Of a DNA stretch of 64,000 bases, positions 1-64,000 are shown piece by piece. Made by a program: the position numbers and the translations under genes. Source of the stretch: Pseudomonas sp. St316. Lineage in GTDB: Bacteria; Pseudomonadota; Gammaproteobacteria; Pseudomonadales; Pseudomonadaceae. The DNA lies in assembly GCF_018325905.1 (NCBI RefSeq), contig NZ_AP021901.1:1674001-1738000 (forward strand), written 5' to 3'. Below the pieces are notes generated by a model, which was not told the DNA's origin, did no database searches, and was given only the letters and a program-made list of their open reading frames with translations. Each line of letters starts with the position of its first letter. Position 1 is the stretch's first letter.

Positions 1-347
1 TGGTGATCGGCCTGTTCCTGTGGCTGCCGGTGACCACCACCACGGCCTATCTGTTCGGCATGGCAATGGGGTTGCTCTGGCTGTCCACCGTGCCCTTGAC
101 CAACGGCACCGTCGCCACCCTGTTCGGTGTGCGAAATCTCTCGATGCTGGGTGGGATCGTGTTCCTGTTCCACCAATTGGGCTCGTTTCTCGGTGGCTGG
201 CTGGGTGGAGTGGTGTATGACCGCACCGGCAGCTACGATTTGATCTGGCAGGTGTCGATCCTCCTCAGCCTGCTGGCGGCGGCGCTGAACTGGCCGGTGC
301 GTGAGCGTCCGGTGGCGCGCCTGCAAGCCCAGGTCGGTGCCGCATGA
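1..347 (+). CDS. MFS transporter, C-terminal part (cut by window edge)
   Basis: This is the end of a major facilitator superfamily permease; the reading frame is open through the left edge, so the start lies outside the window. The visible 114 or so residues are a run of hydrophobic helices. They include a glycine-rich stretch ([13 protein letters not shown]) followed by a YDRTGSYD loop before the last helix, which is the usual form of the final third of 12-helix MFS proteins of the YcaD/oxalate-formate type. The substrate cannot be told. Its stop overlaps the start of the next small gene (ATGA), so the two are probably translated together. Confidence 0.85.
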
Positions 348-463
348 GTCGCGTCGGCCCGTGGCTGGTGGCGCTCGGCGCCGGCGTGTTGCTGGCCTTC
401 GCCTGGTGGGGCTGGCATCAGGGCGGGTTGGCCTTGATGCAGTTGGGCATGGGGGTGTGTTGA
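344..463 (+). CDS. Small single-helix membrane protein (39 aa)
   Basis: A 39-residue frame starts with an ATG that overlaps the TGA of the MFS gene. It encodes one hydrophobic segment (residues about 7-24, rich in Leu, Ala, Gly and Trp) and ends with a cysteine. I do not recognise a family. The ATGA coupling, high G+C codon use and membrane-segment composition support a real small gene, perhaps an accessory peptide of the transporter. No other evidence is available from the sequence. Confidence 0.5.
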
Positions 464-528
464 ACAATGGACGGCATCGGACGCTGCGAGTAACGTCGTG
501 GTCTGAAATGCTTTCTAGGAAAATCGAC

Positions 529-1080
529 ATGTTGATGCGCTGGTTTGCTGTTCCCGCCCTGTTGCTGGCTGCGACCGGGCACGTCTGGGCCGCCGGTTGC
601 CCGCCGTTGCTGGAGGGTTCCTTGCCCAAGTTGCGGGCCAAGGAAACCATCGACCTGTGCCAACGCTTCGCCGGCAAGCCGCTGGTGGTGGTCAACACCG
701 CCAGCTTCTGCGGCTTCGCCCCCCAGTTCAAAGGCCTCGAGGCGCTTAATCAACGCTACAAGGACCAAGGGTTGCAGGTGCTGGGTGTGCCTTCCAATGA
801 CTTCAAGCAGGAAGCCAAGGACGGGGCTGAAACCGCCAAGGTCTGCTACGTCAACTACGGGGTGACTTTCACCATGACCGAACCACAGCCGGTGCGTGGT
901 GCGGATGCGATACCGCTGTTCAGGCACCTGGCTGAACAATCCGGCGCGCCGAAATGGAATTTCTACAAGTACGTGGTGGACCGCCAGGGCAATGTCGTTG
1001 GCAGTTTTTCCAGCCGGATCAAGCCTGACGATCCCGATTTCATCAAGGCGGTAGAGGCGGCCATTGCCTCGAAGCCCTGA
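529..1080 (+). CDS. Glutathione peroxidase family protein, exported
   Basis: Thiol peroxidase of the GPx family that would reduce peroxides with a thiol donor. The chosen ATG has an AGGA sequence nine bases upstream and begins a signal peptide (LLMRWFAV…VWAAG), so the enzyme is probably periplasmic. The peroxidatic Cys is about residue 61 in [10 protein letters not shown], within a GPx-type NTASFCG context; it is Cys, not selenocysteine. The Gln-bearing NDFKQE and the [10 protein letters not shown] segment supply the other members of the catalytic tetrad. Length of 183 residues is normal for a GPx with a leader. In-frame ATGs at 508 and 535 are alternative starts. A strong hairpin follows the stop. 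Confidence 0.88.
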
Positions 1081-1092
1081 TCGCCAGCCACG

Positions 1093-1131
1093 AAAAAGCC
1101 CCGCTTCTTTGCAGAATGCGGGGCTTTTTTT
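1093..1131. terminator. Bidirectional intrinsic terminator
   Basis: AAAAAGCCCCGC and GCGGGGCTTTTTTT form a stem with A-rich and T-rich flanks on either side, so it can stop transcription from the peroxidase gene on the plus strand and from the convergent fadL-like gene on the minus strand. Confidence 0.85.
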
Positions 1132-1170
1132 CGCTTCAGGTGGCGAGGGGTTCAGGTTCGCCGTGAAACA

Positions 1171-2442
1171 TCAGAAGCGGTAGGTTGCACCCACACCGAA
1201 ACCGTTGGCGCTGTTTTCATATTTGGCGTTGTAGGACTGGCCGAGGGCATTGCTGCCGCTGACGTTGACTTTTTCTTCCTTGAGGTAGGAGTAGGCCACG
1301 TCGATGGTCAGGTCGTCGGTTGGGCTCCAGCCGGCACCGAGGCTGAAGATGGTCCGGTCGCCGGTCGGGATGCGTGGCGAGCGGTCGGTGTTGTTGGTGG
1401 GGGCCTGGTCGAAGGACAGGCCGGTACGCAGTACCCACTGTTTGTTCAACTGGTAGGAAGTACCAATGGCGTAGGCCCAGGTGTCGTGCCAGTTTTGTTC
1501 TTCGGTGATGTTGGTGAAGAAGTTTGGAGCCAGGGGGCCAGTCACACCGTCATTCTTCACGGTGATTTCTTTCAAGCGGCTCCAGCGCGTCCAGGTGCTA
1601 CCGGCGTAGACGGTCCAGGCATCATTGATTTGCTGGGTGACCGAAAAGTCCACCGATTCGGGTGTCGTAATGTCCAGCGAAGCATCGTAGCGCGCGTCAC
1701 TCAGGAAGCCGGGAGGAGTGCCCGCCCCGGGACTGATTTCGGTGTGGCCTTCAAGCTTGTACTTGACCTTGGAGTGATAGGTCAGGCCAACACGGGTGGT
1801 ATCGGTCGCCTGGACCAGCACGCCGATGTTGTAGCCATAACCAATGTCGTCGCCCTTGATCTTCACGTCGCCATCGTTAGGCGACAGTGGTGTGCTCAGG
1901 GTCGATTCCAGTGCGCCGGAGATACGGTTGATAGTCGGGCCGAAACCGATCGATACCTTGTCGTTGAAGGCATAGCTGACGGTTGGCTGGAACGTGACGA
2001 CCTTCACTTCGCTCTTGCTGCCGAAGTTGCCGCCCTGGAAGCCATTTTCATAATCGGTGATCAGGCCAAACGGTGCGTAGACACCCAGGCCGAAAGCCCA
2101 CTGATCATCGATAGGCTTGACGTAATAACCCATCGGAACGCCGGTCAGCGGGACCATGTCGCCCTTGTTGGTACCGGACTGCGTACCGCTGGCATCTTTG
2201 ATGTCGGTGGAAGCATCAATGGCCGCGAAGCCACCCGTGACCTGTTGGCGCTTGAGGCGCGACATGCCGGCAGGGTTGCCAAATACGGTGCTTGCATCAT
2301 CGGCAGCGGAAGAACGACCTGCGAAACCAGTGCCCATGCCACTGATGCTTTGTTCGTTCAAGGCAAAGCCACTGGCGAAAAGTTGAGTGGATGCCAAGGT
2401 TACGGCAAGGCCAAGGGTGGTTTTGAGCATCATTTTTTTCAT
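1171..2442 (-). CDS. FadL/OmpP1-type outer-membrane long-chain fatty acid (hydrophobic compound) porin
   Basis: Outer-membrane beta-barrel of the OmpP1/FadL/TodX family, which moves long-chain fatty acids or other hydrophobic compounds across the outer membrane. The 423-residue product has a signal peptide (KTTLGLAVTLASTQLFASG) and then the family hallmark: the mature N-terminus SGFALNEQSISGMGTGFAGR followed by DDASTVFGNPAGM, the plug (hatch) segment. The C-terminus ends in an aromatic barrel strand (ATYRF). AGGAG lies eight bases before the ATG. It converges on the peroxidase gene. From memory, the same neighbour order occurs in P. aeruginosa PA1286-PA1289. Substrate specificity is not shown. 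Confidence 0.9.
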   Translation of the reverse strand: MKKMMLKTTLGLAVTLASTQLFASGFALNEQSISGMGTGFAGRSSAADDASTVFGNPAGMSRLKRQQVTGGFAAIDASTDIKDASGTQSGTNKGDMVPLTGVPMGYYVKPIDDQWAFGLGVYAPFGLITDYENGFQGGNFGSKSEVKVVTFQPTVSYAFNDKVSIGFGPTINRISGALESTLSTPLSPNDGDVKIKGDDIGYGYNIGVLVQATDTTRVGLTYHSKVKYKLEGHTEISPGAGTPPGFLSDARYDASLDITTPESVDFSVTQQINDAWTVYAGSTWTRWSRLKEITVKNDGVTGPLAPNFFTNITEEQNWHDTWAYAIGTSYQLNKQWVLRTGLSFDQAPTNNTDRSPRIPTGDRTIFSLGAGWSPTDDLTIDVAYSYLKEEKVNVSGSNALGQSYNAKYENSANGFGVGATYRF

Positions 2443-2586
2443 TGTTAGAACTCCTGGTGATCACCGACGCGAAAATTACCAACATTTTCCTTCAAGCGCT
2501 ATAGCCCGTATCGCTTGATTTAGAGGGGTTTTGTAGGACAATCCGACCAGATTCGCGACCGTTGTAGGAAGTTTCCAAATTTCCCA

Positions 2587-3069
2587 TCAGCAAGCGACCT
2601 GGTTCAGGGGTGAAACACAGCTTCGCCAGGCGCAGGTGAAATCTCGCAGGCGTCCTTGGGGGTGAAAGGTTTGTCGCCAGATGCGGGCCATGCCAAGCAG
2701 GTCATCGGCTTCAGGAAGCGGGGTGTTCTGTTCCTCGACCAGCAGCCAGGCGATGGCGGTGGCATAGCGCAAATTGACGGTCAACTCCAGGTGCGGGCCG
2801 CTGAGAAAGGCGTGCTGGCTGGCCAGGCCGCGTACCAGGCTGGCACGTTCCGGGTCCAGCGCCAGGTAATGATCCCAGAGTGCCTGGTGTCGGGGCTCGG
2901 TAATGCGATACAGGCCATGCCCGCGGCGATCATGCAGGGCTGAACCCAGGGCGGACTGGCTGGCGGCAATACCCAGCAACAAGGATTCCGCCGTTGCGCT
3001 ATGACGCTCAAGGTAGAGGAGCGTCGGGCGGATCACATATCGACACAGTTCGCTGGCAGCGATACCCAT
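2587..3069 (-). CDS. Conserved hypothetical protein (160 aa)
   Basis: A soluble, mostly helical 160-residue protein with no signal peptide or membrane segment. I recognise no catalytic motif. The pattern of alternating charged and hydrophobic residues with RYVIRPTLLYLERHS near the start and a Trp/Cys-rich end (CAWRSCVS) looks like a folded helical protein. Its position upstream of the fadL-like gene, same strand and about 145 bp apart, matches the hypothetical gene PA1289 next to a fadL homologue in P. aeruginosa as I remember it. Function unknown. Confidence 0.75.
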   Translation of the reverse strand: MGIAASELCRYVIRPTLLYLERHSATAESLLLGIAASQSALGSALHDRRGHGLYRITEPRHQALWDHYLALDPERASLVRGLASQHAFLSGPHLELTVNLRYATAIAWLLVEEQNTPLPEADDLLGMARIWRQTFHPQGRLRDFTCAWRSCVSPLNQVAC

Positions 3070-3292
3070 AAAACCCTCGAAGTGTGAAAGGGGCGGAGCC
3101 TGAAGAGTGTGGGCTTGGCAGCGGTGGATCGGTCCAGGCCCCGCCGGAAGCGGATCATGCCGCTTGACTTGAAGTGTAGTGTCATATTTGCGTTGTAAAG
3201 GACTGTTTTTAAAACATCTTCAACGAACGGTTATAACTGTTATATCCCTTGGTACTTACGCCGTTTCGCTTGATCGAGAAATTCCAGGCAAT

Positions 3293-3318
3293 AAAAAGCC
3301 CCGCTTTCTGGGCGGGGC
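3293..3318 (-). terminator. Intrinsic terminator of the 74-aa gene
   Basis: On the minus strand GCCCCGC…GCGGGGC is followed by TTTTTAT, about 28 bases after the stop of the small gene at 3346. Confidence 0.75.
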
Positions 3319-3345
3319 CTTTGGGTTTTCAGTCTTTCTGGCGTC

Positions 3346-3570
3346 TCAGGCAACCAGTGCCTGGCGGGTACGCTCGATCACGGCCTGCAGCGGTTCGGCG
3401 CTGGAGTACTGATCGGGGTACAGGCGTTCGCTGTGACGGGCGATGCCGTGTTCGTTGACCAGGGTGAAGCTGAAGCAGCCTTTGCGAGCGGCCATGATCA
3501 GGCAGTTCATCGGGGCAAAAGCGTTGGTTAGGGTGCGGATAGCATCCTGTGCATGGATTTGAGTAGACAT
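3346..3570 (-). CDS. Small conserved protein, possibly DUF3509-like (74 aa)
   Basis: A 74-residue protein with an alternating strand-helix layout: FSFTLVNEHGIA in the middle and a helix AVIERTRQALVA at the end. This resembles the short Pseudomonas DUF3509 proteins (an LTL-type strand, then a final helix), but the match is from memory and weak. An AGGA lies 12 bases before the ATG, a terminator follows the gene, and a perfect palindrome CACGGTT-AAG-AACCGTG sits 24 bases upstream of the start, which suggests an independently regulated unit. Function unknown. Confidence 0.65.
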   Translation of the reverse strand: MSTQIHAQDAIRTLTNAFAPMNCLIMAARKGCFSFTLVNEHGIARHSERLYPDQYSSAEPLQAVIERTRQALVA

Positions 3571-3593
3571 GTTATGGGTGTTCCTACAAATGA

Positions 3594-3610
3594 CACGGTT
3601 AAGAACCGTG
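3594..3610. promoter_or_regulatory. 17-bp palindrome upstream of the 74-aa gene
   Basis: CACGGTT-AAG-AACCGTG is a perfect inverted repeat with 7-bp arms, placed 24 bp upstream of the ATG at 3570. It could be an operator or a hairpin in the leader. No promoter hexamers could be assigned with confidence. Confidence 0.4.
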
Positions 3611-4524
3611 CAACGTTAAAACGTTCCAGTAACGTCGACCACCATTGGTCGAACGAAGAACCCGACTGGAACAAAGCAGCCAGTTTGAGCGCTATATAAA
3701 GTGCGCGCTTGGGCTGGCAGGTAGGTACTTAGGAGGGCAGGCAACACATCAAGGGCAAAGGTTCTGGGCCCGGGGTGAAGATCCTGATCAATTTGCAGGT
3801 TGGTTCGGTCAGAGTAATGAGCCTGGCAACACCCTTTGCATTCGATCAAAGGCTGTGTTGACGCAAGGTTTACCTGGAAACCATCGAGGGGGCCGGTCTC
3901 CTTTTTTCGATGAGGCGTCCTTTGAAGGATGGCTGACCGTGGAGATGTGTTCGACCCGGAATTGACTTTCAGCTTGGTACTAACGCCGCGGATACTAACG
4001 GATCGGAACCATGAAGGGAAGGGTGTTGGTTAAAAAATATTCAAAAGTTCGATAAACCGTGGTGAGGAGTCGGACGCGTAGCACAGGATTCAAGTGTGTG
4101 CAGGTGCGCGCGCGTCACCGACGTCGCGTGTAGGGCATGAGGTTTATCCCCAGGTTTTACCGCCAGATGCGCCAAAAAAACGCAGCGTTATAACCAGTTC
4201 GGCTGTTACTTGTGCACACTCGCGGCACCACTTGTCACTGTCCTGTCATGTCGAAACAATCCGGGGTGGGTGCCTGTATCCAAAATTTAAGTCAATGAAA
4301 AACATCGCTTTTTTTTACTGGTGAAAAAATCGTCAGTTTGAGCGCAGGCCCCGTTCCACAGGGCTTTGCGCGAGTTCAGGGTGGGTTGTCCACTGAGTTA
4401 TCCACAGCTTCTGTGGATTGTCCCAAGCGCTTGCTCTAGCACGGGCGTGCTGGTTTTTTTCGGCTTTACCCGTACGAAAAAAGGAGTAGAGTGGCGCGCC
4501 TTCCGATCTGTCCCACAGTGTTTT
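3611..4524. other. Long intergenic stretch without a supported gene
   Basis: About 900 bases separate two small genes. Reading frames here (for example 3645-3965 plus strand) lack a ribosome site, recognisable domains and the usual codon pattern. The only structured element I see is TTATCCACA-GCTTC-TGTGGATTG at 4398-4420, a DnaA-box-like sequence with a degenerate inverted partner. AACGTTAAAACGTT at 3613-3626 is another short symmetrical element. A small RNA could lie here, but nothing proves it. Confidence 0.5.
4398..4420. promoter_or_regulatory. DnaA-box-like inverted pair (one perfect, one degenerate)
   Basis: TTATCCACA matches the DnaA-box consensus exactly. Five bases later TGTGGATTG matches the inverted box except for its last two bases. 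It lies about 105 bp upstream of the Sel1-like gene. Confidence 0.45.
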
Positions 4525-4848
4525 ATGAAGTTTCGCTCAGTATCAAATCCTGTTACCTCCACACCCTCTGGTGTTACCCCGCCCAAGCGTATTTCGATGC
4601 GGGTGGCTGAGTGGCTGCTCGACAGCCCGCGACTGGGGGACAGCCCCAGCGTCAAGCACTTGGCCGGCCGTCTGCTCAAGCAACCGGCTCGTGAAGGCGT
4701 GGTGGCCGCGCAAAGTCGCCTCGGGCAGTTGATGTGCCGTGAATGTGGCAACGCCCGGGATCGCCGCATTGGTCACGACCTGCTGCGCCAAGCCGCGCGA
4801 GCCGGCGATGATCGAGCCCGCCGGGCCCTCGGTGAAATCGAAAGCTGA
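4525..4848 (+). CDS. Small Sel1-repeat-like protein (107 aa)
   Basis: The product is a short basic protein whose second half has a Sel1/TPR-type helical pair (AAQSRLGQLMCREC followed by LLRQAARAGDDRARRALG). The frame is open further upstream, but the ATG at 4525 (MKFRSVSNP) is the likely start. The upstream extension is low-complexity and would cover the DnaA-box-like region. A typical ribosome site is not evident, which lowers certainty of the start. It lies 74 bp before rmuC on the same strand and may be cotranscribed. Probably a protein-protein interaction module of unknown role. Confidence 0.65.
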   Translation: MKFRSVSNPVTSTPSGVTPPKRISMRVAEWLLDSPRLGDSPSVKHLAGRLLKQPAREGVVAAQSRLGQLMCRECGNARDRRIGHDLLRQAARAGDDRARRALGEIES

Positions 4849-4922
4849 AAACGAAGACCGCGCTGGGCAACCCCCAGCCGCTTGGTTAACCTTCGGGCTT
4901 TATTTGATCGGCAGGAATTGTC

Positions 4923-6425
4923 ATGGCTATGGATTTGACCAGCCTGTTGCTTGGCCTGGCAGGCGCTGCGGTGCCGCTGCTGGCATTGGCCTGGCACCTG
5001 CAACGCCAAGCCAGTGCCGCGCAGAACGAACAGGCCCTGCTGGAAGAGCGCCTGACCACCGCGCACATGGCCCACGACGGCCTCAATGCCCAGCTCGATG
5101 CCTGCCGTGATGAGATCAGCGACCTGAGCCAGGCCAACGCCGCCAAGCAGGCCGAGCTTGCCGCCGCCTGTCGTGAAGTCGAGTTGTTGCAGATCGAGCG
5201 CGACAACGCCCGGGATGCGGCCCACGTCTGGAACCTCGAGCGCGCCAACAAGGAAGCGGAACTGCGGCGGCTCGATGCTCAGGCGGCGTCGTTGCATGCC
5301 GAACTGCGCGAGCAGCAGGAAAGCCATCAGCAACGTCTGGATGATCTGCAAGGTTCGCGCGACGCGTTGCGGGCACAGTTCGCCGAGCTGGCCGGGAAGA
5401 TCTTCGACGAGCGTGAGCAGCGCTTTGCCGAGACCAGCCACCAGCGCCTGGGCCAGTTGCTCGATCCGCTGAAGGAGCGCATCCAGTCCTTTGAAAAGCG
5501 CGTCGAAGAAAGTTATCAGGCCGAGGCCCGGGAACGTTTCTCCCTGGGTAAGGAGCTGGAGCGCTTGCAACAACTGAACCTGCGCCTGAGCGACGAGGCG
5601 ACCAACCTCACCCGCGCGCTCAAGGGGCAGAAGACCCAAGGCAACTGGGGCGAACTGATTCTGGAGCGGGTGCTCGAACATGCCGGCCTGGAGAAGGGCC
5701 GCGAGTATCAGACCCAGGTCAGCCTCAAGGGCCCGGACGGTGAGCGTTTCCAGCCAGACGTGTTGATTTATCTGCCCGGCGACAAGCAAGTGGTGGTCGA
5801 TTCCAAGGTCAGCCTCACGGCCTATCAGCAGTACGTGGCCGCCGAAGACGACGCCATCGGCCAGCTCGCCCTCAAGCAGCATGTGGTGTCGTTGCGAGCC
5901 CACGTCAAAGGCTTGGCCGGCAAGGACTACAAACGCCTGGACGGTTTGCACAGCCTGGATTTCGTGTTGTTGTTCGTGCCGATCGAAGCCGCGTTTTCCG
6001 CCGCCCTGCAAGCCGAGCCGAACCTGTTCCAGGAAGCCTTCGACCGTAACATCGTGATCGTCAGCCCGACCACCCTGCTGGCAACGCTGCGGGTGATCGA
6101 CAGCCTGTGGAAACAGGAGCGCCAGAGCCAGAACGCTCGGGAAATCGCCGAGCGGGCCGGGTGGCTGTACGACAAATTCGTCCTGTTCATCCAGGACCTG
6201 GATGAGATCGGCAGTCGCTTGCAGCAGCTGGACAAAGCCTACAGCGCGGCGCGCAACAAACTGACGGAAGGGCGCGGCAACCTGATCAGCCGCAGCGAAC
6301 AGCTCAAACTGCTCGGCGCCCGGGCCAGCAAGAGCTTGCCCAGCGAATTGCTCGAACGGGCGATGAGCGATGCGGATGGGTTGCCAGAGTTGCCGGAAGA
6401 AGCCAGCGAGAAAACCCAGGGCTGA
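4923..6425 (+). CDS. rmuC: DNA recombination protein RmuC
   Basis: RmuC family protein, proposed to limit inversions at short inverted repeats during recombination. The 500-residue product starts with a membrane-anchor-like helix (LLLGLAGAAVPLLALAWHL). A long coiled coil follows (residues about 30-200, rich in Glu, Gln, Ala and Arg), then the conserved nuclease-like domain: GNWGELILERVLEHAGL, the PDVLIYLPGDKQVVVDSKV core (Asp and DxK as in PD-(D/E)XK folds), and FVPIEAAF. An AGGAA lies six bases before the ATG. Length and order of parts are normal for the family. Confidence 0.95.
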   Translation: MAMDLTSLLLGLAGAAVPLLALAWHLQRQASAAQNEQALLEERLTTAHMAHDGLNAQLDACRDEISDLSQANAAKQAELAAACREVELLQIERDNARDAAHVWNLERANKEAELRRLDAQAASLHAELREQQESHQQRLDDLQGSRDALRAQFAELAGKIFDEREQRFAETSHQRLGQLLDPLKERIQSFEKRVEESYQAEARERFSLGKELERLQQLNLRLSDEATNLTRALKGQKTQGNWGELILERVLEHAGLEKGREYQTQVSLKGPDGERFQPDVLIYLPGDKQVVVDSKVSLTAYQQYVAAEDDAIGQLALKQHVVSLRAHVKGLAGKDYKRLDGLHSLDFVLLFVPIEAAFSAALQAEPNLFQEAFDRNIVIVSPTTLLATLRVIDSLWKQERQSQNAREIAERAGWLYDKFVLFIQDLDEIGSRLQQLDKAYSAARNKLTEGRGNLISRSEQLKLLGARASKSLPSELLERAMSDADGLPELPEEASEKTQG

Positions 6426-6469
6426 AACACTAACCCAAGGCTGAAGCAGAAACTTGTGGTGAGGTCCTC

Positions 6470-6537
6470 TGTGGGAGCAAAGCTTGCTCGCGATGACATC
6501 CTTGAGACCGCCATCGCGGGCAAGCCTTGCTCCCACA
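6470..6537. repeat. REP pair (head-to-head)
   Basis: TGTGGGAGCAAAGCTTGCTCGCGAT and its inverted partner ending GCTCCCACA flank a short spacer. It is placed between the convergent rmuC and sensor kinase genes. Confidence 0.9.
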
Positions 6538-6571
6538 AGATGCCCTTGCACAGGGCCTCCATTTCTCCGAA

Positions 6572-9500
6572 TTACAACGGTAAATGCCGGCTCAACAACG
6601 CCCGCAATGCCGCCGGTTTCACCGGCTTGGCCAGGTAATCCAGGCCTGCGGCATGCACCTGGGCGATCATCTCAGGTCGGCCGTCGGCGCTGATGACCAC
6701 CCCCGGCACCGGCTCGCCCATGCGTGTGCGCAACCAGGCCATCAGCTCGGTGCCGGTCTCGCCGTCGTCCAGATGAAAATCCACCAGCGCCAGTTGCGGT
6801 CGGCCGCCCTGGACCAGCCAACGCTCACATTCTTCCCGGTTGCGCGCCGTCCACACCTGGCAACCCCAGCGTGTCAGCAGGCTGTTCATGCCGATCAGGA
6901 TGCTGTCTTCATTATCGACACAGAGCACCTGGGCGCCGCTTGGCAAATGACCGTTGGGCTCGGCAGTGGGGCTCGGTACGACGGCCTGTGTATGGGCCAA
7001 GGGAACGCTGACGCTGAACACGCTGCCACGCCCCGGCCAGGAGCGCACGCGCAAGGTATGGCCCAGCACGCGGCATAGCCCGTCGGCGATGGCCAGGCCC
7101 AGGCCCAGACCCTTTTCGGCGCGGGTCTGGTGACTGTCCAGGCGTTTGAACTCCTCGAAAATGACCTGCAGCTTATCCTCGGCGATGCCCGGCCCGCGAT
7201 CCCAGACTTCCAGGCACAACTCGCCGTTGTGCCGACGTACCCCCAGCAACACCGGGCCCTTGGCATAGCGGAAGGCGTTGGTGAGGAAGTTCTGCAAAAC
7301 CCGCCGCAACAACTTGATGTCGCTGTCGACCCGCAGCCGCGAGCCGCGCATTCGGAATTTCAGGCCTTGTTCCTGGGCCAGCGCCGTGAACTCGGCGCCC
7401 AAGATGTCGAACAACTCGTTGAGGACGAACGGCTTGCGGTCGGGGTTGATCTTGCCGTTTTCCAGGCGGGAGATGTCCAGCAGGTCGGTGATCAGGTCTT
7501 CAGCGGAGCGCAGCGAACTGTCCAGATGCTGCACCAGTTGCCGGGCCTCGCTTGGCAAACCTTCGTGCTGGTGGGACAGCGCGGCAGAGAACAGGCGCGC
7601 GGCGTTGAGCGGTTGCATCAGGTCGTGGCTGACTGCGGCCAGGAACCGGGTCTTGGACTGATAGGCCGCCTCGGCGGTGCTCTTGGCTTCGGTCAGGGCC
7701 ACGTTCAGTTGAGACAATTCCCGGGTGCGTTCGGCCACCCGTTGTTCCAGCCCTTCGTTGGCTTCGGTCAGCGCTTTCGCGGCCTCGCGAAAGGCGGTGA
7801 TGTCGGTGAAACTCATGACGAAGCCGCCACCGGGCATCGGGTTGCCGATCAGCTCGATCACCCGGCCATTGGGGAACAGTCGTTCAGAGGTATGGGCGCG
7901 GCCCTGGCGCATCCAGTGCAGGCGTCGGGCGACGTGGACTTCGGCTTCGCCTGGGCCACAAAGGCCACGTTCGGCGTTGTAGCGGATGATGTCGGCGATG
8001 GGCCGGCCAACACTGATCAAGCCGTCCGGATACTTGAACAGTTCCAGGTAGCGACGATTCCAGGCCACCAGCCTGAGGGACTGGTCGACCACACTGATGC
8101 CCTGGCTGATGTTCTCGATGGCGCCTTGCAGCAGGGCACGGTTGAACTGCAGTACTTCCGAGGCTTCGTCCGCGATCCGGACGACGTCTTCGAGCTGCAT
8201 CTCCCGACCTTCAATGGCGGCTTTTACCACGGCCCTGGTCGATGACGCCCCGAGTACACCGGCCAGTAGGCGTTCAGTGTGGGCGATCCATTCGCTGTCG
8301 GCGTTCTGGGTCGGATTGAAGCCTTTGCCCTGGCGGTAGGCAAAGCGAATGAAACTCTGCCGCGCCCGCTCCTCGCCGACGAAACGGGCGGCCAGTTGCA
8401 ACAGGTCTTCGATGTGCACCGCCAGCATTGAACGGGGGTTGGGGCGGGCGCTGATTTCCTGACCGATGAAGCGTCCGGCCTGCCAGTGTTCCGAGACGCG
8501 TGTGCGCGACAGCACGGACACCCAGGCAAACAGCGTGAAGTTACCGGCCAGGGACAGGACCACCCCTTGGGTCAGAGGGGTAATCGGCAGGTTCAATGGA
8601 TTGCCGTGCAACCAGGCCAGGCCGGGGAAGCTCGTGAGCGACCAGCCCAGGCTGTGAGCGGCGATCGGTAACACCAAGGTGTAGAACCACAGGAAAATCC
8701 CCATGGCGAGGCCGGCGAACACGCCGCGGCGGTTGGCCTGTTTCCAGTACAGTGCGCCGAGCATGGCCGGAGCCAGTTGGGTCACGGCGGCGAAGGCGAT
8801 CTGGCCGATGGTCGCCAGGCTCGTCGTCGAACCCAGCAGGCGGTAGCTGACGTAGGCCAGCAACAGGATCACCACGATGCTCACCCGACGCACCGACAGC
8901 ATCCACTGGCGGAACACTTCGAAGGGCCGTTCGGCGTTGTTGCGGCGCAGCAGCCACGGTAACAACATGTCGTTGGAGACCATGGTGGACAGCGCCACAC
9001 TCGCGACGATCACCATGCCGGTGGCCGCCGAGGCGCCACCGATGAACGCCAATACCGCCAGGGCCGGATGTGCCTGGGCCAGCGGTAGGCTGATGACGAA
9101 CGAGTCCGGCAGTACCGAGCTGGGCAGCATCATTTGCCCGGCGAGGGCGATGGGCACCACGAACAGCGCGGCCAGGGCCAGGTAGGCGGGGAATACCCAC
9201 TTGGCCAGGCGCAGGTCCTGAGGTTCGATGTTTTCCACCACGGTCACGTGGAACTGCCGCGGCAAGCAGATGATCGCCATCATCGCCACCCCGGTTTGCA
9301 CCACCATGGACGGCCAGTTGATGGTTTCTTTCCAGTATTGCTCCAGGCGAGGGGCGAGCATCGCCTGGTCGAACAGGTCGTCGAAGCCGTCATAGAGGCC
9401 GAACGTCACGAACGCGCCAACGGCCAGGAAGGCGAACAGCTTGACCAGGGATTCGAAGGCAATCGCCAGCACCATGCCACGGTGGTGTTCGGTGGCGTCG

Positions 9501-10042
9501 AGGTTGCGGGTACCGAACAGGATGGTGAACAAGGCCAGGATCAGCGAGACGATCAGCGCGGTGTCCTGGGCACGGGTGCCCATGGCATCGGCGCCAGCGC
9601 CGATCAACAGGTTCACCCCGAGCACGATGCCCTTGAGTTGCAAGGCGATGTACGGCAGCACGCCGACCAGGCAGATCAGCGCGACCACCACCGCCAGGGA
9701 TTGGGACTTGCCATAGCGGGCGGCGATGAAGTCGGCGATGGAGGTGATGTTCTCCTGTTTGCTGATCATCACCATTTTCTGCAGGACCCACGGCGCCAGC
9801 ACCAGCAGCAGGATCGGCCCGAGGTAGATCGGCAGGAATGACCAGAGCTGTTCGGCGGCCTGGCCGACGGCGCCAAAGAACGTCCAACTGGTGCAATACA
9901 CCGCCAGCGACAGGCTGTAGACCCAGGCCCGCACCCGCGGCGGCAGCGGCGTGCTGCGCCGGTCGCCGTAGAAGGCGATGGCAAACATGATGGCCATATA
10001 GGCCAGGGCGACAACGGCGATCAGCCCGCTGGACAGCGACAT
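6572..10042 (-). CDS. Hybrid sensor histidine kinase with N-terminal sodium:solute symporter domain
   Basis: A 1156-residue CbrA-like architecture with an added receiver. Residues about 1-490 form a 12-13 helix SSSF/PutP-type transporter domain (the start is MSLSSGLIAVVALAYMAIMF). A PAS domain follows around 650-760 and a short coiled coil before the kinase core. The HisKA motif AVSHDLMQPLNAARLF carries the phospho-acceptor His at about 806. The HATPase has WDRGPGIAEDKL and GLGLGLAIADG. A receiver begins at about 1039 (VLCVDNEDS) with phospho-Asp about 1088 in LALVDFHLDD. I chose the ATG at 10042 because GGGAG precedes it; the frame opens 18 codons earlier. It presumably couples solute sensing or uptake to a phosphorelay. 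No response regulator gene is adjacent. It resembles PA3271 as I recall it. Confidence 0.93.
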   Translation of the reverse strand: MSLSSGLIAVVALAYMAIMFAIAFYGDRRSTPLPPRVRAWVYSLSLAVYCTSWTFFGAVGQAAEQLWSFLPIYLGPILLLVLAPWVLQKMVMISKQENITSIADFIAARYGKSQSLAVVVALICLVGVLPYIALQLKGIVLGVNLLIGAGADAMGTRAQDTALIVSLILALFTILFGTRNLDATEHHRGMVLAIAFESLVKLFAFLAVGAFVTFGLYDGFDDLFDQAMLAPRLEQYWKETINWPSMVVQTGVAMMAIICLPRQFHVTVVENIEPQDLRLAKWVFPAYLALAALFVVPIALAGQMMLPSSVLPDSFVISLPLAQAHPALAVLAFIGGASAATGMVIVASVALSTMVSNDMLLPWLLRRNNAERPFEVFRQWMLSVRRVSIVVILLLAYVSYRLLGSTTSLATIGQIAFAAVTQLAPAMLGALYWKQANRRGVFAGLAMGIFLWFYTLVLPIAAHSLGWSLTSFPGLAWLHGNPLNLPITPLTQGVVLSLAGNFTLFAWVSVLSRTRVSEHWQAGRFIGQEISARPNPRSMLAVHIEDLLQLAARFVGEERARQSFIRFAYRQGKGFNPTQNADSEWIAHTERLLAGVLGASSTRAVVKAAIEGREMQLEDVVRIADEASEVLQFNRALLQGAIENISQGISVVDQSLRLVAWNRRYLELFKYPDGLISVGRPIADIIRYNAERGLCGPGEAEVHVARRLHWMRQGRAHTSERLFPNGRVIELIGNPMPGGGFVMSFTDITAFREAAKALTEANEGLEQRVAERTRELSQLNVALTEAKSTAEAAYQSKTRFLAAVSHDLMQPLNAARLFSAALSHQHEGLPSEARQLVQHLDSSLRSAEDLITDLLDISRLENGKINPDRKPFVLNELFDILGAEFTALAQEQGLKFRMRGSRLRVDSDIKLLRRVLQNFLTNAFRYAKGPVLLGVRRHNGELCLEVWDRGPGIAEDKLQVIFEEFKRLDSHQTRAEKGLGLGLAIADGLCRVLGHTLRVRSWPGRGSVFSVSVPLAHTQAVVPSPTAEPNGHLPSGAQVLCVDNEDSILIGMNSLLTRWGCQVWTARNREECERWLVQGGRPQLALVDFHLDDGETGTELMAWLRTRMGEPVPGVVISADGRPEMIAQVHAAGLDYLAKPVKPAALRALLSRHLPL

Positions 10043-10180
10043 GGAAACTCCCGGACAAAGACACCGGGTCTTGAGCCCGGCAGGACAGTCTCGCATGCCC
10101 GCTCGGGTTCGTCAGTGTCGACCAAGGTCGAGGCGTGTTGGGGTGTCGCAGGTGGGGATTGAGGTGTTTGGGCGGTCCTC

Positions 10181-10272
10181 ATCGCGAGCAAGCTCGCTCC
10201 CACGGGATTTGCGGTGAACACTCGTTCTTTGGACGCCCTTGGAACCCATGTGGGAGCGAGCCTGCTCGCGAT
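10181..10272. repeat. REP pair (tail-to-tail)
   Basis: ATCGCGAGCAAGCTCGCTCCCAC then, after about 45 bases, TGTGGGAGCGAGCCTGCTCGCGAT. The two REPs face the opposite way to most other pairs in the window. It lies between the tetR end and the start of the sensor kinase. Confidence 0.88.
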
Positions 10273-10279
10273 GGCGTCG

Positions 10280-10819
10280 TCACTGACCCAGCGCGATATC
10301 CACCAACCGATGCAACTCCTCAACCGCCAACGGCGCGCTGGCAAAGAGGATGCGGAACACCGTCGGTGCCACCACCACATTGATCAGCCGTTCGACGCCC
10401 GGGTTGGGTTCATCGGGGTAGCGATCCAGGATGATCTGCAACTGACGGCTGATGACCCCCACGCAATACCCTGGAGTGGCGCATGCCTGGATGTCGCGCA
10501 TCATGTTGCGACCGGGCTCGGAACACATTTCATCCAGGTACTGTTCGGCCCAGGCGAGTAGGTCGCCGCGCAGGCTGCCGGTGTTGGCGGGTTCGCTGTC
10601 GGGGCGCAAACGGGCGATGGCGACGTCAGCCAGCAGCGCCGGCAGATCACCCCAGCGCCGGTAGATGGTGGACGGCGTCACCCCGGCGCGCGCAGCGATT
10701 TGCGGCACGGTCAGGGTCGCACGGTCCTGCTCTTGCAGCAGGTCGCGGACCGCCGAATGAATCGACTCTTGGACCCGGGCGCTTCGACCGCCGGGGCGTA
10801 AACCTTCTTTAATTGCCAT
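10280..10819 (-). CDS. TetR-family transcriptional repressor
   Basis: TetR/AcrR regulator of 179 residues. The N-terminal helix-turn-helix is VPQIAARAGVTPSTIYRRWG (residues about 38-58), with the family's IYRRWGD ending. The C-terminal ligand domain is the short form with a DPNPGVERLINVVVAP-like end (TetR_C type). It is divergent from the MFS transporter gene at 10923 and separated from it by about 100 bp, the usual setting for a repressor of an efflux pump. TTTGCTTT (10843-10850) and AAAGCAAA (10878-10885) in that gap could be its operator half-sites. Confidence 0.9.
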   Translation of the reverse strand: MAIKEGLRPGGRSARVQESIHSAVRDLLQEQDRATLTVPQIAARAGVTPSTIYRRWGDLPALLADVAIARLRPDSEPANTGSLRGDLLAWAEQYLDEMCSEPGRNMMRDIQACATPGYCVGVISRQLQIILDRYPDEPNPGVERLINVVVAPTVFRILFASAPLAVEELHRLVDIALGQ

Positions 10820-10842
10820 GCGTCAGACCTTAACACAAAGAA

Positions 10843-10885
10843 TTTGCTTTAAGCACACGCTGGTAGCACACTCCGCAAAAGCAAA
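10843..10885. promoter_or_regulatory. Inverted half-sites in the tetR/MFS divergent promoter region
   Basis: TTTGCTTT and AAAGCAAA are inverted repeats separated by 27 bp, centred in the 103-bp gap between the repressor and transporter genes. Assignment as an operator is inference. Confidence 0.35.
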
Positions 10886-10922
10886 AAATTAGCCTTTGCG
10901 AATATTCCTGTGGAGCGTGCCC

Positions 10923-12113
10923 ATGTCCCGTCCAGCTTCGACCCGCGCCAGCCTGATATTCCTGGCGCTCACCTTGCTCGGTTTTCTCGCCGCGTCCAGC
11001 GCGCCGACGCCGTTGTATCACCTCTACCAGGAACAATTGCAATTTTCCCCGGCGGTGCTGACGCTGATTTTCGGTGTGTACGCCTTCAGCCTGTTGGCGG
11101 CCTTGCTGACCGTGGGTTCGCTGTCGGATTACCTGGGCCGTAAACCGGTGATCTTCGTGGCGCTGTTGCTCAATATGCTGGCGATGCTGCTGTTTATCCG
11201 TGCCGACAGCGTTGCCTGGTTGATCAGTGCCCGATTGATCCAGGGATTTGCCACCGGCATGGCCACCAGCGTGCTGGGGGCTGCCTTGCTGGATTTCGAC
11301 CGTCGCCAAGGCCCATTGATCACCAGTGTCGCGCCGCTGTTGGGCATGGCATGCGGGGCGCTGGGCTGTGGCCTGCTGGCTGAGTTCGCACCGTTGCCCT
11401 TGCAACTGACGTACTGGCTTTTGTTGGGCTTGTTCCTGGCTCAGGCCGTTTACCTCTGGCGCCTGGCGGAAAGCGTCAGCTCGCAACCCGGTGCCTGGCA
11501 GTCCCTGTGGCCGACCCTGCATGTGCCGCTCCAGGCGCGGCAAGCCTTGTGGCGGGTCCTGCCACTGGACCTGGCGGCCTGGGCCGTAGGCGGTTTCTAC
11601 CTGTCACTGGCACCGTCCCTGGTGCGAGCGGCAACCGGATCGACCTCCAATCTGATCGGTGGCGCGCTGGTGGCGGTGTTGACCCTCAGCGGCGCGTTAT
11701 CCATTTACCTGTTGCGCAACCAAGGCGCAGACAAGATGTTGCGCCTGTCCGCGAGCTTGCTGGTGATTGGCCTGGCATTGGTGCTGGTGGCGGTGCATGA
11801 CGCTAGCTTGCCATTGTTCTTCATGGGCACGCTGGTCACTGGCGGCGGCTTTGGTGCGGGATTCCTGGGCGCGCTGCGCAGCATCATGCCGCTGGCGTTG
11901 CCCCACGAACGGGCCGGCTTGATGTCGGCGTTCTATGTCCTCAGTTACCTGGCCTTCAGCCTGCCGTCGCTGCTGGCGGGGAACCTGACGCGGGTGTTTG
12001 GATTGATCCCGACCACCGATGGCTATGGCGCGGTGTTGATTGTGCTGTGTGTCGTCGCGTTGTTGGGGTTACGTCAATCCATGAGGCCGGTCAGCGATGG
12101 CGCGCGGCCTTGA
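10923..12113 (+). CDS. MFS drug-type efflux transporter
   Basis: A 396-residue major facilitator with about 12 helices. It shows the loop 2-3 signature GSLSDYLGRKPVIF and the fifth-helix glycine-rich segment LGMACGALGCGLLAEF. The chosen ATG (MSRPASTRASL) follows TGGAGCG; an upstream in-frame start at 10896 would add nine residues that overlap the regulatory gap. Divergent from a TetR gene, which suggests drug or metabolite efflux induced by a ligand. The substrate is unknown. Confidence 0.9.
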   Translation: MSRPASTRASLIFLALTLLGFLAASSAPTPLYHLYQEQLQFSPAVLTLIFGVYAFSLLAALLTVGSLSDYLGRKPVIFVALLLNMLAMLLFIRADSVAWLISARLIQGFATGMATSVLGAALLDFDRRQGPLITSVAPLLGMACGALGCGLLAEFAPLPLQLTYWLLLGLFLAQAVYLWRLAESVSSQPGAWQSLWPTLHVPLQARQALWRVLPLDLAAWAVGGFYLSLAPSLVRAATGSTSNLIGGALVAVLTLSGALSIYLLRNQGADKMLRLSASLLVIGLALVLVAVHDASLPLFFMGTLVTGGGFGAGFLGALRSIMPLALPHERAGLMSAFYVLSYLAFSLPSLLAGNLTRVFGLIPTTDGYGAVLIVLCVVALLGLRQSMRPVSDGARP

Positions 12114-12182
12114 AACCAAGCATGCAGGCGCTGCTGGCAGTGGGTTAGTCTTGGCGCCTCAGCCTTTTTTTCGGACGATCCC

Positions 12183-12494
12183 TTGAAAATCATTCGCAGC
12201 AAATCCTTCACCGGGGACCGCGCTTGGGCGGCGCTGGATATCGCCAACATGAACGGCATCACCACGCGCCTGCACTGGACCGATCAGCCGTACAAATGGC
12301 ACGTCAATGACGGCGAGGAGGTCTTTGTGGTGCTCGATGGGCAAGTGCGGATGTGCTACCGGGAAGAGGGTGTCGAAAAGCAGAGCTTGCTGGAGGCCGG
12401 GGACATTTTCTACGCATCGGTGGGCACTGAGCATGTGGCCAAGCCCTTGGGCGAAGCGAGAATCCTGGTGATAGAGACCGAAGGCAGCGTCTGA
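12183..12494 (+). CDS. Cupin-domain protein (103 aa)
   Basis: Single small cupin barrel. HVNDGEEVFVVLDGQVRM is cupin motif 1 and LEAGDIFYASVGTEHVAKPLG is motif 2, with metal-ligand His and Glu in the expected spacing. The start is TTG (MKIIRSKSF); no better ATG is available before the first conserved strand. Such small cupins bind a metal and a small ligand, but no specific reaction can be assigned. It stands alone between the MFS gene and the TDT transporter, on the same strand. Confidence 0.8.
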   Translation: MKIIRSKSFTGDRAWAALDIANMNGITTRLHWTDQPYKWHVNDGEEVFVVLDGQVRMCYREEGVEKQSLLEAGDIFYASVGTEHVAKPLGEARILVIETEGSV

Positions 12495-12498
12495 TATT

Positions 12499-12546
12499 TA
12501 TCTATTAAACCGATAACATATAGAGAAATTACCCGTTATATAGATA
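12499..12546. promoter_or_regulatory. AT-rich imperfect inverted repeat upstream of the TDT exporter gene
   Basis: TATCTATTAAAC and GTTATATAGATA match at 10 of 12 positions as an inverted repeat with a 24-bp spacer, in a short AT-rich patch (GATAACATATAG lies between the arms). It is about 50 bp before the ATG at 12598. The layout would suit a LysR-type site such as CysB, but this is inference. Confidence 0.35.
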
Positions 12547-12597
12547 TTCGATCCGGCTCTAGCATGGCGTCACCTCATCCGAGGACAGGAGTTCGCC

Positions 12598-13746
12598 ATG
12601 ACATGCTGCGCCGCAAAAAACCGCCTGCGTCCCTTGAGCCATTTGCCCAGGCCGCTGGAGGCCATTCGCCAATTCACGCCTAACTGGTTTGCCGTGATCA
12701 TGGGCACCGGTGTGCTGGCGCTGGCCTTGGCGCAATGGCCTGGGAATGTGCCGGGCCTGCGCCTCTTGGGTGAAGGTTTGTGGTTGTTCAATACGCTATT
12801 GTTCGTGGTGTTCGCCCTCATGTACACGGCCCGTTGGGTGCTGTTCTTCAACGAGGCGCGACGGATCTTCGGCCACTCAACGGTCTCGATGTTTTTCGGC
12901 ACCATTCCCATGGGGCTGGCGACCATCATCAACGGCTTTCTGGTGTTTGGGCTACCGCGCTGGGGGAACGGGGTGGTGCCCTTGGCCGAGGCGTTATGGT
13001 GGGTCGACGTGGCCATGTCGCTGGCTTGTGGGGTGCTGATCCCATTCTTGATGTTCACCCGCCAGGAACACCGTATCGACCAAATGACCGCCGTGTGGCT
13101 CTTGCCGGTGGTGGCCGCCGAAGTCGCGGCGGCCAGTGGCGGGCTGTTGGCGCCGCATCTGGCCGACGCTCATGGGCAACTGGTCATGCTGGTGACCAGC
13201 TACGTGCTCTGGGCCTTTTCCCTGCCGGTGGCGTTCAGCATCCTGACGATTTTGCTGTTGCGCATGGCCCTGCACAAACTGCCTCACGAAAACATGGCCG
13301 CCTCAAGCTGGCTGGCCCTCGGCCCGATCGGCACCGGCGCCCTGGGCATGTTGCTGCTGGGCAACGATGCCCCGCTGATTTTTGCCGCTAATGGCCTGCC
13401 CGGCGTGGGTGAAATCGCCGCCGGGTTGGGCCTGGTGGCCGGCATCACGTTGTGGGGGTTGGGGTTGTGGTGGATGTTGATGGCGCTGCTGATCACCGCG
13501 CGTTACCTGCGCGCAGGCATTCCCTTCAACCTCGGCTGGTGGGGCTTTACCTTTCCTCTGGGCGTGTACGCGCTGACCACACTGAAGCTTGCGGACCTGC
13601 TGGGCCTCGGTTTTTTCAGCGTGTTCGGGGCTGCGCTGGTGTCGATGCTGGTGGTGATGTGGCTGATCGTCGGGCGGCGTACGGTGCTGGGCGCCTGGCA
13701 CGGTGAGTTGTTTGTGTCGCCCTGTATTGCAGGGCTGGCGAAATAA
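12598..13746 (+). CDS. TDT-family (TehA/SLAC1-like) transporter, possible sulfite or C4-dicarboxylate exporter
   Basis: Tellurite-resistance/dicarboxylate transporter family protein of 382 residues with ten predicted helices. FTPNWFAVIMGTGVLALAL at the start of helix 1 and FFGTIPMGLATIINGF are typical of the family, and LGPIGTGALGMLLLG forms a later pore helix. Ribosome site AGGAG is seven bases before the ATG. Members export sulfite, malate or other anions; the substrate here is not shown. An AT-rich inverted repeat upstream suggests dedicated regulation. Confidence 0.87.
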   Translation: MTCCAAKNRLRPLSHLPRPLEAIRQFTPNWFAVIMGTGVLALALAQWPGNVPGLRLLGEGLWLFNTLLFVVFALMYTARWVLFFNEARRIFGHSTVSMFFGTIPMGLATIINGFLVFGLPRWGNGVVPLAEALWWVDVAMSLACGVLIPFLMFTRQEHRIDQMTAVWLLPVVAAEVAAASGGLLAPHLADAHGQLVMLVTSYVLWAFSLPVAFSILTILLLRMALHKLPHENMAASSWLALGPIGTGALGMLLLGNDAPLIFAANGLPGVGEIAAGLGLVAGITLWGLGLWWMLMALLITARYLRAGIPFNLGWWGFTFPLGVYALTTLKLADLLGLGFFSVFGAALVSMLVVMWLIVGRRTVLGAWHGELFVSPCIAGLAK

Positions 13747-13828
13747 TCGCTAAAGACAGGTAATGTGTGGCCTGGATCGAAAAGCGTTCATTCCAATAAG
13801 CGTCCACGCCACTGTAGGAACATGGAAG

Positions 13829-15703
13829 ATGAGTCACCCTTCGCAGTTCACCTTGCTTCGTACGCGGCGTTTCCTGCCGTTCTTCATCACGCAGTCCTTG
13901 GGCGCGTTCAACGACAACATTTTCAAGCAGTCGTTGATCCTCGCCATCCTCTATAAGTTGACCATCGAGGGGGACCGCTCGATCTGGGTCAACCTCTGCG
14001 CGCTGCTGTTTATCCTGCCGTTCTTTCTGTTCTCCGCTCTGGCAGGGCAGTTCGGGGAAAAATTCGCCAAGGACGCTTTGATTCGTCTGATCAAGCTCGG
14101 CGAAATCGCCATCATGGCGGTTGGCGCAGTAGGGTTTCTGTTCGATCACTTATCGCTGATGCTGGTGGCGCTGTTCGCCATGGGCACGCATTCGGCGCTG
14201 TTCGGCCCGGTGAAGTACTCGATCCTGCCACAGGCCTTGCGCGAGGACGAACTGGTCGGCGGCAATGGGCTGGTGGAGATGGGCACGTTCCTGGCGATCC
14301 TCGCCGGTACCATCGGCGCCGGGATCATGATGTCCTCGGCGCAATACGCACCCGTGGTGTCCACCGCGATCATCGGTGTTGCCGTGCTAGGTTACCTGGC
14401 CAGCCGCAGCATTCCGCGCGCGGCGGCGGCCTCGCCGCAAATGCGCCTGAACTGGAACATCTTCAGCCAGTCCTGGGCCACCCTGAAACTGGGGTTGGGG
14501 CAAACCCCTGCCGTGTCCCGTTCGATTGTCGGCAACTCCTGGTTCTGGTTCGTCGGTGCGATCTACCTGACGCAGATCCCTGCCTATGCCAAGGAGTGGA
14601 TGCACGGTGACGAAACCGTGGTGACCTTGATTCTGACGGTGTTTTCGGTGGGAATCGCCTTGGGTTCGATGCTCTGCGAAAAGCTTTCCGGGCGCAAAGT
14701 CGAGATCGGCCTGGTGCCGTTCGGCTCGTTCGGGCTGACGGTGTTCGGCCTGCTGTTGTGGTGGCATTCCGGTGGAATCCCCGACAGCGTCGATGGCCAT
14801 GGTTGGCTTGAAGTGCTCGGTTTCGGTCACGCCTGGCTGGTGTTGATCGACATCCTCGGTCTCGGTGTCTTTGGCGGCTTCTACATCGTACCGCTGTATG
14901 CGTTGATCCAGTCGCGCACCGTTGAAAACGAACGGGCGCGTGTAATCGCCGCCAACAACATTCTCAATGCCTTGTTCATGGTGGTCTCGGCGATTGTCTC
15001 CATCGTCTTGCTAACCCTGGCCAAGCTGTCGATCCCGCACTTGTTCCTGGTGGTGTCGCTGCTGAACATCGGCGTCAACGCCTACATCTTCAAGATCGTT
15101 CCTGAATTCAGCATGCGTTTCATGATCTGGCTGCTGAGCCATTCCATGTACCGCGTGGAGCATCGCAACCTGGAGGCGATTCCGGATGAAGGCGCTGCAC
15201 TGTTGGTTTGCAACCACGTCTCTTTTGTCGATGCCTTGCTGATTGGCGGCGCGGTGCGTCGGCCGATTCGTTTCGTGATGTACTACAAGATCTACAACCT
15301 GCCGGTGTTGAATTTCATCTTCCGTACCGCCGGGACGATCCCGATTGCTGGGCGCCAGGAAGACATTCACATCTACGAAAAAGCCTTCAAGCGAATCGCC
15401 CAATACCTGAAGGACGGCGAGCTGGTCTGCATTTTCCCTGAAGGAAAATTGACCGGTGACGGTGAGATCAATGAGTTCAAGAGCGGACTGACACGCATCC
15501 TCCAGGAGACCCCGGTGCCGGTGATTCCCCTGGCATTGCGGGGTTTGTGGGGCAGTTTCTTTAGCCGCGATCCGGCCAAGGGGTTGTTTCGCCGGTTCTG
15601 GTCACGGGTGACGTTGGTGGCGGGTTCGGCGGTAGCCGTTGAAGAGGCGGAACCGACGAAACTGCAGGCGTTGGTGGGGCAATTGCGTGGGGCAGCCCGC
15701 TAG
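13829..15703 (+). CDS. MFS transporter fused to 1-acylglycerol-3-phosphate acyltransferase (LplT/PlsC-like)
   Basis: Two-part inner-membrane protein of 624 residues. Residues 1-430 form an MFS domain of the LplT lysophospholipid flippase type (FLPFFITQSLGAFNDNIFKQ). The last about 190 residues are a PlsC acyltransferase with NHVSFVDALLI (the HX4D motif), GTIPIAGR, and FPEGKLTGDGEI. The combination takes up lysophospholipid and re-acylates it, like the LplT-Aas system but without the Aas AMP-ligase domain. The ATG at 13829 follows GGAAG; earlier in-frame codons lie in the gap after the previous gene. Confidence 0.92.
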   Translation: MSHPSQFTLLRTRRFLPFFITQSLGAFNDNIFKQSLILAILYKLTIEGDRSIWVNLCALLFILPFFLFSALAGQFGEKFAKDALIRLIKLGEIAIMAVGAVGFLFDHLSLMLVALFAMGTHSALFGPVKYSILPQALREDELVGGNGLVEMGTFLAILAGTIGAGIMMSSAQYAPVVSTAIIGVAVLGYLASRSIPRAAAASPQMRLNWNIFSQSWATLKLGLGQTPAVSRSIVGNSWFWFVGAIYLTQIPAYAKEWMHGDETVVTLILTVFSVGIALGSMLCEKLSGRKVEIGLVPFGSFGLTVFGLLLWWHSGGIPDSVDGHGWLEVLGFGHAWLVLIDILGLGVFGGFYIVPLYALIQSRTVENERARVIAANNILNALFMVVSAIVSIVLLTLAKLSIPHLFLVVSLLNIGVNAYIFKIVPEFSMRFMIWLLSHSMYRVEHRNLEAIPDEGAALLVCNHVSFVDALLIGGAVRRPIRFVMYYKIYNLPVLNFIFRTAGTIPIAGRQEDIHIYEKAFKRIAQYLKDGELVCIFPEGKLTGDGEINEFKSGLTRILQETPVPVIPLALRGLWGSFFSRDPAKGLFRRFWSRVTLVAGSAVAVEEAEPTKLQALVGQLRGAAR

Positions 15704-15729
15704 AACGAAAAACTGTGAGAACAAAGACC

Positions 15730-15797
15730 TGTGGGAGCAAGGTTTGCCCGCGATGGCAATCTCAGGGACGCCATCGCGAGCAAGCTTTGCTCCCACA
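15730..15797. repeat. REP pair
   Basis: TGTGGGAGCAAGGTTTGCCCGCGATGGC … GCCATCGCGAGCAAGCTTTGCTCCCACA between the convergent acyltransferase-fusion and sugE-like genes. Confidence 0.9.
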
Positions 15798-15819
15798 GGT
15801 TTAGCTTCATAAGGAAAGT

Positions 15820-16134
15820 TCAAGCGCTGACCTTGAGCCCGATCAACCCTGCAATGATCAACGCCACGCTGGCCAACCGAACCAGCGCCATCGATTCACC
15901 AAACAGAATGATCCCGGCGATCACCGTGCCCACGGCACCGACCCCGGTCCAGATCGCGTACGCCGTACCCAGCGGTAGTTCCTTCATTGCAAGGCCGAGC
16001 AGGCCGAGGCTGATCGCCATGGCGGCGATGGTCAGTGCAGTGGGGAGAGGGCGGCTGAAACCGTCGGTGTATTTCAGGCCGACAGCCCAGCCAACTTCAA
16101 ACAGGCCGGCAAAAAACAGAATGATCCAGGACAT
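15820..16134 (-). CDS. sugE: SMR-family guanidinium exporter (Gdx/SugE)
   Basis: Small multidrug resistance protein of 104 residues with four helices. It begins [20 protein letters not shown], where Glu13 is the essential SMR glutamate and the [14 protein letters not shown] form is that of the SugE/Gdx branch rather than EmrE. Gdx proteins exchange guanidinium for protons. The ATG at 16134 is supported by GAGG seven to ten bases upstream; the longer open frame runs back through the leader. A guanidine-II riboswitch lies directly upstream, which fixes the function as guanidinium export with good confidence. Confidence 0.93.
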
Positions 16135-16154
16135 CACACACCTCATCGATGGAT

Positions 16155-16204
16155 GGGGTCGTCCCCGGATAACGTTCGCTCTAGCGTTGCGGGGCCGTCC
16201 CCGC
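16155..16204 (-). promoter_or_regulatory. Guanidine-II (mini-ykkC) riboswitch
   Basis: On the minus strand two hairpins with ACGR tetraloops occur in tandem: GCGGGG-ACGG-CCCCGC (16204-16189) and GGGG-ACGA-CCCC (16166-16155), 22 bases apart. About 10 bases after the second comes the GAGG ribosome site of sugE. This two-hairpin ACGR layout just before the Shine-Dalgarno sequence is the known signature of the guanidine-II class, which frees the ribosome site when guanidine is bound. Confidence 0.88.
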
Positions 16205-16227
16205 ATTGGGCGAAGAATGCCCAATGC
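16203..16227 (-). repeat. Perfect 9-bp hairpin upstream of the riboswitch
   Basis: GCATTGGGC-GAAGAAT-GCCCAATGC is a perfect stem with a 7-base loop, overlapping the base of the first riboswitch hairpin by two bases. It lies right after the BASS transporter stop codon and lacks a T-run, so it is not a standard terminator. Confidence 0.6.
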
Positions 16228-16251
16228 TGACGACTCGGTCAAGATTGCCCT

Positions 16252-17217
16252 TCAGTCCACCGCTTGACGGGCCTGTAGCTCACGGTCCTGTTTTTCACTC
16301 ATGCGACGGAAGTACGTCGAGAGCAGCGCCCCGGAAATATTGTGCCAGACGCTGAACAGTGCACTGGGTACCGCCGCCAACGGCGAAAAGTGCGCACTCG
16401 CCAACGCCGCGCCGAGGCCGGAGTTCTGCATGCCCACTTCCAGGGCCAGAGTCTTGCGCTGGGCCAGCGGCAAGCCGAACAAACGCCCGGTGAAGTACCC
16501 CAGCAGATAACCGAAACTATTGTGCAGCATTACGATGGCCATGATCAGCAGACCGGATTCGGCGATCTTCGCCTGACTGGCCGCCACCACCGCCGCCACA
16601 ATGATCACGATGCTTACCACGGATATCAGCGGCAGGACTTCTACGGCGTGACGAACCCGGGCACCCAGCAGGCGTTGGGCAACGATGCCCAGTGCTATCG
16701 GCAACAGGACGATTTGCAGGATCGACCAGAACAGCGCCGAGAACGACACCGGCAACCAGGCCGAGGCCAGCAGCCAGATCAGTGCCGGGGTCAGTAGAGG
16801 GGCGAGCAGGGTGGTGATGGCGGAAATCGCCACGGCCAGGGCCAGATCACCGCGAGCCAGCCAGGTCATGACATTGGACGATGTGCCGCTCGGGCAGCAA
16901 CCCACCAGGATCACGCCGACAGCGATCTCCGGCGGCAGGCTGAACACTTGGCAAAGCAGCCATGCCGTGCCGGGCATGATCACGAACTGGGCAACCACGC
17001 CCAAGGCTACGCGTCCCGGACGGCGGGCGACTTCGGCGAAGTCTTCCAGCTTGAGGGCCAGGCCCATGCCGAACATCACCAGGCCCAGCAGCGGCACGAT
17101 GGCGATTTTCAGGCCGACGAACCACTGCGGTTGCAGGAATGCCAGTACCGCGAAAATCAGTACCCAGTAAGCGAAGGTATTGCCGACGAAGCGGCTCAAT
17201 GCAGCCAATGCGCGCAT
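16252..17217 (-). CDS. Bile acid:sodium symporter (BASS) family transporter
   Basis: A 321-residue BASS/SBF protein with nine or ten helices. Family features are GLVMFGMGLALKLEDFAEV after helix 2, the crossover segment VGCCPSGTSSNVMTWLARGD (sodium-site region), and ALEVGMQNSGLGAALA (second crossover). Bacterial members carry organic anions such as pantoate or keto acids; the substrate cannot be told here. It is on the same strand as sugE, about 118 bp upstream of its start, but the riboswitch and hairpin in between suggest sugE has its own control. Confidence 0.88.
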   Translation of the reverse strand: MRALAALSRFVGNTFAYWVLIFAVLAFLQPQWFVGLKIAIVPLLGLVMFGMGLALKLEDFAEVARRPGRVALGVVAQFVIMPGTAWLLCQVFSLPPEIAVGVILVGCCPSGTSSNVMTWLARGDLALAVAISAITTLLAPLLTPALIWLLASAWLPVSFSALFWSILQIVLLPIALGIVAQRLLGARVRHAVEVLPLISVVSIVIIVAAVVAASQAKIAESGLLIMAIVMLHNSFGYLLGYFTGRLFGLPLAQRKTLALEVGMQNSGLGAALASAHFSPLAAVPSALFSVWHNISGALLSTYFRRMSEKQDRELQARQAVD

Positions 17218-17253
17218 GACCTGATCCTTATTATTAAGAACACCGAATACTAA

Positions 17254-17342
17254 TGTGGGAGCGAGCTTGCTCGCGATAGCGGAGGATCAGTCAACATTTC
17301 TGTGACTGTCGCGCCGCTATCGCGAGCAAGCTCGCTCCCACA
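17254..17342. repeat. REP pair
   Basis: TGTGGGAGCGAGCTTGCTCGCGATAGCG and its inverted copy CGCTATCGCGAGCAAGCTCGCTCCCACA flank a 33-base spacer; between the BASS gene start and the rdgC end. Confidence 0.92.
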
Positions 17343-17358
17343 AGGGTAACCCGTTACC

Positions 17359-18279
17359 TTAGATCCCCTGCGGAATCTCTTCCCCGCCCAACGCCTCGAC
17401 CAGCGCCGGCAGGAACTCGCCGAACGTCAACATCATCAGCGTGAAGCTGGCGTCCAGTTGGCCGAGTGCTTCGTCGCCACCGTCCTGCTCTGCCTGGTCC
17501 TGCAGCAGGTCTTCGAACTTCAGGCGCTTGACCACCATCTTGTCGTCGAGCACGAAGGACAGTTTGTCCTGCCAGGCCAGGGACAGTTGCGTCACCACCT
17601 TGCCGGTGTTCAGGTGCAGCTGGATTTCGTCGCTGGTCAGGTCCTGGCGCTTGCAGCGCACGATGCCGCCGTCTTCGTGGGTGTCGCGCAGTTCGCATTC
17701 ATCCAGCACGAAGAAATCGTCCGCGGCTTTCTGGGTCTTGACCCAGTCGGTCATGGTGGCGGTCGGAGCCATCTTGACCGTCAGCGGGCGTACCGGCAGC
17801 GAGCCGATGACTTCGCGCAGGGTGGACAGCAGGTCTTCGGCGCGCTTGGGGCTGGCCGAGTTCACCAGGATCAGGCCCTGTTTCGGCGCGATGGCAGCGA
17901 AGGTCGAGGAGCGGCGAATAAAGGCACGGGGCAGGAACGCCTGGATGATTTCATCCTTGAGCTGGTCCCGCTCCTTTTTATAGACCTTGCGCATTTGCTC
18001 GGCTTCGATCTCTTCGACCTTTTCTTTCAGGGCATCGCGTACGACGCTGCCCGGCAAGATGCGTTCTTCCTTGCGCGCGGCGATCAGCAGGAAGTCCTGG
18101 CTGACGTGCACCAGCGGTGCGTCTTCGCCTTTGCCAAACGGCGCGACGAAACCGTAAGTGGTCAACTCCTGGCTTGCACATGGACGCGCCAGTTTGCTGG
18201 CCAGTGCAGTTTCCAACGCCTCGGCATCAAAAGGCAGATCTTGGGTCAGGCGATAGATAAGCAGGTTTTTGAACCACAT
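17359..18279 (-). CDS. rdgC: Recombination-associated protein RdgC
   Basis: RdgC forms a ring dimer around double-stranded DNA and modulates RecA filament formation. The 306-residue product starts [20 protein letters not shown], the usual RdgC N-terminus, and contains the family segments [20 protein letters not shown] and [12 protein letters not shown]. The ATG at 18279 is chosen because family members begin with MWFKN; the frame opens eight codons earlier. Neighbour order with the FKBP gene and the BASS gene is conserved in pseudomonads as I recall. Confidence 0.96.
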
Positions 18280-18389
18280 GGGGTGAGTCTCTCCTTTATA
18301 CAAAGGTGGGCATTATTCTCTTCGCGGCGCCATAGGCCAACCCTTCGCTAAGCCTTTGGAAGGCCTGAAAAAATTAATTTAAAAAGTGC

Positions 18390-18418
18390 TTGCCAGCTTA
18401 AAGAGTGCTCCGTAGAAT
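18390..18418 (+). promoter_or_regulatory. Promoter of the first tRNA-Val/tRNA-Asp unit
   Basis: TTGCCA (18390-18395) and TAGAAT (18413-18418) are separated by exactly 17 bp and followed by a GC-rich start region (GCGCGCC), as expected for a stable RNA promoter. The tRNA begins 22 bases later. Confidence 0.7.
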
Positions 18419-18439
18419 GCGCGCCACACCGAAAGCGAA

Positions 18440-18515
18440 GGGTGATTAGCTCAGCTGGGAGAGCGTCTGCCTTACAAGCAGAATGTCGGCGGTTCGATCC
18501 CGTCATCACCCACCA
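18440..18515 (+). tRNA. tRNA-Val (anticodon TAC), copy 1
   Basis: A 76-base cloverleaf: acceptor GGGTGAT/ATCACCC, D-loop AGCTCAGCTGGGA, anticodon loop CTTACAA (TAC), T-arm GGTTCGATCC, and an encoded 3' ACCA. Confidence 0.97.
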
Positions 18516-18534
18516 TTCGTTCAACGTGTTACGC

Positions 18535-18611
18535 GCAGCGGTAGTTCAGTCGGTTAGAATACCGGCCTGTCACGCCGGGGGTCGCGGGTTCGAGTCCCGT
18601 CCGCTGCGCCA
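18535..18611 (+). tRNA. tRNA-Asp (anticodon GTC), copy 1
   Basis: A 77-base cloverleaf: acceptor GCAGCGG/CCGCTGC, anticodon loop CTGTCAC (GTC), T-arm GGTTCGAGTCC, discriminator G and encoded CCA. It lies 19 bases after tRNA-Val and is probably in the same transcript. Confidence 0.97.
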
Positions 18612-18651
18612 TATTCGGTAACCTGGAACACTGAACGCCAGGTCACCACAG

Positions 18652-18676
18652 AAAGCCCGCTAACGCGGGCTTTTTG
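18652..18676 (+). terminator. Terminator of the first tRNA unit
   Basis: AAAGCCCGC-TAAC-GCGGGCTTTTT, a stem with a T-run, 40 bases after tRNA-Asp. Confidence 0.85.
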
Positions 18677-18786
18677 CTGTTTAGAGTTCCTGTGGTGTGC
18701 GTTGCTCATGTTTTTTGCTGAATTTGCTAATTAAATCAGCACGTTACAAAAAACTGTGAGAGAATGCGCCCCGCATCGAAAGTGAA

Positions 18787-18862
18787 GGGTGATTAGCTCA
18801 GCTGGGAGAGCGTCTGCCTTACAAGCAGAATGTCGGCGGTTCGATCCCGTCATCACCCACCA
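18787..18862 (+). tRNA. tRNA-Val (anticodon TAC), copy 2
   Basis: Identical in sequence to the copy at 18440 over its whole 76 bases. The leader (agaatgcgcc…gaaagtgaa) is similar to that of copy 1 but diverged. Confidence 0.97.
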
Positions 18863-18879
18863 AACTTTCAGTGTTACGC

Positions 18880-18956
18880 GCAGCGGTAGTTCAGTCGGTT
18901 AGAATACCGGCCTGTCACGCCGGGGGTCGCGGGTTCGAGTCCCGTCCGCTGCGCCA
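18880..18956 (+). tRNA. tRNA-Asp (anticodon GTC), copy 2
   Basis: Identical to the copy at 18535. The spacer to tRNA-Val is 17 bases and differs from the 19-base spacer of copy 1. Confidence 0.97.
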
Positions 18957-18998
18957 TATTTGCTTCCACTAAGGCCCTCTGAACGCCTGGAAGCCACG

Positions 18999-19026
18999 GA
19001 AAAAGCGGCCTTATGCCGCTTTTTTC
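18999..19026 (+). terminator. Terminator of the second tRNA unit
   Basis: AAAAGCGGC-CTTAT-GCCGCTTTTTT, a stem with a T-run, 43 bases after tRNA-Asp. The stem sequence differs from that after copy 1. Confidence 0.85.
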
Positions 19027-19207
19027 GTTTTCTGAATTCCATTCAAATCCACTTCCCGCCACGGTTTTAATACCGATGAGCGCTCGCTCGTGGTCGATAG
19101 TTCAGGCATTGAACGTAGAAGGGCGCTACAAGTCACCCGTTGATCACCGCAAGTATGAGTCTTATTACTGCATACGGTATCGCCCCGCACTCTACGCAAA
19201 CGTGTAG

Positions 19208-20116
19208 TCAGAGCACATTTTCCTCCAGGTGCCGAAGGAGGAAGTCGCTGATCTGGTCCAGTGCTCGGCGGGCTTCTTCGAGTTGATCGCTCATGGTCTG
19301 GAAAACATGAATCATTCCCGGCCAGACGTCCAGGTGTACCGCCACGTCGGCGCTGGCCAGGCGGCTGGCCAGCCGGGTTGAATCGTCCAGCAGGCATTCC
19401 CGACTGCCAACCTGGATCAGCACTGGCGGTAGGCTCCGAAGGTCACCGTACAAGGGGGAGGCTAGCGGATTCAGAGGCTCGGCGCCCTGCAGATAGGTGT
19501 CGGCAATAATGGTGTTGCCAGCAAGCGCGCCGAGCAATGGATCTCGAGCCTGCTGCAAATTCCAGGACTCTCCCGTCTGAGCCATGTCCACCCAAGGCGA
19601 CATCACTGCCACAGCTGTGGGCAGCGGCAAACCCGCGGCCTTGGCAGCCAACATCAGTGCCATGCACAGACCGCCGCCTGCACTGTCGCCGGCCAATACC
19701 AGGTGCTTGGCGTTCACACCGTTTTCGAGGAGCGCACGGTAGACATCCAGAGCATCCTCTACGGCGGCGGGGAAAGGGTGTTCCGGGGCCAGGCGGTAAT
19801 CTATGCACAGGGTACGAATCCCGCTGCGGGCTGCCAGTTGGCTGACGAACGGGCGATAGGCCTGGGCGCTGCCGAATGAGTAGCCTCCGCCATGCAGATA
19901 CAGCAACACGAAGTCAGGCCGCACACCTGTGGGAATGGCCCAAAGCCCGCTGACGCTAGCCAGATTGGCGGCCTCAAAGGTCACGCCCTCGGCACAGGAG
20001 CCGGAACCGAAGAGTAGTTCGGCCTGTTGACGCTGCTGATCGACAGTCAACGAGCTGAGGGGGGGCAGTTTGCTGAGGTGTTCGATGAGGCCGTCGATGT
20101 TGTTGTTATTGGGCAT
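19208..20116 (-). CDS. Alpha/beta hydrolase, hormone-sensitive-lipase (type IV) esterase
   Basis: Carboxylester hydrolase of 302 residues. It shows the HSL-family oxyanion motif YLHGGGYSFGS, the nucleophile elbow GDSAGGGLCM (Ser), the acid segment GSRECLLDDS, and the catalytic His in GMIHVFQ. YRLAPEHPFPAAVEDALDVY is also typical. No signal peptide, so cytoplasmic. A run of four asparagines follows the start Met (MPNNNNID). It is not in an operon. Base composition is normal for the genome. Confidence 0.9.
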   Translation of the reverse strand: MPNNNNIDGLIEHLSKLPPLSSLTVDQQRQQAELLFGSGSCAEGVTFEAANLASVSGLWAIPTGVRPDFVLLYLHGGGYSFGSAQAYRPFVSQLAARSGIRTLCIDYRLAPEHPFPAAVEDALDVYRALLENGVNAKHLVLAGDSAGGGLCMALMLAAKAAGLPLPTAVAVMSPWVDMAQTGESWNLQQARDPLLGALAGNTIIADTYLQGAEPLNPLASPLYGDLRSLPPVLIQVGSRECLLDDSTRLASRLASADVAVHLDVWPGMIHVFQTMSDQLEEARRALDQISDFLLRHLEENVL

Positions 20117-20309
20117 GTGGACTCCGGGGGAGGGCGTGTGGTGAGCTAAACAAGTTAACTTTATATATAGTTAAGTATCAAAACTAAATTGGCAAGATAA
20201 TTTCGTTTCATCCTCATCTACGACGGATAGTCGTTGCCACGCTAACCTCCGTATCTCAAAAGAGCGGGGCCGCCCTAGCTGGGGTGGGTCTGCATTGACA
20301 CAGCCTGAA

Positions 20310-20404
20310 TCAAACCGATGTCAGTCGGTACTTCTTCAGTCGGTAGGCAAACTGTGCACGGCTCAATCCCAGCAGTCGCGCTGCGGCGGTCAGGGTGCCT
20401 TCGG
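20310..20404 (-). pseudogene. Remnant of a sigma-54-dependent regulator (C-terminal Fis-type HTH only)
   Basis: On the minus strand a frame reads AEGTLTAAARLLGLSRAQFA followed by YRLKKYRL, ending at a TGA at 20312-20310. This is the C-terminal factor-for-inversion-type helix-turn-helix of NtrC-like activators. The AAA+ and sensor domains that should precede it are missing; sequence above about 20404 no longer matches. The rest was deleted, leaving this tail next to an aldehyde dehydrogenase remnant. Confidence 0.75.
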
Positions 20405-20494
20405 CTGATCGAAATGATCAATTAGCAAAAAAGTTATTAAACATAACTTTATCATTTGGACAAGTGACCGGGTTTCGACCGGGCGCCAAACGCG

Positions 20495-20842
20495 TTGCTA
20501 CATTCATCGTCAGCGACACCGTGCGCTAGCGCCTGGCTTGAGGTGGGCGGCGAATATGATCGGTTGTTCTACCAGGCCACCGTGCTCAGCGGCGTGAAAC
20601 CGGGCATGCGGGCCTTTGGCGAGGAAGTCTTCTGGCCTGTGACAACGGTGGTCAGCTTCGCCACCGATGACGAAGCCGTCGAGTTGGCCAACCGCACCGA
20701 GTACGGTTTGGCGGCGGCGATCATTTCACCGTCGGTGGGCAGGGCCAAGGCCATCGGTGAGCGGTTGCAGTGCGGCATGTTGCACATCAACGACCAGGCC
20801 GTCGCCGATGCCTGCCTCTATTGCTCGGCGTTACGGCTGTGA
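20495..20842 (+). pseudogene. Remnant of a vanillin/benzaldehyde-type aldehyde dehydrogenase
   Basis: From about 20537 the frame reads GGEYDRLFYQATVLSGVKPG, then EEVFWPVTTVVSFATDDEAV, LANRTEYGLAAAIISPSVGR, and GMLHINDQAVADA. This is the C-terminal region of the aromatic aldehyde dehydrogenase branch. The first about 350 residues, including the catalytic Cys and Glu, are absent, and the frame runs into unrelated codons where NPFGG would be expected. The normally conserved EIFGPV is EVFWPV here. Both ends are broken, so it is not functional. Confidence 0.8.
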
Positions 20843-21954
20843 CGGTAATCGCTGACCGCCTCGTACACCGCTTTACGCAAGCGGTTGATCCCACCAATAG
20901 GCCGATGCGCCTCGATGCCGAACCACGGATTGAACGACTGGTTATCACAGGCCAGGTTCAACATGGGCGTGTCGAAATCCTGTGCCGGAACCTTAATGTG
21001 CGCCACGGTCTCGAACGGCGCATCACTTTCCTGCCATTCAATACTGGTGTCTTCGATCGGCATGTACTTGCTCGGATCCTGACGCTGGATCTGCAAGATA
21101 AAACACGCTGGCACCCGATCTGTGGATAACTGCTGATTCAATGCGCTGCGTAAGAAGTTCGGCAGGTCCTGGTTCTGGGGAGGCAGGGTGTAGCTTGGGC
21201 AACTGTCCGGGTCCGGTGCGACGCGAAACTTGGCATTGGCTTCGCCGAACTTGTAAGGCGATACCGAGAAGTAAGTGGTCTGGGTCGGGCTGGCCGGTGG
21301 CGGTGAGAGTGTCGCCAGGGCGATGAGTAAATGCCGAATCTGCCAGCTGCGCGGGTCGGGGCTTGGAAAGAACGCCATCGCTTTCTTTCCGTCAGCCTGG
21401 GCTGCCACATTCTGACGATATTCGGCGACATCGCTGACGAAGAAGTTCGGATGGTTGAACATCACGAAATCCTGCTCGCCCTGTGATTGCCGGTCAGCGA
21501 GCAGTTGTTTGCCCGGTACGTTCATCAGCTTGATCGCCATTCCGCGGGCATCGCGCAGGCTGTCGAACTGCGGATAGGCGTTGCCGTTGGACAGGCGGAT
21601 CGTTGCCTGCCAGGTCTTGCCCGGTTCGGCAAATACGCCTTGGCGCAACGGTGCCGGCAGGTCGTTCGGCACCTGGACTTCGGCCATCACGCAGCCGTGG
21701 GCCTTGGCGTGGGCGTCGCGCAGATAGCGCGTGCCTTCGCGGTGCTGATCGACGATGCGAATCGCGGTCTGGATGATGTCCTGGGTCATGGCCGCTTCGC
21801 CGGGCGCAACCTGTTCCTTGTCCGGGACCGGTCCCTTGTGTTGCCAGGCAAACCAGGCCGTGGACAGTGCCCAGCCGAGCAACCCGATGCCCAGCAGCCA
21901 CAGGAGCGTCTTGCCCAAAAAGGCGCCGAGGCGCAGCCAGAGGGTGATCAACAT
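20818..21954 (-). CDS. Membrane-anchored catalase-family haem protein
   Basis: A catalase-fold protein of 378 residues (the y4iL-like branch, shorter than classical catalases). An N-terminal membrane anchor (LLWLLGIGLLGWALSTAWFA) precedes the core. The distal region is RDAHAKAHGCVMAEVQVPND with the His, and RLSNGNAYPQFDSLRDARGM and DFVMFNHPNFFVSDV follow. The C-terminal RLRKAVYEAVSDYRHSRN carries the RxxxY haem-ligand pattern. It lies 31 bp downstream of the di-haem cytochrome gene on the same strand, so the two form an operon, likely for peroxide or lipid-peroxide handling at the cytoplasmic membrane. Activity of this branch is not well defined. Confidence 0.83.
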   Translation of the reverse strand: MLITLWLRLGAFLGKTLLWLLGIGLLGWALSTAWFAWQHKGPVPDKEQVAPGEAAMTQDIIQTAIRIVDQHREGTRYLRDAHAKAHGCVMAEVQVPNDLPAPLRQGVFAEPGKTWQATIRLSNGNAYPQFDSLRDARGMAIKLMNVPGKQLLADRQSQGEQDFVMFNHPNFFVSDVAEYRQNVAAQADGKKAMAFFPSPDPRSWQIRHLLIALATLSPPPASPTQTTYFSVSPYKFGEANAKFRVAPDPDSCPSYTLPPQNQDLPNFLRSALNQQLSTDRVPACFILQIQRQDPSKYMPIEDTSIEWQESDAPFETVAHIKVPAQDFDTPMLNLACDNQSFNPWFGIEAHRPIGGINRLRKAVYEAVSDYRHSRNAEQ

Positions 21955-21985
21955 GCCAACATCCTTTTACCTGTGGGGTTCATCA

Positions 21986-23791
21986 TTACAGTTGCGACTC
22001 CAGTGGCCCGCCCAGCACCTTTAAATATTCCAGCAAGGCCCAGCGTTCCTGCGGTTGCAGCAGGCGGCCGATGACGCCGTTACCGCGCTCGCCGGCGCGG
22101 AATTCATGGCCGCTGTTGTGGTTACCGGTAATGCGGGTATCGAAGAGAAATGCGTTGGTAAAGGCTTCGGTGCGATAGCCCAGGTGGCGTGGGTCGTATT
22201 CGAAATTGCCTTTATAGAAGGTGGTCGCGCGCTCGTCCTGGGGGGACAGCAGTTGATAGATCGTCGGCACCGAGCCGTTGTGCAGGAACGGTGGCGTGGC
22301 CCAGACGCCCGCCAGCGGCCGGGCTTTGTAGGCGCGCAATTCACGTACGCCAATGGGCAGGCCGAAACCATCCAGCGCCGGGCGCTCGGCGGGGGTGACT
22401 CCGGCGTCGCGGTAAGCGCGGTTTTCGACGAATGCCGTAACGTAGGCCAGGCCTTTGGCGACCGAGAGTTGACTCAAGTCCAGCGGCTCCGTCGGGGTCG
22501 GGTGCAGTTGCACTTCCAGCTTCGCCAGTTCGGCCGGATCCCATTGCAGGCTGGTCAGGTCGTAGCGGTGGTCGGCGATGTTATTGGCGGCGCCCGGGTC
22601 GGTACCGATCACCTGCACGGGCAGCATGTGCAGTTGTTGGACCGGTCTATCAGGTCCCTGGATCACTTTGGGCACATGGCAGCCGGCGCAGTTTTCGCTG
22701 AACAGGGCCCGGCCCTTGGCCGCCAGCGGTTTGTCGATTGAGCCCAGCAGCGTTTGCGGCCATACAGGTGGCTTGAGCAGTTGCAGCGTCTCTTCGATCT
22801 TGTTCAAGTCGCGCACACGCACGCTGGAGGGGTATCGCGCATCGCCTTGCAGCGGTTTGCCTTGGGCATCGAAGAAATTCAGCGTGGCGCCGACCCCTAG
22901 GGCTTCACCGACGTTACGGGCCATCGGTTGCTGGGCCGATCCGTTCCACTGCACCCAGTCGAAGGTCCATATTTCCCACAATTGCGGGTAATCCACCGGT
23001 GCGTTGGCGACCCGGTAGTTCTCTGCCGAAATGGCGTCGCCGAAGCTGGCATTGGCGATGCGGCCGAAGGCGTCGGTGCGGCCTGGGCCCTCTTCGGTGG
23101 GGTAGAGGCCGCGATGGGTGTCGTTCCAGGCCACCCGCAGGAACGTGTCCAGGGAGACCTTGAACGCCTTGCGTAATTCCTCATGGCGGGCGTCGTAGTC
23201 CTTGCCTAGCACTTGTCGGGCGAAGCGCTCGAATTTCCAAGGGTTGTAGTAGGTCGACGCCAGACTGGCGACCAATGCCTGTCCGAAACTGCCACCGCGT
23301 AATGTAGGAACACTGGAAGGCAGCACGTGCTGAGCCGAGCCGCCATCGATCCGTATCGCCTGGCCCTTGAAGCGCAATTCGCCGGTATGACACGCCGCGC
23401 AGGTGATATCCAGGAACTGGTCGGTGCTGCCTGGGTTCTGGTGCCGTGCAAACCCTACCGGCAAGTTGCCAGGATTATCAGGCGAGGCTTTCTGCGCCGG
23501 ATCGACCAGGAAGCCAAAGCGCGCCAGATATTCGGGCGATGCGAAGCGTTGTTGTGAAAACGGCAATTCGAGGACGGTGAACCAGTCGTAGCGCAGGCCT
23601 TTGACCTGGGTGCCCTGGGGCGTGAAGTAATACGTCTGGCGCTCGGCGGCGCTCCATTGATCCAGGTAATGCACCTGTTCGACGGGTGTATAAAACGGCA
23701 AGCGAGGATTGGCGACGTAGTAAAGCACCACGGCCACGACAATGATCAGCAGCGCGAGGAGCAGCAAGAGGATGCGAGAGAGAAGGCGCAC
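21986..23791 (-). CDS. Di-haem cytochrome c peroxidase-like protein, membrane-anchored
   Basis: A 601-residue periplasmic cytochrome with an N-terminal anchor helix (LLLLLALLIIVVAVVLYYVA). Two c-type haem sites are present: CAACHTGEL (residues about 130-135) and CAGCHVPKV (about 370). The C-terminal part has WATPPFLHNGSVPTIYQLLS, typical of MauG/CcpA-type domains. It is longer than classical CcpA (about 330 residues). It is the first gene of an operon with the catalase-like protein; such pairs recur in proteobacteria. Likely role: periplasmic peroxide or electron-transfer chemistry. Confidence 0.85.
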   Translation of the reverse strand: MRLLSRILLLLLALLIIVVAVVLYYVANPRLPFYTPVEQVHYLDQWSAAERQTYYFTPQGTQVKGLRYDWFTVLELPFSQQRFASPEYLARFGFLVDPAQKASPDNPGNLPVGFARHQNPGSTDQFLDITCAACHTGELRFKGQAIRIDGGSAQHVLPSSVPTLRGGSFGQALVASLASTYYNPWKFERFARQVLGKDYDARHEELRKAFKVSLDTFLRVAWNDTHRGLYPTEEGPGRTDAFGRIANASFGDAISAENYRVANAPVDYPQLWEIWTFDWVQWNGSAQQPMARNVGEALGVGATLNFFDAQGKPLQGDARYPSSVRVRDLNKIEETLQLLKPPVWPQTLLGSIDKPLAAKGRALFSENCAGCHVPKVIQGPDRPVQQLHMLPVQVIGTDPGAANNIADHRYDLTSLQWDPAELAKLEVQLHPTPTEPLDLSQLSVAKGLAYVTAFVENRAYRDAGVTPAERPALDGFGLPIGVRELRAYKARPLAGVWATPPFLHNGSVPTIYQLLSPQDERATTFYKGNFEYDPRHLGYRTEAFTNAFLFDTRITGNHNSGHEFRAGERGNGVIGRLLQPQERWALLEYLKVLGGPLESQL

Positions 23792-24059
23792 GGTAACGTC
23801 CTTGTTATTTGATATGCCCTTATGCCTCAGTGCTGCGCGGCGGGCAAGTGGCCATTACCCCCGGCCTGTAAGGGGGCGGCAATTTGTCCCTGTACGTAAC
23901 AGATGACAGATGCTTCATTCGTGGCGGCTTAAAAAGCGTTTGCGAACCTGAACTTATCGTTACTTTGTGGCTCACATGCCGGTAGCCATTGGTCGTGGCC
24001 GCCTGATAAGCTCGCGGCTTTATTCGATTGCCCTTTAGGCGCATGAACAAGGAAATAGC

Positions 24060-24773
24060 ATGAAACAGCATCGGTTGGCGGCGGCGGTGGCCCTGGTTGG
24101 CCTGGTACTCGCGGGTTGCGACTCGCAGACCAGCGTAGAGCTGAAGACCCCGGCGCAGAAAGCTTCCTACGGTATTGGCCTGAACATGGGCAAGAGCCTG
24201 GCTCAGGAAGGCATGGATGACCTGGACTCCAAAGCGGTCGCCCAGGGCATCGAAGATGCCGTCGGCAAGAAAGAACAGAAGCTGAAAGACGAGGAGCTGG
24301 TCGAAGCCTTTGCCGCGCTGCAAAAGCGTGCCGAAGAGCGCATGGCCAAGATGAGCGAAGAGTCGGCAGCCGCCGGCAAGAAATTCCTCGAAGAAAACGG
24401 CAAGAAAGCCGGTGTCACCACCACCGCTTCCGGCCTGCAATACGAAGTGGTCAAGAAAGCCGACGGTCCACAGCCTAAGCCGACCGACGTAGTGACCGTT
24501 CACTACACCGGCAAGCTGACCAACGGCACTGTGTTCGACAGCTCCGTTGAGCGTGGCAGCCCGATCGACCTGCCGGTCAGCGGCGTGATCCCGGGTTGGG
24601 TCGAAGGCCTGCAACTGATGCACGTCGGCGAGAAGTACAAGCTGTACATCCCGAGCGACCTGGCCTACGGCGCCCAGAGCCCGAGCCCGGCCATCCCGGC
24701 CAACTCGGTCCTGGTGTTCGATCTGGAACTGCTGGCGATCAAGGATCCGGCAAAAGAAGACGCAGCCAAGTAA
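24060..24773 (+). CDS. FKBP-type peptidyl-prolyl isomerase lipoprotein (FkpA/Mip-like)
   Basis: Prolyl isomerase and chaperone of the Mip/FkpA family. A lipoprotein signal ends in LVLAGCDS, so Cys20 would be acylated. Residues about 25-115 are the N-terminal dimerisation domain with a long helix rich in Lys, Glu and Ala. The FKBP domain at about 120-230 has VTVHYTGKLTNGTVFDSS, GVIPGWVEGLQLM and YGAQSPSPAIPANSVLVFDL. CAAGGAAATAGC before the ATG is a good ribosome site. A palindromic terminator-like hairpin follows. Confidence 0.94.
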   Translation: MKQHRLAAAVALVGLVLAGCDSQTSVELKTPAQKASYGIGLNMGKSLAQEGMDDLDSKAVAQGIEDAVGKKEQKLKDEELVEAFAALQKRAEERMAKMSEESAAAGKKFLEENGKKAGVTTTASGLQYEVVKKADGPQPKPTDVVTVHYTGKLTNGTVFDSSVERGSPIDLPVSGVIPGWVEGLQLMHVGEKYKLYIPSDLAYGAQSPSPAIPANSVLVFDLELLAIKDPAKEDAAK

Positions 24774-24788
24774 ACGCGTCTGTTATAA

Positions 24789-24820
24789 CGACAACGCCTC
24801 GCTTATGCGGGGCGTTGTCG
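24789..24820 (+). terminator. Strong hairpin after the FKBP gene
   Basis: CGACAACGCCTCGC-TTAT-GCGGGGCGTTGTCG is a 14-bp stem with one G-T pair, 15 bases after the stop. The T-run is poor, so it may act as a transcript stabiliser or a weak terminator. Confidence 0.6.
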
Positions 24821-25025
24821 CATCTGGGCTACGGCAAAATGGCAAAAAAACCGAACGCACGATGCAGGGTATAGTCATAGGCAATACAGGCGCTGTGCTA
24901 GACGCAGTCAGCCGGTCAAGTCAATGAAATATTGGGTTTTTTTATGTGAGTAAAAAACGCCCGATCTAAGCCGGGCCCTTATGAAACGGGGGCTTCAGCG
25001 GTGAAATGCAGCTCTGTTCACAAGG

Positions 25026-25048
25026 TTATCCACAATTTGTGTGGATAA
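25026..25048. promoter_or_regulatory. Perfect inverted pair of DnaA boxes
   Basis: TTATCCACA-ATTTG-TGTGGATAA: two exact consensus DnaA boxes face each other over a 5-bp spacer, ending 19 bp before the ATG of the DUF1232 gene and just upstream of its ribosome site (GGGAG). Confidence 0.65.
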
Positions 25049-25067
25049 CATTTCAGTGGGAGAAAAA

Positions 25068-25523
25068 ATGAAGGCCCCGTGGAATTTTGCGCGATTTCTG
25101 CCTTTGGCAGGCCGCCTGCTGGCCCGCGGTCGATTGCCGACGTTGCTGTTCGCTGTCGCCAGCAAAGGTGCCCGGGAGGGCGGACGGCTGGGCAAGCTCA
25201 AGGAGGATCTGCGGCTGTTGCAGGCCTTGTGCCTGGCTTACTGGCGGGGCGAATACCGCGCTGTCAGCGCCAAGTCGATGCTCTCGGTGGTGGCAGGGCT
25301 CATGTATTTCCTCAGCCCCCTGGATGCGATTCCAGACATCCTGCCAATGTTTGGCATGTTCGACGATATCGCCGTGCTGGCCTGGGTCATGAAAACCCTC
25401 GACGTTGAGCTCGAGGCTTTCCGAGCCTGGCGTTATCGGCAATCGCCCGAGAAGCTTGCCCAGGTCGAAAGGCTTCCCGATACCCCGGAGCAACTCCAGC
25501 TCCAAGGTCAGAAAAAAACCTGA
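25068..25523 (+). CDS. YkvA-family (DUF1232) membrane protein
   Basis: DUF1232 protein of 151 residues. The family signature is AGLMYFLSPLDAIPDILPMFGMFDD, here with the central piece YFLSPLDAIPDILP and a following hydrophobic helix (IAVLAWVMKTL). The N-terminal half is basic and amphipathic. The ATG at 25068 follows GGGAG by five bases; an in-frame start nine codons earlier would overlap the DnaA-box palindrome. Function unknown. The DnaA boxes just upstream suggest expression tied to DnaA level or replication. Confidence 0.85.
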   Translation: MKAPWNFARFLPLAGRLLARGRLPTLLFAVASKGAREGGRLGKLKEDLRLLQALCLAYWRGEYRAVSAKSMLSVVAGLMYFLSPLDAIPDILPMFGMFDDIAVLAWVMKTLDVELEAFRAWRYRQSPEKLAQVERLPDTPEQLQLQGQKKT

Positions 25524-25637
25524 TTGGATAGCACTTACCCCTGAGAATTCATCGCCCCGCGACCTTAGCCGGTATTAGGATTACACTTCTAAGAAAAAAG
25601 GCTGGCTCGCTAAGTGTTGTTGTCCTACGGGGTAGAC

Positions 25638-25979
25638 ATGGATATTCAAATAATCACACGTGACGGAGAGCCCGAATACGCGGTTTTGCCGTGGGATCAG
25701 TACCAGTCGTTGTTGAAGGCAGCAGGCATCGATCAAGCTCCGCCGCGCGAAGCGACAGTCCGTCACGCGGCGGCACCGGGCCAGGTTCTCCCTGGTCTGG
25801 ATCAGTTACGCAGTTTACGCGAAGGGAAGGGCATCGCCATCGAGGCGCTGGCCCGCACGGTAGGTATCAGCCCGTCTTATCTGGCCTTGATCGAGAGCGG
25901 CGAGCGTCAGCCCGATGCCGCGATTCGGCGCAGTCTGGCCTGGGAGTTGACGGTGCCGGGTTGGAGGGAAGAATCGTGA
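25638..25979 (+). CDS. XRE-family helix-turn-helix protein (113 aa)
   Basis: Small DNA-binding protein. Residues about 1-35 (MDIQIITRDGEPEYAVLPWD) resemble the N-terminal strand-helix piece of Phd/prevent-host-death-type antitoxins. The C-terminal half is an XRE HTH: LRSLREGKGIAIEALARTVG then ISPSYLALIESGERQPDA. ATG at 25638 follows GGGG. The stop overlaps the start of the next gene (GTGA). The antitoxin-like N-terminus plus XRE domain could make it autoregulatory, but no toxin family is recognised in the next gene. Confidence 0.83.
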   Translation: MDIQIITRDGEPEYAVLPWDQYQSLLKAAGIDQAPPREATVRHAAAPGQVLPGLDQLRSLREGKGIAIEALARTVGISPSYLALIESGERQPDAAIRRSLAWELTVPGWREES

Positions 25980-26347
25980 GCGTACGCATCAGTCGGCAGC
26001 ATTGGGATGGGTTGTTGGGTGAGTTGGACCAGGCGCGCCGCCAGCGCCATTTATTGACCTACCGCGCCTTGCTGGAGCGTTTGCAACTGCCAAGCCCCGC
26101 CATGCAGACCTTGACCGCGGCCCTCGAACACCTGGCGGCGCTGGACGCCCGGGCGGAACAGCCGCTGCGCAGTTCATTGGTGATCAGCCAGGGCGCCAGT
26201 CGGTTGCCGCGCACGGGGTTCTTCGAGTGCGTTGAACGCCTGGGCCGCTTCTCCGGGCCTTCCGATGGCGTGGCCGCAGCCTCCTGGCACGCTTCAGAAG
26301 TGGTTCGGGTATTTGAATACGAGTACCCCGAGTCGGCGGAGGCCTGA
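25976..26347 (+). CDS. Conserved hypothetical protein in XRE operon (123 aa)
   Basis: A GTG start overlaps the previous stop (GTGA). The 123-residue product is helical in its first half (WDGLLGELDQARRQRHLLTY…LLERLQLPSPAMQTLTAAL) and strand-rich in the second (LVISQGASRLPRTGFFECVE). The HTH-like helix YRALLERLQLPSPAMQTLTAA is reminiscent of small winged-helix proteins. No catalytic motif is visible. Tight coupling to the genes on both sides shows it belongs to the operon. Function unknown. Confidence 0.78.
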   Translation: MSVRISRQHWDGLLGELDQARRQRHLLTYRALLERLQLPSPAMQTLTAALEHLAALDARAEQPLRSSLVISQGASRLPRTGFFECVERLGRFSGPSDGVAAASWHASEVVRVFEYEYPESAEA

Positions 26348-26749
26348 GTGCTCTGGCGACTCAAGGCGCGGGCCGGTTACTGGCTGGCGCGTCGGTTGTT
26401 TCATTGGTCCTGGTTCGTCCGCCAGCGGCGTGGTTGGGCCTGGCTCGAGGGGCAGTTCTCCCGCATGGCGAACTTGGGCGACGTCGGTGCGCAGAGCTTC
26501 TATGGACACATCCTCACGTTTCGCGGCCAAGGACTGGGTGCCCGTGAAGAAGGGATTCGCCTGCTGCGGCTGGCGGCATTGGCCGGTGATGGCAAGGCCG
26601 CCTACCAGGTTGGCGTGATCAGCCTGGCCGGCACAACCAGCAAGGCGCCGGATCCGGTGGAAGCGGCACGTTGGTGGACCTTGGCGGCGAAAGCCGGGCA
26701 CCCGCTGGCCGAAATCAAACTCAAATCACTTGAAGCTCGCGATACCTAG
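26348..26749 (+). CDS. Sel1-repeat protein (133 aa)
   Basis: A GTG start directly follows the previous TGA. A hydrophobic/aromatic N-terminus (YWLARRLFHWSWFVRQRRGW) precedes two or three Sel1-like helical repeats: MANLGDVGAQSFYGHILTF, GIRLLRLAALAGDGKAAYQV, and AARWWTLAAKAGHPLAEIKL. Sel1 repeats bind partner proteins, often at the cell envelope. It is the last gene of a three-gene operon (XRE, unknown, Sel1) that, from memory, matches the hypothetical genes next to prc in P. aeruginosa. Confidence 0.85.
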   Translation: MLWRLKARAGYWLARRLFHWSWFVRQRRGWAWLEGQFSRMANLGDVGAQSFYGHILTFRGQGLGAREEGIRLLRLAALAGDGKAAYQVGVISLAGTTSKAPDPVEAARWWTLAAKAGHPLAEIKLKSLEARDT

Positions 26750-26760
26750 GGTGATCCACC

Positions 26761-26801
26761 GGCGATTCGTTGTGCAGGTCAGACGAATTTAGCGAATCGC
26801 C
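26761..26801. repeat. 9-bp inverted repeat between the Sel1 and rhs genes
   Basis: GGCGATTCG (26761-26769) and CGAATCGCC (26793-26801) are perfectly complementary across 23 bases. It could end the Sel1 operon or act in the rhs promoter. A second inverted repeat, GTCTCGC/GCGAGAC, lies at 26855-26882 in the presumed rhs leader. Confidence 0.5.
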
Positions 26802-26890
26802 CTACGCGCTCTGTCTCCTTCCCCTGACTTAATTCCCCTGTCATCCCCGGCAAAGTCTCGCGCTCCCTGAGTGCTGCGAGACGTGTGCCC

Positions 26891-26938
26891 ATGTTCGACC
26901 GTTTTTTCCTGCTGGCCCCTGAGCGAGCCCTGTTCTGA
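26891..26938 (+). CDS. Possible 15-aa leader peptide overlapping the rhs start
   Basis: ATG at 26891 opens a 15-codon frame (MFDRFFLLAPERALF) whose TGA overlaps the rhs ATG by one base (TGATG). The rhs start has no convincing ribosome site of its own, so translational coupling to this short frame is plausible. No other evidence. Confidence 0.3.
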   Translation: MFDRFFLLAPERALF

Positions 26939-29900
26939 TGGATCAGGTGAGTCGAATCGAGCAGGAACTCGACAGCTTCAAAGGCACCCTGTCGGTCTAC
27001 CGTGAGCAGCTCGAGCGCTGGTACAGCCGAACGGCGGACCGGGCCAGTCATGCCGCTGACCTGCCGTCACTGATGGGCATGGAGCGGCTGATTCGCTTTG
27101 GCGACAGCACCACCGCTGTCAGCACCGGTGACGATGACTTCCTCTCCACGGTCGTCCAGTGCCCCAAGGGCGGGCCGATGACGATCGAAAGCAAGTTCGA
27201 ATCGGTGTACGACATCCCGCTGGGTGACATCGTGGTGGATGTGGTGGATGTGGCCAGCGGCGAGGTCACGCCGGTCACCCTGGATGCCCAGGGCCTGGGG
27301 ACCTTCACGGGGGAGGCGGGCAAGTCCTATCGCGTTCACGTCCAGGGCGAGGTGTCCGCCAAGCAAATCGCGAATCTGTTTTCTTCCTACGATGGCCTGA
27401 CCTCCGATCTGACGGACTGGTTGCGCGGTGAGTGGCAGGGCTTCAAGCCGCGATGGGCACAACAATCGCTGTCGACTTCGGCGGCGGCGGTGGGCAACGG
27501 GTTGCTCGCCGGCAGTTGGGCTGCGATTGAAAGTGTGTGGGACAGCATCAGCTTGCTCTCGGACATCCTCAAGGACCCCGGTCAGTTTGTTGAGCGGTTG
27601 GGTGACAGCGCTGATCAGTTGAAAACACTGGCGCGAGACACACCGCAGGTGATGGCGAAGCTGCAACTGCTGGCCAGCGACGAAGCTGCACTGTGCCTGC
27701 TTGTGCGCACCGCCAGCCTCTGGCTGGAGATGTTGCCGCCTAGTGAAGTCGCTGGCGAAACGGCCAAAGGGCTCTCGACCGTGGCGGTGCAACTGGTGAT
27801 CGACTTGCTGATCGGCGTGGTCTTGACCTTTGCCGGGGCAGGGGCCGGGATTGCCTACCTGGCGATGCGGTTGGCCAGGCACGGCGCAACCCTGCTGAAC
27901 GCCATGCAGCGTTTCATCCGTGCGATCTTCGCGTTGGTCAACGGCTTCATGAACTACGTGGACCGCTACAAGAGCGTGGCGGCACGCGGCATCGCGGCGG
28001 GGATCAAGAAAGGCCGGATGCAGCTGCGCTGGGATGCGCAGCGCAACACCGCGCTGAAAAAACACGAACATCACGACGACGCCCCCGCCCAGTCGAAAAA
28101 CCCCAACGGCGACAGCGTCGACACCGCGGCCCAGACCCAGACCAGCGGCTGCCCGGTGTCGATGGTCACCGGCGAAGAATTGCTGACCCTCGACGATGGC
28201 ACCCTCGATGGCCGGCTGCCGTTTGTCTTCACCCGTTTGTACCGCACCAGTGCCGCCGACCTGGACGTCGGGCTCGGGCGCGGCTGGAGCCATGCCTTGG
28301 CCCATCGCCTGGAGCTCAAAGGCGAACAGGTCATCTGGGTCGACCAGGAAAACCGCCGCACGACCTTTCCGCTGCCCAGCGCCCAACGTCCGGCGATCCA
28401 CAACAGCCTGGCACGGGCGGCGATCTACCTGGGCAGCGAACCGGACGAGCTGATCGTCGCCCAGCCCGGCGAAAACGCAGCGTTCCTGCATTTTCGTGAC
28501 GGCCACCTGAGCGGGCTCAGCGACCGCTACGACAACCGCCTGACCCTCCAGCGCAACATCCATGGCGACATCAGCCGCCTGGACAACGGCGCCGGGCGTT
28601 CCCTGCGCCTGCGTTACGCGCAGCGTCACCTGATCGCCGTCGACTACCAGAGCTTCCACCCGGCCATCACCCTCGATGAAGCCTGGCGGACCGAGCAGAC
28701 GCTGGTTTCCTACCGCTACGACGGACGTTTCCGACTGATCGAAGCGACCAATGCCGCCGGTGAAAGCGAACGCTACGACTACGACGACCAGCACGTCATT
28801 CTCCAGCGGCAACTGGCCGGCGGGGCGAGTTTCTACTGGGAGTGGCAAGGGGCCGGCCAGGCGGCTCGCTGCGTACGGCATTGGGCCTCGTTTGCGCAGA
28901 TGGACAGCCGCTACACCTGGGGCGAAGACGGCAGCGTCACGGTCCGGCACCTGGATGGCAGCCAGGAGGTGTATGTCCACGATGACCGGGCGCGGTTGGT
29001 GCGCAAGGTCGAGCCCGACGGCGGCGAGCACCTCAAGGCCTACGACGAACAGGGCCGGCTGATCGCTGAGCAGGACCCGTTGGGGGGCGTCAGCGAATAC
29101 CGCTACGACGACGTCGGACGGCTGGTGGCGCTGATTCCCCCGGACGAGGCGCCGACGTCCTACGAATACCGCAACGGTTTCCTGCACACCTGTTCACGCG
29201 GCAAGGCCGTGTGGACCTACCGGCGCAACGCCCGGGGGGACGTGATCGTCCTCATCGACCCGGATGGCCGGCGCACGGAATATGCCTACGACGCCCACGG
29301 GCAACTGCTGGCGACGTATGCCCCGGACGGTGGCGAGCATCGGTTCACCTGGAGTCGCCTGGGCCAACTGACCGAAGAGATCCTGCCCGACGGCGGTCGC
29401 CGGTGTTTTTCCTACGACGCTCTGGGGCGTTTGCTCAGTCGCCAGGACGAACACGGCGCCCTCACGCATTACCGATGGGACGCCGTCGGCCGACTGCTGC
29501 AAGTGACCCTGCCCAACGGTGCCATTCGGACCTGGAGCTACAACGCCTACGGCAAGGTCACCGCCGAGCGCGATGAACAGGGCCGCCTCACCCGTTACGA
29601 ATACGCCGACGACCTGCACTTGGTCAGCCGCCGCCTGAACCCCGACGGCAGCGAGCTGAAGTACCGCTACGACTCGGCGCGGCTGTTACTGACCGAAATC
29701 GAAAACGAATCCGGCGAAAAATATCAGCTGGACTACACGCCCAACGGCTTGATCCGACAGCAAGTCGGCTTTGACGGCCAACGCACCGCCTACGCCTACG
29801 ACCTCAACGGCCACCTGCTGGAAAAAACCGAGCACGGCGAGGACGGTTCGCAACGCGTCACCCGCTATCAACGCGACGCGGCCGGGCGGCTGCGGGTCAA

Positions 29901-31263
29901 GACCTTGCCCGACGGCCAGGCCATCGAATACCGCTACGACGCTCTGGGCCGATTGGTCCACGTCAACGACGGCAGCGATCATCCGCTGGCCTTCGAATAT
30001 GACGCCCAGGACCGTCTGGTCTGTGAACACCAGGGCTGGGGCACCCTGCGTTATCGCTACGACGCCTGCGGGCGCCTCAACTACTTGCGCCTGCCGGACG
30101 ACAGCCAGCTCGACTACCACCATGCCCCCGGTGGCGCACTGACCGCCATCGACCTCAATGGCTCACGCCTGACCGAACACCGATTTGACGGCGGGCGCGA
30201 ACGGCAACGCCAGCAAGGCCGGCTGCTCAGTGACTACGACTACGACGAACAGGGCCGCCTCAAGGCCCAGACCGTGTGGCAGAGCCAACAGCAGCAACTG
30301 TTCTGGCGCGATTATGCCTACAGCGCCAAGGGCAATCTGCAAACCCTTTCCGACAACCGAAACCGCCGCAGCTACCAGTACGACCCGCTGGATCGCCTGA
30401 CCCGCATCGACTTTTCCCACAGCGAACCGCCGGAACACTTCTGCCACGACCCGGCCGGCAACCTGATGATGCAGGACCGCCCCGGCCCGACCACCCTCAA
30501 GGGCAACCGCCTGCTGAAGGAGGGTGACCGCCACTACGACTACGACGCCTTCGGCAACCTGATCGGCGAACGCCGCGGCCAGGCCCAGGTCAGCGCCTAC
30601 CGCTACGACTGCCAACACCGCCTGATCGGCGTTACCACGGCGGACGGCCGCGAAACATCCTACCGCTACGACGCCTTCGGCCGACGCATCAGTAAGACTG
30701 TGGACGGCCTGATCACGGAGTTTTTCTGGCAGGGCGACCAGCTCGTCGCCGAAAACAGCCCGGACCACCACCGCAGCTACGTCTACGAACCCGGCACCTT
30801 CCGCCCACTGGCGATGCTCGACGGCGAAGGCCTCAAGGCCCGCCCGTTCTACTACCACCTCGACCACCTGGGCACGCCCCAGGAACTGACCAGTCCTGCC
30901 GGCGAAATCGTCTGGTCGGCGCGCTACACCGGCTACGGCCAACTCACCGCCCTCAAGCACGGCGGTGGCGAACAACTCGAGCAACCGCTGCGCTTCCAGG
31001 GCCAATACTTCGACCCGGAAAGCGGCCTGCACTACAACCGCCACCGCTACTACAATCCGGAAACCGGCCGCTACCTGACGCCCGATCCGAGCAAACTGGC
31101 GGGAGGGTTGAATGGGTACCGGTACACCCTGAACCCGACGGGGTGGGTGGATCCGTTGGGGTTGGCATGTCAGTGTCCTGGTGATATCGACGCCGATGGG
31201 CCATTCAGCGAGATTGTCCCGGGGGAGGGTTGGCTGCGCATGAGGCGCACGGTGGCCATCTGA
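26938..31263 (+). CDS. Rhs/YD-repeat polymorphic toxin protein, toxin domain lost by frameshift
   Basis: Large Rhs shell protein. Residues 1-280 are a soluble N-terminal region; 287-312 form a hydrophobic hairpin (LLIGVVLTFAGAGAGIAYL). A DUF6531-type domain starts near 404 (CPVSMVTGEELLTLDDGTLD), followed by over 30 YD repeats (for example YDEQGRLIAEQDPLGGVSEY). The core end is GLHYNRHRYYNPETGRYLTP and VDPLGLA at about 1404, where Rhs proteins are normally cleaved from the toxin tip. After 31220 the frame leaves the toxin coding sequence and stops at 31263. Restoring one G in the run at 31221-31225 joins it to the RNase A-like domain downstream. No PAAR domain is seen, and no vgrG or chaperone gene is adjacent. 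Confidence 0.9.
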   Translation: MDQVSRIEQELDSFKGTLSVYREQLERWYSRTADRASHAADLPSLMGMERLIRFGDSTTAVSTGDDDFLSTVVQCPKGGPMTIESKFESVYDIPLGDIVVDVVDVASGEVTPVTLDAQGLGTFTGEAGKSYRVHVQGEVSAKQIANLFSSYDGLTSDLTDWLRGEWQGFKPRWAQQSLSTSAAAVGNGLLAGSWAAIESVWDSISLLSDILKDPGQFVERLGDSADQLKTLARDTPQVMAKLQLLASDEAALCLLVRTASLWLEMLPPSEVAGETAKGLSTVAVQLVIDLLIGVVLTFAGAGAGIAYLAMRLARHGATLLNAMQRFIRAIFALVNGFMNYVDRYKSVAARGIAAGIKKGRMQLRWDAQRNTALKKHEHHDDAPAQSKNPNGDSVDTAAQTQTSGCPVSMVTGEELLTLDDGTLDGRLPFVFTRLYRTSAADLDVGLGRGWSHALAHRLELKGEQVIWVDQENRRTTFPLPSAQRPAIHNSLARAAIYLGSEPDELIVAQPGENAAFLHFRDGHLSGLSDRYDNRLTLQRNIHGDISRLDNGAGRSLRLRYAQRHLIAVDYQSFHPAITLDEAWRTEQTLVSYRYDGRFRLIEATNAAGESERYDYDDQHVILQRQLAGGASFYWEWQGAGQAARCVRHWASFAQMDSRYTWGEDGSVTVRHLDGSQEVYVHDDRARLVRKVEPDGGEHLKAYDEQGRLIAEQDPLGGVSEYRYDDVGRLVALIPPDEAPTSYEYRNGFLHTCSRGKAVWTYRRNARGDVIVLIDPDGRRTEYAYDAHGQLLATYAPDGGEHRFTWSRLGQLTEEILPDGGRRCFSYDALGRLLSRQDEHGALTHYRWDAVGRLLQVTLPNGAIRTWSYNAYGKVTAERDEQGRLTRYEYADDLHLVSRRLNPDGSELKYRYDSARLLLTEIENESGEKYQLDYTPNGLIRQQVGFDGQRTAYAYDLNGHLLEKTEHGEDGSQRVTRYQRDAAGRLRVKTLPDGQAIEYRYDALGRLVHVNDGSDHPLAFEYDAQDRLVCEHQGWGTLRYRYDACGRLNYLRLPDDSQLDYHHAPGGALTAIDLNGSRLTEHRFDGGRERQRQQGRLLSDYDYDEQGRLKAQTVWQSQQQQLFWRDYAYSAKGNLQTLSDNRNRRSYQYDPLDRLTRIDFSHSEPPEHFCHDPAGNLMMQDRPGPTTLKGNRLLKEGDRHYDYDAFGNLIGERRGQAQVSAYRYDCQHRLIGVTTADGRETSYRYDAFGRRISKTVDGLITEFFWQGDQLVAENSPDHHRSYVYEPGTFRPLAMLDGEGLKARPFYYHLDHLGTPQELTSPAGEIVWSARYTGYGQLTALKHGGGEQLEQPLRFQGQYFDPESGLHYNRHRYYNPETGRYLTPDPSKLAGGLNGYRYTLNPTGWVDPLGLACQCPGDIDADGPFSEIVPGEGWLRMRRTVAI

Positions 31264-31595
31264 TTGAGAAGCATATTGGTAGAACAAATGCCCAGCTAGC
31301 CCATAGACTGGAAGCAGAACCGCATATCCCAGCAGCCTCTACGTTTCCTGATAGATCTATTGCTGAGTTTTCAGCGGTGAGAGCATTAGCGGCAAATGAA
31401 AAGAAAATCGAAAAATTCTTAGCTGGGACGAAAGAAAAGACAACTATTCGTCATACATTCGACCAACCAGTGGGGGTCAGTCTGTTAAATGGTCGTAACG
31501 ATTATTTACCCGCATCAAAAGTATTGTTAGTTTTGAAGAAAGACCAGCGAAGACCAGCAGGATATTTTTTGTTAACAGGATTTCCGGAAGTATGA
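31230..31595 (+). pseudogene. Out-of-frame RNase A-like (CdiA-CT type) toxin domain of the rhs gene
   Basis: The frame after the rhs break reads AAHEAHGGHLIEKHIGRTNA, then AAEP-type spacer, ASTFPDRSIAEFSAVRALAA, and KVLLVLKKDQRRPAGYFLLT to GFPEV. This order (HL..KH.G.T, STF.D, and a terminal L.TGFP) is that of the bacterial CdiA-CT RNase A-like toxin family. In that family the last segment usually has T-x-Y, here T-G-F, which may affect activity. It lacks its own start with a ribosome site, so it would be made only by frameshifting or if the upstream G run is restored. Codon use is AT-richer than the Rhs core, as usual for exchanged toxin tips. Confidence 0.75.
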
Positions 31596-31903
31596 ATACA
31601 GAGTTTCCCGAATTACATGATTTCTTTGGGGCCTATTTTCACCAAGATTGGTCGGCCGAACATGAATCTGCTGAGCAAGTCCTCGAAGCCTTTCTGGCAG
31701 AGTCGGACGTCGAGATTCTGAAGGCTGTTCAGCAAGAGCTCAGCATCCTACTTGACCAAAAGAAAGATGAAATGGAGTTGAGAAAATATTTATTGACAGA
31801 GTTAAGTTGCTATTACAGTTATTGGAATACATGGGGGGACGGCGAGTCGTGGTTACGACATATTACTAGCAGGCTGAACTTTAAAATTGATAGTTTTTGC
31901 TGA
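31592..31903 (+). CDS. CdiI-type immunity protein for the Rhs RNase toxin
   Basis: A small acidic 103-residue protein whose ATG overlaps the toxin stop (ATGA). It reads FPELHDFFGAYFHQDWSAEH at the start, ESAEQVLEAFLAES in the middle and a WGDGESWLRHITSRL end. This is the pattern of the CdiI immunity family that pairs with RNase-type tips (FPEL..FFG.YFHQDW). It would bind and block the toxin domain encoded just upstream. The gene is intact although the toxin is out of frame, so it would still protect against siblings that deliver the toxin. Confidence 0.82.
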   Translation: MNTEFPELHDFFGAYFHQDWSAEHESAEQVLEAFLAESDVEILKAVQQELSILLDQKKDEMELRKYLLTELSCYYSYWNTWGDGESWLRHITSRLNFKIDSFC

Positions 31904-31985
31904 GCTATGGCTAATCAACACACCTCCAAAACGCTTTTCGCGGCGAAGGAGCAAACTCCCTCGCCACGGGGCCGCGCCAGGTGCT

Positions 31986-32443
31986 TCACACCGTCAAACC
32001 CAATGCCACCAAAGGCGCCCGCTCAGCCAAACCCTCCACCAGATACACACTTCCCCCCAAAATCTCCTTGGCATGGTGCTTGGCCTGCGAAGCCAGTTCC
32101 GCCAGCTGACTGGCATCCAGCTCCTCGCAGGCCTCGGAACGCAGATGCACCACGCCAATCGACAATGACAGCAGCGCAAATTCCTGGCGGATCCCCTGGC
32201 GATTCAACGCGGTAAAACATCCGGCTTCCAGATGTTCCGGGCGGTAGAAGCGGCGGCAGTGGGTCTGGAAGTCGCTGAGCAGTTGGTCCAGGCGTTTGCG
32301 CCAGTCGTCCGGGCCGAGGACGAGGAGGAAGTCGTCACCGCCGATGTGGCCGACGAAGTCGCGGCTGGGGTCGATGCGTTCGTTCAGGCATTGGGCCAGG
32401 CACAGCAAAACTTCGTCGCCGCGACCGTAGCCGTAGATGTCGT
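31986..32443 (-). pseudogene. 3' fragment of the split EAL-CBS-GGDEF gene (GGDEF domain, second part)
   Basis: On the minus strand the frame reads DIYGYGRGDEVLLCLAQCLN and then HIGGDDFLLVLGPDDWRK and LLSLSIGVVHL, ending at a TGA. This is the C-terminal two thirds of a GGDEF domain with the signature GGDDF. Its first part (YVDIDSFKPFN) is found about 5 kb away at 37461-37530 in the same orientation, so a single gene was split by the island between. It has no start of its own. Confidence 0.85.
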
Positions 32444-32462
32444 TTTACGGCCCTGTGAAAAA

Positions 32463-32501
32463 TTTGTACAAAACGCTCCCGTACAGCTTGTTGAAGGGGT
32501 T
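32463..32501. repeat. Direct repeat, left end of island
   Basis: Starts TTTGTACAAAACGCT and ends GTTGAAGGGGTT. It matches the right copy at 34 of 39 positions and lies 20 bases inside the left junction. Read on the minus strand it can encode PFNKLYGSVLYK, resembling the GGDEF F-K-x-F-N motif. Confidence 0.8.
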
Positions 32502-32756
32502 CACTGTTTACAGGCAGGATTCATTTGTCGAGGTCGAGAACCCTATCGAATTCAATGCAAGGCGTCCCTTGGTCTAGGATTTTTTCATGACTAGATAATC
32601 GTCAATTACTCTATATTGGCTTAATATAGTTTTCGTTTTAATAGCATTGCGATAGATTCTCATCGTCGGAAGCGTTGAGTTTTCTATCTAATATATGTTT
32701 ATGTATGTCGCGAGACTTTCTGAATTTCTTAAATGAATTAATTGCAAGGTGGCTAT
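32502..32756. other. AT-rich leader region of the KAP NTPase gene
   Basis: No gene is visible. TCTATATTGGCTTAATATAG at about 32611-32630 is partly symmetrical (CTATATT/AATATAG) and could hold a promoter or operator for the NTPase gene. Confidence 0.35.
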
Positions 32757-34499
32757 ATGTCTGTTCAGCAGGTCCAATCTGCATTGGAGATGTTCATATC
32801 TGAGCCTAACTCGAGAGCTGTTGTTTTAAAAGGCGAGTGGGGCACTGGGAAAACATACCTTTGGAATATGTTGCTAAAGCAGAAAAAAGAGTCAATATCT
32901 CGAAAAAAATACGCTTATGTTTCGCTTTTTGGATTAAGTAATTTAGTTGATTTAAAGCGGGCGATTTTTGAGAATGTTGTCTCTAGTGAAAATGCTGATA
33001 CTAATGGAGACTTCAAAAGCCTGATTGGGAATTTAGCAGGTGTAGGGCAAGCCTTAGAGAGAGCTGTAAGGAAAGGTGTAAAGGTTACTACTGATGCTGC
33101 TTCAATACCGTTTGTAAAAGGATTGGGAGGTGTCGTCGATGCTATCTCTTTCGCAAGTGTCTCTGATACTCTGATTTGTATTGATGATTATGAGCGAAGA
33201 AATTCAGGTCTATCTGGCAAGGAAGTTCTGGGACTTATTTCTTATCTGGTGGAGAATAAAAACTGCAGTGTTATTTTGGTATTGAATCACTCTCAATTAA
33301 GTGCTGGGTTGGACGAATATTTCCAGTTTAACGAAAAAGTATTTGATTATGAAATCGAGTTTGCTCCTACTCCAGACGAAGCTGCGAATTTGGTTTTTAA
33401 TGTGGGCGATGAGTATGAGCATAGGCTGCTGACAAACTCTATAGCCCTTAAAATTTCCAATATCAGAATTCTCAAGAAGATTCTTTATTTTTCAAAATCT
33501 CTCGCCTCGGTGATACGTAATTACCCAGAGCCGATAGTCACGCAAGTGTTACATACTCTTACATTGGCCGTTTGGTCAATTTACTCCAGTGACCCCCAGC
33601 GTGTAATGATAGGTGCAATTAAGGAGTTGGGGGGTAGTGGTTTTGAGGCCTATTTCTCAAATAAAGATGACTCGCCGGATGCTGCAATTAAAAATAAAGT
33701 TTCAATTTTTTTAAAAGAATATGGTTTTTCGAACTGTGATGAATTAGATATTGCCATCATTTCTTTGGTCGAGAAAGGTTATTTAGATGCTGGTGAGATA
33801 AGTAAGCTGGCTGAGGAGCTGGCAGCAAAAGTAGAGCATAATAAAGATATACAGATGCTTAGAGGTGCGTGGTCTGTGTATAGGTGTTCTTTTAAAGACG
33901 ATGAAGATGAGTTGATTGCGTCTTTTGAAAATGCGTTAAAAGTTTGTTTGAATAAAATGTCCTTCATGGATTTGGATTCAGTATGTGAGGCTTATAGAGG
34001 GTTGGAGCGTAACGAAAGAGCTACGCAGATTGTCGATGAGTACATGCTGGGGTTGACGCAACAAGGTACGGTAATTGATAAGCGAAGCCTGTATAGATGG
34101 CCGAAAGATAAGTATCTTTCAGATGCATTGAATGCATATATTGAAGAGTCAAAAGCTGAGAAGGGGTTCGCGGATTACATCCTGCCTTATGTTGGGACAA
34201 ATGGTCTAAATAGTGAGGACTACTTAAAGCTTTCTCAGGCTCCGGTTGAAAGTTTTTATGATTTTTTTTCGAATGCTGAAGACGAGGCATTACACTCTTG
34301 GGTCTTATATTGTTTGGAGTTCGGCTCTATTCGAGCCTCTGAAGATGCGTCGCAGGTGGCTTTTAGGAATATTTTTCTGAAGTCTTACGAGGCAATACTG
34401 AAAATACGCGGCGAGTCGTTGCTAAATAAGATGCGAACAGATACTTATATGAGCTATCAAACAATTTATGAGGCACTGAAAGAACAAAATGCTCCTTAG
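32757..34499 (+). CDS. KAP-type P-loop NTPase (island gene, candidate defence protein)
   Basis: A 580-residue AT-rich gene. The Walker A motif GEWGTGKTYLWN is at residues about 25-36 and the Walker B TLICIDDYERR at about 137-147, with SVILVLNHSQL as sensor strand. This layout, with an acidic pair followed by Glu and an R-rich turn, is that of the KAP/STAND group of NTPases, whose members include phage-exclusion proteins such as PifA. The C-terminal 350 residues are helical with no recognised effector domain. No transmembrane segments are seen, unlike many KAP proteins. ATG at 32757 follows AAGGTGG. It is convergent with the toxin-antitoxin-like operon and shares its terminator. Confidence 0.8.
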   Translation: MSVQQVQSALEMFISEPNSRAVVLKGEWGTGKTYLWNMLLKQKKESISRKKYAYVSLFGLSNLVDLKRAIFENVVSSENADTNGDFKSLIGNLAGVGQALERAVRKGVKVTTDAASIPFVKGLGGVVDAISFASVSDTLICIDDYERRNSGLSGKEVLGLISYLVENKNCSVILVLNHSQLSAGLDEYFQFNEKVFDYEIEFAPTPDEAANLVFNVGDEYEHRLLTNSIALKISNIRILKKILYFSKSLASVIRNYPEPIVTQVLHTLTLAVWSIYSSDPQRVMIGAIKELGGSGFEAYFSNKDDSPDAAIKNKVSIFLKEYGFSNCDELDIAIISLVEKGYLDAGEISKLAEELAAKVEHNKDIQMLRGAWSVYRCSFKDDEDELIASFENALKVCLNKMSFMDLDSVCEAYRGLERNERATQIVDEYMLGLTQQGTVIDKRSLYRWPKDKYLSDALNAYIEESKAEKGFADYILPYVGTNGLNSEDYLKLSQAPVESFYDFFSNAEDEALHSWVLYCLEFGSIRASEDASQVAFRNIFLKSYEAILKIRGESLLNKMRTDTYMSYQTIYEALKEQNAP

Positions 34500-34505
34500 A
34501 AAAAT

Positions 34506-34533
34506 TAGGCCCGGCAAAAAATTGTCGGGCCTA
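34506..34533. terminator. Bidirectional terminator between convergent island operons
   Basis: TAGGCCCGGCAA-AAAA-TTGTCGGGCCTA, a 12-bp stem with one G-T pair, is centred between the NTPase stop (34499) and the Beta-protein stop (34540). Confidence 0.8.
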
Positions 34534-34539
34534 TATTGA

Positions 34540-35673
34540 TCATGCTTTTTCTGTTCTGGAAACTGTCGCTGCAAGTTGGCTGGTAAATTCATAGATTTCG
34601 GTGGTGAGGGAGCTGATGTGGTGATTAGTATCGATTGATATCCATGTGGTCGGGCTGCCAACAAATTTGCCTTGGCTGCACTCCATTATACGGAGGTCTC
34701 CCCAACTGAAGTTAGCACCCATATAGTGATGCGAATCAACAATTGCTTTTGCCAAAACGTTGTTTTGAGCTGTTTTGTTATCCTGCCTTAGCGAATGTCC
34801 TCTGGCTATGAAATAGCTGTTTTCAATCGTGTAACGTATTTTTCCGTTCATATCTGGTGCGATAATGTTCTCCGCTGCCCTTGGATTGCGGACACCATAG
34901 TCGCCAAAATACAAGCTAGCATTTGGGAATGCTTGCAAAAAACCTTTCCAAGCCAGAATTTCCTTTCTGAATATAGTTCCAGAAGAATCTTTTGTTTTTA
35001 CGGCTAAATTCACCGATGCTGGAATGGAGCTGCCAATTGCTATTATGTAAGTGAATCCTAATGAACGCATATGTTCGTAAGCATGCTGTATTGTTTCTAT
35101 CGCATCGCTTACAGATTTGTTTGAAATATCCGCTAAGTCGATTATTACAGGGGTAGACGCTGGATCTAATCCGGTCTCGACGGTAATATCTTCCAGTATT
35201 TCATTAAAGTAGTCAGGGTCGAGCATGTCTTCAAGAGCAACACTATCTAAGCGAATGCTAAAGAATTGGCCTTCTACAAGATTAATCGACTTTATTGCCT
35301 CTTTGTATTCTACAATGTCCCAGCGATCATATCCTATGATCGGACAAGGGATAACGCCTCGTGCAGCGAGCTGATCGATGCTGTAGTTTAAAATATGCTC
35401 ACCTGTTTCCACTGTGAAATTCGCCGGCCATTGAAAAATGTCAATCATGACCTGTTTCTTTGGAGTGGCTTTTGACACGGCAAGAGAGCATTTTTCAACA
35501 TACTCTTTGAAAGGAGTATTTGTACGCTTCATAGCCGTTTCTAACTGCTTACCACCTAATTTCGCAAGTTCGATAATCGGCGTGGTGCGAGCAAGAACAC
35601 TGGGCGAAAGTTTGCTCAGGGCTTCTAGTTCGCCTTTTTTTGCTTTCAAAATTGGAAAGTATTGATTGTTCAT
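34540..35673 (-). CDS. Beta-family protein (PF14350-like), island operon
   Basis: A 377-residue protein beginning MNNQYFPILKAKKGELEALS with LARTTPIIELAK soon after. This start (YFPILKAKxGELxAL, then PIIEL), a central VIIDLADIS strand and a late SLYFGDYGV match the 'Beta protein' family named after a phage T4 protein and often found in defence loci. The fold looks like a TIM-barrel-type alternation of strands and helices. No biochemical function is established that I know of. It is the third gene of the operon, 11 bp after the antitoxin-protease gene. ATG at 35673 follows AAGGT; a GTG one codon earlier is possible. Confidence 0.78.
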   Translation of the reverse strand: MNNQYFPILKAKKGELEALSKLSPSVLARTTPIIELAKLGGKQLETAMKRTNTPFKEYVEKCSLAVSKATPKKQVMIDIFQWPANFTVETGEHILNYSIDQLAARGVIPCPIIGYDRWDIVEYKEAIKSINLVEGQFFSIRLDSVALEDMLDPDYFNEILEDITVETGLDPASTPVIIDLADISNKSVSDAIETIQHAYEHMRSLGFTYIIAIGSSIPASVNLAVKTKDSSGTIFRKEILAWKGFLQAFPNASLYFGDYGVRNPRAAENIIAPDMNGKIRYTIENSYFIARGHSLRQDNKTAQNNVLAKAIVDSHHYMGANFSWGDLRIMECSQGKFVGSPTTWISIDTNHHISSLTTEIYEFTSQLAATVSRTEKA

Positions 35674-35684
35674 CACAAGGTACC

Positions 35685-36896
35685 TTAAGGTTCAGATCTG
35701 AAAAGCTTTCTCACTTCGCCTTGTCCGACGAGGTCAGAAAACAGATTATAGTTGCCGCTTTCTTGCCTTAATCTTCCAGCGATTATTGCTGGGTGTATTC
35801 TCAAGTCCTGAGAGAGCTGTAGGATGGTTTCTTTACTAGGACTCAAATAAGCCTCAGATCTTTTCCATATGGCTCTTGGGATGAAAGTCTCACGGGCTAT
35901 TCTATTGGCTTCGGCTTCTCTCCTATCATCAGATGGTGCTTCTAAGTCATCGAGTATTGCTTCAGAGTTGTCCTCCACATGTTTCCATATGTGAGCAACT
36001 TCATGTATTAGTGTAAACCAGAAATTATCTATTCTATCGTATCTTAAAGTTAGGCCAATTATAGGTGTGCCATCACTATCTTGTAAGGCCGCTCCATCTA
36101 GCATTGTTCCTTTAAGGTGAGGTTCTATAATTACGGATACTCCTATTTCCTCCAGCAAATTAACCGCTAGCAGAGGGCCATTTTCATATCTGCTTAAATG
36201 TGATAGTTCTTTGATGAAGCTGTTGTCTATTGAGTCTTTTTTATAATTTGTATTTTTACGTGTTGCACGAGATTTTTGGATGATTCGGGCTATCCATGCG
36301 TAAAGCGTGTAATGGGTCGTTGGTGTTGCTGCTTCACCTTTGAGCGTTCTTCTGAATGAAGCTCCGCTTACTTGTAAACCCATTTCAGATATAAAGTTCT
36401 TAACTATGTCTTCTGCGGTGATCTTTGCTTTTTCGGTTGCTTTTAGAATCCAACCTCTTGTCACCATTTCAGTGAACGGAAATTTTTTCCAGTCGATGCT
36501 TTCTTTATTTGAGGAGCTTTCTATTTCGGACAGCCCGATTAAAGTGTCTGTTGATATTCCTAACCCTATTGCGAGTGCTCTTATCATTGGGACTGTAAGA
36601 GGTCGTTTTCGTGAAAGTATCTCAGACACGCGGCTCCTAGTGCCGAAATATGGAACTAGGTCTGCTTGTTTTAAGCCTTTTTCCTCCATCCTAAATAGGA
36701 TGGCGTCGATAGGGTCAGGACTCTCTACGGGATATTTTTGCTTTTCATAATCTTCAATAAGTATGGAGAGCAATTCAAGCTCGTCACTTTCTTTAGTGCC
36801 CGGCTTGGGCATCGAGTGAACCAGTTGTTGTACTTTTTCAAAGTACGCTTGGTACTGTTGTTCAGTGCGGATAATTTTTGCTTCTAAAATATTCAT
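35685..36896 (-). CDS. HigA-like antitoxin fused to ImmA/IrrE metallopeptidase
   Basis: A 403-residue two-part regulator. Residues 1-115 match HigA of the COG5499 type: DELELLSILIEDYEKQKYPV, PDPIDAILFRMEEKGLKQAD, then an HTH with SRVSEILSRKRPLTVPMIRA. After a linker comes an ImmA/IrrE zinc peptidase with the active-site helix TLIHEVAHIWKH (HEVAH at 298-302) and the downstream EAEANRIARETFIP segment carrying the third ligand. In phage and ICE systems ImmA-type proteases cleave repressors; here the protease is attached to the repressor itself. The ATG overlaps the stop of the HigB-like toxin gene (ATGA). It probably binds the two palindromes upstream. Confidence 0.85.
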   Translation of the reverse strand: MNILEAKIIRTEQQYQAYFEKVQQLVHSMPKPGTKESDELELLSILIEDYEKQKYPVESPDPIDAILFRMEEKGLKQADLVPYFGTRSRVSEILSRKRPLTVPMIRALAIGLGISTDTLIGLSEIESSSNKESIDWKKFPFTEMVTRGWILKATEKAKITAEDIVKNFISEMGLQVSGASFRRTLKGEAATPTTHYTLYAWIARIIQKSRATRKNTNYKKDSIDNSFIKELSHLSRYENGPLLAVNLLEEIGVSVIIEPHLKGTMLDGAALQDSDGTPIIGLTLRYDRIDNFWFTLIHEVAHIWKHVEDNSEAILDDLEAPSDDRREAEANRIARETFIPRAIWKRSEAYLSPSKETILQLSQDLRIHPAIIAGRLRQESGNYNLFSDLVGQGEVRKLFRSEP

Positions 36897-37156
36897 AGCT
36901 TTTTAATCGGAGCAGTGATGATGGCAATGCCTTGAGCGAAGGCAATCGTCAGTTCAATAAAGTAACGGGAAGAGCAAACACAGAACGAAAAGTGTCCTTC
37001 CTTTACTTTTTGAGCACTAGGATATTGTTCAATCAATTCATCGGGGCTTTTCCAGTTGGCATTAGCGATCTCGCTGACCCAGCTGGAAATCCATTTATCG
37101 ATTTGCTCGCTTTTCCCTTTCAAGGGAAGGAGCTTGTCACGCCCTAGCAGTCTCAT
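36893..37156 (-). CDS. HigB-like toxin (putative mRNA interferase), 87 aa
   Basis: First gene of the island operon. The sequence resembles the HigB/RelE-fold family PF09907: MRLLGRDKLL start, KWISSWVSEIANANWKSPDE, the EQYPSAQKV turn, then FCVCSSRYFIELTIAF where family members have FNIxGNKYRLI. The usual basic residues of that strand are largely replaced (FSFCVCSSRYFIEL) and the ending IAIITAPIKKL lacks the common GTH motif, so catalytic activity is uncertain. ATG at 37156 is chosen over the TTG at 37177 because HigB proteins start with MR and the latter lies in an operator. Toxin-before-antitoxin order is typical of higBA. Confidence 0.72.
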   Translation of the reverse strand: MRLLGRDKLLPLKGKSEQIDKWISSWVSEIANANWKSPDELIEQYPSAQKVKEGHFSFCVCSSRYFIELTIAFAQGIAIITAPIKKL

Positions 37157-37166
37157 GATCACGTAT

Positions 37167-37189
37167 TTTGTTCCCAATTTGGGAACAAA
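37167..37189. promoter_or_regulatory. Operator palindrome 1 of the higBA-like operon
   Basis: TTTGTTCCCAATTTGGGAACAAA: the core GTTCCCAATTTGGGAAC is a near-perfect palindrome extended by three matching bases on each side, 10 bp before the toxin ATG and so overlapping the ribosome-site region. Confidence 0.75.
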
Positions 37190-37220
37190 TTACTCTTGGT
37201 TCGATAGGCCGTCAAGCGTT

Positions 37221-37239
37221 TGTTCCCAAATTGGGAACA
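37221..37239. promoter_or_regulatory. Operator palindrome 2 of the higBA-like operon
   Basis: TGTTCCCAAATTGGGAACA repeats the same 17-bp core, 52 bp (about five helical turns) from palindrome 1 centre to centre. Two in-phase sites suggest cooperative binding by the HTH protein. Confidence 0.75.
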
Positions 37240-37442
37240 CGCTTCATGCCTCATAGATCATGAGATTTCAAGCGAGTGCTTGTTCTGGAGGTCAACCTTT
37301 CGGTCCCTAGCTTGCTGGCGGGCTTGGTCTATCCATCGCTTCAGATTTTTTATTTCTTCGGCACAAGATCATAGCTCTGCTGAATCAGCCCCGCGACGAG
37401 GTGAATCATCTGGTTAGCCGTGTCCGGCTCGTCACGCATTTG
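37240..37442. other. Right end of island, no clear gene
   Basis: No independent gene is seen. On the minus strand the frame that comes from the split GGDEF domain runs on from the island junction into the element as about 35 codons (ending SYDLVPKK, stop near 37360), an artificial tail on the broken gene. Confidence 0.45.
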
Positions 37443-37481
37443 TTTGTACAAAACGCTTCCGTTCATCTCGTTGAAGGGTTT
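37443..37481. repeat. Direct repeat, right end of island
   Basis: TTTGTACAAAACGCT…CTCGTTGAAGGGTTT. Its last about 20 bases are GGDEF coding sequence of the host gene (SFKPFNE on the minus strand), so the repeat spans the junction. Confidence 0.8.
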
Positions 37482-37579
37482 GAAACTGTCGATGTCCACG
37501 TAGCAAATCACCGACTCCTGCCGTTGTTGCAGCAGGCGCGTGAGGCATTGCTGGATCGGGACGTTGCCCGGCAGCAGGG
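37482..37579 (-). pseudogene. Middle fragment of the split gene: start of the GGDEF domain
   Basis: In a frame different from the EAL/CBS part this reads LTLLPGNVPIQQCLTRLLQQ then VICYVDIDSFKPFN, which is the first third of a GGDEF domain. It is cut off from the upstream part by a one-base loss at about 37580-37585 (AACCCCTGA instead of AACCCCCTGA) and from the rest of the domain by the island. Confidence 0.8.
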
Positions 37580-38800
37580 TCAGGGGTTGGCGTAGCGCGC
37601 CTGTTGGATTTTCATTTCGGTGATGAGCTTGAGCACGTCGATTACCCGGCCCAGGCCCAGGTAGCTGCCGTTGAGGGTGATGATGAAGTCTTCTTCGATA
37701 CGTTGTCGGGCGCGACTGGTGATCAGGCGGCTGACTTGTTGCAGCGACTGGTTCAATTCCACCGCCAGGAAGTCATCGCTCATCAGGCGGCTGATGGGTT
37801 TGCGGGCGAAGAGGTCGGTGGCGAAGGGCTTGAGCAAGGCGTCCGAGAGCGAATGGCGATGGACGATGCCGCAGGGCTGCCCTTGATCATCCAGCACTGC
37901 CAGGGAGTTGAGGTTGGCCTGGCGACGAAACGCTTCCAGCACGGTGGCTGTCGGTGTGTTGTGGGCCACTGCCGGTTGTTCGTTGAGCAGCGCACTCAGG
38001 TCGTTGACCTCATCGATCAACGCCGCCACGCCGCTGTCCTGCTTGGGCATCAGCGCCCGGGCATCGCGTGACGGTTGTTCTTGAGGCCGAGCCAGCAGAT
38101 AGCCCTGGACCAGGTCGACGCCCATCTCGATCAGCACCGCCAGTTCTTCCGGCAGTTCGATTCCCTCGGCAATCACCTGGGCGCGGGAGGCCCGGGCGAT
38201 TTTCAGGATCGAGCCGACGAACTCGCGCTTGAGGGCGTCCTGGTGGATACCGTCGATGAAATGCCGGTCGATCTTCACATAATCGGGCCGCAATTCAGAC
38301 CACAGCCGCAGGCTGGAATAACCGGCGCCCAAGTCGTCCAGGGCAATCGAGAAACCCATCGCACGATAATGATGCAGCGCGGTTTGCAGGAGCTGGAAGT
38401 CATCGATGGGGGTTTGTTCGGTCAGTTCGATCACGACCTGGCTGGGGGCAATGCCGAGGTCCTGCAGCAGTTGCAGTGTGCGCCCCGTCTGGTGTGCCGA
38501 TTCCAGCAGGGATTCGGGCGAGACGTTGAGAAACAGTTTGCCCGGCAGCTTTTGCTCATTGAAGCGCTGGCAGGCGCTGCGGCGACAGGCCAGTTCCAAT
38601 TCGCTGAGGCGGCCGGCCTGGCGGGCCACGGAGAGCAGCGCGATGGGGGAGTGCAACGGGCTGTTGGAGGGGCCGCGGGTCAAGGCTTCATAACCCACGA
38701 TGCGCCGTTCGGAAAGACAGATGATCGGTTGGAACAGGCTGTGCAAACCGCTTTGAGCCAGGATCGAACTCAAGGCACTCAGCTGTTCTGTCGTGGTCAT
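37580..38800 (-). CDS. EAL-CBS part of a broken c-di-GMP phosphodiesterase/cyclase
   Basis: The frame encodes an EAL phosphodiesterase domain (residues about 10-240) with all the usual motifs: YEALTRGP (EAL), LFLNVSPESL, IELTEQT, ALDDLGAGYSSL (DDLGAG for DDFGTG), YVKIDRHFI, VIAEGIE, and QGYLLARP. A pair of CBS domains follows (about 270-400). It stops at ANP because one C is missing in the C run there; the intact gene continued into a GGDEF domain. The EAL-CBS product could still be made and active, without the cyclase half. In relatives this EAL-CBS-GGDEF gene sits next to prc. Confidence 0.85.
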   Translation of the reverse strand: MTTTEQLSALSSILAQSGLHSLFQPIICLSERRIVGYEALTRGPSNSPLHSPIALLSVARQAGRLSELELACRRSACQRFNEQKLPGKLFLNVSPESLLESAHQTGRTLQLLQDLGIAPSQVVIELTEQTPIDDFQLLQTALHHYRAMGFSIALDDLGAGYSSLRLWSELRPDYVKIDRHFIDGIHQDALKREFVGSILKIARASRAQVIAEGIELPEELAVLIEMGVDLVQGYLLARPQEQPSRDARALMPKQDSGVAALIDEVNDLSALLNEQPAVAHNTPTATVLEAFRRQANLNSLAVLDDQGQPCGIVHRHSLSDALLKPFATDLFARKPISRLMSDDFLAVELNQSLQQVSRLITSRARQRIEEDFIITLNGSYLGLGRVIDVLKLITEMKIQQARYANP

Positions 38801-38814
38801 GGCAATCTCTGGCG

Positions 38815-38849
38815 ATAAAAAAAGGACTGGGTGCGCGGCACCCAGTCCT
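38815..38849 (-). terminator. Terminator of prc
   Basis: On the minus strand AGGACTGGGTGC-CGC-GCACCCAGTCCT is followed by a T-run of seven, about 70 bases after the prc stop. Confidence 0.88.
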
Positions 38850-38918
38850 GTATTTCACGACAGACTGATGTCAGTTTGATGACACTCCGACGAGCATCAC
38901 CATTAAATGGCCATCATC

Positions 38919-41030
38919 CTAGTGTTTGGCGATCGCCGTGTTGAGTTTCAGGTAATCCAGCAGGATCCGCCCGGTCTCGCTCAGGTAGGCATCGTCTTCC
39001 GGCTTGGTTTTCTCCGGCTCGGTGATCAGGTCTTCGTCCTCTTTCTTCAGCTCTTTGAGCGGTTCTTCGCCCTTGGCCTTGCGACGCAGGTTTTCCATGG
39101 TCAGTTGCTTGGCTTCGATGTCGGCATGCTGCGCGCGACGGTCGGCCTCGTTGAGGGTGACGGTTTTTTCCAACATCAACTTCTGCGCCAGGGCCAGCTT
39201 GTCACGGATGAAGACAAACTCCGCGTCCTGGGCCGTACGGACATCGTGCTCGGACTTGAGTTGGGCCAGGAACGGCTTGAACGGGTCCACGGCCGGTTTG
39301 ATCGCAGGCCGGATGGTGTCCCACGGCATGGCTTCGGGCAGGGCGCTTTCACCGATTTCCTTGGTGTCGATGATCGACGGGTAATCGATGTCAGGCAGCA
39401 CGCCCTGGTGCTGGGTGCTCTGGCCGGAAACCCGGTAGAACTTCGCCAGGGTCAGTTTCAGTTCGCCGTGGTTGAGCGGCTGGATGGTTTGCACGGTGCC
39501 TTTGCCGAAGGTCTGGCCGCCGATGATCAGTGCCCGGTGATAGTCCTGCATGGCGCCGGCGAAAATCTCCGAGGCCGACGCGGACAGGCGATTGACCAGC
39601 AAGGCCATCGGCCCTTTGTAGAACGCGCCCGGGTTTTCGTCTTCCAGCACATCCACCCGGCCATCGGCGTTTCGCACGAGCACGGTCGGGCCCTTGTCGA
39701 TGAACAGGCTGGTCAGCTCAGTGGCTTCCTGCAGGGAGCCGCCGCCGTTGTTGCGCAAGTCGATGACGACGCCGTCGACCTTTTCCTTCTGCAGCTCGGT
39801 CAGCAGTTTCTTGACGTCGCGGGTGGTGCTCTTGTAGTCCGGATCCCCGGCGCGGAAGGCCTTGAAGTCCAGGTAGAAGGCCGGGATCTCGATGATGCCG
39901 AGCTTGTAGTCCTTGCCGTCCTGCTTGAGGTTGAGGACCGATTTCTTCGCTGCCTGTTCTTCCAGCTTCACCGCTTCACGGGTGATGGACACGATCTTGC
40001 TGGTCTGGTCGTTCGGCGCATTGCTGGCCGGGATGACTTCCAGGCGCACCACCGAGCCTTTCGGACCACGGATCAGCTTGACCACTTCGTCCAGGCGCCA
40101 GCCGACCACGTCGACCATTTCCTTGCTGCCTTGGGCCACGCCGATGATCTTGTCCGCCGGGCTGACCTGTTTGGTCTTGTCCGCAGGGCCCGCCGGGACC
40201 AGGCGCACGATTTTCACCTGGTCGTTGTCGCTCTGCAGCACCGCACCGATGCCTTCCAGGGACAGGCTCATGTTGATGTCGAAGTTTTCCGCGTTATCCG
40301 GCGACAGATAATTGGTGTGCGGGTCGTAGGACATGGCGAAGGTGTTGATGTACGCCTGGAAAATGTCTTCGGCGCGGGTCTGGTCCAGGCGCGCCAATTG
40401 GTTCTTGTAGCGCTTGGTCAGGGTTTCCTGGATCTGCTTGGGATCCTTGCCGGCGATCTTCATGCGCAGCACTTCGTCCTTGACGCGTTTGCGCCACAGG
40501 TCATCGAGTTCGGCTGTGCTTTTGAGCCAAGGGGCGTCCTTGCGGTCGACCAGCAAGGTTTCCTTGGTGTTGAAGTCGATTTTGTCGACGCCTTTGTTCA
40601 GCTCGGCAATGGCGTAGTCCAGACGCGCCTTCACGCGGTCCAGGTAGCGCTTGTAGATGGTGAACCCGGCGTTGAGGTCGCCACTTTTGAGGAAGTCGTC
40701 GAACTGGGTCTTCCACTTGTCGAATTCAGCGATGTCGCTGGCCAGGAAGTAACTGCGCGACGGATCGAGCAGCTTCAGGTAGCTGTCATAGATGATGACC
40801 GAACGCGCGTCATCGAGCGGCGGCTTGCTGTAGTGATGGCGCTTTAGCAACTCGACGACGTTAAGGCTGGCAATCACCTCGTCGCGATCGGGCTGAAGCT
40901 TGTCCCAGCTGTTGGCTGCGAACGTATCGTTCGACAGCGGTAACAGGCCGAGGCCAATGACTAGCGCGAGGGCGGTGCTGGGGAACAGGTGCTTCATGCT
41001 GATTCGACGCAGGGACAATTGATAACGCAT
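38919..41030 (-). CDS. prc: Carboxy-terminal (tail-specific) processing protease Prc
   Basis: Periplasmic S41 protease that degrades misfolded or tagged envelope proteins; in pseudomonads (AlgO) it also acts on anti-sigma factor MucA variants. The leader is MKHLFPSTALALVIGLGLLP; the mature protein has an N-terminal helical domain, a PDZ domain (MSLSLEGIGAVLQSDNDQVK), and the catalytic core VVIDLRNNGGGSLQEA with Ser in NRLSASASEIFAGAMQDY and Lys in GQTFGKGTVQT. 703 residues is normal. The start is either the ATG at 41030 or the one at 40997 (MKHLFP); the latter gives a more usual signal peptide, and neither has a strong ribosome site. Confidence 0.95.
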   Translation of the reverse strand: MRYQLSLRRISMKHLFPSTALALVIGLGLLPLSNDTFAANSWDKLQPDRDEVIASLNVVELLKRHHYSKPPLDDARSVIIYDSYLKLLDPSRSYFLASDIAEFDKWKTQFDDFLKSGDLNAGFTIYKRYLDRVKARLDYAIAELNKGVDKIDFNTKETLLVDRKDAPWLKSTAELDDLWRKRVKDEVLRMKIAGKDPKQIQETLTKRYKNQLARLDQTRAEDIFQAYINTFAMSYDPHTNYLSPDNAENFDINMSLSLEGIGAVLQSDNDQVKIVRLVPAGPADKTKQVSPADKIIGVAQGSKEMVDVVGWRLDEVVKLIRGPKGSVVRLEVIPASNAPNDQTSKIVSITREAVKLEEQAAKKSVLNLKQDGKDYKLGIIEIPAFYLDFKAFRAGDPDYKSTTRDVKKLLTELQKEKVDGVVIDLRNNGGGSLQEATELTSLFIDKGPTVLVRNADGRVDVLEDENPGAFYKGPMALLVNRLSASASEIFAGAMQDYHRALIIGGQTFGKGTVQTIQPLNHGELKLTLAKFYRVSGQSTQHQGVLPDIDYPSIIDTKEIGESALPEAMPWDTIRPAIKPAVDPFKPFLAQLKSEHDVRTAQDAEFVFIRDKLALAQKLMLEKTVTLNEADRRAQHADIEAKQLTMENLRRKAKGEEPLKELKKEDEDLITEPEKTKPEDDAYLSETGRILLDYLKLNTAIAKH

Positions 41031-41136
41031 ATTAGGCCGTCTTTGAAGTCGCCGGTTCCATGTGGCCCGGGCGCATAATGCAAGAAAGCCCGGCGTTGAA
41101 GCAGCGGGCCCAGTCGAGACTCACTATGGAGGCACC

Positions 41137-42099
41137 GTGAAAGCATTGCAAGGCGTTGAAGGCCAAGTGGTATGGGCAGATGAGCCGAGTCCGACGTGTG
41201 ATGTCGGGCAAGTTCGTATTCGTGTGGCAGCCGCCGGCCTGAATCGGGCCGATTTGCTGCAAAAAGCCGGACTTTACCCGCCGCCACCCGGCGCTAGCCA
41301 AGTGTTGGGGCTGGAGTGCGCCGGGGTCATCAGCGAGGTCGGGCCGGGCTCGTCCTGGCAGGTGGGCGATCGCGTTTGTGCGTTGCTGGCCGGCGGAGGG
41401 ATGGCCGAGGAAGTGGTGGTCGATGGCCGGCATGTATTGCCGGTGCCGGACGGCTTGTCATTGGCTGAAGCGGCCGCGCTGCCGGAGGTCTACAGCACGG
41501 CGTGGCTGAACCTGTTCCAGCTGGCGGCGCTCAAGCCGGGTGAAAAAGTCCTGCTGCACGCTGGCGCCAGTGGGGTCGGCTCGGCCGCGATCCAGCTGTG
41601 CAAGGCGTTTGGCAACCCGTGCTGGGTCAGTGTCGGTTCGACCGAACGGCTGGCCTATTGCGAGGCTCTGGGCGCCCAGGGCGGCGTGGTGCGCACCGAT
41701 GGCCTGGAAGGTTTGAACGACCTCGGTCCCTTCGATGTGATCCTCGATCCGGTGGGCGGCAGCTATGCCAAACTGAACGTGAAACTTTTGTCAGTTGACG
41801 GCCGCTGGGTGTTGATCGGCCTGATGGGCGGGCGCTCGACCGAGCTCGATCTGGCCCAGATACTGGGCAAGCGCATCCAATTGCTCGGCTCGACCTTGCG
41901 CAGCCGTGACGAGCACTTCAAGGCCGACCTGATCAGCGAGCTGGGCCAACAGGTGTGGCCGCTGTTTGCCGACAAGCGCCTGAGCCCGCAACTGGCCCGG
42001 ACCTTCGCCATCAAGGACGCCGAAGCGGCGTTTGCGGAACTGGCGACCAACCAGGTGTCCGGGAAGTTGGTATTGCTGATCGACGAGAGCCTGAGCTGA
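41137..42099 (+). CDS. NAD(P)H quinone oxidoreductase, zinc-free MDR family (PIG3-like)
   Basis: Medium-chain dehydrogenase/reductase of 320 residues. It has the quinone oxidoreductase motif LNRADLLQKAGLYPPPPGAS, GLECAGVISEVG, and the NADP-binding loop LLHAGASGVGSAAIQLCKAF. The zinc ligands of alcohol dehydrogenases are absent. GTG at 41137 follows TATGGAGGCACC, a strong ribosome site; earlier in-frame codons overlap the prc promoter side. Likely role is one-electron or two-electron quinone or enone reduction. It is divergent from prc. Confidence 0.9.
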   Translation: MKALQGVEGQVVWADEPSPTCDVGQVRIRVAAAGLNRADLLQKAGLYPPPPGASQVLGLECAGVISEVGPGSSWQVGDRVCALLAGGGMAEEVVVDGRHVLPVPDGLSLAEAAALPEVYSTAWLNLFQLAALKPGEKVLLHAGASGVGSAAIQLCKAFGNPCWVSVGSTERLAYCEALGAQGGVVRTDGLEGLNDLGPFDVILDPVGGSYAKLNVKLLSVDGRWVLIGLMGGRSTELDLAQILGKRIQLLGSTLRSRDEHFKADLISELGQQVWPLFADKRLSPQLARTFAIKDAEAAFAELATNQVSGKLVLLIDESLS

Positions 42100-42120
42100 C
42101 TACGGCTCTGTGCGCGAACC

Positions 42121-42212
42121 TGTGGGAGCAAAGCTTGCTCGCGATAGCGGTGGATCGGTTTGCATTGATGTTGAATGTGCGGTCGCCATCGCGGGCAAGC
42201 CTTGCTCCCACA
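42121..42212. repeat. REP pair
   Basis: TGTGGGAGCAAAGCTTGCTCGCGATAGCGG and an inverted partner ending AAGCCTTGCTCCCACA, just after the oxidoreductase gene. Confidence 0.9.
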
Positions 42213-42412
42213 TTGGTTTCGGGTGTTCGCAGGAAGCTACAGTCGCAGATTGTAAGCCTTGGTGTAGGGCCGCAAGTCTGGCGTCTTGCGCCACCGGGCA
42301 CGCCGACCTTCGGTCGGCAGCCGGTAGCCGATGCGCGTGCCCTGCTAGCGTTAACTAATGGGGGATGGGGTAACCGCAACTTTCATTTCACCGCGAGGTG
42401 AAGAGGTTGATC

Positions 42413-43048
42413 ATGGCCATCGCCGAATGGCGCATGCAGGGCGTCGAATTCGTTTCCTGCAACTGCAATTGGGGCTGCCCCTGCCAATTCAATGCGCCAC
42501 CGACCCGTGGTCACTGCCAGGCGGTGGCGTCGATGCGAGTGGAGCTTGGGTATTTCAATCAGGTGGCGCTGGATGGCTTGTGCTGGGCCGCCACTTTCGC
42601 TTGGCCGGGCGCCATCCATGAGGGCAACGGCAGTTGTCAGGTGTTCATCGATGAACGCGCCGACGAGGCGCAGCGCCAGGCCCTGCTGACCATCCTCTCT
42701 GGCCTGGAGAGCGACCCTGGGGCCAACGTGTTTCAGGTGTTCAGCAGCACCATGAGTGAAGCGTTCGAACCGCTGTTCGTGCCCATCACCCTGTCCATCG
42801 ATGTCGATCAACGCTTGGCGCACCTGGACATTCCAGGCGTGCTGCAGGCCAGCGGCGAGCCGATCCGCAGCCCGATCGACGGCTCACCTCATCGAGTCCG
42901 CCTGTCCCTGCCCAACGGCTTCGAGTTCCTCGAGGCCGAAGTGGCCAGCGGCAGCTACCAGACGCATTCAGCCCTCAAACTACAATCCCAGGGCAGTCAT
43001 AGCCACCTTGCCCACGTGCACTTCACCGGTCATGGCATAGAGCCGTAG
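42413..43048 (+). CDS. DUF1326 protein
   Basis: A 211-residue protein of family DUF1326, marked by the N-terminal FVSCNCNWGCPCQFNAPPT cluster (CxCxxxCxC, probable metal or redox site) and GHCQAVASMRVELGYF. The remainder is mostly beta strand. ATG at 42413 follows GAAGAGG. It ends three bases before the DUF2182 gene, so the two are cotranscribed, a pairing seen in other genomes as I recall. A hairpin GCCGACC-TTC-GGTCGGC lies about 95 bp upstream. No established function. Confidence 0.87.
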   Translation: MAIAEWRMQGVEFVSCNCNWGCPCQFNAPPTRGHCQAVASMRVELGYFNQVALDGLCWAATFAWPGAIHEGNGSCQVFIDERADEAQRQALLTILSGLESDPGANVFQVFSSTMSEAFEPLFVPITLSIDVDQRLAHLDIPGVLQASGEPIRSPIDGSPHRVRLSLPNGFEFLEAEVASGSYQTHSALKLQSQGSHSHLAHVHFTGHGIEP

Positions 43049-43050
43049 AG

Positions 43051-43839
43051 ATGGCAGAACCTCAGACGGCGACGCCGAGCAAGCGACTGACAGGCGAGCA
43101 GTGGCTGCTTCTGCTCTGCCTGCTCGCGCTGACCGCCCTGGCCTGGCTGCTGCTGTTACGCATGGCCCGCGACATGAGCGCGCCAGGCGGCATGGCTGAT
43201 ACGGCAATGGGCGGCATGCTCATGCCCTGGAGCCTGGCCGATGCGCTGCTGATGTTCGCCATGTGGGTGGTGATGATGGTCGGCATGATGCTGCCCAGCG
43301 CCTTGCCCATGCTGTTGATCTACCAGCAGATGCTGCGCAAGCGCATGCCGGCACCACAGCGACACCTGGCCCTGCTGCTGTTTTGCAGCGCCTATGTTCT
43401 GGTCTGGGCCGGCTTCGCCCTGGGCGCCACGGCGCTGCAATGGGCGCTTGAGCAGCTCGTGCTGCTGAGTCCGGGGATGCGCGTGAGCAGTACCGCGCTG
43501 GGCGCCGGCCTGCTGCTGGTCGCAGGCGTTTATCAGTGGCTGCCAAGCAAGGCGGTCTGCCTTGAGCATTGTCGCGGGCCGCTGCACTTTCTGCTCAGCT
43601 ACTGGCGCCCCAACGTGCTCGGCGGCTGGCGCATGGGCTTGGCCCATGGCGCTTATTGCCTGGGCTGCTGCTGGGCCCTGATGGGCCTGCTGTTCGTGGT
43701 CGGCGTGATGAACCTGCTCTGGGTGGCAGTGATCGGTGCCTTCATCTTGTTGGAGAAAAACCTGCCGCAGGGACTCTGGCTCAGTCGTCTCTGCGGTGTG
43801 TTGTTGCTCGGCTGGAGCCTGTGGCTGCTGCTGGGCTGA
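43051..43839 (+). CDS. DUF2182 integral membrane protein
   Basis: Seven or so transmembrane helices in 262 residues. The DUF2182 signature is FAMWVVMMVGMMLPSALPML with the later YQWLPSKAVCLEHCRGPLHF and MGLAHGAYCLGCCWALM. Clusters of Met, Cys and His in helices and loops suggest metal handling. The start follows the DUF1326 stop by two bases. Together with the Cys-rich DUF1326 protein it may form a membrane metal or redox system, but that is inference. Confidence 0.87.
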   Translation: MAEPQTATPSKRLTGEQWLLLLCLLALTALAWLLLLRMARDMSAPGGMADTAMGGMLMPWSLADALLMFAMWVVMMVGMMLPSALPMLLIYQQMLRKRMPAPQRHLALLLFCSAYVLVWAGFALGATALQWALEQLVLLSPGMRVSSTALGAGLLLVAGVYQWLPSKAVCLEHCRGPLHFLLSYWRPNVLGGWRMGLAHGAYCLGCCWALMGLLFVVGVMNLLWVAVIGAFILLEKNLPQGLWLSRLCGVLLLGWSLWLLLG

Positions 43840-43842
43840 GTC

Positions 43843-43862
43843 TGTAGGAGCAAGCTCCCACA
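43843..43862. repeat. Minimal REP remnant
   Basis: TGTAGGAGCAAGCTCCCACA: a nearly perfect 20-bp palindrome left from a REP pair that lost its centre, between convergent genes. Confidence 0.7.
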
Positions 43863-43869
43863 GATGGGC

Positions 43870-44523
43870 CTATTTCCAGGTATGGATCGGCCAGCCAGCT
43901 GATTCGGCGTGTGCCCTCAGCACCGGGTCCGGATTGACCACATGGGGATAATCGACCTTGAGCAACAGCGGCAGGTCATTGCGCGAGTCGGAATAGAAAC
44001 TCGCGCCCTCCAGGTTCTCTTCCTCGGCATCCAGCCAATCCAGCAACCGCGCAATCTTGCCTTCGCGGTAGGTCAGGGTGCCGACGGTCTTGCCGCTGTA
44101 CACCCCATGGGTCACTTCAAGATTGATCGCCAGGATCTCATCGATGCCCAGGCGTTCGGCGATCGGTTTGACCAGGTGCGTGCCCGAGGCCGAGATCACC
44201 AGGATCCGGTCGCCGGCCTTGCGGTGTTCGGCGATGGTCTTGGTGGCGTCGCTGAAGATGATCGGTTCGATGAAGTCCTCCACCCAAGGCCCCACCAAGT
44301 GTTCGACTTCTTCCGGTGTGCGGCCAATCATCGGTTCCAGGCTGAAGTCCATGTACTCTTCCATGCTCAGCTTGCCGTGGCTGTAGGCGTCCATCAGCGC
44401 GTTGTTGCGCTGCATGAACGACTCGGGGTCGACCCAGCCCAGGCGCCCCATCTGTTCGCTCCAGAGGGTGGCGCAGTCGCCGTGGATCAGGGTTTCGTCC
44501 AGATCAAAAATTGCCAGGGCCAT
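43870..44523 (-). CDS. HAD-IB family phosphatase
   Basis: Haloacid dehalogenase-type phosphatase of subfamily IB, 217 residues. Motif I is AIFDLDETLIHGD (nucleophile Asp), motif II LVISASGTHLVKPIAERLG, and motif III/IV YSDSRNDLPLLLKVDYP. The helical cap lies between I and II, as in phosphoserine phosphatase. Members act on phosphoserine, phosphoethanolamine or similar. It is the last gene on the minus strand after an ABC importer operon with a phosphodiesterase, which hints at use of an imported phosphorylated compound. Spacing to the ATPase gene is about 46 bp. Confidence 0.88.
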   Translation of the reverse strand: MALAIFDLDETLIHGDCATLWSEQMGRLGWVDPESFMQRNNALMDAYSHGKLSMEEYMDFSLEPMIGRTPEEVEHLVGPWVEDFIEPIIFSDATKTIAEHRKAGDRILVISASGTHLVKPIAERLGIDEILAINLEVTHGVYSGKTVGTLTYREGKIARLLDWLDAEEENLEGASFYSDSRNDLPLLLKVDYPHVVNPDPVLRAHAESAGWPIHTWK

Positions 44524-44569
44524 CAGCGCGTTTTCCTCTTCAAGATCAGCTTCAAGATCGATAAAGCCA

Positions 44570-45559
44570 TCAGGCTACCTCACACAGCGCCGACGGATCG
44601 ATGGAAAGTGCCAGGCGGGCGCCATCGGGGTGCAGGTCGGCGGCCGAGCGGTTGAGCACATCCACCACCAGTTCCACGCCACGGGCCTCGACCCGGTAGC
44701 GAATCACGTTGCCCAACAGGCTGTGGCTGCGGATCAGCGCATCGGCCTCGCCGCTGCGGCTCAGCTCGATGGCCTCCGGGCGGATGGCGATACGGCCGCT
44801 CACCGGCCGTTGCAGCAGTTTGCTGGCGCTGTCGGCATCCAGCAGGTTGTAGTTGCCGATGAAGCCGGCGGCAAAGACATCGACTGGCGCAGTGTAAAGG
44901 GTTTCGGCATCGCCGCTTTGTACGATCCTTCCCTGGTTCATCAGGAATATCCGGTCAGACATGGTCAGGGCTTCTTCCTGGTCGTGTGTGACAAAGATCG
45001 TGGTCAGGCCCAACTCGCGCTGGATCTGTCGGATCTGTTCGCGCAAGTGCTTGCGAATCCGTGCATCCAGGGCCGACAGCGGTTCGTCCAGCAGCAACAG
45101 GCGCGGCCGGGTGACCAGGGAGCGGGCCAGGGCGACGCGCTGGCATTGGCCGCCGGAGAGTTGATGGGGATAGCGGGCGGCAAAATCCTGCAACTCCACC
45201 AGGCGCAAGATTTCTTGCACGCGCTTGCGGCTGTCCTCGGCCTCGATCTTTTGCATGCGCAGGCCGAAGGCGACGTTCTGTTCCACGGTCATGTTGGGGA
45301 ACAAGGCATAGCTCTGGAAGACCATGCCGATCCCACGTTTCTGCGGGCTCAATGGGACGATGTCTTGCCCGTCCAGGATGATCTGGCCGGCATCCACCGC
45401 CGTCAGGCCGGCAATGCAGCGCAACAGCGTGGACTTGCCACAACCGGAAGGGCCGAGGAGGGTGACGAATTCACCCTTGCCGATCTGGCAGTTGATGTCG
45501 CTGAACACCGGGGTGCCGGCGTAGCTTTTCTGCAGGTGTTGGACGCTGACGTAGCTCAT
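44570..45559 (-). CDS. ABC importer ATP-binding protein
   Basis: ATPase of 329 residues of the PotA/FbpC type. Walker A is LLGPSGCGKSTLLRC, the signature LSGGQCQRVALARSL, Walker B LLLLDEPLSALD and the H-loop IFVTHDQEEAL. The C-terminal region (from about 240) is a TOBE regulatory domain (GRIAIRPEAIEL). Its ATG overlaps the stop of the permease gene upstream (ATGA). Together with two permeases and a binding protein it forms an importer of the spermidine/iron/aminoethylphosphonate type; the substrate is not certain. Confidence 0.93.
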   Translation of the reverse strand: MSYVSVQHLQKSYAGTPVFSDINCQIGKGEFVTLLGPSGCGKSTLLRCIAGLTAVDAGQIILDGQDIVPLSPQKRGIGMVFQSYALFPNMTVEQNVAFGLRMQKIEAEDSRKRVQEILRLVELQDFAARYPHQLSGGQCQRVALARSLVTRPRLLLLDEPLSALDARIRKHLREQIRQIQRELGLTTIFVTHDQEEALTMSDRIFLMNQGRIVQSGDAETLYTAPVDVFAAGFIGNYNLLDADSASKLLQRPVSGRIAIRPEAIELSRSGEADALIRSHSLLGNVIRYRVEARGVELVVDVLNRSAADLHPDGARLALSIDPSALCEVA

Positions 45560-46356
45560 TGGCTTTTGTCCTTGTTCAAGATGTTGGCCGCCCAGGTCAG
45601 GACCAGTACGAAGAAGAAGTAGGAAATCACCAGCGCACTGGTGAAGTGACCGCTGCTGTTGCGCATGTTGTTCAGGTACACCTGCAGGGTTTCATAGCGG
45701 GTGCCGACGAGGATGTTGGCAAACACGAACTCGCCGAACAGGAACGAGAACGACAGCAACAGCGCCACCATCAGGCCCTTGCGCAGGTTCGGCAACACCA
45801 CCAGGAACGCGGCCTGGAAGGTGCTGGCACCGAGCAGTTGGGCGGCGTCCATCAGGTCGCGCAGGTTGATGGCTTGCAGGTTGTTGGTGATCGCCCGGTA
45901 CATGAACGGCAGGGCGACGGTGAAGTAGCAGCCGATCAGGATCCACGGCGTACCCACCATCGCCAGCGGCCCGGAGCCGTAGAGTTGCAGCAGCCCCACC
46001 GACGACACCACTGGCGGCACCGCGAAGGGCAGCAGGATGAGGATGTTCATCAGCGCGTCGAGCCTGGGGAAGTGGTAGTGCACCACGAACAGCAACGGCA
46101 GGATCAACACCACCGAGAGCACCAGCGCGCCGACGCAGACCAGCAGCGATTGGCCGAAGGCGTGGAGAAAACGCGGATCGCTCCACAACTGCACATACCA
46201 TTTGAACGTGAAGCCGCTGGGTAGCACGGTGGCCGACCAGCTGCTGGCGATGGAGTAGACGAGCGTGCCGGCCAGGGGCAGCAGCAGGATGGCGAACAGC
46301 ACGTACACCACCACCCGATGGTAGAGCCCGACGGAGCCCGGTTCAGCGCGAGACAT
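45556..46356 (-). CDS. ABC importer permease 2
   Basis: Inner-membrane permease of 266 residues with six helices and the conserved cytoplasmic EAA-type loop (DLMDAAQLLGASTFQAAFLV). It starts 14 bases inside the end of the other permease gene and ends in an ATGA overlap with the ATPase gene, showing tight translational coupling. Confidence 0.92.
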   Translation of the reverse strand: MSRAEPGSVGLYHRVVVYVLFAILLLPLAGTLVYSIASSWSATVLPSGFTFKWYVQLWSDPRFLHAFGQSLLVCVGALVLSVVLILPLLFVVHYHFPRLDALMNILILLPFAVPPVVSSVGLLQLYGSGPLAMVGTPWILIGCYFTVALPFMYRAITNNLQAINLRDLMDAAQLLGASTFQAAFLVVLPNLRKGLMVALLLSFSFLFGEFVFANILVGTRYETLQVYLNNMRNSSGHFTSALVISYFFFVLVLTWAANILNKDKSQ

Positions 46357-47188
46357 GGTAGCTCCTCTTGAGCAGCAACTGATGGACGATGGTGACCACG
46401 GTCATCAACGCCACCAATATCACGGCCAGGGCACTGGCCATGTTCGGGTCGAGGGAAATGTCGCCGGAGACCATGGCGGCGATGCGAATCGGCAGCACGT
46501 TGAAGTTGCCGGTGGTCAGCGCATAGACCGTGGCGTAGGCGCCGAGGGCGTTGGCCAGCAGGATCACGAAGGTGCCCAGCAGCGCCGGGGTCAGCACCGG
46601 CAAGCCGATGTGTCGCCAGAACTGCCAGCCGTTGGCGCCCAGCAGTTCGGCGGATTCGCGCCAGTCTTCGCGCAGGGCGTCGAAGGCTGGATAGAGCAGC
46701 AGCACGCCCAAGGGGATCTGGAAGTAGGTGTAGAGGATGATCAGCCCGGTTTTCGAGTACAGGTTGAAATCCTCGATGATCCCTGCCTGTTTCAGCATGA
46801 TCGTGATGCTGCCGTTGAACCCGAGCAAAATGATGAAGGCGAAGGCCAGGGGCACGCCGGCAAAGTTGCTGGTCATGTTGGCGAAGGCGTTGACGAAGTT
46901 GCGCAGCCGCGAATCCACGCGGCGCAGGGAGTAGCTGCCCAGCACGGCGATGACGATGCCGAACATACTGGACCAGAAGCTGATCTCCAGGCTGTGCTGG
47001 ATCGCTTGCAGGTAGAACTTGGAACTGAAGATCTTGCTGAAGTTGGCCAGGCCCCAGCCGAACTCTTCCGATTCCAGGCTGTTGACCAGCACCCAGAGCA
47101 GCGGGGCGATCTGGAACACGATGAAGAAAATCGCGAAGGGCACCAGGCACAACGCTGCCAGCCATTTGCCGCGCGTCATGGCGTTCAC
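46343..47188 (-). CDS. ABC importer permease 1
   Basis: Inner-membrane permease of 281 residues; six helices and the EAA-type loop (WRESAELLGANGWQFWRHIG). I prefer the GTG at 47188, which overlaps the stop of the phosphodiesterase gene (GTGA) and has AGGAG eight bases before it. The ATG at 47179 (MTRGKWLAALC) is the alternative. Its partner is the permease at 45556-46356. Confidence 0.9.
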   Translation of the reverse strand: MNAMTRGKWLAALCLVPFAIFFIVFQIAPLLWVLVNSLESEEFGWGLANFSKIFSSKFYLQAIQHSLEISFWSSMFGIVIAVLGSYSLRRVDSRLRNFVNAFANMTSNFAGVPLAFAFIILLGFNGSITIMLKQAGIIEDFNLYSKTGLIILYTYFQIPLGVLLLYPAFDALREDWRESAELLGANGWQFWRHIGLPVLTPALLGTFVILLANALGAYATVYALTTGNFNVLPIRIAAMVSGDISLDPNMASALAVILVALMTVVTIVHQLLLKRSYHVSR

Positions 47189-47991
47189 TTGAGTAACTCC
47201 TGGCAATAGGGTTTGTCGTGGTCGACGCCGAGCAATTGGCAAATGGTGCCGCACAGTTCGGTCTGCCGGGGTGTGGCCGCGGGATCGAAACTGAAGCCGC
47301 TGCCCAGGACAAACAGCGGCACTTCCCGTTCTTCGGCCAGCAGGCCGTTATGGGAGCGATCGTTGTTCATGCCGTGGTCGGACGTCACCAGCACCTGGTA
47401 ACCGGCGTCTAGCCAGTCTTGCAGGTAAACCGCCAGGTTGACGTCGGCCGAGCGCGCGCTATTGCGGTATTGCGGGGTGTCGAGGCCGTGCTTGTGGCCG
47501 GCGTCGTCGATGTTCATCGGGTGCACCAGCAAAAAGTTCGGCAAGTAGCGCTGGCGCAGGTGTTCGGCGTCAGCGAACAGATGGGAATCGGGGTAATGGT
47601 CATTCCAATAGAAATGCCCGTGTTGAATCGGCAAGTCGGGGTTGTCGGTGTGACGGTCGCGACCGGCCACGAAGGGTGAAGCGTTATAGAGCTCGCTGAC
47701 CCAATGATACGCCGCGGCCGCCGTACTCAAGCCGGCCTGGGTGGCGTAGTGGAAAATGCTGCGCTGGTTCGACAGGCGCGAGACGTTGTTGTGCACGATC
47801 CCGCTGTCGATGGGCACGACGCCGGTGAGGATGCATTCGTAGAGCGGACGGGACAGGGCGGGCAACTCACATTCCAGTTTGTAGAGGGCCGCGCGTCCTG
47901 CGCCGACGTAAGCCTGCAAATGCCCCATGGCATGCCGGGCGACCTCATGGTTGAGACCGTCGAGCACCACCAGGATGACGTTGTGCTTCAT
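47185..47991 (-). CDS. Alkaline phosphatase superfamily (nucleotide pyrophosphatase/phosphodiesterase-type) enzyme
   Basis: A 268-residue metalloenzyme. VILVVLDGLNHEVAR has the first metal Asp, LTGVVPIDSGIVHNN the nucleophile region (unusually with Ser/Asp/Ser spacing), NIDDAGHKHG and TSDHGMNNDRSHNG the later metal ligands. No signal peptide is visible, so it acts in the cytoplasm on an imported compound. ATG at 47991 follows GGAG. It sits between the binding-protein gene and the permeases, so the importer probably carries a phosphodiester or phosphonate that this enzyme hydrolyses. Confidence 0.87.
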   Translation of the reverse strand: MKHNVILVVLDGLNHEVARHAMGHLQAYVGAGRAALYKLECELPALSRPLYECILTGVVPIDSGIVHNNVSRLSNQRSIFHYATQAGLSTAAAAYHWVSELYNASPFVAGRDRHTDNPDLPIQHGHFYWNDHYPDSHLFADAEHLRQRYLPNFLLVHPMNIDDAGHKHGLDTPQYRNSARSADVNLAVYLQDWLDAGYQVLVTSDHGMNNDRSHNGLLAEEREVPLFVLGSGFSFDPAATPRQTELCGTICQLLGVDHDKPYCQELLK

Positions 47992-48046
47992 GGGTACCGG
48001 AACTCCGGACAGATACCAGGAAACTCGGGCTGACCACAGGGCCCAA

Positions 48047-48166
48047 TGTGGGAGCAGGCACTGTGGGAGCAAAGCTTGCTCGCGATGCTGGCGACACGGT
48101 GCAACTGTAAGACCGTGTCATCGTTTATCGCGAGCAAGCTTTGCTCCCACAGTGCTTGCTCCCACA
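48047..48166. repeat. Nested REP palindrome within the ABC operon
   Basis: An outer arm TGTGGGAGCAGGCAC is followed by a full REP pair TGTGGGAGCAAAGCTTGCTCGCGATGC … ATCGCGAGCAAGCTTTGCTCCCACA and then an outer arm GTGCTTGCTCCCACA. The whole 120 bp folds as one long stem, between the binding-protein gene and the downstream genes. Confidence 0.9.
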
Positions 48167-48206
48167 ATTTGGATCCTCGGTGGATCTCCGAGCGAGAGCT
48201 ACCGCC

Positions 48207-49274
48207 TCACTGCATATTGATGATCACGTCTTCCTGCCATTTCTGCGGCAGTGCCTTGGAGGTCTTCTCCCACGCGTCCGCGTCCTTGATCGGGGTCACG
48301 CCTTTGTACTGCTCGTTTGGCAGCAGTTTGGCCTGGACCTCTTCCGGCAGTTTCAGGTGCTCGGCGCGGATCGGACGGGCGTTGCCTTTGGCCAGGTTGA
48401 TCTGGCCGGCGTCGCTGAAGATGTATTCACGAGCCAGTTTGGCGGCGTTCGGGTGCTTGGCGTATTTGTTGATGATGGTGGTGTAGCCGGAGATGACCGA
48501 GCCGTCAGACGGGATCAACACGACGTAGTCATCCGGGTTGGCCATCTTGGCCTTGTAGCTCAGGCCGTTGAAGTCCCAGACCACGCCGACTTCGACTTCA
48601 CCTTTTTCCATCGTGGCGATAGTCGGGTTGGCCATGGACAGGCGCCCTTGCTTGGCGATCTCGGCGAACATCAACAGCGCCGGCTGCAGGTTCTTCTCAT
48701 CGCCACCGTTGGCCAAGGCGGCTGCCAGCACGCCGTTGGCGGCCTGGGCGGCGGTGCTCACGTCACCAATGGAGACTTTGTACTTGCCGGTCTTCAGGTC
48801 AGCCCATTTGGTCGGCACGTCGGAACCGTGCAGCAGTTTCTTGTTGACGATGAAGGCGATGGTGCCGGTGTAGGCCAATGCCCAGTTGCCGTCCTTGTCC
48901 TTGGCCCAGGCCGGTACTTGTTCCCAGGTACTTGGCTTGTAGGGTTGGACCACGCCCTGCTTGACCGCGATCGGGCCGAACGCCGCACCGACGTCGCCGA
49001 TGTCGGCGCTGGCGTTGTCTTTTTCGGCGGCGAACTTGGCGATTTCCTGGGCCGAGCTCATGTCGGTGTCGATGTGTTTCAGGCCGTAGAGCTTGGCCAG
49101 GTCGTCCCAGGTGCCTTTCCAGTTTGCCCAGTCATCGGGCATGCCGACGCTGTTCACGGCGCCTTCCGCTTTCGCAGCGGCTTCCAACGTTTTCAGATCG
49201 GTGTCAGCGGCCATGGCGGCGGTGCACATGGCAATGGTCGAGCCTAACAGTGATGCCAGGAAAAGCTGTTTCAT
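48207..49274 (-). CDS. ABC importer periplasmic substrate-binding protein
   Basis: A 355-residue extracellular solute-binding protein (family 1/6 fold, like PotD, Fbp or the 2-aminoethylphosphonate PhnS). Signal peptide FLASLLGSTIAMCTAAMA precedes the mature start ADTDLKTLEAAAKAEGAV. VEVGVVWDFNGLSYKAKM and SGYTTIINKYAKHPNAAKL form the second lobe hinge. It is the first gene of the importer operon, and a large REP structure follows it, as in operons where the binding protein must be made in excess. Divergent from the GntR gene. Confidence 0.92.
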   Translation of the reverse strand: MKQLFLASLLGSTIAMCTAAMAADTDLKTLEAAAKAEGAVNSVGMPDDWANWKGTWDDLAKLYGLKHIDTDMSSAQEIAKFAAEKDNASADIGDVGAAFGPIAVKQGVVQPYKPSTWEQVPAWAKDKDGNWALAYTGTIAFIVNKKLLHGSDVPTKWADLKTGKYKVSIGDVSTAAQAANGVLAAALANGGDEKNLQPALLMFAEIAKQGRLSMANPTIATMEKGEVEVGVVWDFNGLSYKAKMANPDDYVVLIPSDGSVISGYTTIINKYAKHPNAAKLAREYIFSDAGQINLAKGNARPIRAEHLKLPEEVQAKLLPNEQYKGVTPIKDADAWEKTSKALPQKWQEDVIINMQ

Positions 49275-49623
49275 CCGAAGCTCCTATGGGCGTTTTCAAC
49301 GCTGCGATTGCGGTTGTGTTGGTCTAGGTCAGCAATACCTGAGCCAATGTAGGCGAGCCCTGTGACATTTTGATGTCGGTGTCGCACGCGGTGGGAAATG
49401 CCAGGCTCGGGGACATTGGCTGTGAATTAAGCGTAGACCATGGTTAAACAGCTGATCTGAAAGGACTTGGCCGTTAATTTGCACGCGTGCAAAGCAACCG
49501 TTCGGCGGCTTTGTCATCTGCCAGTCATGTGCAGTGCCTAGGCTTGCTGGACCCAGAAGCGGGTCGATGAACCCTCGATCCTGCCCCGAAACAGTGCTGG
49601 TCTAGTCCAGATAGGTAACGTTG
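49275..49623. promoter_or_regulatory. Divergent promoter region with repeated TGGTCTA sites
   Basis: TGGTCTAGGTCA at 49320-49331, TAGACCA (inverted) at 49434-49440, and CTGGTCTAGTCCAG at 49599-49612. The heptamer TGGTCTA thus occurs three times in the gap between the importer and the GntR gene; the last is nearly palindromic and lies 11 bp before the regulator start. This is the pattern of a GntR/UTRA operator. Confidence 0.55.
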
Positions 49624-50352
49624 ATGCGCATCGATGCAACCAAAGCGGTGACAGCCATCGGACACGTCCTGCAAGAGCAACTCGACCATGGGTTGCTGGC
49701 GCCCGGCAGCAAATTGCCGGCCGAGCGCAAGCTCAGTGAATTGTTCGGGACCACGCGCATTACCGTGCGCGAGGCGTTGTTACAGCTCGAAGCCCAGGGG
49801 CAGATTTATCGGGAGGAGCGCCGGGGCTGGTTCGTCTCGCCGCCGCGCCTGGCCTACAACCTGATGCAGCGCAGCCATTTCCACGCCATGGTCGCAGCCC
49901 AAGGGCGTGTGCCTTCTACCCAAGTGATCTCGGCGCGCCTGCAACCTGCTTCGGCGGCGGTGTGTGCCTGGTTGCAATTACCGGCGTTGTCCAGCGTGAT
50001 CCAGATCTGCCGCGTGCGGCGTATCGACGAGCGCCTGGTGCTGTACGTCGAGCACTACCTGAACCCGCAGTATTTTCCGGACATCCTGGGGTTCGACCTC
50101 AACCAGTCCATCACCGAGCTGTACGCCCGCCACTACGACCTGCACTACGGACGGGTGAAGTTTGAAATCGTGCCCACCTCGTTACAGCCGGAAGCGGCAG
50201 CGGCGTTGAAGGTTTCGGTGGGCAGCCCCGGGCTTCGCATCGCCCGGGTCAACTATGACCAGCATCAGCGGCTGATCGATTGCGACCTGGAGTTCTGGCG
50301 ACACGATGCGATCCATGTCGGGGTGGACGTGCCGGAGCAACCGCCGGCCTGA
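49624..50352 (+). CDS. GntR-family regulator with UTRA domain
   Basis: A 242-residue HutC-subfamily repressor. The winged HTH is GHVLQEQLDHGLLAPGSKLP then AERKLSELFGTTRITVREAL, with REERRGWFVSPPRL as the wing. Residues about 90-235 form the UTRA ligand domain (LVLYVEHYLNPQYFPDILGF). ATG at 49624; a TTG codon precedes it. It likely controls the divergent importer, with the imported compound or its product as ligand. Confidence 0.92.
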   Translation: MRIDATKAVTAIGHVLQEQLDHGLLAPGSKLPAERKLSELFGTTRITVREALLQLEAQGQIYREERRGWFVSPPRLAYNLMQRSHFHAMVAAQGRVPSTQVISARLQPASAAVCAWLQLPALSSVIQICRVRRIDERLVLYVEHYLNPQYFPDILGFDLNQSITELYARHYDLHYGRVKFEIVPTSLQPEAAAALKVSVGSPGLRIARVNYDQHQRLIDCDLEFWRHDAIHVGVDVPEQPPA

Positions 50353-50359
50353 GTCAGGT

Positions 50360-50542
50360 TCAGAGCGACTCGTTGAGCTTGCTCAGGATCTTGAACACCA
50401 CCGTGGCGAGGATCAACAACATGCCGATCCACATGGCAAAGACCCCGACGTTCTTGTCACGGAAGTTGAAGCCGATGGCCAGCAAGATCATGCCGGCAAT
50501 GATAGGCACCAGCATGGCGTTGAACGAAGACATCGAAATCAT
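50360..50542 (-). CDS. Small two-helix membrane protein (60 aa)
   Basis: A 60-residue protein with two hydrophobic helices (MLVPIIAGMILLAIGFNF and VFAMWIGMLLILATVVFKIL) and a charged turn NFRDKN between them. Upstream AAGG on the minus strand gives a possible ribosome site; an in-frame ATG three codons later (MSSFN) is an alternative. Convergent with the GntR gene, only seven bases from its stop. No family recognised. Confidence 0.65.
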   Translation of the reverse strand: MISMSSFNAMLVPIIAGMILLAIGFNFRDKNVGVFAMWIGMLLILATVVFKILSKLNESL

Positions 50543-50640
50543 GGCGACAGCCTTGTCGGAGGGACGATAAGGTCAGTCTAGTTGGCGTTTGGCTGGGGTG
50601 GGCTGATGTATGTCAGCACACCCCTCAATCCGAGGCGAGC

Positions 50641-50673
50641 ACTGTGTGGGAGCAAGCCTTGCTCCCACACAGT
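50641..50673. repeat. Perfect 33-bp REP-derived palindrome
   Basis: ACTGTGTGGGAGCAAG-C-CTTGCTCCCACACAGT: 16-bp arms with a one-base centre, downstream of apeB on the minus strand. It may act as a hairpin at the 3' end of the apeB message. Confidence 0.8.
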
Positions 50674-50693
50674 TCATCATGTCTTTGGTGCGG

Positions 50694-51983
50694 TTATGGC
50701 AACTCGCGACTCGCATAGAACGCGCTCAGCACCTTCACCAGATGCGCCAGGTCATGGCTGCCGCACAGTTCGCGGATCGAATGCATGGCGAAGGTTGGCA
50801 GGCCGATGTCCACGGTGCGCACCCCCAGCTGGCTGGCGGTGATCGGGCCGATGGTCGAGCCGCAGCCCATGTCACTGCGCACCACGAAGCTTTGCACCGG
50901 CACTTCTTCTGCCATGCACAGGTGGCGGAAGAACCCGGCGGTTTCGCTGTTGGTGGCGTAGCGCTGGTTGCTGTTGACCTTGATCACCGGGCCGGCGTTG
51001 AGCTTGGGGCCGTGATTGGCGTCGTGCTTGTCGGCATAGTTGGGATGCACGCCGTGGGCGTTGTCCGCCGACACCAGCAGGGATTTCTGAATGGTGCGCA
51101 CGAACGCCTCACCTTCAGGCAGCAGGCGACGCAGGGTCTGTTCAAGCATCGGGCCGTCGGCGCCACAGGCCGAGCACGAACCGACCTCCTCGTGATCGTT
51201 GCACACCAGTACGCAGGTTTCTTCGGTGTCAGCGTTCAGCAAGGCTTGCAGGCCGGCGTAGCACGACAGCAGGTTATCCAGGCGCGCGCCGGCGATGAAG
51301 TCGCCGTGCAGGCCAATGACCGCAGCGCTTTGCGTGTCGTAGAAACTCAACTCGTAGTCGAGCACCACGTCGGCATTCTGGCCGTGTTCGCGGGCCAGTT
51401 GATCGGTGAGCACGGCTCGGAAATCGACGCGCTCATCACCGGCGAACTGGGCGAGGATCGGCGGCAGTTCATTCTGCGGGTTGATGGTCCAGCCCTGGTT
51501 GGCTTCGCGATTGAGGTGGATGGCCAGGTTCGGGATCGTGGCGATCGGCGCCTTGAAATCGATCAACTGGCTTTCGACCTTGCCGTCGCGACGGAAGGTC
51601 ACGCGCCCGGCCAGGGACAGGTCGCGGTCGAACCACGGCGCCAGCAACGCGCCGCCATAGACTTCCACGCCCAGTTGCCAGAACCCGTGGCGTTGCAGTT
51701 CCGGCTGCGGCTTGACCCGCAGGCAGGGGCTGTCGGTGTGGGCGCCGACCAGGCGGATGCCATCGTGCAACGGTGAGTTGCGGCCGAGCTTGAAGGCGAT
51801 GATCGAGGAGTCGTTGCGTGTGACGTAATAGCGACCGTTGGCCTCGGTGGCCCAGGTCTCGCGTTCGTCAAGACGCTGATAGCCTGCCGCCTCCAGGCGT
51901 TTGGCAAGGCTGGCGGTGGCATGAAACGGGGTAGGGGAGGCCTTGAGAAAGTCGATCAGGCCCTGGTTCAACTCTGCGCGCAT
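50694..51983 (-). CDS. apeB: M18-family aminopeptidase
   Basis: Zinc aminopeptidase of 429 residues that removes N-terminal acidic residues from peptides in the cytoplasm. Metal-site motifs are [13 protein letters not shown] (His, Asp), [18 protein letters not shown] (Glu-Glu and Gly region), and [17 protein letters not shown] with a later His near [11 protein letters not shown] ([13 protein letters not shown]). GGAG lies six bases before the ATG. Length is normal for bacterial ApeB. Not in an operon with its neighbours. Confidence 0.94.
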
Positions 51984-52044
51984 AAGAAACTCCAGACAGC
52001 AATGGGCGGCAGTTTACCGTATTGCTGATGGATGGGGAGGCATC

Positions 52045-52133
52045 TGTGGGAGCGAGCTTGCTCGCGATAGCGTCAGATCAGCCAACAGGGTGATCGACTG
52101 ACACACCGCACCGCGAGCAAGCTCGCTCTCACA
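52045..52133. repeat. REP pair
   Basis: TGTGGGAGCGAGCTTGCTCGCGATAGCG and a distal arm CCGCGAGCAAGCTCGCTCTCACA, between apeB and rluA. Confidence 0.9.
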
Positions 52134-52150
52134 GGCGCTCATGCGAATTT

Positions 52151-52786
52151 TCAGAACGGCGCCGGGCACTCGAAGCGCAAGCGTTCGCCGCTTTGCGGAT
52201 GGGTGAAACTCAGCATGCTGGCGTGCAGGCACAGGCGTGGCCAGGCGGCGAGGGCCTGCGGGTGGGCGTAGAGCCCGTCACCCAGCAGCGGGTGACCGAT
52301 GGACAGCATGTGCACGCGCAATTGGTGCGAGCGCCCGGTAATCGGCGTGAGTTCGACCCGGCACCAATCGCCGCAACGTTCCAGCACGCGCCAGAAGGTC
52401 AGGGCGTGTTTGCCGTGTTCATGGTCTACCACATGCCGAGGTTTGGTCGGCGGGTCGTAGCGCAAGGGCAGGTCGATGCTGCCGCTGTCCAGTTCCGGTT
52501 GGCCCCAGCACAGCGCCGTGTAGGCTTTTTCGGTTTCGCGATCATGAAATTGCCGGGACAGTTCACGATGAGTGTCCGGGTCGCGGGCCAGCAGGATGAT
52601 GCCGGAGGTTTCCCAGTCCAGTCGGTGCACGATTCGCGCTTCCGGATAGCCGTTTTCCTGCAGACGGGTGATCAGGCAGTCCTTGTTGTCGTCGGCCCGG
52701 CCGGGCACTGAGAGCAACAGGGTCGGCTTGTCGACCACCAGGACGGCGGCGTCCTGATGAATGATGCGGATGTTGGACAAGGGCAT
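52151..52786 (-). CDS. rluA: Pseudouridine synthase RluA family
   Basis: Isomerises specific uridines in 23S rRNA and tRNA. The catalytic motif is RIVHRLDWETSGIILLAR (Asp in HRLD), with LLSVPGRADDNKDCLITRLQ before it, which is typical of RluA rather than RluC/D, and GRSHQLRVHMLSIGHPLLGD after it. No S4 domain. ATG at 52786 (MPLSNIRIIHQD) gives a 211-residue protein like E. coli RluA; the open frame extends nine codons upstream. It follows minE on the same strand, as in other pseudomonads. Confidence 0.93.
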   Translation of the reverse strand: MPLSNIRIIHQDAAVLVVDKPTLLLSVPGRADDNKDCLITRLQENGYPEARIVHRLDWETSGIILLARDPDTHRELSRQFHDRETEKAYTALCWGQPELDSGSIDLPLRYDPPTKPRHVVDHEHGKHALTFWRVLERCGDWCRVELTPITGRSHQLRVHMLSIGHPLLGDGLYAHPQALAAWPRLCLHASMLSFTHPQSGERLRFECPAPF

Positions 52787-52812
52787 TGAAAACAGTCTCG
52801 TTACAAACGCCA

Positions 52813-52873
52813 ACGGCGGCTCGGGCCCTTCTCAAACCCTAAGGGGAAAGAGGAGAAGGACCCGAGCCGCCGT
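52813..52873 (-). repeat. Long stem-loop between minE and rluA
   Basis: Arms of 21 bases (ACGGCGGCTCGGG-C-CCTTCTC and its complement) pair at 20 positions plus one G-T over a 19-base loop. No T-run follows on the minus strand. It may be a terminator without a U-tract or a processing or stability element separating the two genes. Confidence 0.75.
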
Positions 52874-52890
52874 GGCTCCAGCCGGAGCGA

Positions 52891-53145
52891 TCAGCGATCC
52901 GGCAGGGTGATGTTGAGTTCCAGGATCGAGCAACTGCCCTGGCTTTCCAGTGCCACGTGCACGTCATCGCTACCGATGTTGACGTATTTGCGGATCACTT
53001 CCACCAGTTCCTTCTGCAGGGCTGGCAGGTAGTCAGGGGTGCTGCGTTGGCCGCGTTCGTGCGCCACGATGATCTGTAGACGCTCTTTCGCGACCGAGGC
53101 GGTACTGGGCTTTTTGTTGGCACGAAAGAAGTCAAAAAGGTTCAT
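52891..53145 (-). CDS. minE: Cell-division topological specificity factor MinE
   Basis: MinE of 84 residues stimulates MinD ATPase and drives pole-to-pole oscillation that places the division septum at midcell. It starts [20 protein letters not shown] with the amphipathic membrane-targeting helix, then the MinD-binding stretch [16 protein letters not shown], and ends in a beta-rich dimer domain ([12 protein letters not shown]). Its ATG overlaps the minD stop by one base. Confidence 0.97.
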
Positions 53146-53957
53146 TACCTACCTCCAAACAGGCGCTCGAAGAAACCTTTCTTCGTTACATCGAGGAAAC
53201 GATGCTCCACGGTCTTGCCCAGCAGGCGATCGACGGCATCGCTGTATGCCTGGCCGGCATCGCTCTGGTCGTCGAGAATCACTGGCACACCGGAGTTGGA
53301 GGCCTTGAGTACCGCTTGGGATTCCGGAATGACACCCAGCAGGGTGACGGCGAGGATTTCCTTGACGTCTTCGACGCCGAGCATTTCGCCATCGCTGACC
53401 CGTTGCGGGTTGTAGCGGGTCAGCAGCAGGTGTTCCTTGATTGGCTCTTCGCCGTTTTCGGCGCGGCGGGACTTGCTTGCCAGCAGGCCCAGCATGCGGT
53501 CGGAGTCACGCACCGACGACACTTCCGGGTTGGTCACGACGATCGCCTCGTCGGCGAAGTACATGGCCAGGTGGGCACCTTTCTCGATACCGGCCGGGGA
53601 GTCGCAGACCACGAACTCGAAGTCTTCCTTGAGTTGCATCAGGACTTTTTCCACGCCTTCCTGGGTCAGCGCGTCCTTGTCGCGGGTCTGGCTGGCGGCC
53701 AGGACGTAGAGGTTCTCAAGGCGCTTGTCCTTGATCAGGGCCTGTTGCAGGTTCGCTTCGCCGTTGACCACGTTGACGAAGTCATAGACCACGCGACGCT
53801 CGCAACCCATGATCAGGTCCAGGTTACGCAGGCCGACGTCGAAGTCGACGATGACTGTCTTGTGGCCGCGCAGAGCGAGGCCGGTACCGATAGCGGCGCT
53901 GGTGGTGGTCTTACCCACACCACCCTTGCCGGATGTAACCACGAGAATCTTGGCCAA
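53145..53957 (-). CDS. minD: Septum-site determining ATPase MinD
   Basis: ParA/MinD-type ATPase of 270 residues. The deviant Walker A is [19 protein letters not shown], with [17 protein letters not shown] as switch region and [16 protein letters not shown] as Walker B. The C-terminal amphipathic helix [12 protein letters not shown] binds the membrane. Part of the minCDE set, with a 200-bp gap after minC and a one-base overlap with minE. Confidence 0.98.
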
Positions 53958-54157
53958 GGTGTTTCACCCCTAAGGAAAAAGGACTTTTTCAGCCCCTGAA
54001 AAACATCTCTGGAAAACTGCTGCAATTGGACAGGCTTGGCTGGAATCGGATGTCGGGCGGGGTCTACCTCCGGTAAACACTGCCTGATCCTTTTTCCTAC
54101 GTCGTTTAAGCCGTTTTCGCTCGTTTTAGAGATGCTTGGAAAATGCGGCAGTATCCG
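53958..54157. other. 200-bp gap between minC and minD
   Basis: No gene. It holds an inverted pair CATCTCT (54004-54010) / AGAGATG (54127-54133) and an A-rich stretch before minD. A separate promoter for minDE is possible; hexamers cannot be assigned firmly. Confidence 0.4.
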
Positions 54158-54895
54158 TTAAAGCCGAATGATGTTCAACACGTCGCCCGACAGGCTGATC
54201 TGGACGCCGGCCCCCCACAACGGATCGCGGCGCAAATCCTCGGAGACCTTGTACTGCCCGGCGATGGAGACCAGTTCAGCGCTCAATTGCTGACAGAAGA
54301 TCCTGGCCTTTGTGTCGCCTTTGACGCCGGCCAGCGCGCGACCGCGCATCGGGCCGTATACATGGATGTTGCCATCGGCCAGAAGTTCCGCCCCCGGGCT
54401 GACCGAGGAGACGATGACCAGATCGCCACCCTGGGCGTAAATCTGCTGCCCGCCGCGTACTGGCGAGGTGATGACGCGCGTCGGCTTGATGGTGGGTTCT
54501 GGTGGTTTTTCCGGGGCTTTCCTGGCTTCGACCGGGCTCAGTTCCAGCACGCGCTCCCGGGCGCCGGACGGCGGCAGCACCGGAATGTCCACGGCGATGG
54601 CGGCGGCGATGTCTTCGATGCGGCTGGCGCGGATCGCCAGGGTACGCAGGCCGTGCTGGCGGCAAACGCGCATCAGGCCTGGCAGGTCCACCGCGCCTTC
54701 GCCGGCCGGCAGCTTGTCCAGGGCCAGCACCAGCGGGGCGTTGCTGAAGAAGTTCGGTGCCTGGGCGACTTTGGCCGCCAACTGCCGGTCAAGGCTTTCC
54801 AGGTCGTTGCGGGCCAGCTCCAGCACCGTAATGGCGAGCATGCTGCCCTTCAGCTGGAACACGGGATCTTGGTCTAGCGGTTCGGTTTGGCTCAT
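54158..54895 (-). CDS. minC: Septum-site determining protein MinC
   Basis: Inhibitor of FtsZ ring assembly, recruited to the membrane by MinD. The 245-residue protein has an N-terminal FtsZ-binding domain ([20 protein letters not shown]) and a C-terminal beta-helix domain with the conserved [20 protein letters not shown] and [16 protein letters not shown] motifs. ATG at 54895 ([13 protein letters not shown]) is preferred; the open frame has eight more codons. First gene of the min cluster. Confidence 0.96.
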
Positions 54896-55013
54896 GGTCG
54901 GCGTACAACGGCTTGTCACTAAAAGTGCCGAGACTTATAACGAGATCGTCCGCCAGCCGCAACCCGGGTCGAACAATGTAGAATGCGCGGCCCATGTCTT
55001 AATGGAAGCTGTA

Positions 55014-55946
55014 ATGGATCGCCCGCGTTTTCGAGCTGCATTTTTTCATCCGCGTTTCTGGCTGCTGTGGTGCGGCCTGGGCCTGTTGTGGCTGATCGTT
55101 CAGTTGCCTTATCCGTTATTGCTGCGGGTCGGTCGTGCATTGGGCGCGCTGATGTACCGGGCGGCCGGCGACCGACGGCGCATCGCCCGTCGCAACCTGG
55201 AACTGTGTTTCCCGCAAAAGTCCGCCGCCGAACGAAAGCGTCTGCTCAAGGAAAACTTTGCCTCCACTGGCATCGCCTTTTTCGAAATGGCCATGAGTTG
55301 GTGGTGGTCGCGTTCGCGCCTGGCGAAACTGGCCCATGTCGAAGGGCTGGAGCATCTCAAGCAGGCCCAGCGCGAGGGCAAGGGCGTGATCCTGATGGCG
55401 CTGCATTTCACCACCCTGGAAATCGGCGCGGCCTTGCTCGGCCAGCAGCACACCATCGATGGCATGTACCGCGAGCACAAGAACCCGCTGTTCGACTACA
55501 TCCAGCGCCGGGGGCGCGAGCGACACAACCTCGACTCGCTGGCGGTGGAACGTGACGACGTGCGCGGCATGCTCAAGCTGCTGCGGGTCGGGCGGGCGAT
55601 CTGGTATGCGCCGGACCAGGACTACGGCGCCAAGCAGAGCGTCTTCGTGCCGCTGTTCGGCATCCAGGCCGCGACGGTCACCGCCACCAGCAAGTTCGCC
55701 CGCCTGGGCAAGGCACTGGTGGTGCCCTTCATCCAGGAACGCCTGGCCGACGGCAGCGGTTATCGCCTGGTGATCCAGGCCCCGCTGACGGATTTCCCGG
55801 GCGAGACTGAGCAAGCCGATTGCATCCGCATCAACCAGTGGGTCGAGCAGTCGGTAAGTGATTGTCCCGAGCAATACCTCTGGGCCCACCGGCGCTTCAA
55901 GAGCCGTCCGCCGGGCGAGCCGAAGCTGTACGACAAACGTGGTTGA
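55014..55946 (+). CDS. Lipid A lauroyl acyltransferase (LpxL/HtrB family)
   Basis: Inner-membrane acyltransferase that adds a secondary acyl chain to lipid A. In 310 residues: a membrane anchor (FWLLWCGLGLLWLIVQLPYP), the catalytic ALHFTTLEIGA (HX4E/D type motif, here His then Glu), and YAPDQDYGAKQSVFVPLFG with the glycerolipid acyltransferase pattern. The ATG at 55014 (MDRPRFRAAFFHPRFW) is chosen; one at 55002 is four codons longer. The frame is open far upstream through the minC promoter side, which is not coding. Divergent from minC. TAGAAT at 54979-54984 may be its -10 element. Confidence 0.92.
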   Translation: MDRPRFRAAFFHPRFWLLWCGLGLLWLIVQLPYPLLLRVGRALGALMYRAAGDRRRIARRNLELCFPQKSAAERKRLLKENFASTGIAFFEMAMSWWWSRSRLAKLAHVEGLEHLKQAQREGKGVILMALHFTTLEIGAALLGQQHTIDGMYREHKNPLFDYIQRRGRERHNLDSLAVERDDVRGMLKLLRVGRAIWYAPDQDYGAKQSVFVPLFGIQAATVTATSKFARLGKALVVPFIQERLADGSGYRLVIQAPLTDFPGETEQADCIRINQWVEQSVSDCPEQYLWAHRRFKSRPPGEPKLYDKRG

Positions 55947-55990
55947 GCCAATATCCACCATTTTCGGCACCTTGAGCACGGAGCATTGCG

Positions 55991-57145
55991 ATGACCCCAG
56001 CTGAACCGGTTACAGGTTTGATTCTTTCCGGCGGCGGGGCTCGAGCGGCGTATCAGGTAGGCGTATTGGCAGCCATCGCCGAATTATTGCCAGACGGGGC
56101 GGATAACCCGTTCCCGGTGATCGTCGGCACCTCGGCCGGGGCGATCAACGCGGTCAGCCTGGCAAGCGGGGCGATGGACTTCAAGACCGCCATCGAGCGG
56201 CTGACGGCGTTCTGGCAAGCGGTGCGCAGCCATCAGGTCATGCGCAGCGACTGGCGCGGCGTGCTGGCCCAGTCAATGCGTTTCATCACCCACAGCCTGC
56301 TGGGCCTGGGGGCCAAGTTGCCGGTGGCGCTGATCGACAGTTCGCCGCTGCGCGAATTGCTCCAGGCCCAATTCCATGCCTCGGGCATCGAGCAGGCCAT
56401 CGTCGAGCAGCAACTGCGCGCGGTGGCGGTGACGGCGTTCGGTTATGAGTCTGGTCAGGCTGTCACTTTCTACCAAGGGCGCGGGACCATCGATGCCTGG
56501 CTGCGCCATCGACGTATCGGGGTGCCGACGCAGTTGTCGGTGGAGCACCTGCTGGCCAGCTCGGCGATTCCGTTGCTGTTCGCGCCGGTCAGGATCGGCC
56601 CACAATACTTCGGTGACGGCGCGGTGCGCCAATCGGCGCCCATCAGCCCGGCCTTGCACTTGGGGGCCAATCGGGTGCTGGTGATCGGCGTCAGCGGCAA
56701 CCCCCGTGGCGCGGGGTTGCAAGATCCTCTGGAGCGTAGCTACACCGGTCTGCAACCGACCCTGGCGCAGATCGGCGGCCATATGCTCAACAGCACGTTC
56801 ATTGACAGCCTGGAAAGCGACATCGAGTTGCTTCAACGCCTGAACGGCTTCAGTCACCTGCTGCCCGATGACGTACCGGCCCATACCTTGGGCGCGGCAC
56901 CGGTGGAGGTGCTGGTGATTTCACCCAGCCAGCCGATCGATGAAATTGCCGCTCGCCATCGCCAGGAACTGCCCCGCGCGCTGCGGTTGTTCCTGCGCGG
57001 GCCGGGCGCGACCAAGACCAGCGGCGCGGGAGTACTGAGTTACCTGCTGTTCGAGGCGGGGTATTGCCGCGAACTGATCGAGCTGGGACGCCAGGATGCG
57101 TTGGCGCAGCGCGAGGAACTGAGTCGGTTTTTGGGGTTGTCCTGA
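55991..57145 (+). CDS. Patatin-like phospholipase family protein
   Basis: Serine lipid acyl hydrolase of 384 residues. The oxyanion loop is LILSGGGARAAYQVGVLAAI, the nucleophile GTSAGAINAVSL (Ser about 52), and the catalytic Asp DGAVRQSAPISPAL in GDGAVRQ. A C-terminal extension of about 150 residues follows the core. No signal peptide or barrel domain, so it is not of the PlpD type and acts inside the cell. It follows the lipid A acyltransferase gene by 44 bp on the same strand. Confidence 0.92.
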   Translation: MTPAEPVTGLILSGGGARAAYQVGVLAAIAELLPDGADNPFPVIVGTSAGAINAVSLASGAMDFKTAIERLTAFWQAVRSHQVMRSDWRGVLAQSMRFITHSLLGLGAKLPVALIDSSPLRELLQAQFHASGIEQAIVEQQLRAVAVTAFGYESGQAVTFYQGRGTIDAWLRHRRIGVPTQLSVEHLLASSAIPLLFAPVRIGPQYFGDGAVRQSAPISPALHLGANRVLVIGVSGNPRGAGLQDPLERSYTGLQPTLAQIGGHMLNSTFIDSLESDIELLQRLNGFSHLLPDDVPAHTLGAAPVEVLVISPSQPIDEIAARHRQELPRALRLFLRGPGATKTSGAGVLSYLLFEAGYCRELIELGRQDALAQREELSRFLGLS

Positions 57146-57167
57146 CTGATGCAAGCAGGTCCACCGC

Positions 57168-57327
57168 TATCGCGAGCAAGCTCGCTCCCACAAGGGATTT
57201 GCGGTGGACGCTAAAGCCTGGCTTTCACGAAACCAATGTGGGAGCGAGCTTGCTCGCGAAGACGGCGGCACATTTAACATCAATGCAAGCCGACCCATCG
57301 CAATCGCGAGCAGGCTCGCTCCCACAG
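57168..57327. repeat. Cluster of three REP sequences
   Basis: Three units in alternating orientation: ATCGCGAGCAAGCTCGCTCCCACA, TGTGGGAGCGAGCTTGCTCGCGA, and AATCGCGAGCAGGCTCGCTCCCACA. Between the convergent patatin and Tsx-like genes. Confidence 0.9.
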
Positions 57328-57355
57328 GGTATTGTTGCGGACGTAAATCCTGGGA

Positions 57356-58141
57356 TCAGAAATGGTACTTCAGCAAGAAGCTGGTATTGCTCTGGTTGGT
57401 CTTGAACCCGTCCGTGTCTTCGATCCCGTACTTGTTCTTCCAGTAGTCATACTCCACGCCCACATACAACTGCTTGGCGCCGAGCTTCAACGCCTTGCCC
57501 AGGTCATATTTGATCTGCGGGTTGATGTGCAGGTTGGCGTGGTAGGTGCCTTTGGAGTTGCTGTCGTTGTCCACCACCCAGTCGATGAAACCGTCGATCA
57601 GGATGTCCGATGATCCCACCGGTACGGTGTAGGCCCAGGTCGGCGTGATCTGCCAGACGTTATCGCCGGCGCGTGGGCCTTCGGTCTGGCGGTTGTAGAA
57701 GTTCAGCTGGAAGTAGTCGAAGCCGGGAATCGCCAGGTCCAAGCCCGGACCGATCAGGTAGGACTCGTTGTCGCCTTCGCCGAATTCATACGTCATGGCC
57801 AGCAGCACATCCTTGATCGGGCCCAGTTCCAGCTTCTGGTCGAAGATCTTGCCGAACGACAGGCGTGGGCTGAACTCACCGTAATAGGTGTTCGGGCCGG
57901 ACTGGCTGTCGTCCTGGCCGTTGTAGAAGATCCGATCGAGGAAGAAGAAGTTGTCCCCATATTTCCAGGCGTCGGCGTGCTCGAAGGTCACGGTCTGCTG
58001 GATGCGCGGGTTGACCTGGAAATCCTTGCCGTACAGGTAGGTCAGGCTGTTGTTCTGCCACTGGAACAGGTCGTCGGCCATCGCTTGGCCCCCGGCCAGC
58101 AAGGCTCCCGCAAGTATCAGGCTGGTGCACGTACGTTTCAT
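57356..58141 (-). CDS. Tsx-like nucleoside-specific outer-membrane channel
   Basis: Outer-membrane beta-barrel of the Channel_Tsx family, 261 residues. Signal peptide LILAGALLAGGQAMA; the mature start is DDLFQWQNNSLTYLYGKDF, the typical Tsx-like N-terminus, and the protein ends with an aromatic strand (SFLLKYHF). GGGAG precedes the ATG at 58141; the open frame upstream (to 58309) is not coding-like. Position next to the urate catabolic genes suggests uptake of purine nucleosides or bases. It is about 500 bp downstream of puuD on the same strand. Confidence 0.87.
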   Translation of the reverse strand: MKRTCTSLILAGALLAGGQAMADDLFQWQNNSLTYLYGKDFQVNPRIQQTVTFEHADAWKYGDNFFFLDRIFYNGQDDSQSGPNTYYGEFSPRLSFGKIFDQKLELGPIKDVLLAMTYEFGEGDNESYLIGPGLDLAIPGFDYFQLNFYNRQTEGPRAGDNVWQITPTWAYTVPVGSSDILIDGFIDWVVDNDSNSKGTYHANLHINPQIKYDLGKALKLGAKQLYVGVEYDYWKNKYGIEDTDGFKTNQSNTSFLLKYHF

Positions 58142-58643
58142 TCGGTTTGCTCCCAAAGGTAAGTGGTGCCGCTTTTTTTTCAGGTCAGCGCTCTGGTGTG
58201 GCGCCTTTTTCCTCGGATAAAAAACATCCGTTCGGTCAGCTTTTTGCGCGTGGCAAATGCTGATAGCAAGAGCTGAGCCAAGGCCGGGGGAAACCCGCAA
58301 AAGACTCATTCAGCTGTTTGGAACAGTCGAAAAAGGTGTGTTCAGGAGGCGCTTGTTCTATCTGCCGGTGCCGGGATAAGTTGGCGGGCCGGTCAGGATC
58401 GGAGAGGGTTTTTGTGTCGGCCGGTTTCGAACGGCCGCGCAGGATACGGGCTTGAATCGCGGGGCTCAAGTGCCCTGCAACGGCGCATCCGTGGCGAATT
58501 TGGGGCGTGATGCAAGGGCTGGGTCATCGGGTGCTTTGCTCTTGTTTTTATTGTTGAGGCGCAGGCAGTCGCTGACGGGCGACCGGTGGTGAGCCGGTCG
58601 GCCTGTCAACGGCATGACATGTGAAGCTATTGGCGCGCGAGGC
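58142..58643. other. 500-bp gap between puuD and the Tsx-like gene
   Basis: No supported gene; the frames here are shadows without ribosome sites. A promoter for the porin is likely because the gap is too long for simple readthrough, but no clear hexamers or terminator could be named. Confidence 0.4.
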
Positions 58644-59945
58644 TCAGTTGGTCCGCGCGCCCTGGTTGATCCACGCGCCGATCAGGTCACGTTCCTGCTG
58701 GGTCATCTGGGTGATGTTGCCCAATGGCATGATCTGGCTGGTGACGGCCTGGGCCTGGATGCGCGCGGCCTGTTGCTGGATCTGCTGCGGGGTGTCGAAC
58801 ATCACCCCACCTGGCGCGGCGCTGAACAACGGGCTGGTGGGCTTGGCCGAGTGGCAGACCGAGCAGCGTTCCTGGATCACGCTGTGGACCTGCTCGAACG
58901 AAGGGCCCTGGGCGTTGGCGGCCTGGGTGGGCGCCAACGCCGGTGCAGCCGGTGCCGTCGCCGGTTTCGCGCCACCGCCCACCGCCGTTTCCGGCAGCGG
59001 TTGATACTCGATGGCAGCGGGTGCCTTGGCCACGTCGGGTGCGATGGAGATGGGCTTGGGACCGGTAACGTAAGCCAGGCAGATCATCGCCAGGGCACCG
59101 ACCGGCAGCGTCCAGGCAAACCGGTTGCTGTCATGGCGCGTATTGAAGTAATGGCGCACCAACACCGCTGCCACGGCGATCCCGGCCAGGATCAACCAGT
59201 TGTACTGGCTGCCGTAGGTGCTCGGGAAATGGTTGCTGATCATGATGAACAGCACCGGCAACGTGAAGTAGTTGTTGTGGCGCGAACGCAACAAACCCTT
59301 GGCCGGCAGTGCAGGATCGGGCGTGCGGTTCTCGGCGATGGCCGCCACCAGCGCGCGCTGGGCCGGCATGATGATGCGAAAGACGTTGCCGACCATGATC
59401 GTCCCGATGACCGCCCCGACGTGCAGGTAGGCGCCGCGACCGCTGAACACCTTGCTGAACCCGTAGGCCGCGGCGACCAACAGCACGAACAGGATCATGC
59501 CGAGCAGGGCAGGGCGCTTGCCCAGGGCCGAGTCGCAAAGAAAGGAATAGACGAACCAGCCAACCAGTAGCGAACCGAGGCCCAGGGCGACGCCTTCGGG
59601 GCCGCTCAGGCTGCTGCCGGGAGCCAGCAGGTAGACGGTCGGGTTCCAATAGAACACCACGCACAACAGCGCGATGCCCGACATCCAGGTGAAGTAGGCT
59701 TCCCACTTGAACCAGTGCAGGTTGTCCGGCATGGAGGGCGGCGCGAGTTTGTATTTTTCCAGGTGGTAGATGCCGCCGCCGTGGATGGCCCACAGGTCAC
59801 CGGCCAGGCCGCTCCTGGGGTTGACGCGGTTGAGGTTGTTTTCCAGCCAGACGAAGTAGAACGACGCGCCGATCCAGGCCACGCCAGTGATCATGTGAAC
59901 CCAGCGTACGCTCAGGTTCAGCCATTCCAGCATATGTGCTTCCAC
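58644..59945 (-). CDS. puuD: Urate hydroxylase PuuD (membrane cytochrome c-linked urate oxidase)
   Basis: Bacterial PuuD oxidises urate to 5-hydroxyisourate and passes electrons to the respiratory chain through its cytochrome c domain. The first 330 residues form an eight-helix membrane domain (LNLSVRWVHMITGVAWIGAS with the conserved His). After an Ala/Pro-rich linker the last 100 residues are a cytochrome c with CSVCH and the axial Met in SQIMPLGNITQM. GTG at 59945 follows AGAGG; ATG at 59933 is an alternative. The gene starts five bases after allA and is in the operon puuE-uraD-alc-allA-puuD. Confidence 0.95.
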   Translation of the reverse strand: MEAHMLEWLNLSVRWVHMITGVAWIGASFYFVWLENNLNRVNPRSGLAGDLWAIHGGGIYHLEKYKLAPPSMPDNLHWFKWEAYFTWMSGIALLCVVFYWNPTVYLLAPGSSLSGPEGVALGLGSLLVGWFVYSFLCDSALGKRPALLGMILFVLLVAAAYGFSKVFSGRGAYLHVGAVIGTIMVGNVFRIIMPAQRALVAAIAENRTPDPALPAKGLLRSRHNNYFTLPVLFIMISNHFPSTYGSQYNWLILAGIAVAAVLVRHYFNTRHDSNRFAWTLPVGALAMICLAYVTGPKPISIAPDVAKAPAAIEYQPLPETAVGGGAKPATAPAAPALAPTQAANAQGPSFEQVHSVIQERCSVCHSAKPTSPLFSAAPGGVMFDTPQQIQQQAARIQAQAVTSQIMPLGNITQMTQQERDLIGAWINQGARTN

Positions 59946-59950
59946 AGTCT

Positions 59951-60499
59951 TTACCTCTCGCCCGTCACGCTTGTATTCGCGTGATCGGACCTTCTCTTAT
60001 TGGTGGGGGCGAGGATCAAACACTCATCCTCTTGGAAAAAATGCTCATCGCAGTTATTGCCTGTGCCACTGCGATCAACCACCAGGAAGTCATCCCGCTT
60101 TTCGATCGTCAGCACCGGGTGGTGCCAGACGCCGCGATGGTAATTGATGCCCTGCCTGCCGTTGGTGACGAAGGCGCGGACCAAACCTGATACAGGTGCA
60201 TCGCCAAGTGGCGCGACCACGATCAGAAAGGGGTTGCCGAGCAGCGGAATGAACGCCTGGCTGCCCAGCGGATGGCGCTCCAGCATGCGCACGGTCAGCG
60301 GCATGTCCAGCGCGTCGGCGCGGAAAATGCTGATGATCGCCTGGTCGTCCGGCGTGGCGGTTTGCACCGTCGCCAGGCGATGAAAGCGCATGGTCGAACC
60401 GTTGTTGATCATGAAGTGATCGCTGCCGTCGGTTTCGATCACGTCACCGAACGGGGCGAAGGCTTCTTTGGTCAACGGTTCGATCTTGAGTGTGCGCAT
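59951..60499 (-). CDS. allA: Ureidoglycolate lyase AllA
   Basis: Converts ureidoglycolate to glyoxylate and urea, the last step of the allantoate branch. The 182-residue product has the AllA start MRTLKIEPLTKEAFAPFGDV and the cupin-like core YHRGVWHHPVLTIEKRDDFL with metal-type His residues. ATG at 60499 follows AAGAAGACC; the open frame reaches back to 60583 through the REP, which is not coding. In an operon after alc, with a REP pair in between. Confidence 0.95.
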   Translation of the reverse strand: MRTLKIEPLTKEAFAPFGDVIETDGSDHFMINNGSTMRFHRLATVQTATPDDQAIISIFRADALDMPLTVRMLERHPLGSQAFIPLLGNPFLIVVAPLGDAPVSGLVRAFVTNGRQGINYHRGVWHHPVLTIEKRDDFLVVDRSGTGNNCDEHFFQEDECLILAPTNKRRSDHANTSVTGER

Positions 60500-60543
60500 G
60501 CTGGTCTTCTTATCCAAAATTCTGTGTTGTTTGTTGTGTCGCC

Positions 60544-60609
60544 ATCGCGAGCAAGCTCGCTCCCACAGGGAGACGCATTTCAAGTGTGGGAGCGAGCTTG
60601 CTCGCGATT
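60544..60609. repeat. REP pair (tail-to-tail) within the urate operon
   Basis: ATCGCGAGCAAGCTCGCTCCCACA, 17 bases, then TGTGGGAGCGAGCTTGCTCGCGAT, filling the 115-bp gap between alc and allA. Confidence 0.9.
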
Positions 60610-60614
60610 GGGGT

Positions 60615-61616
60615 TCACACTGACTTCGCGACCTTGCCCAACACCCGCAGGCGACTCACGCCACCGTCCGGGAACACGTTCAGGCGGATGTGGGTAATCG
60701 GCCCCAGCGCCTTGATCTGCTCGGCGAAGGTGTGTTCGGCGTGCATTTCCAGCTTCTGGCTGGGCAGCAGCTCACGCCAGAACAGCGACTGGGTCTCGAT
60801 CTGGCTGTCGGTGCCGCCCTTGACGAACGCGCCCTGGATCGAGCAGCTGTCGGGGTAGTTGCCCTTGAAGTGCAGGGTGTCGACGATGACTTTCTCGACC
60901 TCGCCGGCATGACCCAGGGCGACGATGACCCAGTCATTGCCTGGCGTGCGACGACGGGCGGTTTCCCAGCCATCACCCATGTTGACGCCACGACCTGGGT
61001 TGAGGATGTTGCTCATGCGGCCGAAGTGTTCGTCGGAACAGGCCAGGGCACGGCCACCATTGAGGGCGGCAGCCAAGTCGATCTGTTCATTGTCGCCCAC
61101 GGCCGACCAGTCGCGGTACGGAATGCCATAGACCCGCAACCGAGCCACGCCGCCATCGGGGTAGATGTTGAAGCGCAGGTGGCTGAAGGCCTGGTCGTGA
61201 CTGATTTCGTGATAGTGGTGGCTGTTGCCTTGCAACTCGACGGCCGATAGCACTTCAGTCCATTGGGTGTTTTCGTCCGGCTCGCCTTCAGTCAGGAAGC
61301 AGGCTTGCAGGGAGGCCGACGGTGGATAGTTACCGGTGAAGAATGAAGTGTCGATGTCCACGCCTTTGATCGAACCGGCCACACCCAGACGGATCACCGC
61401 GCTGTCGTAGCCTTCGAAGCGCTTGCGCCGCGATTCCCAGCCGTCCATCCACTTGCCGTTGTCATCGAACACGCCCTCCTTCCAGACGGCCGGGGTCGGT
61501 TGGAACAAACGGTTGGCATCGGCGAACCAGTCATCGGTGACCGAGATGATTTTGGTGCCGAGGCGGGCGTCGGCCAGGTTGACGAACTTCTCGAAAGGTA
61601 CGGCGTAAGCTTTCAT
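60615..61616 (-). CDS. alc: Allantoicase
   Basis: Hydrolyses allantoate to ureidoglycolate and urea. The 333-residue protein is a tandem of two similar jelly-roll domains: each has a [11 protein letters not shown] / [13 protein letters not shown] element followed by [15 protein letters not shown] / [15 protein letters not shown] and [17 protein letters not shown] / [17 protein letters not shown]. Operon position between uraD and allA is as in other pseudomonads. Confidence 0.96.
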
Positions 61617-61682
61617 TCTTCTTGTCTGCCTTTAAATAAGTTGGCTGGGGATGCTTGCAGCGCCTGGGGTCAGGACTGCTCG

Positions 61683-62198
61683 CTAAAGGGTCAGTAATCG
61701 GAACAACGCGATTTTGTTGATCTCTGCCAGCGCGCAGTTGAATTCGGTGTCTACCGAATGATGGATGCGCGTTTCGAACGCCGCGAGGATCTGGTGCCGG
61801 TTGCTGCCTTTTACCGCCATGATGAAGGGAAACTTGAACTTGGCCTTGTAGGCGTCGTTCAGCTCGGTGAAGCGCTGGAACTCTTCGGCCGTGCATTGGT
61901 GGATACCGGCGCCGGCCTGTTCGTTCGTGCTGGCTTCGGTCAGTTGGCCCTGGACGGCAGCCTTGCCGGCCAGGTCCGGGTGAGCGTTGATCAGCGCCAG
62001 TTGGCGGGCGTGATCGGCACTCAAAAGGATGTCGCTCATGCGCTGGTGCAGGGTTTCGATCTGGTCGATCGAGGGATCCTGGCCCAGGTCAAACGCCTTC
62101 TCGGCGACCCATGGCGAATGTTCGTAGATGTCGGCGAACGCTTCGACGAACGCCTCGCGGCTCAAGGTGGAGGGCTTGAGGGTCCGGAACGCAGTCAT
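61683..62198 (-). CDS. uraD: 2-oxo-4-hydroxy-4-carboxy-5-ureidoimidazoline (OHCU) decarboxylase
   Basis: Converts OHCU to S-allantoin in the urate pathway. The 171-residue helical protein has the UraD motifs YEHSPWVAEKAFDLGQDPSI (catalytic His region), ALINAHPDLAGKAAV (His-Pro-Asp-Leu), and KAKFKFPFIMAVKGSNRHQI. The start overlaps the puuE stop (ATGA). Cytoplasmic. Confidence 0.95.
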   Translation of the reverse strand: MTAFRTLKPSTLSREAFVEAFADIYEHSPWVAEKAFDLGQDPSIDQIETLHQRMSDILLSADHARQLALINAHPDLAGKAAVQGQLTEASTNEQAGAGIHQCTAEEFQRFTELNDAYKAKFKFPFIMAVKGSNRHQILAAFETRIHHSVDTEFNCALAEINKIALFRLLTL

Positions 62199-63121
62199 TT
62201 CGAGGCTCCAGGATGCGGATGGGTCTGCTGCCAGTGACGGGCAATATCGACGCGACGGCTGAACCAGACCTGCTCATGACCCTTGGCGTATTCGAGGAAG
62301 CGCTTGAGGGACGCCAGGCGCGCAGGGCGGCCGATCAGCCGGCAATGCAGGCCAATGGAAAGCATTTTCGGTGCCTCGGCGCCTTCGGCATACAACACGT
62401 CGAAAGCGTCCTTGAGGTACTGGAAGAAATCGTCACCCTTGTTGAACCCCTGCACTTGGGTGAAGCGCATGTCGTTGGTGTCGAGGGTGTAGGGGATCAC
62501 CAGGTGCGGCTTGCCGTGGGGCGTGTTCGGTTCCCAGTAGGGCAGGTCGTCGTCGTAGGTGTCGCTGTCATAGAGGAAACCGCCTTCTTCCATCACCAGC
62601 CGGCGGGTGTTGGGCCCGGTGCGACCGGTGTACCAGCCCAGCGGACGCTCGCCGGTGATTTCGGTGAGGATGCGGATCGCTTCGAGCATGTGCTCGCGTT
62701 CCTGGGCTTCGTCCATGTACTGGTAGTCGATCCAGCGATAGCCATGGCTGCAGATTTCATGGCCGGCGGCGACCATGGCGCGGATCAGGTCCGGGTGGCG
62801 CTGGGCGGCCATGGCGACGGCGAAGATGGTCAGCGGGATGTCGAATTGCTTGAACAGCTTGAGGACACGCCAGACGCCGGCACGGCTGCCATACTCGTAC
62901 AGCGATTCCATGCTCATGTTGCGCTCGCCCTGCAGCGGTTGCGCCGCGACCATCTCCGAGAGGAACGCTTCGGATTCCTTGTCGCCATGCAGGACGTTGC
63001 GCTCGCCGCCTTCCTCGTAGTTGAGGACGAAGGACAGGGCGATGCGGGCATTGCCCGGCCACTTTGGATGGGGAGGGTTACTGCCGTAACCGATCAGGTC
63101 GCGTGGGTAGTCAGCGCTCAC
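62195..63121 (-). CDS. puuE: Allantoinase PuuE (polysaccharide-deacetylase fold)
   Basis: Metal-independent allantoinase that hydrolyses allantoin to allantoate. The 308-residue product begins SADYPRDLIGYGSNPPHPKW, the usual PuuE N-terminus, with ALSFVLNYEEGGERNVLHGD, GHEICSHGYRWIDYQ, and GWYTGRTGPNTRRLVMEEGG. GTG at 63121 is preferred because AAGGA precedes it and family proteins start with (M)SADYPRD; the frame is open nine codons further. First gene of the operon; it is divergent from uraH. Confidence 0.94.
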   Translation of the reverse strand: MSADYPRDLIGYGSNPPHPKWPGNARIALSFVLNYEEGGERNVLHGDKESEAFLSEMVAAQPLQGERNMSMESLYEYGSRAGVWRVLKLFKQFDIPLTIFAVAMAAQRHPDLIRAMVAAGHEICSHGYRWIDYQYMDEAQEREHMLEAIRILTEITGERPLGWYTGRTGPNTRRLVMEEGGFLYDSDTYDDDLPYWEPNTPHGKPHLVIPYTLDTNDMRFTQVQGFNKGDDFFQYLKDAFDVLYAEGAEAPKMLSIGLHCRLIGRPARLASLKRFLEYAKGHEQVWFSRRVDIARHWQQTHPHPGASK

Positions 63122-63201
63122 TGCAGTCTTCCTTCTTGTTCGAACCATGTAGGTGGCGCCCCGGGGGATGGATCTTGGGCTGGCGTCACGACGATGGAGT
63201 G

Positions 63202-63218
63202 ATTGTATACAACTTTAT
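63202..63218. promoter_or_regulatory. Operator-like site near puuE
   Basis: ATTGTATACAACTTTAT: the palindrome TTGTATACAA followed by a T-rich tail, 81 bp upstream of the puuE start. It matches the site near uraH at 15 of 17 positions. Confidence 0.6.
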
Positions 63219-63395
63219 GTGCGATTTGTAAGCCTGATTTTTTGCATTTTTCACCGCCACCCCTGATTTGTCTACACTGCAAGAAACCTGCCTATCTGGT
63301 CAATTAATCAGGGCAAGGATAGCGTATCCGTTGGTGTGGCTTAAGATCGGGCAGGAAGCAAGGTCGGAACACGCATGGGCAAAACATTGGTTTTT

Positions 63396-63412
63396 ATTGT
63401 GTACAATTTTAT
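63396..63412. promoter_or_regulatory. Operator-like site near uraH
   Basis: ATTGTGTACAATTTTAT, the same 17-bp motif as near puuE with two changes, in the same orientation and 194 bp away. TTGTnTACAA is a typical operator core of FCD-type GntR regulators; no such regulator gene lies in this window next to it. Confidence 0.6.
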
Positions 63413-63535
63413 TTTAAAGTGTCTTAATTCGTGCATCGCCGTGGCGTTTCGTGCTCCGAAACGGTGCGGCCCGTCTTTCAACTGAATTCAGGAGGCGTCG
63501 TGCCGGACTGCACTGCAGCGAGGCGCGCACAAGCA

Positions 63536-63889
63536 ATGGGACGTTTGACCACTCACGTTTTGGATGCTGCACACGGCTGCCCGGGCAGCTCGATCAAGAT
63601 CGAGCTGTACCGCGTTGAAGGTTCGCAACTGCATTTGGTCGCCAGCGTACTGACCAACAGTGACGGTCGCTGCGACGCGCCGCTGCTGCAAGGGGACGAC
63701 TACCGTTCGGGAGTCTATCAATTGCAATTCCACGCCGGCGATTACTACCGCGCCCGTGGCGTGCAACTGCCCGACCCGGCGTTCCTGGACGTGGTGGTGC
63801 TGCGCTTCGGCATTTCGGCCGAGCAGGAGCATTACCACGTGCCCCTGCTGATTTCGCCTTACGCCTATTCCACCTATCGAGGCAGTTGA
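63536..63889 (+). CDS. uraH: 5-hydroxyisourate hydrolase (transthyretin-like)
   Basis: Hydrolyses 5-hydroxyisourate made by PuuD to OHCU. The 117-residue protein has the signature THVLDAAHGCPGSSIKIELY (His of HVLD), TNSDGRCDAPLLQGDDY (Arg), and the C-terminal YHVPLLISPYAYSTYRGS with the diagnostic YRGS tetrapeptide. The ATG at 63536 (MGRLTTHVLD) fits the family, but its ribosome site is weak; a GTG at 63500 has AGGAGG four bases upstream and would add 12 residues. A T-run terminator follows. Confidence 0.94.
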   Translation: MGRLTTHVLDAAHGCPGSSIKIELYRVEGSQLHLVASVLTNSDGRCDAPLLQGDDYRSGVYQLQFHAGDYYRARGVQLPDPAFLDVVVLRFGISAEQEHYHVPLLISPYAYSTYRGS

Positions 63890-63948
63890 CCCCCCAAGCT
63901 GCTGCCTTGTCCTGGAAGCGACTGCGCATGGCGCTTCCTTGGTTTTTC

Positions 63949-63974
63949 GCCCGCTCACACTGCGGGCTTTTTTT
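63949..63974 (+). terminator. Terminator of uraH
   Basis: GCCCGC-TCACACT-GCGGGC followed by seven T residues, 60 bases after the uraH stop. Confidence 0.88.
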
Positions 63975-63985
63975 CGTCCACGAGA

Positions 63986-64000
63986 ATGTGGGGGCAGGGA
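63986..64000. repeat. Possible start of a REP sequence at the window edge
   Basis: TGTGGGGGCAGGGA resembles the first bases of the REP unit (TGTGGGAGC) and is cut by the window end. Confidence 0.35.

Follow-up and report, generated by a model that had tools for sequence, protein, structure and literature searches.

A chromosomal PD-lambda-2 operon in Pseudomonas sp. St316 and a proposed restraining role for its HigB-like protein

Three adjacent genes in the chromosome of Pseudomonas sp. St316 almost certainly, judging by their sequences, form a PD-lambda-2 phage defense operon. The product of the first gene belongs to the HigB toxin family, but judging from its sequence it is most likely a pseudo-toxin, one that keeps the protease encoded by the second gene in check. 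We analyzed a window of 64,000 nucleotides (positions 1,674,001 to 1,738,000 of contig NZ_AP021901.1) from the closed 6.78-Mb genome of this strain; all positions given below are those of the window unless another locus is named. In the list of open reading frames (ORFs) of the window, the three genes lie on the minus strand throughout, in the order A, B, C. Gene A (36893 to 37156) encodes a HigB-like protein of 87 amino acids (aa), gene B (35685 to 36896) a HigA-ImmA fusion of 403 aa, and gene C (34540 to 35673) a Beta family protein of 377 aa counted from its ATG. A and B share 4 bases, and between B and the ATG of C there is a gap of 11 bases. The gene calls, their positions, and the 11-bp gap had been given in a preliminary description of this DNA, and the ORF coordinates agree with it.

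The PADLOC model PD-Lambda-2_A (PDLC03978) matched A with an E value of 4.7e-34 over residues 1 to 82 of 87. B matched the PD-Lambda-2 B model (PDLC03982; E value, 7e-187) over residues 5 to 401 of 403, and C matched the PD-Lambda-2 C model for the P4-beta-like component (PDLC03984; E value, 3e-154). PD-Lambda-2 calls for adjacent genes on one strand in the order A-B-C, which is how the genes in the window are arranged. The system was found by experimental selection and is reported to act by abortive infection; its genes are described as HigB-like, HigA-peptidase fusion, and P4-beta-like, in that order (Vassallo et al. 2022, PMC9519451). All three components, with their order, spacing, and domains, are common to the published system and to the trio in the window. 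We found no difference in composition, but the Pseudomonas copy is on an island with a gene for a KAP-family NTPase. At three E. coli trio loci that we read, B is 57 to 60% identical to its counterpart in the window, and C is 41% identical. The preliminary description had linked the locus to phage defense, and here the PADLOC models bear it out. It had also held that no described defense system has this composition, and it had named an existing entry in a defense catalog as what would overturn that view. Such an entry exists: the trio matches PD-lambda-2, which PADLOC-DB lists with a model for each of the three components, and the idea that the composition is undescribed therefore fails. The composition has already been described, and there is no new system here.

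The trio was in identical order at all 19 loci that we read, so it is not a chance arrangement. These loci are the window, L013 to L020, L075 to L079, two from a search for Beta (L098 and L109), and three from E. coli (L142 to L144). The nearest named records at the locus are from Pseudomonas umsongensis (B 100% identical) and P. gregormendelii (B 96% identical). Matches to B with an E value of 1e-30 or better were found in 10 of 298 genomes of the genus, and they were near full length in 6, including the strain's own genome. At 1e-20, 58 of 369 genomes of the class had a match, and among the matches listed most were to the HigA domain alone. When we counted only loci from the B searches where B spans both domains, relatives at least 44% identical had A upstream and Beta downstream in 14 of 14 cases (the window, L013 to L020, and L075 to L079). 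Relatives that were 34 to 42% identical (L028 to L032, read in wider stretches as L070 to L074) had a HigB-like gene upstream in five of five cases and Beta in none of the five. The DNA search that gave the E. coli loci matched 8 of 5,426 genomes, of which we read three. One of them (L142, positions 5608 to 11262 of that locus, from E. coli strain C) has, beside its PD-lambda-2-type trio, a SIR2-family gene in convergent orientation and an adjoining integrase gene.

Protein A had been described as a HigB-like toxin. The family assignment stands, since A exceeds the cutoff for Pfam PF09907, HigB_toxin (32.3 bits; cutoff, 27), although only profile positions 5 to 62 of 74 are matched; three other HigB matches in the same genome cover positions 2 to 74, 19 to 73, and 4 to 72. 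The toxin role is not supported, because residues conserved among HigBs are absent from A. The C-terminal segment of an ordinary HigB resembles GNxYRLxV...GTHxEYD. We aligned 24 ordinary HigBs (20 encoded beside a stand-alone HigA and 4 beside a HigA-ImmA fusion without Beta) with the A proteins of the trio loci, and counted 17 of the latter, including that of the window. The A protein of L075 (genome G618) was left out because it has kept the motif, and that of L013 was left out because it hardly differs from the one in the window; that of L014, identical as a protein to the one in the window, was kept in. The core residues L11, W28, W37, and F60 are present in 17 of 17 trio A proteins and in 21 to 23 of the 24 ordinary HigBs. 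At K44, N61, and N65, the ordinary HigBs have the conserved residue in 22 to 24 of 24 cases, and the trio A proteins have it in 3, 0, and 1 of 17, respectively. The disparity is complete among the trio proteins at R68, H88, and Y91, with 0 of 17 at each position versus 23, 24, and 24 of 24. A simple count of the motif HxxY in the last 30 residues gave 1 of 19 trio loci, the single case with an intact HigB motif being L075, and 0 of 12 database homologs of A. The same count gave four of four HigB-HigA-ImmA loci without Beta, and a fifth such locus, L029, also has HxxY. The A proteins of the three E. coli trio loci likewise are without the motif, but these loci may not be the locus of the published experiment.

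The gene is nevertheless not decaying: by sequence comparison, A is kept as a protein. Relative to L014, it has six synonymous and no nonsynonymous differences; relative to L013, no synonymous and one nonsynonymous difference; and relative to L020, about 42 synonymous and about 33 nonsynonymous differences. In this last comparison, A changes faster than B (dN, 0.18 versus 0.11), which counts against the reading of A favored here. Because the core is kept, the polar sites are lost, and the sequence is guarded, A looks like a pseudo-enzyme with a binding role. We consider it probable, on these patterns, that A is not an RNase, and a little less so that it inhibits B. Among characterized relatives, E. 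coli K-12 HigB, a member of PF09907, is reported to cleave translated mRNA (PMC11980606, PMC2814082). For Streptococcus pneumoniae HigB, which has 4% identity to E. coli HigB, Arg73, Arg68, and Phe90 are reported to have mattered most (PMC7984235). We found no paper proving that the R, H, and Y residues lost from A are catalytic in PF09907. Vassallo et al. liken A to HigB toxins (PMC9519451), a likeness that we question as regards function. In their assay of E. coli PD-lambda-2, as reported, B is toxic by itself and A rescues the cells, which runs against the toxin role previously given to A; C is required for defense against lambda-vir and dispensable for the neutralization of B (PMC9519451). 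If A is a pseudo-HigB, this would explain why B is toxic and A protective.

Protein B is, as had been noted, a fusion of HigA and ImmA/IrrE domains (PF01381 HTH_3 and PF06114 Peptidase_M78). The HigA antitoxin/repressor part extends over residues ∼1 to 121, and the ImmA/IrrE (M78) zinc protease part over residues ∼221 to 392. B has the HExxH motif and the downstream acidic residues by which ImmA/IrrE (M78) proteases are recognized, the motif being HEVAH at residues 298 to 302. The protease site had been called complete, and the alignment supports this: residues H298, E299, H302, H306, E327, and E329 are invariant in 36 sequences (chosen by hand, including that of the window, and extending down to 29% identity). 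It is plausible that after a phage trigger the protease acts on a partner or on B itself. We rate the chance that proteolysis is the killing activity of B as about even; B could instead be toxic because its HigA domain binds DNA.

Two operator-like palindromes precede the operon. The proximal one (37170 to 37186) lies just upstream of A, and the distal one (37222 to 37238) is 52 bp further upstream; in shuffled sequences, the number expected by chance was 0. The proximal palindrome is retained in L013 to L016 and L020. The distal one is retained in L013, L014, and L020 and is degenerate in L015 to L017.

Protein C matches the Beta_protein family (PF14350; E value, 1e-62) and is predicted to fold as a TIM barrel (model pLDDT, 95.5). 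Residues in Beta are numbered here from residue 2 of the protein, so that 1 must be added for the full protein. Y4, P31, D77, and D257 are present in 53 of 53 aligned sequences and in 17 of 17 further Betas, which include that of P4 and two from E. coli; D178 is present in 53 of 53 and in 15 of the further 17, and R140 in 53 of 53 and 13 of 17. According to the strand list of the model, D77, D178, and D257 lie within barrel strands or at their ends. They are placed in the model like pocket residues, and C is likely to be an enzyme or a ligand sensor. Our tentative preference, held with somewhat less than even confidence, is that C is a sensor or adaptor rather than the effector.

On the plus strand, convergent with the trio, is a gene for a KAP-family NTPase (32742 to 34499, with the ATG probably at 32757). 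The preliminary description had called it a KAP-type NTPase, correctly by the Pfam KAP family match (33.5 bits; cutoff, 20), and it also matches a PADLOC candidate, PDC-S49. The gene and the trio are carried on an island of ∼5.0 kb (32445 to 37458), delimited by flanks that are contiguous in relatives and by a direct repeat. The island splits a gene that, by eye, has EAL, CBS, and GGDEF parts. Its two flanks (31985 to 32444 and 37459 to 38800) are contiguous, with an overlap of 8 to 14 bases, in L112, L113, L114, and L116, and a 15-base direct repeat lies near the island ends, at 32463 and 37443. The split gene was matched in 95 of 99 genomes of the genus, with an open frame of fewer than 580 residues in 12 of the 95, including this genome (424 residues). 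In L013 and L020, there is an insert at the same chromosomal place. No integrase was seen in the ORF list of the 5-kb island. A long ORF of 1,441 aa lies at 26938 to 31903, ∼1 kb away from the KAP gene; it has numerous YD-type repeats and looks, by eye, like an Rhs protein. Of the two small ORFs that follow it, one is possibly an immunity gene.

The KAP NTPase had been proposed as a fourth partner, and a system in which it is obligatory is very improbable. It does share a chromosomal site with the trio in the window, in P. umsongensis (L013), and in Pseudomonas sp. GOM6 (L020, with a KAP protein that is 64% identical). However, these are the only 3 of 19 trio loci at which it adjoins the trio; it is missing at the other 16, including L014, where B is 96% identical (L098 and L109, also among the 16, have short flanks). 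The KAP model matched 10 of 298 genomes of the family, 2 of which are those of the window and L013. In the four of the other eight KAP genomes that we read (L080 to L083; 5.4 to 14 kb), A, HigA, ImmA, and Beta were all absent around the KAP gene. At other trio loci, different genes lie downstream of Beta: when six of these were run through Pfam, four had defense-type domains, one was an integrase, and one had no match. Convergent with Beta are a macro-domain protein (L015) and a SIR2 protein (L142); in the same orientation are a NACHT protein (L014) and an AAA/OLD-TOPRIM ATPase (L079). In addition, full defense by the trio alone has been reported for E. coli PD-lambda-2. The KAP gene is a passenger on the island and is outside the PD-lambda-2 system.

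The explanation that we favor, with a little better than even confidence, is that the trio is an abortive-infection operon in which A restrains B, C couples infection to B, and the protease of B kills. The roles would be reversed relative to HigBA: A would be a pseudo-HigB that has kept the HigA-binding core and lost the RNase residues, and it would hold the HigA-ImmA protein inactive in a complex. The A-B complex would also repress the operon at the twin palindromes. After infection, C, through its Beta TIM barrel, would sense a signal made by the phage or mark a substrate; the zinc protease of B would be released and would cut a substrate protein, and the infected cell would die ahead of phage release. 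A classical HigBA module with a built-in fuse is an unlikely alternative reading of the same genes. It would make A a translation-blocking RNase and B its antitoxin, with ImmA cutting or inactivating its own HigA domain after a phage trigger and so freeing A. The domain names fit this, and RosmerTA systems are reported to pair ImmA-type antitoxins with toxins (PMC10440598). Against it are the loss of the conserved HigB residues from A at 18 of 19 trio loci and the published toxicity of B with rescue by A (PMC9519451). Because HigB is intact at the HigB-HigA-ImmA loci without Beta, the classical logic may hold for those loci. They (L070 to L074) are a possible ancestral two-gene form.

In the other alternative, the effector is Beta, as a TIM-barrel enzyme that ImmA would activate by cleavage or release after infection, with A and the HigA domain controlling only expression and protease activity. 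That C is required for defense (PMC9519451) accords with this, as do the high-confidence barrel with its near-constant Y4, D77, D178, and D257 and the position of an ImmA gene before Beta at 17 of 21 loci. But B is toxic alone in the published assay, and in satellite phage P4, beta is reported to be presumed the antitoxin to gop (PMC9122126), which gives no hint of killing by Beta in P4. On balance, we regard an effector role for Beta as rather improbable.

The PD-lambda-2 trio resembles other known systems in part. It shares with type II HigBA (PF09907 plus HigA) the family of A, the HigA domain of B, the toxin-first order, and the palindromes before the operon. It differs in that A lacks the conserved HigB residues and in that B, which includes a protease, is the component found to be toxic in the published assay. 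PADLOC models for other ImmA/IrrE proteases, CapP and RosmerTA RmrA, match B only with E values of 5e-4 or worse, and the partner genes differ. TAC, or HigBAC, which has a SecB-like chaperone as its third component, was ruled out: the third gene here is a PF14350 Beta with a TIM-barrel model. The gop-beta-cII locus of P4 shares the Beta family (P4 Beta matches PF14350 with an E value of 4e-56), and P4 Beta is the middle of a three-gene locus. There, however, gop, which has no ImmA match, lies upstream, and a convergent sce7726-family gene (cII) follows. The window has the HigB-like and HigA-ImmA genes upstream of Beta and no sce7726 match, and so the trio was ruled out as gop-beta-cII. P4 gop-beta-cII is a known defense locus, as reported (Rousset et al. 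2022, PMC9122126).

To see Beta in its neighborhoods, we took the PF14350 matches in 8 of 369 genomes of the class and 13 of 398 genomes of the phylum, three matched genomes being common to both. These gave 22 distinct Beta genes, with two fragments of a single gene treated as one; L107 and L109, both pieces at contig ends in the same genome, may represent a single gene. Directly upstream of Beta, in 17 of 21 cases (L107 being outside the count), is an ImmA-type gene with HExxH. Six of the 17 have HigB plus HigA-ImmA, four have a longer ImmA without a HigA match, and seven have a short ImmA of 165 to 189 residues; thus, 11 of 17 ImmA-Beta pairs are without HigB or a HigA domain. A convergent sce7726-family gene is present at 12 of 21 Beta loci (L109 being outside the count). 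All four Beta genes without an upstream ImmA (L084, L100, L106, and L108) are among these 12; they have the layout of P4 gop-beta-cII, without a protease. Of five HigB-type loci of this set that were checked for sce7726, only that of G618 has it. That locus (L075), where a trio whose HigB motif is intact is joined by a convergent sce7726 gene, is a possible intermediate between a gop-beta-cII-like arrangement and PD-lambda-2.

The loci with a short ImmA followed by Beta are L090, L091, L092, L099, L101, L104, and L105, with a convergent sce7726 gene in L090, L099, L104, and L105. In L101, L104, and L105, Beta fits the PADLOC P4 beta model better than the PD-Lambda-2_C models, and the best PADLOC match of the ImmA protein is CapP. 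The gene upstream in L090, L101, L104, and L105 appears, by eye, to encode a membrane and coiled-coil protein, recalling P4 Gop. Possibly, the short-ImmA-Beta loci are an unnamed protease version of gop-beta-cII. L096 (genome G343) has two tandem Beta genes, both preceded by a short ImmA gene of their own, and in addition a third ImmA-like ORF.

Taken together, PD-lambda-2 may be a protease-effector system with reversed roles, in which a dead HigB is the antitoxin of a HigA-ImmA protease, and one branch of a larger defense family; we hold this combined reading at just under an even chance. The core of the family would be an ImmA zinc protease followed by a TIM-barrel Beta. The upstream control or effector genes would be exchangeable (HigB plus HigA, other HTH domains, or short membrane-type proteins), and so would the downstream gene, which is often a convergent sce7726 gene and in PD-lambda-2 is various and sometimes of a defense type. 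P4 gop-beta-cII would be the branch without a protease.

The locus itself is a further member of PD-lambda-2; what is new here, and worth testing, is the reading of A as a pseudo-HigB and the ImmA-Beta core. A false new system is removed, and a published surprise, that an antitoxin-like protein is toxic, gets a testable explanation: a member of a toxin family would have turned antitoxin through the loss of conserved polar residues. If this is true, it shows that the parts of toxin-antitoxin systems swap roles in immune systems, and the ImmA-Beta pair would be indicated as a functional unit shared by several defense-type loci.
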